Shown here piece by piece: positions 1 through 50,062 of a stretch of DNA of 50,062 bases. This DNA comes from Candidatus Pacearchaeota archaeon (GTDB taxonomy: Archaea; Nanobdellota; Nanobdellia; Pacearchaeales; GW2011-AR1), in assembly GCA_017609755.1 (NCBI GenBank), contig JAFCDI010000002.1, forward strand, positions 1-50,062, read 5' to 3'. A program made the position numbers and the translations under genes. The notes beneath the pieces are model-generated. The model saw only the letters and a program-made list of their open reading frames with translations, made no database searches and had not been told where the DNA came from. The first letter of the stretch is position 1; each line of letters begins with the position of its first letter.

Positions 1-708
1 ACTACTTCTGAAAATTTTGATTCAGGGCAACCAATCACTCTAAAAGTTTCTCTTTTAGATGAAAATAACAATCCAGTTTATGACAGAGTAGAAGTTATCT
101 TAGAAGATTCTTCAAAAAATCAAATAAAAGAAACAATAAATTCCAATGAATTAGTCTCAATTTATTTTGAGAGGGCTACTTTTGGACAAGGAATAATAAC
201 TGCAAAATATGGAGATATTTCAACAACAGGAATATTCTTTATAAATGCAAATGAAAATATTGAATTTGCTTTAGGAGAAAATCTTCTTACAATAACCAAT
301 TTAGGTAATACTCGTTATATTAAGCCTATTCAAATAGTTATTGGAGAATATGTTGGAGAAGAACAAACTTTAGATTTAAATATTGGAGAATCCAAAAATT
401 TTAAATTAGTTGCTCCTAAAGGAACTTATAATCTAAAAGTAATTGTGAATGGAGAAATTCTTTTTTCAAAAAGAGAGGTTCCTCTTTCTAGTGAAGGATT
501 TACAGGAGAGGCAATAGGAGCAATTGATGAAAGCTCTACAAGTCGAAGTGGTTTAACAGGAGGAATAAGTCCAGATCAAGAAAATCACGAAGCAATATTA
601 GGCTATTTAAAAAATAGTAAAATTAGCTATATTTTTATTATCGCTGTTTTTGGAACAGCTATTCTTCTAGCAATAGAAAGAAGATTTCGTAAAAAAGCAG
701 ACAAATAA
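1..708 (+). CDS. C-terminal part of a membrane-anchored surface protein (5' truncated by window edge)
   Basis: Frame 1 is open from base 1 through the 445..708 ORF; beta-rich extracellular sequence then C-terminal TM helix (ISYIFIIAVFGTAILLAI) and basic tail. Confidence 0.75.
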   Translation, partial: TTSENFDSGQPITLKVSLLDENNNPVYDRVEVILEDSSKNQIKETINSNELVSIYFERATFGQGIITAKYGDISTTGIFFINANENIEFALGENLLTITNLGNTRYIKPIQIVIGEYVGEEQTLDLNIGESKNFKLVAPKGTYNLKVIVNGEILFSKREVPLSSEGFTGEAIGAIDESSTSRSGLTGGISPDQENHEAILGYLKNSKISYIFIIAVFGTAILLAIERRFRKKADK

Positions 709-764
709 ACTTTAAAACTGCACAACAAAACCTTTTAAATACTTCTTTGAATATTAATTTATAT

Positions 765-879
765 GCCCTGGTAGCTCAGCTGGATAGAGCGACTGCCTTC
801 TAGCTATTGTATCTAATATTTAAAAGATGCAAAAGAGGAAGAGAGCAGTAGGTCGCAGGTTCGAATCCTGTCCAGGGCA
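765..879 (+). tRNA. tRNA-Arg(UCU), intron at 37/38 (about 40 nt)
   Basis: Acceptor GCCCTGG/CCAGGGC; anticodon stem ACTGC/GCAGT with loop CTTCTA interrupted by an intron; T-arm GGTTCGAATCC; CCA not encoded. Confidence 0.88.
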
Positions 880-881
880 TT

Positions 882-954
882 GCGGAGGTGGCACAGCGGC
901 TACTGCGTCTGCCTGCAGAGCAGATTTTCGTGGGTTCGAGTCCCACCCTCCGCT
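882..954 (+). tRNA. tRNA-Cys(GCA)
   Basis: Acceptor GCGGAGG/CCTCCGC; anticodon stem-loop TCTGC-CTGCAGA-GCAGA; T-arm GTGGGTTCGAGTCCCAC. Confidence 0.9.
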
Positions 955-983
955 TTTAATTTTAATTTAGAATTATTAAAAAT

Positions 984-1806
984 TCAATCCAATTCTACAG
1001 AATCAAAATCTTTAGCAATAGTTGTATTTTTGTATTGCTTTTTTGCATCAGATAATAATTCCTGAATATTCTGCTCATATCTCTGACTAATGTGAGTTAA
1101 AATAAGTTTCTGAACTTTTGCTTGTTTTGCTATTTTTCCTGCTTGTTCAGCAGTAAGATGTAAATGCTCTTTTGCCTCTTTAGAATTTTTCGAACTAAAA
1201 CTAGATTCGCAAACAAGTAAATCCGCATTTTTAACAAATTTAGAAATATTTTCCTTCATAAGTTACATTTTTTCCTTGTTGAATTTTAGAAAGCAAAGGT
1301 CCAGAAGGTATTTTTGCTTTTGCTAATTTTTTCTTATCAATTCTTAATTTATTCTTAATAATAAAATTATATGCGTTGGTTGGAGTTCCATGTTCCATTT
1401 TTTCTGCTTCTAAATAAAAATCCTCTGTTTCGAAAAATTTTCCAGAAACCTCTTGTATTTTTAAGGAATAATTTTCCTCAAATTTTCCTGCTTTTAAAAA
1501 ATCCTCTAAAAATTTTTTCATTCCTTTTGGACAATAAATATAAAGAGTTTTTCTATAATCACTAAAATTCAGAGTGCTTAATAAACCAGACAATCCAAAA
1601 ACATGATCTCCATGTTTATGAGTTAATAAAATTCGAGTTATTTTTCCTAAATTTATTTTTGCTTTTCTAAATTGTCTTTGAATTCCTTCTCCGCAATCAA
1701 CTAAAATATTCTCATTTTTATAAGTAATTAAGATTCCAGAAGTATTTCTCTTAGCAGTAGGAATCTGTGCTGCTGTTCCTAAAAAGTTTATTTTTATTTT
1801 ATCCAT
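984..1806 (-). pseudogene. rnz: Ribonuclease Z (ElaC/Trz family), disrupted by an internal deletion/frameshift
   Basis: ORFs 1240..1806 (THKHGDHVFGLSGLL, EHGTPTNAYNF) and 984..1259 (NADLLVCESSF, HLTAEQAG, LTHISQRY) are consecutive halves of RNase Z in different frames; the expected SGDT segment between them is absent. Confidence 0.8.
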
Positions 1807-1947
1807 TTTTTCTATCTCTTAAAAATTATATTTAATTGTTTTAATCTAATTTATAAAAGAGAAAGCAATTTAATAATTTAACCTTTAGTTACCTCTAATA
1901 ATAAGCTGTCAAGAATTCCGCCTAGCGAAAATCAACAGGCATAACGC

Positions 1948-2199
1948 TTATTCTTTTTTCAATGCAGTTGAAGCAGGAGATATAAAAATAATAGTATCTC
2001 CTCGTAAAAAGGTTAATCCAAGATTTCTTTTCACCTCATTGTTTTGCATTTCCTTGATGTTATCTAACACCAAATTTATGTGGATATCAAAAGCTAACAA
2101 AGTCCCCACAAACTGCTTGTCTCCTTTCAAATGCACTAAAACTTCTTTACCTTTAGAATTGTTCAACAAATCCAAAGGCCTCTCAATTCCATTAACCAT
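1948..2199 (-). CDS. Sm-like archaeal protein (LSm)
   Basis: RPLDLLNNSKGKEVLVHLKGDKQFVGTLLAFDIHINLVL...FLRGDTIIFISP matches Sm1/Sm2 motifs. Confidence 0.9.
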   Translation of the reverse strand: MVNGIERPLDLLNNSKGKEVLVHLKGDKQFVGTLLAFDIHINLVLDNIKEMQNNEVKRNLGLTFLRGDTIIFISPASTALKKE

Positions 2200-2286
2200 A
2201 AATTCATTATTGTATTCCTGTTTTTAAAACTTACTATAAAATCAAATAACCGAACAATTTATAAACAAAAATGAGAATTAATTACC

Positions 2287-2652
2287 ATGGTTAGCAAAAA
2301 AGGAAAAAAAATTTCAGGCGGAAAATATATCAAGAGAAGAAAGAAAAAGTCCTATGAGAGAAGAGGACAAAATAAAATAGTAAAATTAGGTGAAGAAAAA
2401 AGAAAATTCAAAAGAGTTAGAGGAGGAAACAAAAGAAATTTCATGCTTAAAGGAAAATTTGTAAATGTAAAAGACAAGAATAAAGTAAAAAAAGTTGAGA
2501 TTAAGAATGTGCTTGAAACTCCTTCAAATCGATTTCTAGCAAGACAAAATATTCTAACTAAAGGAACAATTGTTGAAACAGAACTTGGAAAAGTAAAAAT
2601 AACAAATCGTCCTTCTCAAGAATCAATGATTAATGGAATTCTAATTGAATAA
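2287..2652 (+). CDS. rps8e: 30S ribosomal protein S8e
   Basis: SGGKYIKRRKKKSYERRGQ...RGGNKRNFML...NPSNRFLARQNILTKGTIVETELGKVKITNRPSQ-like S8e pattern. Confidence 0.93.
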   Translation: MVSKKGKKISGGKYIKRRKKKSYERRGQNKIVKLGEEKRKFKRVRGGNKRNFMLKGKFVNVKDKNKVKKVEIKNVLETPSNRFLARQNILTKGTIVETELGKVKITNRPSQESMINGILIE

Positions 2653-2696
2653 TTTAATATCTAAATTCTTAAAAACAAATTAATATTAATGAAATT

Positions 2697-2855
2697 ATGT
2701 CAGAAGAAAACCCTTATGCAAGTCAAGTAAAAGAAGATAAAAAAAACCTTATTCATGGACAAATCGTTTATGTAGCGATAAGTGGAAAAAAAGAAATAGT
2801 TGCAGTAAGCAGTAATCCTAATAGGTCTTATAATAATGCAATAATAAGAGGATAA
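2697..2855 (+). CDS. Small hypothetical protein (52 aa); the frame continues 18 more codons past TAA to 2912
   Basis: Manual translation: MSEENPYASQVKEDKKNLIHGQIVYVAISGKKEIVAVSSNPNRSYNNAIIRG*AYLVVLRGIFLKKDITKN*. Confidence 0.4.
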   Translation: MSEENPYASQVKEDKKNLIHGQIVYVAISGKKEIVAVSSNPNRSYNNAIIRG

Positions 2856-3025
2856 GCTTATCTTGTAGTTCTTAGAGGAATTTTTCTAAAAAAAGATATA
2901 ACAAAAAATTAAAAAATTTATAATTAGATTTTTGCTCCTTTTTATGACTACAAAAAACCAAAGCTTTATAAAGGGAAAAGCTTTTTAAACCTTTGTATTA
3001 AACTTTATAATAACAAAATTCTGAT

Positions 3026-3952
3026 ATGGTTTTTATAAAAAAATGTCCTGAATGTGACAGTATAAATGTCACTTATGACCCTCATCTAGGAGAAGTAATC
3101 TGCAATGACTGCGGATTAGTTATTGAAGAAAAGATGGTGGACACAGGAATAGATTTGCAGGGAAAATTCGATAAAGGAGAGAAAAAAGGAAGAGGTGGAG
3201 CGCCAATAAGTATGCAAAAGTTTGATAAGGGATTGACTACAAATGTTGGTGAAATCTCAGATATCTATAAATTAGATCCTAAATCAACTAGAAAATTTCT
3301 AAGATTAAAAAAATGGCAAGAAAGAGTTTCAACGTCAATTGAGAGAAATCTAAGACTTGCTATGGCAGAATTAAGAGTTATTTCTTCTTATCTTAATCTT
3401 CCAAATGTTGTAAGAGATGAAGCCTCAAGAATATATAATTATGTACTGCAAAGAGGACTAGTAAGAGGAAGAAGCATGGAATCAGTTATAGCTGCTTGTT
3501 TATATGCTGCTTGCCGTTCTTATAATATTCCAAGAACTCTAGATGAAATGGCAACTGCTTCTGATGTAGAAAGAAAAGAAATAGGAAGAACTTATAGATT
3601 TATTATAAGAAAACTAGGAATTAAAGTTAAGCAAAGCTCTCCAAAAGATTACATCTCTAGATTTTCTTCTGTATTAAGACTCTCTCCAAAAACTCAAAAC
3701 GACGCTCTAAAAGTATTACAACAAGCAGAAAATGTTGAATTAACTTCTGGAAGAGGTCCTGCAGGAATTGCTGCAGCAGCTTTGTATGTTGCAGCTTTAA
3801 TAAATGATGAAAAAAAGACTCAAAGAGAAGTTGCAGATATAGCAGGAATAACAGAAGTAACAATTAGAAACCGATACAAAGAATTAATAGAAAAACTCAA
3901 TCTAGAAGAAAAAATAAAACAAAAAGAAAAAGAATTAAGTAAAAAGAAATAA
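3026..3952 (+). CDS. tfb: Transcription initiation factor B (TFB/TFIIB)
   Basis: N-terminal zinc ribbon CPECDSINVTYDPHLGEVICNDCGLVIEE and two cyclin folds, including GRGPAGIAAAALYVAAL. Confidence 0.96.
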   Translation: MVFIKKCPECDSINVTYDPHLGEVICNDCGLVIEEKMVDTGIDLQGKFDKGEKKGRGGAPISMQKFDKGLTTNVGEISDIYKLDPKSTRKFLRLKKWQERVSTSIERNLRLAMAELRVISSYLNLPNVVRDEASRIYNYVLQRGLVRGRSMESVIAACLYAACRSYNIPRTLDEMATASDVERKEIGRTYRFIIRKLGIKVKQSSPKDYISRFSSVLRLSPKTQNDALKVLQQAENVELTSGRGPAGIAAAALYVAALINDEKKTQREVADIAGITEVTIRNRYKELIEKLNLEEKIKQKEKELSKKK

Positions 3953-4192
3953 TTAATTCCAAAAATCAATTCTTATATTCTGTCTATTTTTTATTTTAAG
4001 AGCTTTTTTTGAATGCTCTTTTTCCATCTTAAAATCTATAATTTTAAAATATATTAAATAACTAAAAACTCCTAAAAATAAGAGAAGCCAAACTAATAAA
4101 TTACTTGAAAGAAAAATTCTAATCAGAAAAAATATAATTAAAACAAACAATAAAATTACTAATTGATTTAATATTTCCTCTTTCATAAGCAC
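3953..4192 (-). CDS. Small hypothetical membrane protein
   Basis: 79-aa ORF with TM segments, abutting the TFB stop. Confidence 0.5.
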   Translation of the reverse strand: MLMKEEILNQLVILLFVLIIFFLIRIFLSSNLLVWLLLFLGVFSYLIYFKIIDFKMEKEHSKKALKIKNRQNIRIDFWN

Positions 4193-4258
4193 TTTTGTAA
4201 TATTTTTCTTTTTTAAAGATTAGTAATAACTCTCAAAAACAACAGATTAAGGGGGTTT

Positions 4259-4382
4259 TGCAAAGGGAGTGTCCCTCTGCAATGGAAATCCTAAATAAAT
4301 TTATTCAGTGTATCGCGATGTCTATGCGTAATGGCATGCAGAGATTAGGATTCAAAGCGAGGACACCAAGGTTTCCTTTGCA
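4259..4382. ncRNA. Candidate structured ncRNA (strand undetermined)
   Basis: GC-richer island with nested complementary arms TGCAAAGG(4259-4266)/CCTTTGCA(4375-4382), GTGTCC(4269-4274)/GGACAC(4361-4366), CTCTGCA(4275-4281)/TGCAGAG(4337-4343); no ORF listed. Confidence 0.4.
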
Positions 4383-4425
4383 TAATCTTCCTTATTCTTT
4401 TAAAAAGATTAATCGAATCCTAAAA

Positions 4426-4565
4426 TGCGGAGATTAGGATTCGAACCTAAGTAGGCACTAAGCCATCAGGATTTTCAGAAGCTTTCTCGCGTTATTAAGA
4501 CAAATTGTCTCTCGCAAACATTCTTCACCTAAACCTGACCCGTTTGACCACTCCGGCATCTCCGC
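4426..4565 (-). tRNA. tRNA-Leu(UAG), long intron at 37/38
   Basis: Reverse complement: acceptor GCGGAGA/TCTCCGC, anticodon stem TCAGG/CCTGA with TTTAGG loop start, variable arm GGCTTAGTGCC, T-arm TTAGGTTCGAATCCTAA; about 57-nt intron with GAAG/CTTC central helix. Confidence 0.85.
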
Positions 4566-4651
4566 ACAAAAAGCCAAAGAATAAAATTACAATAAATTAC
4601 TAATATAAAAAGCTTTAGAAATATTCTATTTTCATTAATTGTAAAAATATT

Positions 4652-7600
4652 TTAACAATCACTTCTGGGGTTCCCAAGATAAAAGTAACGTTTTGCTCTA
4701 AAAGAAAGAGCTTTTTCAAAAATTTCTTTTGTTTCTGAAATACAATTTCTCTGAATTGATAAACTATTAAGTTTAAGAGGTATGTTTAAAAAAGAACTCC
4801 AAGGAAGATTAGAGGTAATATCTGTAAGCTTATTAAAATTATTGTCATCTAAGTCAAGAAATTCTAAATTTTTAAAAGAGGTTAAATCAGGTAAAGAAGA
4901 TAAATCATTTCCTGTTAAATATAAAACTTTTAAATTTTCCAGATTACTTAATTGTGAGGCATCTGAAAGACCATTATTAACCAATCTTAAATCTTCCAAT
5001 TCAGTAAGTTTTACAAGATTAGTTAAATCACTAATGGGTTTATCGATGATGTGGATTTGAGTAAAATGATTATCGGTAATGTGTATATTATTACAATTGA
5101 TATCTGAAATTACAATATTATTGCCTAATAAAAAGCTGGAATAATCTTCATATTCATAATTATAAACTTCATATCCACAGTAATTAATTAATTTATTTTC
5201 ATTTAAATTTAAAGGATTTGAAGAACTACTCATTAGTTCTGGTTTCCAATACATATAAACAGGATGTCTATCGTCTGTTAAATACTCTGTATAATATCTA
5301 AAAGTTTTACAATAAATCTCATCTGGTTTAAAGTTTTCAGAAGTGCAAATATTTCCGGCACTATCTTTTTCTCCAGAATATAATTTTGGGCCATTCCAAT
5401 CAAATAATTGTGCCCTTCTTGAATTTTTATCTATCCATTGAATAAAAATTGCATTATGAGGTGCTTTTTCTTGTCCATACATATAAGAGATTAAATAACC
5501 TTTACCTAAATTATCTAATTTAATTTCTTGAAGAAGGTTTTCTTGTCCATTATTAACAATACATTTTTCAGGATAATTTGCAACTTTAAAGATATTTCCA
5601 TCAATTATTTGTCCAACTGAATTATAATTTCTTCCAATTGTATCAGAATAAATACAATTGCTTAATTCTACTTCAGAAAATTCATAAACTGAATTAGCTG
5701 ATTCAAAACAATTAATATTATCTTCTACAATTCTTCCTTCTAATTCTGCTGCTTTTTCTAGAACATTTATTTGAGAAATTGAGAGCTGAGCAGGTTCAGT
5801 TACTCCTTCTAAAATAACTTCTTCACATCCTGTAAGTCCAGTATGAACACACATTTTATTTTTGCCCAAAACATCTCTCAATCTAAAACCAATAGCAACA
5901 CATTCCTCTTTATTACATGTATTAAAAAGTCCAGTTCCGCAATCACTACAACTATCTGCATTTGTCACAATATTTCTTTCTGCTGAATTAAATTCACTTG
6001 AATAATCAGCTCTAACATCTTCCCAACTATTCCATCCTAACTCCTGCTTTTGCTCTTCTAAAATAAGCAACAATTTTTCATTTTCACTAAGCTCTGCTTC
6101 TTCTGAAGTAACACAAATTGGATTTCCACTTTCTCCAATTGTGCAAAGCCTATTTGTAGTAGCACAATCAGTAAGCATATACCACTTAAATTCGTTAGAA
6201 CATCTCATAATCTTGCTTCCTTCGCATTTCTCATCTCCTAAATCACACTCTTTTTTAAGATTCTGTATATATTCTCCAAATAATATCTTAGCAAGTTCTC
6301 CATATGCTCCTGCCCTTAAATAAATTAAAGTTGCTTTTTGGTCATTATAAAACACTTGTTCAATAACTGAATTAACTAAACTGATTTTCTCACTAGCAGA
6401 AGTTTCATCTTCAATTTCTTTTATTTCTCCTTCAATAAATTCTTTAGAAGCATAACCATCTGAAGTTAAAATATCTTGATAATTTTTATTAACTGTTTGT
6501 AAAACATCATCTTCAATATTTTGAAAATCAATTGAATTCTCCACACTTAAAGTATCTAACCAACATTTTAGATTAGAATTTCCACAATAACCTACTTCAA
6601 CCCAACGAGAATTCTCTGATTCTGCATTTGCATCTGTTCCTATTCCTGGATTTTCAGTTGCACAAATTCTTATTATTCCTGAATTATAAATTTCAGGATT
6701 CAGAGCATTTTCTACACCTGCCTGAAGATTCAAATTAACTAAACTAGATAAACTAGAAGTTCCTGAAATACACTGTTTTTCTGTTGTAATCTCTGTATTA
6801 TTAACTTGACTAGCTACATAATAATCTCTAACATAATTAGCTGCAAAATTAGTTGTTATTGGTGAAAATCCACACTCTTCTTGATTATTAACTCTAACAC
6901 ATAATTCTCTATATCCTGCTGGAGCAACAAACTCTTTTGTATTAGAAACATACTCTCCTTTAGGGGCATATCCAGTAGCAACATCTATACTATATCCTGT
7001 ATCTTGATAAAAAGAACTAGTTGGACTGCCTCTAAAATAAATTTTATAATATGCTCCAGTATCTTTTCCAGCATAAATATGATAATAAACTTTATACATT
7101 GACTGTGGAGGATTTGTTACACTTGTATAAGGTATTTCATCAAACTTTGCATAAAATTGCACAGGAGAATCAGGAGTTGTAAGAGCATCTAAAACTCCTC
7201 CACCATTTGGATAACGAAGAGATAAGAAACCGTCACAAATAATCTCTTGTCCTACTCCTTCAATAGTTCTTTGTTTAAATGCTTTATATGAATTTGCTGC
7301 ATAATATTGTGCAAAATATTCTACAGAAGATTGAGCTCTTTGCCAAGCATCTGTAACACCTAAATACTCTCCCCCACCCCTTGCACCTTTTCCAACAATT
7401 AATTCAGTTAAACGAGGTATAGTTAATTTTGCAATAGGAATAGCTTGATTATAGAAAAATTCACAAAAGTAAATACTTTGAATCTCATCACAAATTCCTA
7501 CTGTTTGTCCTGTATCTAAACTCTCTTGTAAACAATCTCTATAAGATTGAAAAACAGATAATAAACCCTCTACTCCTGCAGAAATTCCACTTAAACAAAC

Positions 7601-10600
7601 AGGAACCACTATTCCTTCTTTAGCATTTGGAAGACAAAGAGCAATACTTCCAAAAATTCCTGATTGAATAACATTTTGAACATAGTAATTTCCTCCAAAA
7701 TTACATCTACTTGGAGGGCAAATAACAGGGTCACACACATTAAACAAAATATTACAATCTTTTGGAGACATAAAATCTTGACATTTCATTCCAGGCAAAT
7801 CAACAGCAGGATTTCCTACTTTAATGTTATTTCTATTAATTGTTACTGATTTTATTTCTGACCTATATGCTCTTTGAGCCTCTTGAATTGCATAACTAGC
7901 TTTTCTTAATAAAGAAGTTACTTCACTAGGATTATCAATTCCAGGAAAAGAATTTGATTTATCTTGCTGAATATTTACAAAAGAACGACAAATATCATCT
8001 CCTCCAATATTTTCTTCTTTTCCATTTCTTCCTACATTACACAAATAATAAGTTTCTACTCTTCCTGATTCACTATAAGCAGCAATTCCTCCAATTTGCT
8101 GAACAGCAGCATACCATCCCTTTTGCAAATCAAAAGGAACAATTGCAGGATATCCTTTATATGGAGCAGTTTCATAATATCTAATCTCTGGATTTGAATA
8201 TGAATTTTTATAAGAGTTTTCACTGTAGCTAACAAAAGAGCCAATTCTTTTTGTTATATTTTCTAAAAGCTCTGAATTCTCTATAAGCATACCTTGAGAA
8301 GAATAAATATTCTCTATAACATAATTTTCTCCATCTACATTTCTTAATCCTAAAATATAATCTTGTGAATTATAAATTACTCCTTGAATAGGAGTTCCCT
8401 TTTCAATATTTCCAAAATTAGCAGTAGTCTCTCCTCCTCTATAAATCTCTGTTTTTGAATCTTTATCTGTAACAAGACTAAATGCAACATTAAATAATGC
8501 AGAATTTTGATTTAAAGAGTCAGTTGCAGAAAATTGAAGTGCTTGATTTCTTGAATTAACCTGAACATCTAACAAAGTCGAGTACAAATTATCTTCTGCC
8601 ATTTTTTTAACTTCTTCAGAAGCATCACTTATAAGAATTCTAGAATACAAATCAATATCTCTTAATTGTTCTACACTATATTTTCCCTTTCTAAATGCTG
8701 AATCAGAAGAAATAATTGTTTTTATATCTTCAAGATTTATGTCTTCTCCTTTTGCCCTTGGATCTGATAAAGTTCCATCCAAATTAAAAACACTTTCTAA
8801 ATTAATTATATTTGCTTTCACTGTTTCAGAATAATCATTTGCAAATTTTTCAGTATTCACATAATCTGTAGAAAGAAGCTCTCCTCCTTCAGTATATTTT
8901 GCTTCTATTCTCTTTATTTCAGTTTGCTGATTTTCCATTATTCCATATAAATCATTAACATCTTTATCAATTTTATCTGAATTCTCAATTAAACACTCTT
9001 CTTGACTAGAATAAGGTCCTCCTTGAGCAACTAATTCATTACATTTATCATACCATCCCTGGTCTCCATTCATAACTAAATCTCTTGCAATTCCTTTTCC
9101 ACCAACATTTTCAATATAATTTTTAATATTCAAATAAGCACTTGTCACTAAACAAGCAGTTTTCATTGTTTTTACAATTTTTCCAAGAGCATCTGAAATT
9201 CCAGCCCATTGCTCAATTTTCTTATCTAATTCTTTTATTTTTTCTTGAGTTACTTCTGGAGATAATTTAATATCTCTTTTATCAATATTTACTCTAAAAT
9301 TAAAAGAAGCATTTGAACTAGAATAATCAATATTTGGAATTACTGAAACCTTAGCAACTTGTTTTAATTTTACTTCTGTAAGAGTTAGAGTATATCCTGA
9401 ATTAAAAGACTCAGGAGAATTTAGAGAAATTTCTTCACTTCTATCTCTTAAAATATCTCCAAATTCTGTGTTTGATTTAATATTTAATTTAAGTTTTGCA
9501 GAATTCTCTTTTAAATCCTCTAACATAATATACTCATTTTCAGCAGAATTTAAATAAATAAGATCATTCTTTGTAAGAGTGTATATCTTTGAACTTTTTC
9601 CAGTTTCAGAAGGATAATCTACTCTAATTTTTGCACTATACTCTTCTTCAGAGGGATTAGTAACATCTTCAAAAGATATTGAATAAATTCTTCCATCAAT
9701 TAAAACTTCTGTAATAGAAGAAGTTGAACTAGAAACTTTTAATTTATTATTACAACTCTCTAAGGACTTCCTAGAGCCTGGATATCTTTCTTCAAATTCT
9801 TCACACAACTCTCTTAAAGTTCTTTTTTGATTTAACTCATTTGATAATTCAATTAATTCATACAAAGATTGTTCTCCAAGAGTATTTTCTGCATATCTAT
9901 TCTCCTCATTAGAATAACTATTAATTAATTCTCTATAATCTTCAACTGCTAAGTCAAATTTTTCTTGAATTTCTTCTGATAAGAGCATATCTCCTGATTC
10001 TGAAAATCCAAGGACATCTATTTCTAAATTCCCAAAAACTTCTTTAGAATATCCATATCTAATTCCTCTAAAACTCTCTCCATCACTTAACCACTCCCAA
10101 AATTTAGAAGAAGCTCCTAAAGAAAATTCTCCAACTTCTTTAAGGAAATTCCAGACATTTCCATCTCTTTGAAAATCTGTTTGCCCATAAATCTCTTGTG
10201 CTATTTTTTTTGCATTTTCCATTTCATCAAGAGTTAGTTTATCACTTGGATGCTTTCTCTCAGGAATAGCAATTAAATAAACATATAAATCATCTTCATC
10301 ATTTGTTTCTCCAACAGTATTTGCATAAGCCAAGAATATTTTTTTAGTTCCTTTTTTATTTTTTACTCCTAAATACTCTCCTATTTGAACATTTTTCTCT
10401 TCACCATTCACACTTAAAGAAATATTTGGAGTTATTCTTAAATTAATATCTCCTGTATGAAATCCATCTCTATCTTCTTTACAAACAAATTCAACCTCTG
10501 AATTAATTCCTTGCTCTTCTAATCTTTTTATTCTACAATTTCCATCTAAAAATTTCTCTCCATCTAAAAGTTCAATTGGATTTCCATTTATTCTTAATCT

Positions 10601-11467
10601 TGCTGTGGTATCTGGATTTTGAAGACTATCTAATTTTAATTGCATTGTAGCCAAGCAAAAATCAAATCCAGGAATATAGAGTTTTCTTGAAGTTTCTCCC
10701 TCTTTTAAATCAACACTAGAATACAATAATTTATCATCTCCTTGCCCTAAAAACCCGCTTCTATATCTATCAGAATAAATAGATATTTTTGCTGAATTAT
10801 CATAAGCTCCTTCTGCCCTTAAATAGCCTCTGCCATCCCAAAAACTATACTGCTTATATCTTGAATTCCAATCTTCTTCATTTAAAACAGGAAGATAAAA
10901 TTGAGACTGTCCAACTCCAAAAGCATTTCTAATATCATAACGAATTTTAGCAGTAAGATTTCCTTGAACATAATTAGGCATTGCAGATTCATTTGGTTGT
11001 CTTCTTAAAACAATAACAGCATAGCCAATATTCTGTAAAAAAACTGGTTGATTTAATTGATTTTGATAAGGATTTAAAGCTGCTTCAGCAGGATGAAATC
11101 CAACAGTCGCAACTTCTTTTGGATATTTTCCAGTAATAGTTATCATATTAATTGCATCTACATCTATTAAAGGATTAATTTGAGTTGCAGAAATTGGACA
11201 ATAAACATAAACATTTTGTTCTTCTAACAAATCACTTCTAACAACTGCAGGTTCACAACCTAAAGGAGATATTTGAAAAATAAAATCTTGTCCTGTCTGA
11301 CACATTCTATCATCAAACATTTTATTTAAATTAAAAGAATCAACTCTATCATAAGGCCCATATTGAACATAATTAGTTTGATAATAAGCAGATACAAAAG
11401 AACTAAATAAAAGAATTCCTAATATTAAAAATCCTATTCTTCCTAAAATTTTATTATTTATTTTCAT
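4652..11467 (-). CDS. Giant secreted/surface protein (2271 aa) with C-terminal leucine-rich repeats
   Basis: N-terminal signal sequence (IGFLILGILLFSSFVSA), Cys-rich regions, C-terminal LRRs (LTNLVKLTELEDLRLVNNGL..LENLKVLYLTGNDL..FKNLEFLDLDDNNF). Confidence 0.9.
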   Translation of the reverse strand: MKINNKILGRIGFLILGILLFSSFVSAYYQTNYVQYGPYDRVDSFNLNKMFDDRMCQTGQDFIFQISPLGCEPAVVRSDLLEEQNVYVYCPISATQINPLIDVDAINMITITGKYPKEVATVGFHPAEAALNPYQNQLNQPVFLQNIGYAVIVLRRQPNESAMPNYVQGNLTAKIRYDIRNAFGVGQSQFYLPVLNEEDWNSRYKQYSFWDGRGYLRAEGAYDNSAKISIYSDRYRSGFLGQGDDKLLYSSVDLKEGETSRKLYIPGFDFCLATMQLKLDSLQNPDTTARLRINGNPIELLDGEKFLDGNCRIKRLEEQGINSEVEFVCKEDRDGFHTGDINLRITPNISLSVNGEEKNVQIGEYLGVKNKKGTKKIFLAYANTVGETNDEDDLYVYLIAIPERKHPSDKLTLDEMENAKKIAQEIYGQTDFQRDGNVWNFLKEVGEFSLGASSKFWEWLSDGESFRGIRYGYSKEVFGNLEIDVLGFSESGDMLLSEEIQEKFDLAVEDYRELINSYSNEENRYAENTLGEQSLYELIELSNELNQKRTLRELCEEFEERYPGSRKSLESCNNKLKVSSSTSSITEVLIDGRIYSISFEDVTNPSEEEYSAKIRVDYPSETGKSSKIYTLTKNDLIYLNSAENEYIMLEDLKENSAKLKLNIKSNTEFGDILRDRSEEISLNSPESFNSGYTLTLTEVKLKQVAKVSVIPNIDYSSSNASFNFRVNIDKRDIKLSPEVTQEKIKELDKKIEQWAGISDALGKIVKTMKTACLVTSAYLNIKNYIENVGGKGIARDLVMNGDQGWYDKCNELVAQGGPYSSQEECLIENSDKIDKDVNDLYGIMENQQTEIKRIEAKYTEGGELLSTDYVNTEKFANDYSETVKANIINLESVFNLDGTLSDPRAKGEDINLEDIKTIISSDSAFRKGKYSVEQLRDIDLYSRILISDASEEVKKMAEDNLYSTLLDVQVNSRNQALQFSATDSLNQNSALFNVAFSLVTDKDSKTEIYRGGETTANFGNIEKGTPIQGVIYNSQDYILGLRNVDGENYVIENIYSSQGMLIENSELLENITKRIGSFVSYSENSYKNSYSNPEIRYYETAPYKGYPAIVPFDLQKGWYAAVQQIGGIAAYSESGRVETYYLCNVGRNGKEENIGGDDICRSFVNIQQDKSNSFPGIDNPSEVTSLLRKASYAIQEAQRAYRSEIKSVTINRNNIKVGNPAVDLPGMKCQDFMSPKDCNILFNVCDPVICPPSRCNFGGNYYVQNVIQSGIFGSIALCLPNAKEGIVVPVCLSGISAGVEGLLSVFQSYRDCLQESLDTGQTVGICDEIQSIYFCEFFYNQAIPIAKLTIPRLTELIVGKGARGGGEYLGVTDAWQRAQSSVEYFAQYYAANSYKAFKQRTIEGVGQEIICDGFLSLRYPNGGGVLDALTTPDSPVQFYAKFDEIPYTSVTNPPQSMYKVYYHIYAGKDTGAYYKIYFRGSPTSSFYQDTGYSIDVATGYAPKGEYVSNTKEFVAPAGYRELCVRVNNQEECGFSPITTNFAANYVRDYYVASQVNNTEITTEKQCISGTSSLSSLVNLNLQAGVENALNPEIYNSGIIRICATENPGIGTDANAESENSRWVEVGYCGNSNLKCWLDTLSVENSIDFQNIEDDVLQTVNKNYQDILTSDGYASKEFIEGEIKEIEDETSASEKISLVNSVIEQVFYNDQKATLIYLRAGAYGELAKILFGEYIQNLKKECDLGDEKCEGSKIMRCSNEFKWYMLTDCATTNRLCTIGESGNPICVTSEEAELSENEKLLLILEEQKQELGWNSWEDVRADYSSEFNSAERNIVTNADSCSDCGTGLFNTCNKEECVAIGFRLRDVLGKNKMCVHTGLTGCEEVILEGVTEPAQLSISQINVLEKAAELEGRIVEDNINCFESANSVYEFSEVELSNCIYSDTIGRNYNSVGQIIDGNIFKVANYPEKCIVNNGQENLLQEIKLDNLGKGYLISYMYGQEKAPHNAIFIQWIDKNSRRAQLFDWNGPKLYSGEKDSAGNICTSENFKPDEIYCKTFRYYTEYLTDDRHPVYMYWKPELMSSSSNPLNLNENKLINYCGYEVYNYEYEDYSSFLLGNNIVISDINCNNIHITDNHFTQIHIIDKPISDLTNLVKLTELEDLRLVNNGLSDASQLSNLENLKVLYLTGNDLSSLPDLTSFKNLEFLDLDDNNFNKLTDITSNLPWSSFLNIPLKLNSLSIQRNCISETKEIFEKALSFRAKRYFYLGNPRSDC

Positions 11468-13290
11468 ATAAAAAATATCCCCAAATCTTTAGTTTCAAAT
11501 AATAAATGATTTTTTTGCAATTGTTCAAGAGAACTTGGTCTTGGAAGACTCTCTGCAGTTATTGCAATTGTTTCTGAGTTTCTAAGTTCTTCTTCTGTAA
11601 TATAATAATTTACTTCTCCTCCTCCTGCTAATGCATTAGAAATAATTTGAGGTGGAATACTAACTTCAAAACATTTCTCTTGAGTAAATCCAAGCATTCC
11701 TCCAATTCCAGGACTTGGAATCTCCACACATTGTTCATAATTTTGTTCTGATAAACTCAATGAGGAGTTTTGATAAATATAAACACTCACATTATAGTCT
11801 CCTTCGCTTAATTCAACACTTCTTGTATCTGGATAAATTATTGTTTTGGATAAATCCTCTGAAACAAAATTAATTATTGCTTCTCCATTATAATTAGAAC
11901 CATCTAATCTTAAATTAACTTTTTTGTCATAAAGTCTATTTAAAATAAGATAAATTTCTCCTCCATCTACTACAGAAAGAATTGTTTTATAATCTGAATA
12001 TCCTTCTGCTCTAGCAAGAACATAACCATTTACACATTGAGGAAATTCTGTTTCTAAAACTCCTTCAGGAGAAGTTTTTCCTAAATCACAGGTATTTCCA
12101 AAACATTCATAAGAAATATCTGCTGAAACTGGAACTAGATTAGAATCATAAGTGTGTACTCTTACTAAAGTGCTTGCATCTTCACAAAAACTAGAATCTT
12201 CAGGAGCAACTGCCTCTCCTGAAAGAGGTTCTCTTGGATTATTTCCTCTTATAATAACTGCAACTGGAAATTGAAAAATTTCATCATTCTCATAAACCTG
12301 AATTAGTACAGGATACTTTACATCATAAACATAATGATAATTAACATAGCAAAATCCTAAAATTCCTAATCCTGATTGAGTTCCAACAGGTTTTGAAATA
12401 AGAAACATTCCTTCAGAAGGATTTACCTCAAAATTAGATGGCCAATTTGAAGATGTTAAAAATCTCACATTCTCATTAATTGGTAAATCAACTACAAAAT
12501 AATCATCAGATGCTCCTTTTGATTTTAAAGACAAAATATTAATCTCAATTGCTTCGGATAATTCTTCAAAAACCTCCTGAGCATTCCAAATCAAAGGAGA
12601 ACAACTAATTTCAACACCATCAACCGGCGCATACAATCTCAAAACATCAATAGTATATTCCTCTAAAAATAGTTCTTTTTGTTCTTCTTTATAAACTTTT
12701 ATTGCAGAATCATATAACTTTCCTAAATTAGAATTCGCAGACAAAAAATGCTCTCTTACTCTAACACTATTCTCTCCCCTATTAATTGTTAAATCCATAT
12801 TCAAAGTTACATCAATGTCTTTATCATTTATTATAACATCAGCATTAGGCTCTCCCAATAAAACTTCATATCCTGAATCATAATAACTTTCAAAAGAACA
12901 AGATAAAATTCTATTTTCTATAAAATTTCCTAATTCATTTTCCATTTCTTTTTTAGATGGAATCTGTTGTTTCTCAAGATTATTTCCAGAAACATAATAC
13001 CAATAAGGAATTGGATTTCCTAAAAAATTAAGTTGAGATGAAAAAGGCATATATGGAGAACCTGGTTCAAATTCGGGCATTTCAATATATCCTCCAGAAT
13101 TCATTAAAATATCTGCTCCTGTTAAAGTATCTTCTTCTAAACAAGATAAAAAACTTGTATAAAGAGGTTTCATAGAACTTGGAACTTTTGTAATTGAAGA
13201 AGGCTCTCTAAATATTAAAAAAAGTGCAACTCCTGCAACAATTAATATTACTAAAATAATAAAAATCGTGACTTGTCCTTTATTTTGCAT
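11464..13290 (-). CDS. Surface protein with pilin-like N-terminus (608 aa)
   Basis: MQNKGQVTIFIILVILIVAGVALFLIF resembles a class III/type IV pilin signal; overlaps the downstream giant gene by 4 bp. Confidence 0.8.
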   Translation of the reverse strand: MQNKGQVTIFIILVILIVAGVALFLIFREPSSITKVPSSMKPLYTSFLSCLEEDTLTGADILMNSGGYIEMPEFEPGSPYMPFSSQLNFLGNPIPYWYYVSGNNLEKQQIPSKKEMENELGNFIENRILSCSFESYYDSGYEVLLGEPNADVIINDKDIDVTLNMDLTINRGENSVRVREHFLSANSNLGKLYDSAIKVYKEEQKELFLEEYTIDVLRLYAPVDGVEISCSPLIWNAQEVFEELSEAIEINILSLKSKGASDDYFVVDLPINENVRFLTSSNWPSNFEVNPSEGMFLISKPVGTQSGLGILGFCYVNYHYVYDVKYPVLIQVYENDEIFQFPVAVIIRGNNPREPLSGEAVAPEDSSFCEDASTLVRVHTYDSNLVPVSADISYECFGNTCDLGKTSPEGVLETEFPQCVNGYVLARAEGYSDYKTILSVVDGGEIYLILNRLYDKKVNLRLDGSNYNGEAIINFVSEDLSKTIIYPDTRSVELSEGDYNVSVYIYQNSSLSLSEQNYEQCVEIPSPGIGGMLGFTQEKCFEVSIPPQIISNALAGGGEVNYYITEEELRNSETIAITAESLPRPSSLEQLQKNHLLFETKDLGIFFI

Positions 13291-13462
13291 TTTTTTCCTC
13301 TTCTTTTATTTTTTTGTCTATTAATTCTAAAATTTCTGTATTCAAATCTTTTTTAATAAGTTCTTTAAATCTTTTCCAAAGTCTTTCATCCTCTATTAGA
13401 AGCAAATATTTTTTCACCTTAAATTTCTCCTTCAACCCTTTATTTCTTAAAGAAAAATGCAA
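13280..13462 (-). CDS. Hypothetical protein (60 aa), first gene of the operon
   Basis: ORF overlapping the next gene by 11 bp. Confidence 0.5.
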   Translation of the reverse strand: MHFSLRNKGLKEKFKVKKYLLLIEDERLWKRFKELIKKDLNTEILELIDKKIKEEEKNAK

Positions 13463-13557
13463 TATATAAATCTTTCTTAATTAATTACTTATTTAATAAG
13501 TAACTTACTAAGTAATTTTAAATAAAAGAAAAAATTGTAGCTTAAAAATTAAAAAAA

Positions 13558-13770
13558 TTATCTAAATTTGTGAACTCTATAGTTTTTAGCATTAATAACT
13601 CTCAAATAATTTATTGCACCAATAAAAATTAAAACAGAAGAGATTAAAATAATCCATTTATCTGCTTTTAAAAAAGTTTCTGGAAGAGGAAGAAATTCTA
13701 AAGCCATATTAAGAAGATAAATTCCAAATATCAAATAAACCAAAAATCCAGTAAATGCCCCTTTTCTCAT
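13558..13770 (-). CDS. Small membrane protein (70 aa)
   Basis: Two hydrophobic helices, basic C-terminus. Confidence 0.6.
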   Translation of the reverse strand: MRKGAFTGFLVYLIFGIYLLNMALEFLPLPETFLKADKWIILISSVLIFIGAINYLRVINAKNYRVHKFR

Positions 13771-13876
13771 ATATAAAATTATTAATCAGTATATTTAAAT
13801 ATTTCTAGAAATAGAATAAAATTGAAAAGAATCTTATTTTAAAGGAAAGTTTAGTAAAAAACTTAGTTGTCTTTAT

Positions 13877-13948
13877 GGTCCCGTAGTCCAGTGGCTAAGA
13901 CGCCTCCTTGACGTGGAAGTAATCGCAGTTCGATTCTGCGCGGGACCA
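13877..13948 (+). tRNA. tRNA-Val(GAC)
   Basis: Acceptor GGTCCCG/CGGGACC; anticodon stem CCTCC/GGAAG (one C-A mismatch), loop TTGACGT; T-arm CGCAGTTCGATTCTGCG. Confidence 0.85.
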
Positions 13949-14043
13949 TCGAGTAATTTCACAAAGAACAAATTAATATCAATTCCAAGTGAAGTCATGA
14001 GCCACTAACTTTTTAAACCCAATTTATCTTTTCAGTTTATAAA

Positions 14044-14361
14044 ATGAAAATTCCTAAGACTACAAAAAGATATTGTCCATATTGCAAGAAAAAAACAGAA
14101 CAAAAAATAAAGTTAGTTAGTACAGGCGCAAAAAGAGGAACTTTAACAAGAGGTTCCTTAACAAGAGCTAAAAAAAGAGGATTAAGTAGCGGAATAGGAA
14201 ATAAAGGAAAATGGGGTTCTAAACCAGCTGTATCAAAATTCAAAAGAAAATCAAAAACAACTAAAAAAACAAATATCATGTATACTTGTCAAAAATGCGG
14301 AAAATCTAAATATAGAGCTTCACGAAGAAATAAAAGAACAGGAAAAGCATTACAAGAATAA
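14044..14361 (+). CDS. rpl44e: 50S ribosomal protein L44e
   Basis: KRYCPYCKKKTEQK...TCQKCGKSKYR zinc ribbon and GNKGKWGSKPA. Confidence 0.94.
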   Translation: MKIPKTTKRYCPYCKKKTEQKIKLVSTGAKRGTLTRGSLTRAKKRGLSSGIGNKGKWGSKPAVSKFKRKSKTTKKTNIMYTCQKCGKSKYRASRRNKRTGKALQE

Positions 14362-14362
14362 A

Positions 14363-14941
14363 ATGGCTAAAGCAAAAAGAAAAAAGAAATTTTTTGAAGT
14401 TGACATGCCCCTTCTTAAAAGAGAAACTTCTTTACAAGCATATGAAACTAAAGAATTAGAAGGAAGAATAATCAAATATGATTTAACAAGATTTCTAAAA
14501 GGAAAAAATACTCTTATTCAATTAAAAGTAAAAGTAGATGGAGAAAAAGCCACTTCTACTCCAAGAGAAATAAAACTTCTTCCCTATTACATCAGAAGAA
14601 TGATGAGAAAAGGAACAAATTATGTTGAAGATTCTTTTTCTACAAATTGTAAAAATGCTCAAATAAGAATAAAGCCATTTTTAATAACAAGAAGAAAAGT
14701 CTCAAGAGCAGTTAGAAAAGCTCTAAGAGAAAAAGCAAAAGAAGAATTAATAAAACACGTTAAAACTAGAGATTATGAAAAAATATTTGAGGAAATTTTA
14801 AAAAATCAGCTTCAAAAAGATTTAAGTTTAAAACTTAAAAAAACCTATCCTTTATCTCTTTGTGAAATAAGAGTACTAAAAGTTGAAAAAGAACTAGAAA
14901 AAAACAATTCTGAATCAAAAAAAGATAATAAAAAACAATAA
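14363..14941 (+). CDS. rps3ae: 30S ribosomal protein S3Ae/S1e
   Basis: FEVDMPLLKRETSLQAYETKELEGRIIKYDLTRFLKGKN; directly follows L44e. Confidence 0.85.
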   Translation: MAKAKRKKKFFEVDMPLLKRETSLQAYETKELEGRIIKYDLTRFLKGKNTLIQLKVKVDGEKATSTPREIKLLPYYIRRMMRKGTNYVEDSFSTNCKNAQIRIKPFLITRRKVSRAVRKALREKAKEELIKHVKTRDYEKIFEEILKNQLQKDLSLKLKKTYPLSLCEIRVLKVEKELEKNNSESKKDNKKQ

Positions 14942-14977
14942 GAAATTTTTTAAACTAAATTATTCTAATATTTTTAC

Positions 14978-15049
14978 GCCTGCATAGCTCAGTGGTAGAG
15001 CATTTGCCTTGTAAGCAAAGGGTCGGGAGTTCAAATCTCTCTGCAGGCT
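14978..15049 (+). tRNA. tRNA-Thr(UGU)
   Basis: Acceptor GCCTGCA/TGCAGGC; anticodon stem-loop TTTGC-CTTGTAA-GCAAA. Confidence 0.92.
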
Positions 15050-15084
15050 TATTTAATTTCTAAACTTCCTACAGACTTATTATT

Positions 15085-15411
15085 TTACTTCAACTTAACA
15101 GCTGTTCCATAAGCCAACATCTCTGAAGCACCTTGCAAAATCATAGAAGTCATAAATTTCATTCCAATAATTGCATCTGCACCCAAATCAATTGCTTCAT
15201 TAACCATTCTATTAAAAGCTTCATCTCGAGCATGACTAGTCATATCTGTATAGGTTTTAACTTCTCCTCCAACAAGATTTTTAAAACCTGCTCCAAGATC
15301 TCTACCAATATTTCTGGCACGAACAGTATTTCCTTTAACAACTCCTAAAATTTCTACAACCTTTTTATTAGGAACTTCAGTTGAAGTAGTCACAATTACT
15401 TTATTGCTCAT
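15085..15411 (-). CDS. YbjQ/UPF0145 family protein
   Basis: GVVKGNTVRARNIGRDLGAGFKNLVGGEVKTYT...ARDEAFNRMVNEAIDLGADAIIGMKF..AYGTAVKL. Confidence 0.9.
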   Translation of the reverse strand: MSNKVIVTTSTEVPNKKVVEILGVVKGNTVRARNIGRDLGAGFKNLVGGEVKTYTDMTSHARDEAFNRMVNEAIDLGADAIIGMKFMTSMILQGASEMLAYGTAVKLK

Positions 15412-15617
15412 TTAGATTTTTTACCTCCTGATTTTTTAATTTGTTCAATAATATCTTCTTTTTTATTTAATAAAATCCAGATTCCTAATATTAAAAGAGG
15501 AAATCCATAAATTAAAACTCCCCAAGAACCATCAAAATTTCCAAAAAAACCTAAAGGAATTAAGATTATTCCTCCAATTATAAAAACAATTCCTATTATT
15601 AATTGACTTAAATGCAT
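15408..15617 (-). CDS. Small membrane protein (69 aa)
   Basis: Two TM segments; 4-bp overlap with the YbjQ-like gene. Confidence 0.6.
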   Translation of the reverse strand: MHLSQLIIGIVFIIGGIILIPLGFFGNFDGSWGVLIYGFPLLILGIWILLNKKEDIIEQIKKSGGKKSK

Positions 15618-15651
15618 AAAAAAATAATGTGTAATTCATTAATAAAATTAT

Positions 15652-16206
15652 CTATTTTTCAATTGATTCTGCTTTATTATCTTCAACTAATATTTTTGCT
15701 ATTTCTTTTGGAATATTTGCAACTTGTCCTTTTTCAAAAGGACCCATTTTTCCTCCCTCTAAATCCATAAATTCATCTACAGCTTCTATAAAAACAACTA
15801 ATTGATTTTTTGTCTTCTCAATTTTTCCTCCATTTAAAATGCCACTAACTTTTTTATCAGAAGAATCTATACATTTCATAAAATCTTCAAAGAGTTCCTT
15901 TTCAAATCTTAGCATATTCTCAAAATCTTGTTTTGAGATTCCTGTCTCAGCTGCAATTAAAACCAAATTAAGAATCTTTTTTCTTCTTCTTAACATTAGT
16001 TCTTTAAAAAGAGTTATTGCATTTTCAAGTTGTTTTTTTGTTTTAAGAATAACATCTGAAAAATCATCATCTTGTTTTGAAGCAATCTCTTTTTTTTCTT
16101 TTAAATAATTTGAAACTTCCTCTACAAAGTTTTTTGGAATAGGCTGTAATTGAGTAGAATATCTCTCTTTTCTTGCTGCTTCATAAATATCATTATATGT
16201 AATCAT
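15652..16206 (-). CDS. GINS complex subunit (Gins51-like)
   Basis: YEAARKERYSTQLQPIPKNFVEEV...LRRRKKILNLVL and C-terminal B-domain-like MGPFEKGQVANIPKEIAKILV. Confidence 0.8.
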   Translation of the reverse strand: MITYNDIYEAARKERYSTQLQPIPKNFVEEVSNYLKEKKEIASKQDDDFSDVILKTKKQLENAITLFKELMLRRRKKILNLVLIAAETGISKQDFENMLRFEKELFEDFMKCIDSSDKKVSGILNGGKIEKTKNQLVVFIEAVDEFMDLEGGKMGPFEKGQVANIPKEIAKILVEDNKAESIEK

Positions 16207-16310
16207 AGTTGAAAAAATATATGATTATTTTTAATAATTGCTATAATAGAAAACATATCCTTTTTCTACAGACAAATCAGATTATAATAAAAAAAATTCA
16301 ATTTCATCTC

Positions 16311-17552
16311 TTATCGAGTAAATCCTACTTTAGAAAGTAAATCATTTCCATTCATTCTTCCAAGAGTTCCAAATTTAGCCTCTTTTTCACAGAATTTCTT
16401 TTCTTTTAAATTAGAATTATTATAAAATAAAACAGGAACAGGGTCTGCAGAATGGTCCTTAAGTTTACAAGGAGTTGAATGATCTGCAGTAACAACAACT
16501 TTTATTTTATTTGGAGGAGCAAATTTTCTTATAAATTTAAAAAAAGTTTTGTCTATATATTCTATCATCTCTTTTTTTTCTAGAGGTTTATTATCATGTC
16601 CGGGTAAATCAGTTTCTTTTAAATGAACATAAGCATAATCATATTTTTTGTAGATTCTTTTCAATATCTTTATATTAAACTTACATGCTTTTTTTAATCC
16701 TTCATACAAATTCTTATATGCATCTAAATCTTTTAAAACAGGATATTCAAATGAAAAAACACTCATTCCACTTGCTTGAGAAAATCCCATTTCAAGAGGC
16801 ATATAGCTAGGAGAAGCCCATTTTCTATATTGCTTTAATTTAGGAGCTTCTACTCCTGCTCCTCTAATTAAAAGATAATTTGCAGAAAGCAATCCTCTTT
16901 TCTTTCTCTCCTTATTAACAGGATGCTCTTTTAAAACTTCATAAGCTTTTTCTAAAAATTCATTTACAATGTTTGAAGTATATTGAGAATTTTCATCATC
17001 ATCAGTTGGTTTGCACAATCTAATTTTATTTTGAACAGAGGATTTTCCTTGAATATATGTTGCATCATTTCCTAGAATACTATCTGAAAAACCTCCTTTA
17101 AAAACTAAAGTAGCTCTATGTTGAATAGTTGGTTCAAAAACAAATTTGCATGGAAGTTCAATTTTATTTAAAGAACGTGCAAGAGCCTCTGCTTCTTCTG
17201 TTGTTAAAGTTCTTCCAGCTCTTCTATCAATTATATTTCCTGATTTAAGATCATCTATTGTTGCAAAATTAACTCTCAATGCTAAATCTCCTCTAGTTAA
17301 TTTAATTCCAGCTCCTCTTGCCTCCAATTGTCCTCTTGAACTAGCAATTAAACTATTTCCAAAAATAGATACAATTGCTTCATCTGATTCAGGAATAAAT
17401 CCTGGTTTAACAGGATACAAAAGTCCAAGTTCACCTCTAGCAGCTAAAAAATCAAGATTAGGTGTTTCTGCAGCCTCTAAAGGAGTTTTTCCATTAAGTT
17501 GTTTATTAGGTAAATCTCCCATTCCATCAATAATAACTAATATTCCTTTCAT
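16311..17552 (-). CDS. apgM: 2,3-bisphosphoglycerate-independent phosphoglycerate mutase (archaeal ApgM)
   Basis: IIDGMGDLP...KTPLEAAETPNLDFLA..., VVVTADHSTPCKLKDHSADPVPVLFY. Confidence 0.95.
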   Translation of the reverse strand: MKGILVIIDGMGDLPNKQLNGKTPLEAAETPNLDFLAARGELGLLYPVKPGFIPESDEAIVSIFGNSLIASSRGQLEARGAGIKLTRGDLALRVNFATIDDLKSGNIIDRRAGRTLTTEEAEALARSLNKIELPCKFVFEPTIQHRATLVFKGGFSDSILGNDATYIQGKSSVQNKIRLCKPTDDDENSQYTSNIVNEFLEKAYEVLKEHPVNKERKKRGLLSANYLLIRGAGVEAPKLKQYRKWASPSYMPLEMGFSQASGMSVFSFEYPVLKDLDAYKNLYEGLKKACKFNIKILKRIYKKYDYAYVHLKETDLPGHDNKPLEKKEMIEYIDKTFFKFIRKFAPPNKIKVVVTADHSTPCKLKDHSADPVPVLFYNNSNLKEKKFCEKEAKFGTLGRMNGNDLLSKVGFTR

Positions 17553-17678
17553 TTGAATTTTCTTTTAAGATTAGTTTTTGTACTATACTTGAAAAGGCTT
17601 CTTCATTTATAAAAATTTAGATATATAATAAGTAATAACAAAAGTTAATATTATAAACTTCTCTTAATTTAAAAAAAC

Positions 17679-18716
17679 ATGTTTAAAAAATTCAAAAATA
17701 GGCTTAAAAATTGGACAAAAAAAGTTTCTAAAAAAACAGAAAAAGATGAAACCAAAGATATTAAAATTCCAATGAAATTTGATGTTGAAAAGCAAAAATA
17801 TGAGTCAAATTTAGAAGAAATAAAAAAACCAGGATTTCTAAAAAAAGTTAGTTTAAAGATATCTAAAGTAAAAATATCTGAAAAAGAATTTGAAATTTAT
17901 TCAGAAGAACTAGAAATGCTTTTATTAGAAAACAATGTTGCTTTAGAAGTTGCAGAAAAAATAATCAGAGAATTAAAATTAAGAATCGTTGGAAGAGAAT
18001 TTTTAAAAAAAGAAATAGAAAGTGAAATAAAAGATTGTTTTAAAGAAATTATAGAAGAAATTTTAGTTTCTCCTTTTAATGTAGTTGAAAAAATTAAAGA
18101 AAAATTAGCTGACCAATCAAAAGAGCCATATGTTATTTTATTTTGTGGAATAAATGGAACAGGTAAAACAACTACCATTGCAAAAATCGCCAAATTTCTA
18201 AAAGAAAACAAGTTATCTTGTGTTTTTGCTGCAGCAGATACATTTAGAGCTGCTTCAATAGAACAAATAAAAAAACACGGAGAAAAATTAGACATTAAAG
18301 TTATTTCTCAAAATTATGGTACAGATCCAGCAGCAGTTGGATTTGATGCAATAAAATATGCAAAAAAGAATTTTATAGATTGTGTTTTAATTGATACTGC
18401 AGGAAGAATGCACACTTCAAAAAATCTTTTATCTGAAATAGAAAAAATTGCAAAAATTTGTAAGCCAGATTTAAAGATATTTGTAGGAGAATCTTTAACA
18501 GGAAATGATGTTATAGAACAAGCAAAAAGCTTTAATTGGGCAATTGGAATTGATGGAATTGTTTTAACAAAAGCAGATATAGATGAAAAAGGTGGAACAG
18601 CCTTAAGTGTAGGATATATTACTAAAAAGCCAATTCTTTATTTAGGAATTGGACAAGAATATGATAAAATAATTGTTTTTGACAAGAAAAAATTCATTAA
18701 AGATTTAGGACTTTAG
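17679..18716 (+). CDS. ftsY: Signal recognition particle receptor FtsY
   Basis: GINGTGKTTTIAKIA, AADTFRAASIEQ, DTAGRMHTSKNL, TKADIDEKGGTALSV; TAG stop. Confidence 0.96.
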   Translation: MFKKFKNRLKNWTKKVSKKTEKDETKDIKIPMKFDVEKQKYESNLEEIKKPGFLKKVSLKISKVKISEKEFEIYSEELEMLLLENNVALEVAEKIIRELKLRIVGREFLKKEIESEIKDCFKEIIEEILVSPFNVVEKIKEKLADQSKEPYVILFCGINGTGKTTTIAKIAKFLKENKLSCVFAAADTFRAASIEQIKKHGEKLDIKVISQNYGTDPAAVGFDAIKYAKKNFIDCVLIDTAGRMHTSKNLLSEIEKIAKICKPDLKIFVGESLTGNDVIEQAKSFNWAIGIDGIVLTKADIDEKGGTALSVGYITKKPILYLGIGQEYDKIIVFDKKKFIKDLGL

Positions 18717-18754
18717 ATTAAATTTATAAATCTCTTTTGCTATAAAAAACAGGG

Positions 18755-19396
18755 CAATAGGAGGTGTTTTTGGAGTTTTTGATTTATTGCAAACAATAAT
18801 TCTTTTATTTATCTTTTTAATCATCTTTTTAATAGCAAATTAGATATATTTCTCCTTAACCTTAATGAAAACTGCAAAAAGACTAAAAGTAAAAAATCCC
18901 TGATTAGCTTGGATTCCTCTTGTAAATATTTATCTGTTTCCAAAAATGGCTAAAAAACCTACATAGCCAATTATCTTTATTATTATAGCACTAATTTCAA
19001 GTTATATTATTTAATTAATCAACATATCTAATAAAGTTATTTTAATTGTATTTGTGATAATTTCAGTAACAGCACTTTATTTTTCAATTAGTTGGTTCAT
19101 AGCAATTTTAAAACGTAGAGGAAAACCTTAGTGGTGGATTTTGCTAAGATTAATTCCTTTATTTGGTTTTGTGTGGATATATATAATGTGGGGAATCTTA
19201 GCATTGGGAAAAAGAGAGAATAAAGAGGAAAATCAAGCATTCTCTTCTCAAGAAAATTCCTCTCCTGTAGATAAAAGCCTAGTAGACTATCTAAAAAAAT
19301 ATATCTCAGAAGGATACTCTAGAAGAATTAAAAGAACATTTAATAAATTCAGGCCAAAATCCTCAGAATATTGATGAAGCAATAAAATATATTTAA
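18755..19396 (+). pseudogene. Decayed polytopic membrane protein with several in-frame stops and a terminal frameshift
   Basis: One frame reads ...KRLKVKNP*LAWIPLVNIYLFPKMAKKPT*PIIFIIIALISSYII*LIN...RGKP*WWILLRLIPLFGFVWIYIMWGILALGK..., then EELKEHLINSGQNPQNIDEAIKYI* in a shifted frame. Confidence 0.75.
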
Positions 19397-20553
19397 TGAT
19401 TCTTAACAAAATTTAACAAAAAAATTGAAAGAATTCCTATTCCTGATAAATATGCAAACATTGTGAAATAATTTAATTCCCATAAATATCCTGCAATCAA
19501 ACCTCCAAGTACACTCACTATTCCAATTGAAACATAGTATAAACCATGAGCTGTTCCTTTTAATTTTCCAGATAAATCACCCACATAAGCTCGTTGATTA
19601 GTGTCTGTTATTGCATAAACTGTTCCATAGATTAAAAACAAAAAGCCCAACAACCAAACATTCTTAATAAACAAAAATCCAAAAGTTACTGCCAAAAATA
19701 AAACATAGCCCATCATTAAAACCTTTTTTCTTCCTATTTTATCTGATAATTTTCCAAAAGGAATTGCTAAAAAAGCATAAGTTACTGTAAATAAACCATA
19801 AAAAATCATAGGAATTATTAAACTTCCACTAAGCTCTTTAACTCTTAACAACATAAACATATAAAGTCCAAAATTAGATAAAGTAAAAATAGAAAAAACA
19901 AAAATAAGATATCTCAATCTTTTATCTATTTTTTTCAAACCTTTTATTAATCCATCTTTTTCTGGTTTAAATTTATATTCAGATACAAAAAAAAGCGGTA
20001 AAAGAGAAAAAGCAGAGATTCCTGCTGCTACAAAAATAATTGTTCTAAATCCTAGTTCCAGTTTCCAAAACAAAAACAAAACAAGTAAAATTCCAATCAA
20101 ACCTCCAATACTTTCAATCATTCTATGAAGTCCAAAATCTCTTCCATGTCTTTTAGTTGCTTGACTAATCATTGCATCTCTTGGAGCATCTCTTAATTTT
20201 CCAAATCTTTCAAAAGAAATAAATCCAACTAATTGCTGCCAAGAACCTGCAATTCCCATTAAAAATTTAAATATAACTGAGAAAAAATATCCAAATAAAA
20301 CAATAGGATTTTTTTTTCCTAGTTTGTCTGAAAACCATCCTCCAAAAAATTTAAACAAACTTGAAAATCCTTCTCTTAATCCACTTAAAAGCCCTATTGC
20401 AATTCCTCCTCCACCAAAAGCAGTAATATAAAAAGGAAGAATAGGTGAAACCATTTCACTTCCAATTTCATTAAATAAACTTGCTCCTCCAAGAAGTTTA
20501 ATATTTCTTAAACTTCTATTCCTCTTTTTAGCCATAAAAAAGAAAAAAAACAA
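19393..20553 (-). CDS. MFS transporter
   Basis: About 12 TM; GGWFSDKLGKK and GKLSDKIGRKKVL loop motifs; start may be the internal Met at 20535. Confidence 0.88.
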   Translation of the reverse strand: MFFFFFMAKKRNRSLRNIKLLGGASLFNEIGSEMVSPILPFYITAFGGGGIAIGLLSGLREGFSSLFKFFGGWFSDKLGKKNPIVLFGYFFSVIFKFLMGIAGSWQQLVGFISFERFGKLRDAPRDAMISQATKRHGRDFGLHRMIESIGGLIGILLVLFLFWKLELGFRTIIFVAAGISAFSLLPLFFVSEYKFKPEKDGLIKGLKKIDKRLRYLIFVFSIFTLSNFGLYMFMLLRVKELSGSLIIPMIFYGLFTVTYAFLAIPFGKLSDKIGRKKVLMMGYVLFLAVTFGFLFIKNVWLLGFLFLIYGTVYAITDTNQRAYVGDLSGKLKGTAHGLYYVSIGIVSVLGGLIAGYLWELNYFTMFAYLSGIGILSIFLLNFVKNH

Positions 20554-20586
20554 AACTTTAATAATGTATTCCCTACTAGTTAAAGC

Positions 20587-21954
20587 ATGTTAGAAAGACT
20601 CGGAGAAGTAATTAGAAAAGCTACAAATCGTATAGCGAATGCTATTTTTTTAGACAAAAATTTAATGGATTCAATTATAAGAGATTTGCAAAGAGCATTA
20701 ATTGAAGCAGATGTAAGTATTTCTCTAATAAAAAAAATTAGTGATGAAATAAAAAAAGAAGCATTAGATGAAAGAATAAAAGAAATAGAAAAAAAAGAGC
20801 ATGTTATTAAGCTATTACATGATAAATTAAGAGAAATTTTAGGAGAACATTCTCGACTAGAACTTAAAAAAGAACAAAATAGAATTCTTCTTTTAGGACT
20901 CTATGGTGCAGGTAAAACAACTACAATTGCAAAATTAGGAAACTATTTTGCAAAAAGAGGAAAAAAAGTTGCATTAGTAGGATTAGATGTTCATAGACCT
21001 GCTGCAAAAGAACAATTAAAGCAATTAGCAGAACAAAACAAATTAAACTATTTTATTGATGAAAAAGAGAATAATGCAATAAAAACTTGGGAAAAATTTG
21101 AAAAAAAATTAAAAAAATATGATTTGATTTTAATTGATACTGCAGGAAGACATAATTTAGATAAAGAATTAGTAAAGGAAATAATTACTTTAAATAAAAA
21201 AATAAATCCAACAGAATCTATTTTAGTTCTACCTGCAGATATTGGACAAGCAGCAAAAAAACAAGCTCAAGAATTTAAAGATTCTGTTAATATTTCTGGA
21301 GTTATTATTACTCGTATGGATTCAAGTGCAAAAGCAGGAGGTGCTTTAACTGCCTGTGCAGAAACAAAAGCTCCAGTATATTTCATAACAACAGGTGAAA
21401 AAATAAATGATATTGAAGAATTCAATCCAGAAACTTTTTTATCTAGATTATTAGGAAGAGGAGACTTAAAAGCTCTGATTGAAAAAGTAAAATCAGCAAC
21501 AGGAGAAGACAAACAAGAAGAAATGCAAAAAAGATTAGAGCAAGGAAAAATAACTTTTGAAGATGTAATTGAACAAGTTAAATCAATGAGTGATATAGGA
21601 GGACTTGACAAAATAAAATCAATGATTCCTGGATTAGGAAATGCAAAAATTCCTGATGAAATGTTGGAAAATCAAGAAGAAAAAATAAGAAAATGGGAAC
21701 ACATAATTAAGTCTATGACTCCAGAAGAAAAAAATAATCCTAAATTATTAAAAAAACAAATCTCAAGAATAAATAGAATTGCTAAAGGTTCTGGTGTAAA
21801 TAGCAGTGATGTTCGTACTTTATTAAAACAATATGAAATGTTAAGTGAAATGGTAAAAGGCGGTTCAGAAATGGATTTTTCACAAGGAATTTCTCAAAAA
21901 CAAATGCAAAAATTAATGAAAAAGTTTGGAAAAAAGAAAATTAGGAGATTGTAA
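20587..21954 (+). CDS. srp54: Signal recognition particle 54 kDa protein
   Basis: GLYGAGKTTTIAKLG, GLDVHRPAAKEQLKQLA, DTAGRH, Met-rich M domain. Confidence 0.96.
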   Translation: MLERLGEVIRKATNRIANAIFLDKNLMDSIIRDLQRALIEADVSISLIKKISDEIKKEALDERIKEIEKKEHVIKLLHDKLREILGEHSRLELKKEQNRILLLGLYGAGKTTTIAKLGNYFAKRGKKVALVGLDVHRPAAKEQLKQLAEQNKLNYFIDEKENNAIKTWEKFEKKLKKYDLILIDTAGRHNLDKELVKEIITLNKKINPTESILVLPADIGQAAKKQAQEFKDSVNISGVIITRMDSSAKAGGALTACAETKAPVYFITTGEKINDIEEFNPETFLSRLLGRGDLKALIEKVKSATGEDKQEEMQKRLEQGKITFEDVIEQVKSMSDIGGLDKIKSMIPGLGNAKIPDEMLENQEEKIRKWEHIIKSMTPEEKNNPKLLKKQISRINRIAKGSGVNSSDVRTLLKQYEMLSEMVKGGSEMDFSQGISQKQMQKLMKKFGKKKIRRL

Positions 21955-22562
21955 TGACTCCAAAAATTATAGCTCAAGGTGCAGAAGCAAGAATAATTCT
22001 TTCAAATAAAATAATTTATAAAAATAGAATTTCTAAATCCTATAGACTTGCAGAACTTGATAAAAAAATTAGAAAATCAAGAACAAAAGCAGAGTCAAAA
22101 CTTCTAAAAAAAGCTGCAGAAATAGTAAAGATTCCATTTCCAGTTAATGAAAATACAAAAAATTTTCAAATAAAAATGCCTTATATAGATGGACAAAAAC
22201 TTTCTGATAATTTAAACAAATTTCCTTTAAAAAAACAAAAATTAATCTGCAATAAAATTGGACAGGAAATTGCAAAACTTCATGGTGCAGATATAATTCA
22301 TGGAGATTTAACTACATCAAATATGATTTTAAAAAACAATAAAATATTCTTCATTGATTTTGGATTAGGATATATTAGTTCTAAATTTGAAGATAAAGCA
22401 GTAGATATTCATTTGTTTAAACAAGCTCTTGAAGCAAAACATTTTCAAAATTGGAAAGAATTATTTAAAGAATTTGAAAAAAGTTACAAAAAATCAGAAA
22501 ATTCTAAAATTGTTTTTGAAAGATTAAAAGCAGTTGAAAAAAGAGGAAGATATAAGCATTAA
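21954..22562 (+). CDS. bud32: Bud32/PRPK-family kinase (KEOPS)
   Basis: IAQGAEARI..., IIHGDLTTSNMIL, FIDFGLGYIS; 1-bp overlap with srp54. Confidence 0.93.
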   Translation: MTPKIIAQGAEARIILSNKIIYKNRISKSYRLAELDKKIRKSRTKAESKLLKKAAEIVKIPFPVNENTKNFQIKMPYIDGQKLSDNLNKFPLKKQKLICNKIGQEIAKLHGADIIHGDLTTSNMILKNNKIFFIDFGLGYISSKFEDKAVDIHLFKQALEAKHFQNWKELFKEFEKSYKKSENSKIVFERLKAVEKRGRYKH

Positions 22563-22578
22563 TAGCTCTATCAGAATT

Positions 22579-22621
22579 ACTTCAAAAAATTTTTGAAGTC
22601 CCAGAAAATTTTAATTTTCTG
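22579..22621. terminator. Two adjacent perfect palindromes after bud32
   Basis: ACTTCAAAAA-A-TTTTTGAAGT (22579-22599) and CAGAAAATT-TT-AATTTTCTG (22602-22621), in the convergent interval bud32(+)/tRNA-Gln(-). Confidence 0.4.
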
Positions 22622-22648
22622 AGCGTTCAAATTTTAAATAAAATTTCA

Positions 22649-22721
22649 TAGCCCCACCAGGATTCGAACCTGGGTCACATCCTCCAAAGGGATGTATCTT
22701 TGACCGCTAGACTATGGGGCT
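22649..22721 (-). tRNA. tRNA-Gln(UUG)
   Basis: Reverse complement: acceptor AGCCCCA/TGGGGCT, anticodon stem CATCC/GGATG, loop CTTTGGA, T-arm CCAGGTTCGAATCCTGG. Confidence 0.92.
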
Positions 22722-22825
22722 AAGCAATGTTCACGAGTCTGCCAAATCGCCTTGATACGAGTGAGCTTACGAACATAGAATTTAGAAATATATTCAATTT
22801 ATAAGATTTATGTTAACTATTAATT

Positions 22826-23623
22826 TTATTGCTTAAAAGTGCTCTCATAGAAAATAGTTCTATTAATATCTTGTTTTTTTGGCTTAATTTTTTTAAACAA
22901 ACTCTTTAATTTTAAAGGTTTAGATTTTTCTCCTAACAAAACTGCTGCTAATCTATTAATTTCATCACTAATCTCAGAATTTGGTTTATATTCTAGAGGA
23001 GTTTTAAATCTAGATTGAGCTTTTAAAACATTAACATCATGGGGTAAAACAGCCATTATTGGAACATCAATTGTTTCTTCAATATGATTTAAAGGAATCT
23101 CAAAATTTCTTTTATAGGATTTATTAACAATTAAACCAGTTAAAGGAGCTCCTCTTTGTTTTAAATTTCTTGCTGTTTTTAAGGCTGTGCTAATTGAAGA
23201 ATAGTCTGGAGTTGTGATAATAAAAATTTCATCAGAAGCATTAATAACTCCAATTGTTTCTTCATTTATAGAAGGAGGAGAATCAAGAAGAATTACATCA
23301 TAACTTCTTTTTAAGCTGCTTAATTTATCTCTTAGTTTTAAAGGATTTATCAGAGACCTATTATATAAAGAAGAGGGAATTATATCAAAGTTTTCTAATT
23401 GAGAAATTGCTTCTCTTGGATGAGCTTCTCCCTTTAAAACAGAAGAAAGTGTTATTTCTGGTTCTAAAACATTCAAATGAATTCCTAAATTAGGTGCAGA
23501 TAAATTTCCATCAACTAAAAGAACTTTTTTGTCAAATTTAGACAAAGCATGCCCTAATGAAGTAACAGTAGAAGTTTTTCCAACTCCTCCTTTTAAACTA
23601 AGAATTCCTATAACTTTTCCCAT
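22826..23623 (-). CDS. minD: MinD/ParA-family ATPase
   Basis: SLKGGVGKTSTVTSLGHAL, VDGNLSAPNLGIHL, LLDSPPS. Confidence 0.92.
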   Translation of the reverse strand: MGKVIGILSLKGGVGKTSTVTSLGHALSKFDKKVLLVDGNLSAPNLGIHLNVLEPEITLSSVLKGEAHPREAISQLENFDIIPSSLYNRSLINPLKLRDKLSSLKRSYDVILLDSPPSINEETIGVINASDEIFIITTPDYSSISTALKTARNLKQRGAPLTGLIVNKSYKRNFEIPLNHIEETIDVPIMAVLPHDVNVLKAQSRFKTPLEYKPNSEISDEINRLAAVLLGEKSKPLKLKSLFKKIKPKKQDINRTIFYESTFKQ

Positions 23624-23693
23624 AATTTAAATAATCTTTTCTCATTTAAAAATCCTACCAAAACTTTAAAAAACATCATTACGAGATAAGAAA

Positions 23694-24017
23694 ATGTCTA
23701 AAGAAAACAAAGCAAAAAAACTCTCTGAAAAAGAGTATGAAAAAAAAGTTATAGAACTATCTGAAAAAGGACTAACTAGTGAAAAAATAGGAGAAATTCT
23801 AAGAAAAGAAGGAATTCATCCAAAAGAGTATAATAAAAAAATATCTCAAATTCTTGGAGATAAATATATTAATCCAGATATAAAAAATATTGAAGAAAAA
23901 TTAGAAAAAATAAAAAAACACTACGAGAACAATAAACAAGATAAAAGAGCAAGAAGAGAAAGAGATAGAGTGTTTTCGCAACTAAGAAATTTAAAAAAAC
24001 ACTTTAAAAAAGAATAA
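23694..24017 (+). CDS. rps15: 30S ribosomal protein S15 (archaeal S15/S13e type), short form
   Basis: VIELSEKGLTSEKIGEILRKEGI...KKISQIL...LEKIKKHYENNKQDKRARRERDRVFSQLRNLKKHFKK. Confidence 0.82.
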   Translation: MSKENKAKKLSEKEYEKKVIELSEKGLTSEKIGEILRKEGIHPKEYNKKISQILGDKYINPDIKNIEEKLEKIKKHYENNKQDKRARRERDRVFSQLRNLKKHFKKE

Positions 24018-24084
24018 TTAGTTTATTTTGAAAAAAGAAAATTAAAAATTTTCTAATAATCATTTTTAAAAAATAGAGATAAAA

Positions 24085-25419
24085 ATGAAAAAAGAGGAAA
24101 TTAATTTAAAAGAGAAAATTAAATCTGTAGCAAAAGAATTTTTAGAAAAATCAAAAGATAAAGAAATTCAAATCATAAGTCATTTTGATACAGACGGAAT
24201 TGCTGCTGCTGCAATAATGGTTTCTGCATTAAAGAAATTAGATAGAAAATTCTCATTAAAAATTGTAAAAAGTCTAGAAGAACAATTTATTTATGATTTG
24301 CCAAACAAACTAACTCTTTTTCTTGACTTAGCTTCTGGAAGTTTAAATCATCTAAAAGAATCCAAATTAGAAGAAATTTTCATAATAGACCATCATGAAA
24401 TAATTTCTGAAATTCCAGAAAAAATAAGAATAATAAATTCTGAACTTCATGATAAACAAAAAATAAGTGCTTCTTGCTTAACTTATTTATTTTGCAAAGA
24501 ACTTAATGAAAGCAATAAAGAATTTGCTAAATTAGGAATTCTTGGAATGATTGGAGATATGCTTGAAAAAGAAATAGACAAGCTTAATAATGGAATTTTA
24601 GAAGATGGAGAAATAAAAAGAAAAAGAGGATTGCTAATTTATCCCTCAACACGTCCAATAAATAGAGCTCTTGAATTTTCTTCAAGTCCTTATATTCCAA
24701 ATGTAACAGGTAACATAAAAGGAGTTTTAGAATTGCTTAGAGAAGTGGAATTAGCTCCAAAAGATGGAAGATACAAAAGCATAGTTGAATTAAATAGTGA
24801 AGAAATGGAAAAATTAGTAACAGGAATAATGCTAAGAAATCCAAAAGCAAAAAATAAAGAGATAATTGGAGATATTTTTCTAATAAAACTCTTTAATAAA
24901 CTAGAAGACGCTAGAGAACTTAGTGCAAAGATAAATGCATGTTCTAGATTTGGAGAAAGCTCAATTGCATTGCAACTATGTTTAGAAATTCCTTCTGCAA
25001 AAAAAAGAGCAGAAGCTATACATGCAAAATACAAACAAGAATTAATTTCTGGACTAAATTATGCTTCAAATGCAGAAAAGATATTGGGAAATAAATTTGT
25101 AATTATAAATGCAAAAAATCATGTAAAAGATACAATGATAGGAACAATTGCAAGTATTTTATCAAATTCCTCTTTATATGAAGAAGGAACAATTATAATT
25201 ACAATGGCTTATTATGAAAATAAAGTAAAAATCTCTTCTAGAATTGTTGGAAGAAATGGAAGAAATGCTAGAGAAATACTTAACTCTGTTATTGAAAAAA
25301 TAGGTGGAGAAGTCGGAGGACACAAGAATGCTGCTGGATGTATAATCTCTCAAAAAAAAGAAAAAGAATTTTTAGACTTTCTAAAGAAAAATTTAGAATT
25401 AGAAACAATAAAGATATAA
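24085..25419 (+). CDS. DHH-family phosphoesterase / archaeal RecJ-like exonuclease
   Basis: SHFDTDGIAAAAIM, IIDHHE, DHHA1-like GEVGGHKNAAGC; follows S15. Confidence 0.92.
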   Translation: MKKEEINLKEKIKSVAKEFLEKSKDKEIQIISHFDTDGIAAAAIMVSALKKLDRKFSLKIVKSLEEQFIYDLPNKLTLFLDLASGSLNHLKESKLEEIFIIDHHEIISEIPEKIRIINSELHDKQKISASCLTYLFCKELNESNKEFAKLGILGMIGDMLEKEIDKLNNGILEDGEIKRKRGLLIYPSTRPINRALEFSSSPYIPNVTGNIKGVLELLREVELAPKDGRYKSIVELNSEEMEKLVTGIMLRNPKAKNKEIIGDIFLIKLFNKLEDARELSAKINACSRFGESSIALQLCLEIPSAKKRAEAIHAKYKQELISGLNYASNAEKILGNKFVIINAKNHVKDTMIGTIASILSNSSLYEEGTIIITMAYYENKVKISSRIVGRNGRNAREILNSVIEKIGGEVGGHKNAAGCIISQKKEKEFLDFLKKNLELETIKI

Positions 25420-25457
25420 ATCACAAGTTTTAAAACATCAAACTATTTCTAAATTTA

Positions 25458-26165
25458 ATGGAACTTGAAGTTGGAGATGTTGTTTTATGTACAGTCGATA
25501 GAATAATTGGAACAGTTGTATTTGTAAAAATAGAAAGAAATGGTGAAGGAAGTATTGTAACAAGTGAAATTGCTCCTGGAAGAATAAGAAATTTAAGAGA
25601 ATATGTAGTTCCAAAAAAGAGAATTGTCTGTAAAATTCTAAGAATTTCTGAAAATGGAAATATTAATCTTTCTCTAAGAAGAGTTACTCAAAAAGAAAAA
25701 AAAGAAGTTTTAGAAAAATACAAACAAGAAAAAAGCTATAAAAGTATTTTAAAAAGTGTGTTAGAAGAAAATTCAAAAGAAGTAATAAATAAAATAGAAA
25801 AAGAACAGAATTTATTTGATTTTCTTCAAGAAGCAAAAGAGAATTCAAAAAAATTAGAAAAATTTGTGGATAAAGAAAAAGTAAAAAAAATATTAGATAT
25901 AATAAAAGAACAAAAAAAGAAAATAGCAATAATAAAAAGAGAAATTGAATTAAAAACCTCAAAACCAAACGGATTAATTTTAATAAAAGAGCTTTTAGAA
26001 GATATAAAGGAAGCTGAGATAAAATATCTCTCTGCTGGAAAATATTCTATAAAAGTTGAATCAGAAGAAATAAAAAAAGCAGACAATCAATTAAAAGAAA
26101 TTCTAAAAAATATAGAAGAAAAAGCAAAAAAATTAGGATTTGAATTCTCTATAAAAGAAAAATAA
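25458..26165 (+). CDS. eif2a: Translation initiation factor 2 subunit alpha (divergent)
   Basis: S1 domain VGDVVLCTVDRIIGTVVFVKIERNGEGSIVTSEIAPGRIRNLREYVVPKKRIVCKILRI..INLSLRRVT. Confidence 0.88.
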   Translation: MELEVGDVVLCTVDRIIGTVVFVKIERNGEGSIVTSEIAPGRIRNLREYVVPKKRIVCKILRISENGNINLSLRRVTQKEKKEVLEKYKQEKSYKSILKSVLEENSKEVINKIEKEQNLFDFLQEAKENSKKLEKFVDKEKVKKILDIIKEQKKKIAIIKREIELKTSKPNGLILIKELLEDIKEAEIKYLSAGKYSIKVESEEIKKADNQLKEILKNIEEKAKKLGFEFSIKEK

Positions 26166-26173
26166 TTTTTAAA

Positions 26174-26284
26174 ATGAAATTAAAAAAATGCAAAAATTGC
26201 AAAAAATATACTCTAGAAAAAAATTGTCCAAAATGTAATAAAAAAACAGATAATGCTCATTATAAATTTATTAAATCAAAGTAG
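26174..26284 (+). CDS. nop10: Nop10-like H/ACA RNP protein (short, 36 aa)
   Basis: Manual ORF MKLKKCKNCKKYTLEKNCPKCNKKTDNAHYKFIKSK*; zinc ribbon; position after aIF2-alpha is a known archaeal arrangement. Confidence 0.7.
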   Translation: MKLKKCKNCKKYTLEKNCPKCNKKTDNAHYKFIKSK

Positions 26285-27497
26285 ATTGTTTCTCGTCAAT
26301 TAAAGCAATTCCATACTCTCCATCATATCCTGGTTTAACTCTTATTTTATTTTTTCTATTTTTTAAAATTAAATCAATTAATTTTAAATCCACTTTTTCG
26401 GAAACCATTTTCTCTTTACTAATATCCAAAAGTATATTAAATTCATTTTCAAATTTTTTAATTAAATCATTATATATATTCCAAACTTTCACACTTTGCA
26501 TAGAAACTCCCGTTTTAAGAGAAATTAATTCATGTAAGGGTAAAAGAGTATAAAAGAGCTTTCCATTAGGCAATTGAAATCCTTCTTGGAATTTTGCTAG
26601 TTCGTGAACTCTATAATCTACTCCTCGAGTTAATTTTTGATAACAAATAGGACAAATTCCATTTAATTCTTTTGTTTTTTTAGGACTACAAGAAAAATTA
26701 CAATTTCTATGTCCATCATAATGATACTTTCCATAAGCAGGATTAGTTTCAATTGTTCCAATAAAAGAATTTTCTCTAATTTGTTTTATTAGTTCTAAAT
26801 AAGAATCTGTTTTCTTAAAAATAGTTGCCTCTCTTCCTAATCTAAATGGCCAAAAACTATGTGCATCTGAAAAACTAACAATTGCTTTATTCTGTAATTC
26901 TGTAATTCTCCAATTCATTGGAGGATCACTACTTATTCCTGTTTCAATTGCATATATTTCTTTAAATTGAGAACCAAAAGCTTCTTTTAAAGAATCAAAA
27001 CCAGATTTACTTCCAAAAACTCCAAAATAAGGAGTCCAAATATGTGCAGGAATTATTTCAATATCCTTAGATATACTCTTCATATCTTTTGTAAAATTCT
27101 CACAAGAAATTCCAAAAATTGGTCTGCCATCATAATCTCTTCTAAATCCTTTTTCATCTAAATATTCATGAATTTTTTTTGCTATTTCTAAACTAGGAAT
27201 CAATAAATTTAAATGAACTTTTCTTCCTTTTTCATTTGCAGTATAAATTAAAGAAATTTCTCCTGTAATTATAAATGGAAAATCTTGATAATAGTAAATT
27301 CCTTTTCCATTATCTCTCAATTGTTCAATTTCTTTAAACCAAAAAGGATGAGTAAAATCTCCTGTTCCAAGAAAATGTAATCCTTTAATTTTTGCCCATT
27401 TAACTAAATTTTCAAAGGTAATCGAAGTACTACACGCTCTTGAGAATCTAGAATGAATATGTAAATCTCCTATCATCCAATTTTCTTCCATTTTCAA
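26271..27497 (-). CDS. Endonuclease Q (PHP domain plus zinc site)
   Basis: GDLHIHSRFSRACS, GTGDFTHP, IIPAHIWTPYFG, SFSDAHSFWP, C..C.......C..C zinc site. Confidence 0.9.
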   Translation of the reverse strand: MKMEENWMIGDLHIHSRFSRACSTSITFENLVKWAKIKGLHFLGTGDFTHPFWFKEIEQLRDNGKGIYYYQDFPFIITGEISLIYTANEKGRKVHLNLLIPSLEIAKKIHEYLDEKGFRRDYDGRPIFGISCENFTKDMKSISKDIEIIPAHIWTPYFGVFGSKSGFDSLKEAFGSQFKEIYAIETGISSDPPMNWRITELQNKAIVSFSDAHSFWPFRLGREATIFKKTDSYLELIKQIRENSFIGTIETNPAYGKYHYDGHRNCNFSCSPKKTKELNGICPICYQKLTRGVDYRVHELAKFQEGFQLPNGKLFYTLLPLHELISLKTGVSMQSVKVWNIYNDLIKKFENEFNILLDISKEKMVSEKVDLKLIDLILKNRKNKIRVKPGYDGEYGIALIDEKQSTLI

Positions 27498-27541
27498 ACA
27501 AAAGCAAGTAAGTTTTTAAAGTTAATATCAATAAAAATATC

Positions 27542-27985
27542 ATGGAAAGAACATTAGTACTAATTAAACCAGATGCAATGATAAAAAGACTCGCAGGAAA
27601 CATAATTTCTGATTTGTCTTTTTTAAATCTAAAAATGATTGGATTAAAATTAGTTAATGTTCAAAGAGAATTAGCAGAACAGCATTATTCTGAACATAGG
27701 AACAAACCTTTTTTTGAAGAATTAATTAAGCATATAACAGGAGAGCTTCATGGAAATGAAAATGTTATTGCTATTGTATATGAAGGAGAAAATGCGATTT
27801 CAAAAATAAGAAATTTTATTGGAAAAACAAATCCAGATGATTGCGAGCCTTATCATTTAAGAGGAAAATATGGAAAAATTCATACAAAAACAAACTGCCA
27901 TGAAACAGTAGTTCATGCATCTGATACTAAAAAATCAGCAGAAAAAGAGATTTCTCTTTGGTTTGAAGAAAGTGAATTAGTTTGA
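27542..27985 (+). CDS. ndk: Nucleoside diphosphate kinase
   Basis: ERTLVLIKPDAMIKRLAGNII..., NCHETVVHASD active-site region. Confidence 0.93.
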   Translation: MERTLVLIKPDAMIKRLAGNIISDLSFLNLKMIGLKLVNVQRELAEQHYSEHRNKPFFEELIKHITGELHGNENVIAIVYEGENAISKIRNFIGKTNPDDCEPYHLRGKYGKIHTKTNCHETVVHASDTKKSAEKEISLWFEESELV

Positions 27986-28249
27986 CTCTGTAAAAGGAAA
28001 GAATTTACCTTTGTACATCTCTTCAAATTCTTTCATTTGGTTTCTCAATACAAGAGGATTATTCTCAAAACTTTTAAAAGAATCAATTTCTGAAATAAAA
28101 AATCCTTCAAGAGAACCAATTGTTCTATTTTCATTATCCAAGAATTTATATATCATAATATCGTATTCAGAATTTATAAAAGAGGATTTGTTTTTAGAAG
28201 TGTCATAATATTTCCCATATAAGTAAATGTGTTTACCCTGTATTTTCAT
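27977..28249 (-). CDS. Hypothetical protein (90 aa)
   Basis: ORF directly downstream of radA; overlaps the ndk 3' end by 9 bp. Confidence 0.5.
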   Translation of the reverse strand: MKIQGKHIYLYGKYYDTSKNKSSFINSEYDIMIYKFLDNENRTIGSLEGFFISEIDSFKSFENNPLVLRNQMKEFEEMYKGKFFPFTESN

Positions 28250-29236
28250 TTAAGCCTCATCTACTATTCCACTATTATTTACAAAGAAAACACACTCATT
28301 ATCTGGTAAATTAGGACTATCAATTAATTTAGCTACTCTACTTCCTTGTTTTCCTCTTCTTAAATACATTCTATATGTTGAAGCATGTCCTACAATATTT
28401 CCTCCAATTGCTGTTGTTGGATCTCCAAATAATTGAGCTGGATTTGCCATAACTTGATTAGTAACATAAACAGAAAGATTATGAGTTTCTGCAAGCTTCA
28501 TTAAATCATGCATATATCTATTTAATTTCTGTTGCCTATCTGCTAATTGTCCTCTTCCTGCAAATTCAGATCTAAAATGAGCAGTTAAAGAATCTACAAT
28601 CAATAATTTAATAGGTTCTCCTGATTTTATCATTTCAGTTATTTTTTCTAATAAAAGAATTTGATGGTCTGAATTAAAAGCACGAGCAACAAAAATATTC
28701 TTTAAAACTTTTTCGGGATTTGCTCCTAGACCTTCTGCAATTTGTTTTATTCTTGCAGGTCTAAAAGTACCTTCTGTATCAATAAACACGCATTTGCCAT
28801 TTGAACCTCCTTTATCAGCTGGCAATTGTACATTTACAGCCAAAGTTAATCCCAATTGTGTTTTTCCAGAACCATAAGCTCCAAAAGCTTCTGTTATTGC
28901 TCTGCTCTCAACCCCTTTTCCACCCAAAAGTTCATCTAATTGTTTGCTTCCTGTAGTAATATAAGATATATTTTCTCTTCTTTTTTCAAACTCAGTTCCT
29001 TCTATAAAGCCCAAATCTAGCATTCCTCGAGCTGCCTGAATAGCTTTTCTTGCAACAGCAGAACTAATTCCCGCAGCATCACTAAGTGCAGCAGGACTCA
29101 TAACAGCCAAAGACATCATATCAAAAATTCCTGCAGATTCTAATTTTGCAGAAACAGCAGGTCCAATTCCAGGTAAATCTGTTAATTGAGGTTCTTCAGA
29201 AGTTTCTTTTTCTTCTTCTTTTTTCTTTGAAACCAT
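28250..29236 (-). CDS. radA: DNA repair and recombination protein RadA
   Basis: HhH N-terminus LTDLPGIGPAVSAKLESAGI; GAYGSGKTQLGLTLAV; LLIVDSLTAHFR. Confidence 0.97.
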   Translation of the reverse strand: MVSKKKEEEKETSEEPQLTDLPGIGPAVSAKLESAGIFDMMSLAVMSPAALSDAAGISSAVARKAIQAARGMLDLGFIEGTEFEKRRENISYITTGSKQLDELLGGKGVESRAITEAFGAYGSGKTQLGLTLAVNVQLPADKGGSNGKCVFIDTEGTFRPARIKQIAEGLGANPEKVLKNIFVARAFNSDHQILLLEKITEMIKSGEPIKLLIVDSLTAHFRSEFAGRGQLADRQQKLNRYMHDLMKLAETHNLSVYVTNQVMANPAQLFGDPTTAIGGNIVGHASTYRMYLRRGKQGSRVAKLIDSPNLPDNECVFFVNNSGIVDEA

Positions 29237-29276
29237 AAAAATTCAAACTTCTAATTCTTTATAAAGATTATTTAGA

Positions 29277-29738
29277 TTACAAATATATATTGAAAAACTT
29301 GACAAAAATCAAATACAAATTTCCAATTAAAAAAAGCACAAAAATAACTGTTTCTATTCTGCCTCCTGTTTTAATTATTCCTCTTAATCTCAATTTAAAA
29401 GGATAAAAAGGCTGAATTCCTCTAATTGTTAAACTATCTGCAAGAAGATGAAGTCCAAATCCTAATAAAAAAGGAATTATTAAATTAGGCAAAAATAAAG
29501 AAAACAATAGAATAATCAATCCCAAAAAAACAAAACTATGAAAAAAACCTCTATGAGAAACAAAAAATTGAAGAGGTCTCAAAACCTTTTTTTTTCCTAA
29601 TTTAGAAAATTTAGTATCAATATCTGGAATCAAAGTTGCAATTAAAGCAACACTTAAAAAAATAAATTTATTTTCTGCAAGTTCAAAAAAAAGAAATACA
29701 AAAAAAAGAGTTATTAATAAATGAGTACGAATTAACAT
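29277..29738 (-). CDS. YdjM-family membrane-bound metal-dependent hydrolase-like protein
   Basis: LIPDIDTKFSKLG...VSHRGFFHSF...GLHLLADSLT. Confidence 0.82.
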   Translation of the reverse strand: MLIRTHLLITLFFVFLFFELAENKFIFLSVALIATLIPDIDTKFSKLGKKKVLRPLQFFVSHRGFFHSFVFLGLIILLFSLFLPNLIIPFLLGFGLHLLADSLTIRGIQPFYPFKLRLRGIIKTGGRIETVIFVLFLIGNLYLIFVKFFNIYL

Positions 29739-29768
29739 TATAATTATAAAAAAAAGACCTATAAATAA

Positions 29769-30719
29769 TTAATTTTCTTCTTCTAATTTAGCTAGTAACT
29801 TATCAGGTTCTATTTCTTTAACATTTCCAACAATAAATTCAGGATTATTAAAGAAATTATTCATTCTAACTTCTCCAGAAAAAGTAAATTCACTTCCTAA
29901 AAGATTTTCTCTTTGAATTATTAAATTTTCAGAATCTTCTAAATCTCCCATATTTAATCCAGAAATAGCTTCTTGAAACAAAACAGAACGTATTGTTTCT
30001 GTTCCATCATCTAAAACAAGATTAATTAATGCTTTTTTTTCAGGATTTATTTTTCCATGCTCTGCGCAAGAAAAACCCTCTGCTTCTTGAGTTGCTTTTT
30101 TCTTGCATTCAGGACAAACATGAAAAAATTTAGGCTCAAAAGCCTGAACAACAAAAGCTCGAGTACTTACACTATCAGATAATTTAAAGTCAGCAATATT
30201 TTTCTCTTTTACAATTTTTTCAGTTACTACTTTTTCTATTTTTTCTTTACTTGGCTTTAACTCTGAAAAACTTCCTAAATGGATTTCATTTGCTCTCATA
30301 CTTCCATTTCCAATCTCAATAACACTATCCTCTTTTATTTCTCCTTTTTCAACTAGAGAAATATGGTTTGTATCCCATAAAACAACTTTTATATTTGAAG
30401 TATCATCTGCAACAATAAGATTAACTACTTTTCCCTCGTCTCCTTTTTTTGTTGTAAAAGTACGAACTGGAGAAAGACTAATAATTTTTCCAATTATATT
30501 TACTTTTCTCATTCCAGGAAGCAACTCATCAATTTTTAATTTTTCATTATCAAAAGAAATTCCTAATTCGGCTGCAATAACTTGTGCTGCTCCTTCTTTA
30601 CTAATTAATCCTGCAAGTTTTGCTCTTTTTGCTTCAACTCTTCTTTCTATTTCCTCTTTTTCTAGTCCAGAAGATTTAGAAATTTTTTCTACAATCTTAT
30701 CATAATTTTCATCACCCAT
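29769..30719 (-). CDS. rpa: Replication factor A / OB-fold ssDNA-binding protein
   Basis: GKIISLSPVRTFTTKKGDEGKVVNLIVADDTSNIKVVLWD; zinc finger CPECKKKATQEAEGFSCAEH. Confidence 0.9.
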   Translation of the reverse strand: MGDENYDKIVEKISKSSGLEKEEIERRVEAKRAKLAGLISKEGAAQVIAAELGISFDNEKLKIDELLPGMRKVNIIGKIISLSPVRTFTTKKGDEGKVVNLIVADDTSNIKVVLWDTNHISLVEKGEIKEDSVIEIGNGSMRANEIHLGSFSELKPSKEKIEKVVTEKIVKEKNIADFKLSDSVSTRAFVVQAFEPKFFHVCPECKKKATQEAEGFSCAEHGKINPEKKALINLVLDDGTETIRSVLFQEAISGLNMGDLEDSENLIIQRENLLGSEFTFSGEVRMNNFFNNPEFIVGNVKEIEPDKLLAKLEEEN

Positions 30720-30861
30720 TTGAAAAAAAAATAAACATTATTTATAAGTATTATGCTGTTAGAAGGTTATTATTTAAAAATTTCTGTCAAATTAAAGCAA
30801 ATTATCTAAAATAACAAAAAGAAAAGTTAATCTTTATAAACTCTCTTCATTAAAATAAAAT

Positions 30862-31134
30862 ATGGGAATCGCACTAATAAAAATAAAATTAATGCCAACT
30901 TCTCCAGAAGTAAATTTAGAAGAAATTAAAGAAAAAGCAAAAGAAATTATAGAAAAGAGTAAAGGTGAAAGATGTGCTTTTGAAGAAGAACCTATTGCTT
31001 TTGGATTAAAGGCAGTAATAGTTTCTTTTGATATAGACGAAAGTCAAGAAATAGAAACTCTTGAAAAGGAATTAAGAGAAATAGAAAATATTAATTCTGC
31101 TCAAGTCATTGACATGAGGCGAGCATTTGGTTAA
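30862..31134 (+). CDS. ef1b: Elongation factor 1-beta
   Basis: LIKIKLMPTSPEVNLEEIKEKAKEII...EEEPIAFGLKAVIVSFDIDES..INSAQVIDMRRAFG. Confidence 0.93.
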   Translation: MGIALIKIKLMPTSPEVNLEEIKEKAKEIIEKSKGERCAFEEEPIAFGLKAVIVSFDIDESQEIETLEKELREIENINSAQVIDMRRAFG

Positions 31135-31195
31135 AAGACAAAATGAAATATAAATCTCTGTTTAGTCAGATGCGAGGAGAGGTCTTTGGCTAAAA

Positions 31196-31852
31196 ATGTT
31201 CTCAAAAGAACAAATTGAAAATATAAGAAATCAATTAATAAAGCAAATTCAAACAACTTTTCCAGAAGATAAGAAAAAAGAAGCAATAGAAAAAGTAAAA
31301 TTAATGAATGAAAAGCAATTAGAAAATTTTCTAGTTCAAAACAATTTAATAAGAGAAAAAGAGTTTTCAGAAATTCCTTTAGAAAACTCTTCAGAAAACT
31401 CACAAAACATATTTAGAAAAATAATTAAAAAAGAAGTTCCTTTCTACAAAATAGAAGAAAACAAATATGCTCTAGCTATTTTAGAGATAAATCCCATTTC
31501 AAAAGGACACATTATTATAATTCCAAAAGAAGCAGTTAATTCTATAGAAAAAATTCCTCAATCAGTTTTTTCACTTGCTAAAAAAATATCTAAAAAAATT
31601 AAATCAAAATTAAAACCAAATGAAATTGGAATGGCTCCTTTAAAAATTGCAGGAGAATTTATAATAAATATTTTTCCAATATATGAAAATGAATCTATAA
31701 ATTCAGAGAGATATTCTGCAGATGAAAAAGAACTTAAAGAAATGCAAAAAAAATTAGAAAAAAAATCTAGAAAAAAAATATCAAAATCTAAAAAGAAAAA
31801 TAAAGAAGATAAAGAGTTTGAAAAGATTAGATTGCCAAAAAGAATTCCATAA
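31196..31852 (+). CDS. HIT-domain-like protein lacking the histidine triad
   Basis: KEVPFYKIEENKYALAILEINPISKGHIIIIPKE matches HIT; triad region reads AGEFIINIFPIYE. Confidence 0.75.
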   Translation: MFSKEQIENIRNQLIKQIQTTFPEDKKKEAIEKVKLMNEKQLENFLVQNNLIREKEFSEIPLENSSENSQNIFRKIIKKEVPFYKIEENKYALAILEINPISKGHIIIIPKEAVNSIEKIPQSVFSLAKKISKKIKSKLKPNEIGMAPLKIAGEFIINIFPIYENESINSERYSADEKELKEMQKKLEKKSRKKISKSKKKNKEDKEFEKIRLPKRIP

Positions 31853-31866
31853 TAAATCTATAAAAA

Positions 31867-32712
31867 TCACATAAAATTTATTTTATTCCAAATATTAGAT
31901 TTCCAAAAATAAAACAATAAAATAAAACTAATTAAAAAAACAGGAGTAAAAGGAATTCCCTTTCTAATTAAAACTTCGTCTTTTTTCTTCTTAATTAAGC
32001 TAATCTCATTCTTATTTAATCCTTCCCAGCTTGCTTTTATTGTTTTATTTCCTATTTTCACATTCTTATACAACCAATCTCCTTCTGTTAATTTATCTGC
32101 CTTAATTTTAACCACCATACAACTCTCATCAACTGCTTTTACATAAATATACAAATAAGGAAAAATAAAAATAAGAATTCCTAATAAAAAGAATAAATTA
32201 GAAAAAAAACCAAAAATAACAAAAATTATTGCAATAAAAATTCCTAAAAAAACAAATTTCTTATTTTTTCTAAACTGATTTATAAATTCTTTTTTAAATT
32301 TTCTAGAATGTTTTATGCTCAAATAAACTGTAAAAAGAATACTATAAAGCACTCCTACAAGCAAAAACAAAACAAAGAACAATAAAAATATTCTTAAATT
32401 AGTTTCAAAAATATTTGAGAAAGAAAGAACTGTTCCAAGAGCAACCATTAATTTAGCATCTCCTCCTGCAAACATCTTTCCATAATAAAGCACATTTCCT
32501 AAAATAAAAAATATTCCAAAACCAATTAAACCTTGATAAAAGAAACTAAATCCCTTCTCTAAAAACAAAGAGTAAAAAAATCTAAATCCTAAAGCAAAAA
32601 TGATTAATGAAAAATTCAACCAATTCGCGACTTCTCTTTTTTTAATATCTTGAATAGTTGCAAAAACAATCCAGATTAATGCCAATGCAAATAAAAAAAT
32701 TTCACCAAACAT
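31867..32712 (-). CDS. Type IV prepilin/preflagellin peptidase (A24 family)
   Basis: ATIQDIKKREVANWL and FAGGDAKLMVALG (GxGD-type) plus multiple TM segments. Confidence 0.88.
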   Translation of the reverse strand: MFGEIFLFALALIWIVFATIQDIKKREVANWLNFSLIIFALGFRFFYSLFLEKGFSFFYQGLIGFGIFFILGNVLYYGKMFAGGDAKLMVALGTVLSFSNIFETNLRIFLLFFVLFLLVGVLYSILFTVYLSIKHSRKFKKEFINQFRKNKKFVFLGIFIAIIFVIFGFFSNLFFLLGILIFIFPYLYIYVKAVDESCMVVKIKADKLTEGDWLYKNVKIGNKTIKASWEGLNKNEISLIKKKKDEVLIRKGIPFTPVFLISFILLFYFWKSNIWNKINFM

Positions 32713-32741
32713 AAATTAAGATGGAAAAGAGAATTTATAAA

Positions 32742-32864
32742 TTATTTCTTAGAAATTTTTGTGCTTCTATATTTTCCTCCTTTTTTATAAGGATGTTTTT
32801 TCTTTTCTTTTTTCTTATTCTTTCTTTTATTTCTTTTTTCAGAAGAAGCATAATCTAAGTTCAT
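32742..32864 (-). CDS. Small, very basic peptide (40 aa)
   Basis: Manual ORF MNLDYASSEKRNKRKNKKKEKKKHPYKKGGKYRSTKISKK*. Confidence 0.45.
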   Translation of the reverse strand: MNLDYASSEKRNKRKNKKKEKKKHPYKKGGKYRSTKISKK

Positions 32865-32865
32865 T

Positions 32866-33321
32866 TTATACAGAAGAACATTCAAAAGTTACAAGAGTGT
32901 CTTCAATTAAAGATTGTACAAAAACAGTTTCTGTTCCACTAACAGGACAAAAATTAGGAAGATTTTCTTCAACAGCTGCATTTACAAGAAGCACATTATC
33001 ACAAGAAATTGAAGGACAACTTCCTACTCCATAAACTGATTTCTCTTTTGCAAGATAATTGCAAGTAACTTCTTTTAATTTTACATCGTCTGCTTTTAAA
33101 TCTCTTCCAGACATACAATAATCATAAACAGAATTAGTTGAACATGCTGCTTCACAAACAGCAACAATAGTATCTACATTATTATTAGAAATCCAGGGAA
33201 CTATTTTATTCCAGCCCATAGTAAATCCTAAAATTAAAACAACTAAGACAACTATTCCTAAAATAATAAGAATAATTGCATTTGTACTCATTCCCTGACC
33301 TCTTTTGTTATTCATAATCAT
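32866..33321 (-). CDS. Pilin-like protein (151 aa)
   Basis: NNKRGQGMSTNAIILIILGIVVLVVLILGF class III signal-like N-terminus; Cys-rich C-terminal domain. Confidence 0.75.
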   Translation of the reverse strand: MIMNNKRGQGMSTNAIILIILGIVVLVVLILGFTMGWNKIVPWISNNNVDTIVAVCEAACSTNSVYDYCMSGRDLKADDVKLKEVTCNYLAKEKSVYGVGSCPSISCDNVLLVNAAVEENLPNFCPVSGTETVFVQSLIEDTLVTFECSSV

Positions 33322-33403
33322 TTTTGAACAATAGGAAATTTTTACTTTCCTTGCGACTATATTTAATTTAAGTTTATTTTATTTATAAAGTTTTGTTTTT
33401 ATT

Positions 33404-33718
33404 TCAGGGATTATAAACTACTGAAAAAATAATTTTCCGTTTAAAAAATCCATTTTTAAAATTAAAGGTTCTTATTGACTGAGTTTTTCTAAGGCCTTCT
33501 ACAGCAAGTTCATTATAAGAATTATATTCTATCTGAGCATTTAATTCTTCAAGTAGAGCAACTCCAGAAAAATTATTTGACATCTTTAAATTAGCAAAAT
33601 AAAAACTAAGTAAAGCTAAACTGCAAACAGCTAAAATTCCCAAAACCAACAAAATTATTGGCAAATTTCCTCTTTTGTTACTAGCTAACTTCATTATTTT
33701 TCTCCTTCCAATTTTCAA
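33404..33718 (-). CDS. Pilin-like protein (104 aa)
   Basis: NKRGNLPIILLVLGILAVCSLALLSF. Confidence 0.72.
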   Translation of the reverse strand: MKIGRRKIMKLASNKRGNLPIILLVLGILAVCSLALLSFYFANLKMSNNFSGVALLEELNAQIEYNSYNELAVEGLRKTQSIRTFNFKNGFFKRKIIFSVVYNP

Positions 33719-33968
33719 TTATTTGTTTATCTTCATTTGAAGCGGATTCATAAGCAATTAAATTTTTTATTTCTAATAAATCAGTTCCTTTTCCAGAATC
33801 TAATTTTAAATTTTTTATTTGAACAATTTTTGTTTTTTGTGCTAAAATTGTAGAAGCATAAAGAAATATAATCAAAATTGAAATTATAATCAATGTGGCA
33901 ACTATCCAAGTCATAATTTCTGAAATTTGTGCTCTTTTATTTAACATTTTTTTCTGTTTTTCTAACAA
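33681..33968 (-). CDS. Pilin-like protein (95 aa)
   Basis: NKRAQISEIMTWIVATLIIISILIIFL. Confidence 0.72.
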   Translation of the reverse strand: MLEKQKKMLNKRAQISEIMTWIVATLIIISILIIFLYASTILAQKTKIVQIKNLKLDSGKGTDLLEIKNLIAYESASNEDKQIIENWKEKNNEVS

Positions 33969-34494
33969 TTGTTAAAATTTTAATTAAATAAAGTTCTTCA
34001 TTAAATTTGTCCAAAGAAAAAAATTCTTTCTCAAGACAGACTGCTTCTCTCTGATACTCTTTTTCCTTTTGAATTTCACAACTAGAAATTAAATTTAAAT
34101 TTCCTTCAGAAAAATTAAACAAAGATTTCTCTAAATTATTTGAATTAAAAAAATGAATCTCTAAATAATATTGAGGAATTCCTCCAAAAATATCTTCAGA
34201 ATTTAAATTCAAATGACATTCTTCTAGAAAATTGTTTTTAAAAGATTCATTAAATCCTTCTGAATCTAATATTGCTTTATTTATTTCACCTTGATTTGAT
34301 AAACAATTCGCTATTGAATTAGACAAAGCTTCTGCTTCTAATTCTCTAACATCATATGGATGTGAATAAAACAAATAAACCATTCCAAAAATTCCTCCTG
34401 CAACAAGTAAAATCATTGCAAACCAATAAACTGAAATTATCTTACTTCCTGCTTTTTTATACATTTTAATCATATTCAAGTATTTTAATAACAT
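33937..34494 (-). CDS. Pilin-like/pseudopilin protein (185 aa)
   Basis: KKAGSKIISVYWFAMILLVAGGIFGMVYLF; overlaps its neighbours. Confidence 0.7.
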   Translation of the reverse strand: MLLKYLNMIKMYKKAGSKIISVYWFAMILLVAGGIFGMVYLFYSHPYDVRELEAEALSNSIANCLSNQGEINKAILDSEGFNESFKNNFLEECHLNLNSEDIFGGIPQYYLEIHFFNSNNLEKSLFNFSEGNLNLISSCEIQKEKEYQREAVCLEKEFFSLDKFNEELYLIKILTIVRKTEKNVK

Positions 34495-34879
34495 ATGAAT
34501 TTATTTCTGAATCAGGATATAAATTTATATTAATTTTATTAAAATAAGAGTAAGAGTGTCCGCTATTTTCATCTAATTTTACAGTTATTAAATTATCTCT
34601 AGAAAATATTATTTCTTCAAATTCTAATCCATTTTTTTCTGCAATTTCTCTTGCTTTTTCCATATTTAAAACAATTGTCATTCCTGGTTTTGCTGAATCA
34701 ATTAAAAGAGATATTTGTTTTGAATAAGTCTCCTCTAATAAACTAGCTCCTTGTCCTGATTTTGATATAAAAAGAACTAAAATCATCAAAAACATAACAT
34801 TTAAAATAATAAAAACAACATTCTCCATTAATACTTTTCCATGATTATTCCTCTTTTTAAACATAATATAAATTATCAA
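34466..34879 (-). CDS. Pilin-like protein (137 aa)
   Basis: KKRNNHGKVLMENVVFIILNVMFLMILVLF. Confidence 0.7.
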   Translation of the reverse strand: MIIYIMFKKRNNHGKVLMENVVFIILNVMFLMILVLFISKSGQGASLLEETYSKQISLLIDSAKPGMTIVLNMEKAREIAEKNGLEFEEIIFSRDNLITVKLDENSGHSYSYFNKININLYPDSEINSYVIKILEYD

Positions 34880-34902
34880 ATAATCTTAATAAAACTAACG
34901 AA

Positions 34903-35844
34903 TTAAGAAAGAGTCACAATATCTTTACAGTTTAACAGCCTAAATGCTTCTGGACTTGCTTCAATAATTGTAGGAGCCATAAATTCATTGTCAATTCCCT
35001 CTCCTTCAACAATTAATGCTACTATTTTTGGATTGTATAATTTTTCTGCTAAATCATCTCCTACCACTCCTGTAACTACTCCAGAAACTAAGATTATTGC
35101 TCCTCCTACTGCTGTAAAAGGAAGAGTTAATATTCCTACTACTACTGCAACTCCTCCAATCCACTTGTATTTATTTCCAATTTGACTAGTAATTCCCATC
35201 ATAACAAAATAATTTTCATCAAGATGTATTTTTCCAAAAGTTGAAATTCCTTCTTCATTTCCTTCACTAACAGAAATTTCTGATACTAGAGAAGCAATAT
35301 TTTTTGTTCCAAAAAAATACTCTGCATAAGTTTGCTTTCCTTCAGAAAGAGAGGTCTCTGATAAATAATTATAAAATTCGTCTTTGTTTATTTCACCACT
35401 CTCAAAACCCTCAATTTTTCTTATGCTATTATCAAATGCTATTTGAGAGCAAATAGAACAATAATTTGCTTCCTTTGTCTTATCTCCTATATAATCAATT
35501 TTTCCTTCTCCAAACATCCACCAACAATCAGCCATTTCTTCTGCCAAAATTCTATAAACTTCTTCTTTACTAGAAGCCTTTTCAATATTTGGATTTGTCA
35601 TAGATTCGCAGCTTCCATCTTTACTCAAACATACATAAGTTCTTTTACAATTTAGAGGAACTGTTTTTTCAGATAAAAGTACATTTCCTCTAAGAATCAC
35701 AGAATTATGGCAAATTTCTTTTTCACTTTCTGCTCCAAGATTTAATCTAAACAAAAAATACAAAATAACAATAAAACTAATAACTAATACAATTAAAATA
35801 ACTATTTGCTGAGTTGTTAACTCTCCTCTTTTATTAATTTTCAT
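34903..35844 (-). CDS. Pilin-like N-terminus with Cys-rich extracellular domain and second hydrophobic segment
   Basis: MKINKRGELTTQQIVILIVLVISFIVILYFLF; CWWMFGEGKIDYI...YCSIC; start set at 35844 because it makes an ATGA overlap with the upstream ORF. Confidence 0.75.
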   Translation of the reverse strand: MKINKRGELTTQQIVILIVLVISFIVILYFLFRLNLGAESEKEICHNSVILRGNVLLSEKTVPLNCKRTYVCLSKDGSCESMTNPNIEKASSKEEVYRILAEEMADCWWMFGEGKIDYIGDKTKEANYCSICSQIAFDNSIRKIEGFESGEINKDEFYNYLSETSLSEGKQTYAEYFFGTKNIASLVSEISVSEGNEEGISTFGKIHLDENYFVMMGITSQIGNKYKWIGGVAVVVGILTLPFTAVGGAIILVSGVVTGVVGDDLAEKLYNPKIVALIVEGEGIDNEFMAPTIIEASPEAFRLLNCKDIVTLS

Positions 35845-35945
35845 CCTAAAATCCCCATTTTTCTTAAGGCAACATAAAGAGCTGTTGCTATAACTATAAA
35901 AAAGAAAATCCAAATTATATATTTTAGTAATTCTTCTAAATTCAT
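35841..35945 (-). CDS. Single-TM micropeptide (34 aa)
   Basis: Manual ORF MNLEELLKYIIWIFFFIVIATALYVALRKMGILG*; ATGA overlap with next gene. Confidence 0.6.
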   Translation of the reverse strand: MNLEELLKYIIWIFFFIVIATALYVALRKMGILG

Positions 35946-36415
35946 ATTCTAGTTATTTGAATTTTTCCTCCTATTTTTCTTATATTTATTTCAACAATTT
36001 CTTCATGATATTTCTCTATTTTAATATCCTCAAATTCTAATAAATTTGAAATAATCAAACAAGAACCTTCTTTTGAACATTTTTTTATTTGCCTATCAAA
36101 AATATCTCCAAAAACTTTGTTGCAAATACATATGCAATTCTCTCCTGAACAAGAATTTGGTTTTTTCTCTTCTCCAGTAAAACTAAATAAAGTCCATCCC
36201 TGAGGCTGAAGAGCAGTTATATTTCCTCCTAAAGAATCTAAATTTGAAATCATTTCAGAAATTTTATCAATTGTTTCTGCTGCTTCTCTCTCTTTTTTCT
36301 GTTTTGATTCTGAAGAAAGAATATTAACTAAAAAATAAGCTAACAAAGCCAAACCAATTACTGCTATAATCATTTTTAGAGTTTCTTCAGTTAATAACAT
36401 TCCTTTATTTTTCAT
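35942..36415 (-). CDS. Pilin-like protein (157 aa)
   Basis: NKGMLLTEETLKMIIAVIGLALLAYFLV; CSGENCICIC motif. Confidence 0.72.
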   Translation of the reverse strand: MKNKGMLLTEETLKMIIAVIGLALLAYFLVNILSSESKQKKEREAAETIDKISEMISNLDSLGGNITALQPQGWTLFSFTGEEKKPNSCSGENCICICNKVFGDIFDRQIKKCSKEGSCLIISNLLEFEDIKIEKYHEEIVEINIRKIGGKIQITRI

Positions 36416-36582
36416 ATCAAAGACAAAATAAATTTAAAACTAGAATTTCCAGTTCCTCCCACATTAGAGATAAAAACTGCAACATGATTTTTAAATACAT
36501 AATAAACTCCCCAAACAACTGCCACAATAACTAAAATTCCAATTATTAATTTTATAAGCTGATTTATAGTTAATTCTGCCAT
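36412..36582 (-). CDS. Small single-TM protein (56 aa)
   Basis: Manual ORF MAELTINQLIKLIIGILVIVAVVWGVYYVFKNHVAVFISNVGGTGNSSFKFILSLI*; ATGA overlap with next gene. Confidence 0.65.
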   Translation of the reverse strand: MAELTINQLIKLIIGILVIVAVVWGVYYVFKNHVAVFISNVGGTGNSSFKFILSLI

Positions 36583-36583
36583 T

Positions 36584-36742
36584 TTAAGTTCCTCTAAATA
36601 AATTTTTAAGAGAATCTATTAGAGAGATTCCTTTTTGCTTTAATAAAAATATAGTAATAATTAAAATTGCTAAAACTGCAAGAGCAATTAAAAGCCAGGG
36701 CAAATATTCTGTAACAATTCCTCTTTTATTCCTCTTTTTCAT
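36584..36742 (-). CDS. Small pilin-like protein (52 aa)
   Basis: Manual ORF MKKRNKRGIVTEYLPWLLIALAVLAILIITIFLLKQKGISLIDSLKNLFRGT*. Confidence 0.68.
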   Translation of the reverse strand: MKKRNKRGIVTEYLPWLLIALAVLAILIITIFLLKQKGISLIDSLKNLFRGT

Positions 36743-36776
36743 AATATATCCTATAAAAGAATATTAATAAATCTAA

Positions 36777-38969
36777 CTATACTCCTAAATTTCCAAGCAC
36801 AACTGTTGTTAATATAAACAATATTAAAGTTGCTATTAAAGCAACTAAAAAATAAAGAGTAATTCCTTTTTTCAAATTTTTTCCGGTCTTGTTTGTTTTT
36901 TCTAATCTATCTTCTCCAGAATCTATCATAACCAAAGTGCCTGTTAAAATAAAAATTATCTGAATTATATAAATTCCTACAATAATTTGTAAATAATAAG
37001 GAGGTATCATGCTTCCTAAATTAAAGATTTCTAAAATTCCATCAATATTTGAAATTCCTAATGCTGAAGCATCTCCAATGCTTGCTGCTATTTCTAGTTT
37101 ATTTAAAATAGATGCAATCATTGTTGCTAAACCCACAACAATTCCAGAAAGCAAAGGAGCTAAAAAAGTCATATTACTTCTCATATCAGAAACAATCTCT
37201 GCTAACATGTCTTTAAGTCTCATTGTTATTTTTTGAATATTTTTAATGTATTGAGAAATATTCATTAAACTCATTGCAGCAGCTTTTAATCCTTTTTTAG
37301 CAGATTCAATTAAAACTCTCATACTTGTTGCAATTAAATCAGAAGGATAGTAATTTAATGTTCCTCTATTTGGATCAAAAATAGCTCTTTCAACACTCAT
37401 TCCCATTTGTCTTATATTATAATTAACTCTTCTAAAAAAATCTCCAGTCATTAATCCTCTTGAAGATTCTGCAACTTTTCCAAAAGCCAATTCAGGAGGA
37501 ACTCCATTACCAATTCTATTTCCTAATTGAAAAAGAGAATTATTAAATTCAGCTTCAAGTTGTTTTGTCTTTTTTCTTTCTTTAATTAACTCTTTTGTTC
37601 TTTCTTTTGCAGCTATTGAAAAAAAGAGGGCAATTCCAATTGGAATAAACAAACTAAAAAATACAGCTCCAATTCCAAAAGGCCCAACTCCATTTTCTTT
37701 AAAGTCAAATAATTTTCCATCTCCTAAAAAATTCAATCCTAATTCTGTAAAACTATAATCTGCTTGAATTCCAAACATATCTGCAACTCCTGGAATTTGA
37801 AGAATAAGAGGAGCAAAACCAATTATAAAAAGTGGAAGACAAATAAAAAAAGCTCTTACATAAGCATCCTTACTTTTATATTTTGGATACAAAGGATTTC
37901 TCTCTAAAAAAATAGTTTCTCCATAGCCTCCTGGTCTCAACATTAGAACTTTGTCTGTAAGATAATAAACCATAAAAGGAACAATTAAATTAAACAAAAT
38001 AAAAACATGAACTGTTTTTAAAATTCCTCCAAGCATTGCAGATGCAAGAGGAAGTAATGCCAAAGCAAGAGTAGGAAGAACAACTCCCAACATATAAACA
38101 TTTGTTAAAGGACTTCTAACACTATGAGTAAATTTCAACATTTTATCATAAACTCCATCAAGAACAACTTGAAGAGATTTTTCTAAAACAGCTATTCTTC
38201 TTGTGTTATTTGGTTCAAACAAACTTCCTTCAATTAAATGAAATGCTTCAATAAACTCTACAGAATAATCTTTCCAACTTTCTAAATAATTATCTAAACT
38301 TTCTTTAATTGTTGAGAATTTTCCAATCTCTACATCATAAAATACTTTTTTAAAATCCAAAGATAAAGGAGGTTGAAGATGCTTAGATGCAAAGGAAATT
38401 GCTTTTTCTAAATTAGGAGTATGCCTCATATAAACCACAATATAAAGAATTGCAGGAACCATTTGAGAAGATGCTTTTAATCTCCATTTTTTTGCTAATC
38501 TTTCAGGATATGCATTAACAAAATAAAAAAGAAAAATAGAAACAAAAACAACTAAAACAAAAAACAAAACTGGAAAAAACTCAATACTTCCCTTAATTAA
38601 AGAAATTGCAACAGAAATAAGAAGTCCAACTAAAAAAACAGAAACAAAAGACATAACAGAAAGAGTTAGTGCTTGCCAAGGTAAAACATCTAAATGAGCT
38701 TCCTCTAAATGTTTTCTAATTTTATCCTTATCTTTTTCAGAAACATTTATTTTAATTAAATTTCCAAGACTTGCGCACCATTTTTCATAACGGCTTAATT
38801 CAGGAGCCATTTCTTTTTTAAAAGAAGTATACTCTTTGCTATAGTTTGTTTCTCCAACTAAAGTAGAATCCATTTGAGACTCTATTTTTGCACTATGTTT
38901 TCTAAGAATTTCTTCAACAGTTGGTTTTCTAGGCATTTTTTCCTCTCTTTTATATAAATTAAATAACAA
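36777..38969 (-). CDS. Type II/IV secretion membrane platform protein (TadC/FlaJ-like, two T2SF-like halves)
   Basis: 730 aa; two cytoplasmic/TM repeats (ASKHLQPPLSLDFKKV..., ELAFGKVAESSRGLMTGDFFRRV...); directly follows the ATPase. Confidence 0.85.
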   Translation of the reverse strand: MLFNLYKREEKMPRKPTVEEILRKHSAKIESQMDSTLVGETNYSKEYTSFKKEMAPELSRYEKWCASLGNLIKINVSEKDKDKIRKHLEEAHLDVLPWQALTLSVMSFVSVFLVGLLISVAISLIKGSIEFFPVLFFVLVVFVSIFLFYFVNAYPERLAKKWRLKASSQMVPAILYIVVYMRHTPNLEKAISFASKHLQPPLSLDFKKVFYDVEIGKFSTIKESLDNYLESWKDYSVEFIEAFHLIEGSLFEPNNTRRIAVLEKSLQVVLDGVYDKMLKFTHSVRSPLTNVYMLGVVLPTLALALLPLASAMLGGILKTVHVFILFNLIVPFMVYYLTDKVLMLRPGGYGETIFLERNPLYPKYKSKDAYVRAFFICLPLFIIGFAPLILQIPGVADMFGIQADYSFTELGLNFLGDGKLFDFKENGVGPFGIGAVFFSLFIPIGIALFFSIAAKERTKELIKERKKTKQLEAEFNNSLFQLGNRIGNGVPPELAFGKVAESSRGLMTGDFFRRVNYNIRQMGMSVERAIFDPNRGTLNYYPSDLIATSMRVLIESAKKGLKAAAMSLMNISQYIKNIQKITMRLKDMLAEIVSDMRSNMTFLAPLLSGIVVGLATMIASILNKLEIAASIGDASALGISNIDGILEIFNLGSMIPPYYLQIIVGIYIIQIIFILTGTLVMIDSGEDRLEKTNKTGKNLKKGITLYFLVALIATLILFILTTVVLGNLGV

Positions 38970-38990
38970 AAATCAATTAATAAATCTTGC

Positions 38991-41279
38991 TTAAGATTTT
39001 CTTTTTTTAATTTCACTAGTTAACCATTTTTGCCAAAGAGGAAAAACTTTATCAGATAAAGGAAGTCCAAATTCTTCTCTAACTTCCTCTGAAATCTTGT
39101 GAAACATATGATTTGCAAGAGTTGTAAAATTCGCTTCAAGAATATCAAAATTCTTTTCTTTTTCTGCTAAATCTACTAATTCCTGCTTTATTTTTGCCCT
39201 TAAAAGAATATTATCATAAACAGCATCCCAATTTCCAGCCCAGCCTTTTACATTTGCTGCAATATTTTTCAGAACTTCACTATCTCCATTTTTAAGATCT
39301 TCTGTAGGTTCTAATTCATCAGTTTCAACATTATATTTCATTAAATCCACAAATCCTTTTTCTCTAAGAGGATCTTCTTTCCAATGTTTTCTTATTTCTG
39401 AAATCTGTAAAACTCTTCTCCAAGAGTGAAGTCCATCTGGAGATTTAATAGGATTACAAACAACAATAATATCTGTTGCTTTAAAACTAGTAGCAGGAAC
39501 TCCTAAATCATTTACAACTCTATCAAAAACAGCATAAGGAGAAGCTCCATGAATTGTTCCTGCAACAACATTTGCCAAAGCACCAATTCTCATTGCTTCA
39601 TAAAGAGCTTTTGCTTCAACACTTCTAACCTCTCCAATAATTAAACAACTATCTCCTAATCTTAAACTAGTTCTTATTCCATCATCAGCAGAAACTTCAG
39701 TTGTTGTTTTTAATAAAGCAGATCTTACTTTCATTCTTAAAATATCATATTTGAGTTTTCTTAGAGAATCAATAGGCAATTCTAAAGAATCTTCAATTGT
39801 AATAATTCTAAATTTTGGAATAATTTCTAACATTAAACTTCCAAGTAAAGATGTTTTACCTGAACTTCGAGTTCCTGCAACCAAAAGAGTTCGAGAACCA
39901 TCAATTAAAAAACTAAGTAAGCCTGCTGCAAATGAATTAATCATTTTATTTTTTATAAAAAGAGGAAGAGTCCAAGGATCTTCTCTATGTCTTCTAATTG
40001 AATAAGCCAAACCATTGGGAGAAAGAGGTTCTTGAATAATTGCTATTCTTGCTTTAATTTTTCCTAAGTCTAATTGAGTGTCTAAAATAGGGTTTGATTC
40101 GTCTAAAGGCCTTCCAGATAACATTCTAAATTTTGCTGCCCAAGAATCAGCATCTTCTTGACTTGGTAAGATATTTGTAGAACATTCATCATATTTTTGA
40201 TGCCTTACAAAAATTTGAGTCTTAGGTATTGGAGCATTTAAAGAAAGATCCTGCAAATTTCTATCTTGCAACAAAACCTCAATCAATCCAAATCCAATAG
40301 TATGTCTAACTAAAATAGTTGATAATTTGTTTAAATCTTCATAATCTAATCGTATATTTTTATTTTGAGCCAAATCTCTTAATAAATCTTTAGAAATATT
40401 AAAAAAAACCTGACGAGTTCTTTCAGTGTCTGTAAATTCTTCTGCTTCTGGTTGATGTTCTATTAAAACTCCTCTAGCTAAATTTAAAAGCATATTATAA
40501 TCTTCTGATAAAGAATTTTCAGGAGGAACTATATGATAAATTAATTTCGGCTCATCTTTTTTCTTTAAAATAGTAACTTGAGATTCATCATAATTTCCAT
40601 TAGAAATAGAATATTGGTCAATAATTTCTGCATTTTCAGGAATATCTGAAATCAAACGAGTAAAAGTAAAATTAGGAATTATATCTGGTTTGAAAAGGTG
40701 ATGATAAATTTCTCTTTCTCCTTTAGAATAATCTTCTAAATAAGGCTCTGCTGCTTTTATTAATTGAACTTCTTTTAAAAGTTTTAAAATCTCTTCTAAC
40801 AGCCTAATATAATTTGTCTGATCATTTCTATATGCTGGATTTAGTTTGTCTAAAAGAATCTTAGCATTTAAAATTAATTTTTTTATTTCAAAATATGCTG
40901 CTAAAGGGTCTCTTTTTAAAAATAACAAAAAAGAAAAAACTTCATTATATCTTTGAGAAAAAAATTCTGGATTTGTTGAAATTAATTTTTCCTGAGATAA
41001 AATTTTCTCTTGTTTTATCAAATAAACATAAAGCTGAGCTAATTCAAGTAAATAAGATGTTTCTTTAAAGTCATAATTATAATTTTTTTGTTGAACAAAA
41101 ATAATTCTTGAAACTTGAGGATTTTCTATTAGAGCATCAATTGTTCTTTCCATTACTTCTGGATAATCTGCTAAACTAGGAACATATGGTGCTCCAAGAT
41201 AATTTATATAGAGTAAATCTTCTCCTCCTTTTCTAATTATTTCAGAAGAATATAGTTCTTTTTCTTTTTTTTCTAACAT
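38991..41279 (-). CDS. Type II/IV secretion ATPase (TadA/VirB11/FlaI-like)
   Basis: Walker A LLVAGTRSSGKTSLLGSLM, ITIEDSLELP, SCLIIGEVRSVEAKALYEAMRIGALANVVAGTIHG. Confidence 0.93.
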   Translation of the reverse strand: MLEKKEKELYSSEIIRKGGEDLLYINYLGAPYVPSLADYPEVMERTIDALIENPQVSRIIFVQQKNYNYDFKETSYLLELAQLYVYLIKQEKILSQEKLISTNPEFFSQRYNEVFSFLLFLKRDPLAAYFEIKKLILNAKILLDKLNPAYRNDQTNYIRLLEEILKLLKEVQLIKAAEPYLEDYSKGEREIYHHLFKPDIIPNFTFTRLISDIPENAEIIDQYSISNGNYDESQVTILKKKDEPKLIYHIVPPENSLSEDYNMLLNLARGVLIEHQPEAEEFTDTERTRQVFFNISKDLLRDLAQNKNIRLDYEDLNKLSTILVRHTIGFGLIEVLLQDRNLQDLSLNAPIPKTQIFVRHQKYDECSTNILPSQEDADSWAAKFRMLSGRPLDESNPILDTQLDLGKIKARIAIIQEPLSPNGLAYSIRRHREDPWTLPLFIKNKMINSFAAGLLSFLIDGSRTLLVAGTRSSGKTSLLGSLMLEIIPKFRIITIEDSLELPIDSLRKLKYDILRMKVRSALLKTTTEVSADDGIRTSLRLGDSCLIIGEVRSVEAKALYEAMRIGALANVVAGTIHGASPYAVFDRVVNDLGVPATSFKATDIIVVCNPIKSPDGLHSWRRVLQISEIRKHWKEDPLREKGFVDLMKYNVETDELEPTEDLKNGDSEVLKNIAANVKGWAGNWDAVYDNILLRAKIKQELVDLAEKEKNFDILEANFTTLANHMFHKISEEVREEFGLPLSDKVFPLWQKWLTSEIKKRKS

Positions 41280-41313
41280 AAAGAAAAAAAGAACAAAGAG
41301 TTTAAAACATTTT

Positions 41314-41402
41314 GTGTCTTTCGCTAAAACACAACAAATTTAAGGGAAGGTAGTGCGGTAGGAAACCGTTAGGTGTCTTTCGCTAAAACACAACAAATTT
41401 AA
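41314..41402. repeat. Perfect 30-bp direct repeat pair separated by 29 bp
   Basis: GTGTCTTTCGCTAAAACACAACAAATTTAA at 41314-41343 and 41373-41402. Confidence 0.95.
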
Positions 41403-41411
41403 TTTTTTTCT

Positions 41412-41738
41412 ATGAGTGATAGGAATTCAGATTATCTTGGGCAAGAATTAGGAATTCTTCATACAAAAATTAGAGATTTAGAAGAAAAACAAAGAATTCT
41501 TAAAGATAGACTTTTGCTTATTGGGCAAAATTTAATTGAAACAAAAGAAAAAAACAGAGAAGATATTTTAGAAATAAAAAAAGATATAGAGATTATGAAA
41601 CATAGTTTAGAAAGATTCTCCTCTTTTTTAGAAACAGCATCTTCTGAATTTTCAAGATTTGCAAGAAAAGAGGATTTAGACATTTTAGTAAAACAAGCAA
41701 AAATGTTTCAACCTTTAGAAAAATTAAAAAAGAGGTAA
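41412..41738 (+). CDS. Coiled-coil protein (108 aa)
   Basis: Heptad-rich LHTKIRDLEEKQRILKDRLLLIGQNLIETKEKNREDILEIKKDIEIMK. Confidence 0.65.
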   Translation: MSDRNSDYLGQELGILHTKIRDLEEKQRILKDRLLLIGQNLIETKEKNREDILEIKKDIEIMKHSLERFSSFLETASSEFSRFARKEDLDILVKQAKMFQPLEKLKKR

Positions 41739-41752
41739 AACAATACTCTAAT

Positions 41753-42649
41753 ATGGGAACTCTCGATAAGATAACACAAATGAAAAACCAAGGGTTTTCT
41801 GAAGGAGATATAATCAATAATTTAAAAGAACAAGGAGTTTCTCCAAAAGCAATAAATGAAGCAATGGACCAATCAAAAATAAAACAAGCAATTTCAGATT
41901 CAGGACAAGAAGCAACTTCTGGAAATACAATTCCTGCAGGAAGAAGTGCAAGAGCTCAAGAACAAGGACAAAATGTTCCAAATGATGAATTTTACATTCC
42001 TCAAGGAAGAGCTCCTCTTCCAAAAGGCCCTCCAACTCAAGAATATTCTAAAAATCAAGATCAAATATACTCTCAAAATTATAATGCAGATACTTTTTCG
42101 CAAACTTATGATGCAGAATACAATCAAAACTACAACCAGAATTATGGTTCTCAGCCTTATGGAGCCTATGAACAACCAGAAAATTATGGTTCTGATTATG
42201 GAAGTTATGAAGAGCCATATGGAGGATATGCTCCTCAAAATTATAATGAAGAATATTATCCTCAAGAAGGATATGAATCTGGTTCTAATTATGGAGGATA
42301 TGATGAAGGAACAGATATAATGATTGAAATAGCAGAACAAGTTTTTGCTGAAAAAATGAAAAAAATAGAAAAGCAAATTGAAGAATTAAACGAGTTTAAA
42401 ACTCTTGCAGAAACAAAATTAAACAATGCAACAGATAGATTAAAAAGAATTGAAGAAACAATAGACAAATTACAATCAGCTATATTAGAAAAAGTAGGAT
42501 TTTATGGTAGAGGAGTAGAAAATCTAAAAAAAGAAATGGAAATGATGCAAGAATCTTTTAGCAAAACTCTTCCTAACTTAGTTTCTAAATCTTCTGCATC
42601 TCATCTTCATAAAAAACCTACAAGAACTAATTCTAAAAAAAATAATTAA
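41753..42649 (+). CDS. UBA-like N-terminus, Y/G/N/Q-rich low-complexity region, coiled coil (298 aa)
   Basis: MGTLDKITQMKNQGFSEGDIINNLKEQGVSPKAINEAM; YNQNYNQNYGSQPYGAYEQPENYGSDYGSYEEPYGGYAPQNYNEEYY; C-terminal coiled coil. Confidence 0.8.
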   Translation: MGTLDKITQMKNQGFSEGDIINNLKEQGVSPKAINEAMDQSKIKQAISDSGQEATSGNTIPAGRSARAQEQGQNVPNDEFYIPQGRAPLPKGPPTQEYSKNQDQIYSQNYNADTFSQTYDAEYNQNYNQNYGSQPYGAYEQPENYGSDYGSYEEPYGGYAPQNYNEEYYPQEGYESGSNYGGYDEGTDIMIEIAEQVFAEKMKKIEKQIEELNEFKTLAETKLNNATDRLKRIEETIDKLQSAILEKVGFYGRGVENLKKEMEMMQESFSKTLPNLVSKSSASHLHKKPTRTNSKKNN

Positions 42650-42667
42650 TAAAATTCTAATAAAAAA

Positions 42668-43261
42668 TTATCTTCCCCCTCTCAAAGCTTGAGCTAGAAT
42701 ATTGTTTGCTTTTTCAGTGCTTGTTTTAGCTGGTTTTGATGCAGCAATAATTGCAACTATTAATCCTATAAAAACTCCAATACCTACAATTGTTGGCCAA
42801 TTATAAGTCCACCAAGTTCCAAAAGTAAATCCTAAATTTCTAGACGCACTTAATAATACTCCTAAAACAACTACAACAGAAACTACCATTAATCCAACCA
42901 TCCAACCTTTATTATCTGGATCAATAAACAATCCAGTAATAATTAGTATAACTAAAATAACTGATAAACCAACTCCAAGAGCAGGAAATAACTGAGTAAA
43001 GAACATTCTAACAAAAGGAAATTGCAAAGCCATTAATGAAACAGCTAAAGAAATTATCGCACTAATTGCCATATTTGGATTTCCATCTGATTTTTTGAAA
43101 ATATTCATTCTAGAAAGAATTCCAAAAACCAATGCAAAAATTAAAAGAAAGGGCAGAGCATAACTAAATATTCCAACTTGTTCCCACATATTTAAAATGT
43201 TTCCAATTGCGCCTCCATCAAAATAACCATAACTGGCTAAAAACAATAATCCTTCAACCAT
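42668..43261 (-). CDS. Polytopic membrane protein (197 aa)
   Basis: Multiple TM segments; FLLIFALVFGIL...AISAIISLAVSLMALQFPFV; resembles the next gene. Confidence 0.75.
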   Translation of the reverse strand: MVEGLLFLASYGYFDGGAIGNILNMWEQVGIFSYALPFLLIFALVFGILSRMNIFKKSDGNPNMAISAIISLAVSLMALQFPFVRMFFTQLFPALGVGLSVILVILIITGLFIDPDNKGWMVGLMVVSVVVVLGVLLSASRNLGFTFGTWWTYNWPTIVGIGVFIGLIVAIIAASKPAKTSTEKANNILAQALRGGR

Positions 43262-43306
43262 AATAGAAATTATGAAAATAGATTTAAATATGTTTCGAAA
43301 GAATTA

Positions 43307-43798
43307 TTATTTAGAACTTTTGATTACTAAAGCCAATGCAACTGCAATAACAACTATAAATAGAAAATTTGTCCAAAAAGCATTGCTCCAATTGCTTCCA
43401 AAAATAAACTCAAAAGCATTTCCTCCAACTCCTGTTGCCCAAAAAACAGCAATAATAACTGCGATTCCTATAACCACCATTAAAAAAGTTTTAAATCCTT
43501 TACTCATATCCAGTCCTTTTTCTCCTGAAGAAACAAAACCCCACAACAATAAAACAACAAAAACAATTACTAAAGAAACTGTTAAAAATAAAATCATATT
43601 TCCTACTACAATTTTAGGAAAAACAGCTCCAACAAAAATTAATCCAATAACAAATGCTATTAATGCATTTAACTGTCTTTTTTCATCTCCAAAAACTTTT
43701 GTTTTCTCAAGTACAGCAAAAACTATGAAAAATATCAACAAAAAAGGATATACAAATTGTGTTAAAATCTCACTCTGTAAGATTGTTTCTGTCGCCAT
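43307..43798 (-). CDS. Polytopic membrane protein (163 aa), likely related to the neighbour
   Basis: FLLIFFIVFAVLEKTKVFGDEKRQLNALIAFVIGLIFVGAVFP. Confidence 0.75.
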   Translation of the reverse strand: MATETILQSEILTQFVYPFLLIFFIVFAVLEKTKVFGDEKRQLNALIAFVIGLIFVGAVFPKIVVGNMILFLTVSLVIVFVVLLLWGFVSSGEKGLDMSKGFKTFLMVVIGIAVIIAVFWATGVGGNAFEFIFGSNWSNAFWTNFLFIVVIAVALALVIKSSK

Positions 43799-43805
43799 CT
43801 TTTTT

Positions 43806-44084
43806 TTATATTAAATCTTCAGGAATCTCTTCAATTCCTGTTTCTGGATTAGGCAGTGCTGCCTTATTAATTATAAAAATATCACTAATTGCTTTTACAA
43901 ATTGATGCGGAATAATAACACCTTTTGCTCCTCCAATAAGAGAAATTACTCCTCCACCTACTTTTATCCTCCATCCATCTATTTTATTCTCATATAAATT
44001 TACTTCTTCAATTTCTCCAAAATAGTCTCCAGAATCAGTATATACTTTTGAACCTAAAACTTCTGTTATCTTTTTAACTCTCAT
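43806..44084 (-). CDS. PRC-barrel domain protein
   Basis: MRVKKITEVLGSKVYTDSGDYFGEIEEVNLYENKIDGWRIKV. Confidence 0.82.
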   Translation of the reverse strand: MRVKKITEVLGSKVYTDSGDYFGEIEEVNLYENKIDGWRIKVGGGVISLIGGAKGVIIPHQFVKAISDIFIINKAALPNPETGIEEIPEDLI

Positions 44085-44210
44085 AATTGAAACATACTAA
44101 TTTCCTTTAAATATTTTTCCATAAATAGAAATATACTTTATTTTGAAAGTTTCAAAGAAGAAATTATAGAATACAACAAAGTTTATAAAAAATCTTTAGC
44201 TTAAATTAAT

Positions 44211-44843
44211 ATGATAAATAAAAAAGAAATTATTTCAATTCTAATTGCCACTCTAATTATTGCATTTTCAATAAATTTGCTCTCAAGTTTATCTAGTTTT
44301 TTATCTGTTCTTTTATCTGTATTTGTAGTTATTCTAATCAATATAATTGCAAAAAAAATAACTAGTTTTAAATTAGATTCTGAAATAGAAACTAGTCTTT
44401 GGGAAATAAAGAGATATGGATTTAGAGAACATCAGAGATTAAAAACAGCTTTTCCTCTAGGAGCCTTTTTGCCTCTACTTTCAAAAGTGATTTTATTTCC
44501 ATTAAATAATTTTGTGTGGATGGCTTCTCTAGTATTTGACGTAAAAGCAAAAACATATCGAAGTGCAAAAAGACATGGATTATATAAATTTTCAGAAATA
44601 ACAGAAGATCATATAGGATATATTGCTGCTGCAGGAATAATAGCAAATCTTTTATTAGCTATATTAGGATATTTAATGGGATTTCCTCTATTTTCAAAAT
44701 TAAATATTTATTATGCCTTTTTTAATATGCTTCCTTTATCAAATTTAGATGGAAACAAAATATTCTTTGGAAACATTATTCTTTGGATTTTTCTAGCAAT
44801 AATAACTTTAATAGGAATGGGATATGCTATTCTACTAGTGTGA
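44211..44843 (+). CDS. M50/site-2 protease-like membrane protein lacking HExxH
   Basis: NMLPLSNLDGNKIFFG resembles the M50 N-x-x-P-x-x-x-LDG motif; ILINIIAKKITS in place of HELAHK. Confidence 0.65.
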   Translation: MINKKEIISILIATLIIAFSINLLSSLSSFLSVLLSVFVVILINIIAKKITSFKLDSEIETSLWEIKRYGFREHQRLKTAFPLGAFLPLLSKVILFPLNNFVWMASLVFDVKAKTYRSAKRHGLYKFSEITEDHIGYIAAAGIIANLLLAILGYLMGFPLFSKLNIYYAFFNMLPLSNLDGNKIFFGNIILWIFLAIITLIGMGYAILLV

Positions 44844-44844
44844 A

Positions 44845-45054
44845 ATGGAAAAAAAAAGTTTGTTAAAAACAAGAAAAGTAACAGGAATTTTTTCACTAGC
44901 AGCGTTTATAGGAGGATTTTTATTTTTAAATCCAACAATAACAGGAGGAGCAATTCTAGAAAATTCGTCTAGTTTGAGTTCTCTTTCAATAATTGGTCTT
45001 CTTCTTATAGCTTGTTCAGTTATTCTTGCTGCTTATGCTCTAAAAAAAAGATAA
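44845..45054 (+). CDS. Small membrane protein (69 aa)
   Basis: Two TM segments, basic ends. Confidence 0.6.
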   Translation: MEKKSLLKTRKVTGIFSLAAFIGGFLFLNPTITGGAILENSSSLSSLSIIGLLLIACSVILAAYALKKR

Positions 45055-45066
45055 ATTTCTAGAAAA

Positions 45067-46611
45067 ATGAAATTTTTAGAAGGAATTACTCCACGAGAGT
45101 ATCAAAAAGAGATATTTGAAAACTGTAAAGATAAAAATTGCCTAGTTGTGCTTCCAACTGGTTTAGGAAAGACTCTAATTGCTTTAATGTTAACAATTGA
45201 AAGAATGAGAAAATTTCCTGGAAACAAGGTTGTTTTTCTTGCGCCTACAAAACCTTTAGCAGAACAACATTTAAAATTTTTCAAAAAACATTTGCCCGAG
45301 TTATTTGGAGATTTACAATTATTTACTGGAGCAGTTAAAGCTGATAAAAGAAAAAAAATTTGGCAAATAGCAGACATTATTTTTTCAACCCCTCAATGTG
45401 TTGCAAATGATTTAAAAAAAAATCTTTATAATTTAGAAGAAGTCTGTCTTTTAATAGAAGATGAGGCTCATCGTTGTATAAAAAATTATGATTATAATTT
45501 TATTGCCAAAAAATACAAAGAGCAGGCAATTAATCAAAGAATAATTGGATTAACTGCTTCACCTGGAAGTGAATTTTCAAAAATAAAAGAAATATGCAAA
45601 AATCTTTCAATTGAAGATGTAGAACTAAGAACTCGGAAAAGTGAAGATGTAAAAAAATATCTTCAGGAACTAGAATTTGAAAAAATTCTGTTAGATTTTC
45701 CTCCAGAATTTCAAGAAATAAAGCATGTTCTTACAAAACTATTTGAAAGATATGTCGAAGAACTAAAAATCAGAAAAGTTCTATGGACAGCCCCTTCAAA
45801 AATAAAATTAATAGAACTTCAAAAAAATCTCATGGCTGGAATAGCTAGAGGCAACAAAAACTTCAATTATTTATTAGGTGTAAGTGCATGTGCTTCAGCA
45901 ATAAAAATTCAGCACTCCTTAGAACTATTAGAAACTCAAACTCTTTTAAGTTTTAATAAATATTTAAAAAATTTATTTAATCAAGCTTCAAAAAAACAAA
46001 GTAGAGGAGTTGTAAAATTAGTTGCAAAACCAGAATTTAATTTTGCCTTTATGCAATCAAATGAACTTTTAGCAAAAAATTTAGAACATCCAAAAATAGA
46101 AAAAATATTAGAAATAGTAAAAAGAGAGATTAAAAAAAATTCTAAAGCAAAAATATTGATTTTCACTCAATTTAGAGAAACAGCAACAATCCTTTCTAAA
46201 AAATTAAATGAATTAAAAGAAATCTCTTCAAAAGTTTTTGTTGGACAAGCCAAAAAAAATGGTTCTGGATTAAGTCAAAAAGAACAGAAAAAAATAATTG
46301 AACAATTTTCCGAGGGAAAAATAAATGTTTTGTGTGCAACTTGCATTGCAGAAGAAGGACTTGATATTCCAGAAGTTAATACAGTTATTTTCTATGAAAC
46401 AGTTCCTTCTGCTATTCGTGCAATTCAAAGAGCAGGAAGAACAGCCAGATTAAAAAAAGGAAAATTAATTTTGCTTTTAACCAAAAAAACAAGAGATGAA
46501 ACTTTTTATTATGTCTCAAGAAGTAGAGAAAAAAGAATGAAAACTGCAATAGATAATATAAAAGAAGATTTTAAAAGAAATGGAAAATTAGAATTTCAGA
46601 AAAAATTATAA
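45067..46611 (+). CDS. Hef-type SF2 helicase (helicase part only)
   Basis: TPREYQKEIFENCKDKNCLVVLPTGLGKTLIALML, IEDEAHRC, GLTASPGS, QRAGRTAR. Confidence 0.92.
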   Translation: MKFLEGITPREYQKEIFENCKDKNCLVVLPTGLGKTLIALMLTIERMRKFPGNKVVFLAPTKPLAEQHLKFFKKHLPELFGDLQLFTGAVKADKRKKIWQIADIIFSTPQCVANDLKKNLYNLEEVCLLIEDEAHRCIKNYDYNFIAKKYKEQAINQRIIGLTASPGSEFSKIKEICKNLSIEDVELRTRKSEDVKKYLQELEFEKILLDFPPEFQEIKHVLTKLFERYVEELKIRKVLWTAPSKIKLIELQKNLMAGIARGNKNFNYLLGVSACASAIKIQHSLELLETQTLLSFNKYLKNLFNQASKKQSRGVVKLVAKPEFNFAFMQSNELLAKNLEHPKIEKILEIVKREIKKNSKAKILIFTQFRETATILSKKLNELKEISSKVFVGQAKKNGSGLSQKEQKKIIEQFSEGKINVLCATCIAEEGLDIPEVNTVIFYETVPSAIRAIQRAGRTARLKKGKLILLLTKKTRDETFYYVSRSREKRMKTAIDNIKEDFKRNGKLEFQKKL

Positions 46612-46617
46612 TAAAAA

Positions 46618-47298
46618 ATGAAACAAATTATAGAAATATTTACTTCAAAAGAAAAAAAGAAAAGTCCAAAAGAGCTTCCAAAAATAATTGTAGATTATAG
46701 AGAGAAAAATTCTCTTATTATTTCTGAACTAATTAGATTAGGAATTAAAATAGATTTTAGAGAATTAAAGATTGCAGATTATATTGTAAAAAATGTTGCA
46801 ATTGAAAGAAAAACAATTAATGATTTTGTAAACTCAATGATAAATAAAAGATTATTTAGACAAATTCAAGAATTACAACAATATTCTAATCGTCTTCTAA
46901 TTATAGAAGGAATAGGCGAACAAGAACTTTATACTGACGATGAATTAGGAGTAAATGGTAATGCAATTAGAGGTTTTTTGCTATCTATACTTCTGAAATA
47001 CAATATTCCTATTATTTTTACAAAAAACTATCTTGATAGTGCAAAGTTTATTTATATTCTTTCAAAAAAACAAAAAAAAGAAATGGCATTAAAAGCAAAA
47101 AAAAGAATTCTAAATTCAAAAGAACAACTTCAATTTATTCTAGAAAGTTTCCCAGGAATAGGGCCTAAAACAGCTCAAAAATTATTAAAGCAATTTAAAA
47201 CAATCTCTAATATAATTAATGCTTCTGAAGCAGAATTAAAAGAAATTTTAGGAAAAAAAGCAGAAATTATAATTAATCTAAGAAATAAAAAATATTAA
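46618..47298 (+). CDS. XPF/Mus81 (ERCC4) nuclease with HhH domain (nuclease part of Hef)
   Basis: IIVDYREKNSLIISEL, AIERKTINDFVNSM, FPGIGPKTAQKLLKQF. Confidence 0.92.
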   Translation: MKQIIEIFTSKEKKKSPKELPKIIVDYREKNSLIISELIRLGIKIDFRELKIADYIVKNVAIERKTINDFVNSMINKRLFRQIQELQQYSNRLLIIEGIGEQELYTDDELGVNGNAIRGFLLSILLKYNIPIIFTKNYLDSAKFIYILSKKQKKEMALKAKKRILNSKEQLQFILESFPGIGPKTAQKLLKQFKTISNIINASEAELKEILGKKAEIIINLRNKKY

Positions 47299-47834
47299 AT
47301 TAAATTATATTCTTTAATAACTTCATATTTTGGACCTTTAGAAGTTAGCTTAGATTCCATCAAATAAAAACAATCTATCTTAAATTTTATTTTTGGAATT
47401 TTTATCTTATTTAAAATTTCTAAGAATTTCTTTTTATTATCTAATTTTTTTATCCGAGCAATTGTTAAATGACTCATAAATCTTTTTTCTTTTTTAAATA
47501 AATTTAGTAATTTGTCGTCGATAAAAGATTGTAATTTAACACAATTAGATAAATAAAGCCAAACAATTATTTTTTTTGAATAATTTTTTGATTTTCTATT
47601 ATCAAAAAAACCTAGATTTTTAATAGTTGAATTAAATTTTTTAAATTTTATTTCTTTTAATCTTGTTTTAATTTCTTCTAATTTCTCTTCTTCAATTTCT
47701 CCTAAAAATTTTAGAGTTAAATGAAGATTTTCTAATTCTGTTTTCTTTCCTTCAAAGATAGGCAATTTATTCTGAATTTTTTCAATTTCTTTTTTAATTT
47801 CTGGAGAAAGATTTACTGATATAAAACATCTCAT
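47295..47834 (-). CDS. thpR: RNA 2',3'-cyclic phosphodiesterase / 2'-5' RNA ligase family
   Basis: MRCFISVNLSPEIKKEI; HLTLKFLG and HLTIARIK motifs. Confidence 0.9.
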   Translation of the reverse strand: MRCFISVNLSPEIKKEIEKIQNKLPIFEGKKTELENLHLTLKFLGEIEEEKLEEIKTRLKEIKFKKFNSTIKNLGFFDNRKSKNYSKKIIVWLYLSNCVKLQSFIDDKLLNLFKKEKRFMSHLTIARIKKLDNKKKFLEILNKIKIPKIKFKIDCFYLMESKLTSKGPKYEVIKEYNLI

Positions 47835-48631
47835 AAAAGCTCTCCTAAAATTTTAGCTCCTAATTTAACTGTTTTATTATTCTCGTCTTTAAAAGGATTT
47901 ATTTCCACAATATCTACTGCTCTTAAATTTTTTATTTTATTTATTCTCTGAATAAGATAAATAAACTCTCTAGAACTCAATCCTCCTGGCTCGCAATATC
48001 CTGTTCCTGGTGCAAAGGCAGGATCAATTACATCAATGTCAATTGAAACATAAAGCTCTTTTCCATTTGAAAATTCCATAAGAATATCGCAGCTCTCTGA
48101 TAAATTTTCTAAAAGAGAATTCATAGAAAGAATTCTAATTCCTTTTTCTTTTAAAAATCTTATTTCTTCTTTATCTATATTTCTAACTCCAACTAACAAA
48201 ACATTTTTAACTGGAAATCCGTCTTCAATTAGTTTTCTCAACCACTCTTCATGAGTAGGTTCTTTCATTGGAATCATACAATCAGCGTGAGCATCAAAAA
48301 CAATTAAACAAGATTCTCTTCCAGAGTTTTGGCAAAAATCAAAAAAACTTCTTGTAAGAGAATAACTTATAGAATGATCTCCTCCAACATAAATTGTTTT
48401 AGGTTGACTTTCAAACATTTTAAATCCATTTTTATAAATTAAATTATTACTTAATTCAACATCAGAATTATCTAAATGAATCTCTTCTAAATCTAAAAGT
48501 TGTAAATCTATAAGTTTTCCAAATTCATTACAATATATTGTTTTAAGTGCTTCTACAACTTTGTTTGGTGCTTTTTCACAGCCTTTTGTTTTATCTAATC
48601 CATTTATTCCAGGAACTTTTACTAAATACAT
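47831..48631 (-). CDS. Arginase/agmatinase family ureohydrolase
   Basis: YVGGDHSISYSL, VFDAHADCM, SIDIDVIDPAFAPGTGYCEPGG. Confidence 0.92.
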   Translation of the reverse strand: MYLVKVPGINGLDKTKGCEKAPNKVVEALKTIYCNEFGKLIDLQLLDLEEIHLDNSDVELSNNLIYKNGFKMFESQPKTIYVGGDHSISYSLTRSFFDFCQNSGRESCLIVFDAHADCMIPMKEPTHEEWLRKLIEDGFPVKNVLLVGVRNIDKEEIRFLKEKGIRILSMNSLLENLSESCDILMEFSNGKELYVSIDIDVIDPAFAPGTGYCEPGGLSSREFIYLIQRINKIKNLRAVDIVEINPFKDENNKTVKLGAKILGELL

Positions 48632-48661
48632 AAAAAAACATAAAGAAATTAATTTAAAAAT

Positions 48662-50062
48662 TTATCTTATAGGAGGATATCTTCTAATAGGATATCTTGT
48701 AATAAGAGGAGTTTTTTTAGGAGGAGGTCCAGACGGCCTTCCTGGTCCAGGAGCATGTTTTGGAGGTCTTCCTATTTGTCCATGATGAATAACAGGAGGT
48801 CTTCCAGGAGGTCTTTTTGGTCCGGGCCTATGTTCTGGAGGAATGTTTCTATTTGGAGGCCCTCTAAATTTTTTCCTCTCTTTATTATAAATTTTAAAGA
48901 AAATAACTGCAACTATTGCAATCATTAAAATAATAATTCCAATTACTAAATATAAAATCCATTTAGAGCCAGATTCTGAAGTTGGAGTACAATCTTCAGG
49001 ACAATTATCTATATTTTCATAATATCCGCAATAACCATCTCCACAATCTGAAAAAGCAGGATCATCTTCATTTCCAACACTAGATGTAACATATCCACAA
49101 AGTCCACTAACTTTTTCTTGAGAAGACCATTTATAATCAGAACCACAAATTAAAGGTATTTCGTCTTGACAACTTCTATTTCCAATAGGTGCACATTCAA
49201 CACTACAATTTCCAATTACAACTCCTAATTCACTCCATTTAAAATCCTCTCCACATTTATATAATTTATATCCCAAACACATTTCTTCTCCAATGCTTGT
49301 GCAACTCTTTTGTGCAATATCTTCTACACAAGAACCATTTCCATCAGAAACATATCCAATTTCACATTCACAATTCAAAGTACAATGTTCTGAACCATCA
49401 CACTCTTCATAATATGCACTTTCAAAAATACCATTTCCACAATAATCTGGTTCTGTTATTAAAAATAAAGAAAAATGATTTGTTGTGAAAATATATTCGT
49501 ACATAGATTCTGTATCAGTTATATTTTCTAATCTTTTATCTGAAATAGCTGTCCAATCCTCTTTACTCTCTTCAACATAAATAACAATCTCACTTAAAGG
49601 CCAATTAAATTCACTCTCATTTAAATGTAAAGTTAAATTTGCAGGAGTCTCTGGATGATCTGAAGAAATATTTAAAATTTTAATAATTCTTCTATTCTCA
49701 ATATTAAAAACATAACCCGCTGGAAGAGTATTTAAAACTCCAAACTCAAAATTAAATGCACATCCAGATTTAATTTCTTTTACATATTTTCCTGCTTCTA
49801 AAGAAGCAATTCCTAATTTATTAAGATCATATGCTTCTTCTAAGCATCCTGGACATTCCCAATAATTATTTGCTTTATTACTGCAAGTTTCTCCTGGACT
49901 CAAACATTTATTTGTAGTTAAACACCAGCTATATCCTCCTGAAACACAAGCAGAACAAGTTGCAGGCAAACTATCTCCATTAGTTGTTGTAGAATCTTCT
50001 CCATCACAATTATCATCTATTCCATTATTTGGAATCTCCTCTTCTCCAGGATTAATATTTGA
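48662..50062 (-). CDS. Cys-rich surface protein, single C-terminal TM and Pro/Arg/Gly-rich tail (N-terminus outside window)
   Basis: Frame stays open upstream of Met at 49969 to the window edge (SNINPGEEEIPNNGIDDNCDGEDSTTTNGDSL...); TM WILYLVIGIIILMIAIVAVIFF. Confidence 0.85.
   Translation of the reverse strand, partial: SNINPGEEEIPNNGIDDNCDGEDSTTTNGDSLPATCSACVSGGYSWCLTTNKCLSPGETCSNKANNYWECPGCLEEAYDLNKLGIASLEAGKYVKEIKSGCAFNFEFGVLNTLPAGYVFNIENRRIIKILNISSDHPETPANLTLHLNESEFNWPLSEIVIYVEESKEDWTAISDKRLENITDTESMYEYIFTTNHFSLFLITEPDYCGNGIFESAYYEECDGSEHCTLNCECEIGYVSDGNGSCVEDIAQKSCTSIGEEMCLGYKLYKCGEDFKWSELGVVIGNCSVECAPIGNRSCQDEIPLICGSDYKWSSQEKVSGLCGYVTSSVGNEDDPAFSDCGDGYCGYYENIDNCPEDCTPTSESGSKWILYLVIGIIILMIAIVAVIFFKIYNKERKKFRGPPNRNIPPEHRPGPKRPPGRPPVIHHGQIGRPPKHAPGPGRPSGPPPKKTPLITRYPIRRYPPIR

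Follow-up and report, generated by a model that had tools for sequence, protein, structure and literature searches.

The minus-strand gene run at positions 31867-41279 of the window (the whole 50,062-nucleotide stretch of Candidatus Pacearchaeota DNA analysed here) is operon-like and encodes an ATPase, a membrane platform, ten pilin-like proteins of 34-313 aa, a 40-aa peptide, and a prepilin peptidase. We think it likely, with appreciable doubt remaining, that this is a Nanoarchaeota-specific type IV filament machine, which in many relatives presents wall-cutting domains to bacteria. The gene content and its conservation are observed, as are the fusions of pilins to murein hydrolases in related genomes. 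The filament is inferred, and there are no structure, expression, or binding data.

Components and conservation of the locus

The window corresponds to contig C7 in a genome of 545,648 bases that is ~83% complete, and a Pfam scan of the locus recognised the ATPase and the peptidase. Reading down from 41279 on the minus strand, the first gene encodes a secretion/assembly ATPase of the FlaI/TadA/CpaF type (38991-41279), 762 aa in length with a long N-terminal region. It matches PF00437 (T2SSE) at 1.1e-14 (54.3 bits versus a cut-off of 24.9) and, among PDB structures, archaeal GspE (2oap, 1.8e-28) as well as CpaF and FlaI, which bears out the TadA/FlaI-like ATPase of the initial annotation. The next gene (36777-38936, with a revised ATG at 38936) encodes a 719-aa TadC/FlaJ-type membrane platform. 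Its match to PF00482 is weak (0.078, under the cut-off); its place after the ATPase and its length fit the F/TadC type, and it was found in 107 related loci. The double T2SF platform that had been pointed out is not unusual in itself. Then come s52 (36584-36742), s56 (36412-36582), p157 (35942-36415), s34 (35841-35945), p336 (34903-35844), p137 (34466-34864), p185 (33937-34494), p95 (33681-33947), p104 (33404-33694), and pilA151 (32866-33321), a Cys-rich pilin that adjoins the peptidase and is sometimes duplicated. The run closes with p40 (32742-32864), a 40-aa basic peptide, and the prepilin peptidase (31867-32712; PF01478 7.7e-12, above the cut-off), which has the motif GGDAK. The 40-aa peptide lies where the initial annotation had put it, as do all ten pilin-like ORFs. 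Start codons were revised for p336 (35844, giving 313 aa), p137 (34864), p95 (33947), p104 (33694), and p40 (32864). Overlaps between genes had also been noticed, and they measure 4, 4, 4, 29, 11, and 14 nt; judged from gene arrangement alone, such overlaps and tight packing are as in a co-translated operon.

The ATPase was present in all 37 genomes of a nearest-relatives search (the window's own included), in 168 of the 180 genomes of the order, and in 266 of the 279 of the phylum. Where the match was complete, identity in the order and phylum genomes was ~50-85% over nearly the full length. For the pilins, profiles were built from the window genes and refined on relatives, and the counts given here are of de-duplicated related loci. 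All ten families were found in 55-80 loci, mostly in the same order. Among them, p336 was found in 77 loci, and the 52-, 56-, and 34-aa families in 80, 68, and 55, respectively. Since these three families are conserved across related loci, the tiny proteins are genuine genes, and chance ORFs can be ruled out as their source. Conservation extends to the basic peptide, which has a KKKHPYKKGG motif and strong tblastn matches in many related loci.

Beyond the ATPase, two divergent coiled-coil genes lie on the plus strand: cc108 (41412-41738; 102 loci), a possible accessory part, and cc298 (41753-42649; 114 loci), which has a Gln/Tyr-rich linker. Two polytopic membrane proteins follow on the minus strand, m197 (42668-43261; 75 loci) and m163 (43307-43798; 57 loci), which is related to m197 and cross-matches it. 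In most of the order, these genes and a PRC-barrel gene (window 41412-44084) are conserved next to the ATPase. In L139, L144, L151, L152, G021:C59, and G023:C51, an intein-like insert, in frame and several hundred residues long, interrupts the ATPase gene behind the IEDS motif (residue ~498). Some records titled as bacteria (L109, Patescibacteria; L126, bacterium; L141, Chloroflexi) bear the archaeal ATPase; mislabelling or mixed bins are the probable explanation. Elsewhere in the window, an Rfam tRNA of 115 nt (765-879) was missed by ARAGORN and probably contains an intron.

None of the window's ten pilins gave a confident match in the Pfam scan. A motif search found a K/R-(x)-G/A leader ahead of a hydrophobic helix in >90% of the members of eight of the ten families, in line with the prepilin N-termini that the initial annotation had described for at least six larger proteins. 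The s56 and s34 families are mostly leaderless (leader in 11 of 68 and 18 of 55). In the window, s56 is a leaderless pilin-like helix and s34 a leaderless helix; most members of both families begin at the would-be mature N-terminus, and homologs in other genomes retain the leader. Pilin status is putative throughout, resting on motif, helix, homology, and locus, without processing data. The AF2 model of p336, the large conserved prepilin, has a pLDDT of 84.5 and gave no match below E 1.6 against PDB structures.

Murein hydrolases on the pilins of relatives

In ~20 relative genomes, at least one pilin of this locus bears a murein hydrolase domain, on one or two subunits each. The domains are lytic transglycosylase (SLT), Amidase_2, M23 peptidase, glucosaminidase, and phage-tail lysozyme. 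This total includes loci picked for having SLT, and a less biased figure is 10 of the 68 ATPase-centred loci. The slot after s52 encodes 41-71 aa in most genomes, the window's included, and 114-684 aa in about a dozen. When 75 long locus proteins, nearly all pilin-like, were scanned with Pfam, only four families were found: Phage_lysozyme2 (E-value 1.2e-26), M23 (1e-17), glucosaminidase (3.4e-13), and SLT (1.4e-12). Ten further outliers gave Amidase_2 twice (3e-25 and 2.6e-23) and otherwise one sub-threshold DUF. All confident Pfam enzyme matches among the ~85 long pilin proteins were thus to murein hydrolases, which lends substance to the specialised machine suggested in the initial annotation. 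In a reverse search covering all SLT, M23, and Amidase_2 matches in 180 genomes, the pilin-like ones that we examined were placed in this locus by their profile matches.

Seven of the ten subunits are used in this way (s56, p157, p137, p185, p95, p104, and pilA151). The s56 slot carries SLT, M23, or lysozyme in other genomes, and the p157 slot carries SLT in families f2, f4, f7, and f8 and glucosaminidase in f6, which makes five families of the order. By profile, SLT was assigned to six slots: s56, p157, p137 (L236, L234), p185 (L238, L265), p104 (L239, L230, L297), and pilA151 (L276). Amidase_2 occurs on p185 (L236, L277), and a third amidase is on p95 (L323). Locus L236, in which all ten genes are present, has SLT on p137 and an amidase on p185. 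No hydrolase domain was seen on s34, p336, or s52 in the loci surveyed, and the 526-aa protein that was put in the s52 slot in L052 has probably been misassigned. Long domains without a recognised family occur in several s56- and p157-slot proteins. The survey of fusions did not cover Woesearchaeota loci in full; p157 homologs there lie in frames of 325-515 aa (G295, G290, G360, G248, and G339). Canonical type IV pilus loci, read for a handful of genomes, make a thin control for the link between pilins and hydrolases. Separate secreted hydrolases are common in these genomes, and thus pilin fusion is one of several display routes.

Two further observations concern hydrolases in this group. At L048:5757-8751, a 684-aa pilin combines a phage-tail lysozyme with a tail that is probably NlpC/P60-like. 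The 198-aa ORF after it repeats linker and lysozyme (DNA identity of 98% over 49 nt and 79% over 433 nt) and may be a spare cassette or a duplication remnant. A small Amidase_2 protein (~140 aa, no evident signal) recurs in the family (L317, L318, L320, L321, L322, and L326).

Judged from sequence alone, the fusions look functional, by their intact catalytic motifs and by the insertion of a domain within a pilin. The catalytic Glu-Ser of SLT does not vary across 17 fusions, and the M23 domain retains HxxxD and HxH. The amidase is inserted within p185, with the family's N-terminal 135 residues before it and the C-terminal strand (YIVKIL...) kept after it. In the AF2 model of this protein (pLDDT 72), the pilin parts were of high confidence and the amidase part was poor; Foldseek with this model gave nothing useful. 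The assignment as an amidase is based on Pfam together with phmmer matches to AmiD/AmpD, and the similarity to E. coli AmiD extends through the H...DPGP stretch. With p137-SLT as phmmer query, the PDB yielded nothing beyond a weak hit (1.4e-4), which falls in the pilin part.

In the SLT tree, the fusions of family f1 formed one group over five pilin genes (s56, p137, p185, p104, and pilA151), with identities of up to 59% between SLT domains from different slots, and the p157-SLT proteins formed two other groups. This grouping indicates that one enzyme lineage moved between subunits of one filament machine and that others were captured separately. Five or more separate captures over seven subunits may be counted in all. 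Since p157 bears an enzyme in f2, f4, f6, f7, and f8, the p157 enzyme may be ancestral in the order and may have been lost in f1, some members of which then came to have SLT on other subunits; the order of events is inferred.

No recognised hydrolase was found on the window's pilins or, as far as seen, on those of its genus. The window's p157, which has a P-x-GW/CxC head, aligns end to end with positions 1-158 of a p157-SLT profile of 363 positions (1.3e-19), and by this alignment it corresponds to the pilin half and lacks the enzyme. Contig C6 of the same genome encodes a separate secreted SLT protein. The window also encodes a 2271-aa secreted protein (4652-11467), which has a tail of leucine-rich repeats and is 43-47% identical over ~430 aa to giants with M23 or SLT. 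It adjoins a 608-aa pilin-like protein (window 4652-13290 for the pair), and relatives of both are found beside a canonical type IV pilus in L070.

Target of the enzymes and possible functions

In the genomes of the order, the penicillin-binding transpeptidase was found in 0 of 109 and a Mur ligase in 2 of 109. These archaea are thus very probably without murein, and with no sign of murein synthesis the target of the hydrolases is probably bacterial, which is inferred and not shown. Bacterial hosts have been proposed for some Pacearchaeota and Woesearchaeota on the basis of giant transglycosylase proteins (Castelle 2021, PMC8204110), and archaeal hydrolases that kill bacteria have been described (PMC12352652). 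We found no description of hydrolase-bearing archaeal pilins in the open-access literature; subscription papers and preprints were outside the search. Bacterial partners had already been proposed, and in the literature searched we found no report tying them to pili.

As a mechanism, the ATPase would drive the platform to build a short or thin pilus from peptidase-processed pilins. The shaft (major) subunit is probably s52, the best candidate because it is always tiny, lies next to the platform, and has the leader (KRG before IVTEY in the window) in 79 of 80 loci. The larger, variable pilins would be at the tip or serve as decoration, so an enzyme could ride on almost any of them; these positions are inferred. 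In many relatives, the growing pilus would press the subunit-borne murein hydrolase onto a bacterial wall, and opening the wall would serve attachment, feeding, or entry. The window machine, without a fused enzyme, might act in attachment only, or jointly with separately secreted hydrolases. We propose, tentatively and as something short of probable, that the phylum-wide pilus is a wall-breaching device whose pilins are interchangeable mounts for a roving murein hydrolase, with which tiny archaeal symbionts attach to bacteria, feed on them, or enter them. Only 10 of the 68 ATPase-centred loci bear hydrolases, and the enzymes could serve adhesion or scavenging and not breaching.

That low frequency also supports an ordinary adhesive type IV pilus used on any host cell, archaeal or bacterial, with the fusions as an occasional lineage-specific decoration and not the core job. 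The remaining 58 loci, the window's among them, lack a recognised hydrolase, and the machine is phylum-wide although cultivated DPANN archaea live on archaeal hosts (PMC11291902). We consider this reading unlikely but worth keeping; against it stand confident enzyme matches that are all to murein hydrolases, at least five separate captures on seven subunits, and SLT or glucosaminidase on p157 in five families. A type II secretion-like pseudopilus that exports soluble or giant proteins, such as the 2271-aa protein, would likewise combine a single ATPase and a single platform with numerous minor pilins whose heads are dissimilar, and giant secreted proteins and separate hydrolases do occur in the same genomes. 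It is improbable, because the giant protein itself carries an apparent Sec signal and there is no outer membrane to cross, while enzymes fused to subunits argue for display and not for export of a free substrate; moreover, the ATPase scores 17.9 bits with the curated GspE model, for which the cut-off is 630. Least credible is a competence-like pilus taking up DNA as a source of scavenged nucleotides. These genomes are reduced, and Pacearchaeota are thought to use scavenged nucleotides (PMC8204110), but the absence of the ComEC channel (PF03772) from all 109 genomes of the order argues against DNA uptake, and a cell can take up free DNA without hydrolases on its pilins.

For the preferred reading, a filament machine that presents wall-cutting domains to bacteria, the significance lies in the partners. 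Those of most Pacearchaeota and Woesearchaeota are unknown, and a hydrolase-bearing pilus is a concrete, testable link to bacterial partners with named genes. The locus also supplies candidate pilins for nanoarchaeal ATPases that lacked identified pilins in the 2016 census (Makarova, Koonin and Albers 2016, PMC4858521), although the clade of the window's ATPase was not placed. That census assigned nanoarchaeal ATPases to clades 2 and 4F, and the cognate pilins of 4F were not identified.

Comparison with known systems

The initial annotation had argued against an archaellum and would have been refuted by a standard archaellum or a described Tad operon, and the curated cut-offs for these were not reached. 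The archaellum has a related ATPase and peptidase. The window's ATPase, however, scores 136.3 bits against a curated FlaI cut-off of 550, the FlaK cut-off is also not reached, and, as had been noted, archaellin is missing (no PF01917 in the window's own ~83% complete genome). Tad/Flp pili share a CpaF/TadA-like ATPase, and s52 is Flp-like in size and in a Glu-Tyr near the cleavage site, but the curated TadA-family model gives 113.8 versus 373 bits and no Tad partner genes were seen. The bindosome (Bas) is likewise rejected (BasE model, 68.3 versus 1000 bits), and there was no PADLOC match to a defence system. A second ATPase in the window's genome, on contig C18, adjoins a TadC that is split and pilins of the ordinary archaeal kind; that locus is a canonical type IV pilus, separate from the window machine.

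The type IV pili of euryarchaeal clade 2 and subclade 4F (PMC4858521) are alike in having a VirB11/FlaI-type ATPase, a TadC platform, and several class III prepilins per locus. The window locus differs in its ten pilin families without a confident Pfam match, three of them of 34-56 aa, in its 762-aa ATPase, and in the murein hydrolases on relatives' pilins. Bacteria-killing archaeal peptidoglycan hydrolases (PMC12352652) are a parallel in that archaea, notably Nanoarchaeota, encode hydrolases acting on bacterial walls; pili are absent from that paper, and its enzymes are modular, mostly secreted, and equipped with wall-binding domains. The giant transglycosylase proteins (fam00969; Castelle 2021, PMC8204110) of Pacearchaeota and Woesearchaeota come from the same organisms, have the same type of enzyme, and led to the proposal of bacterial partners. 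However, those giants are extracellular proteins of up to 3,000 aa, whereas the enzymes at the relatives' loci are built into the pilins of an assembly machine.
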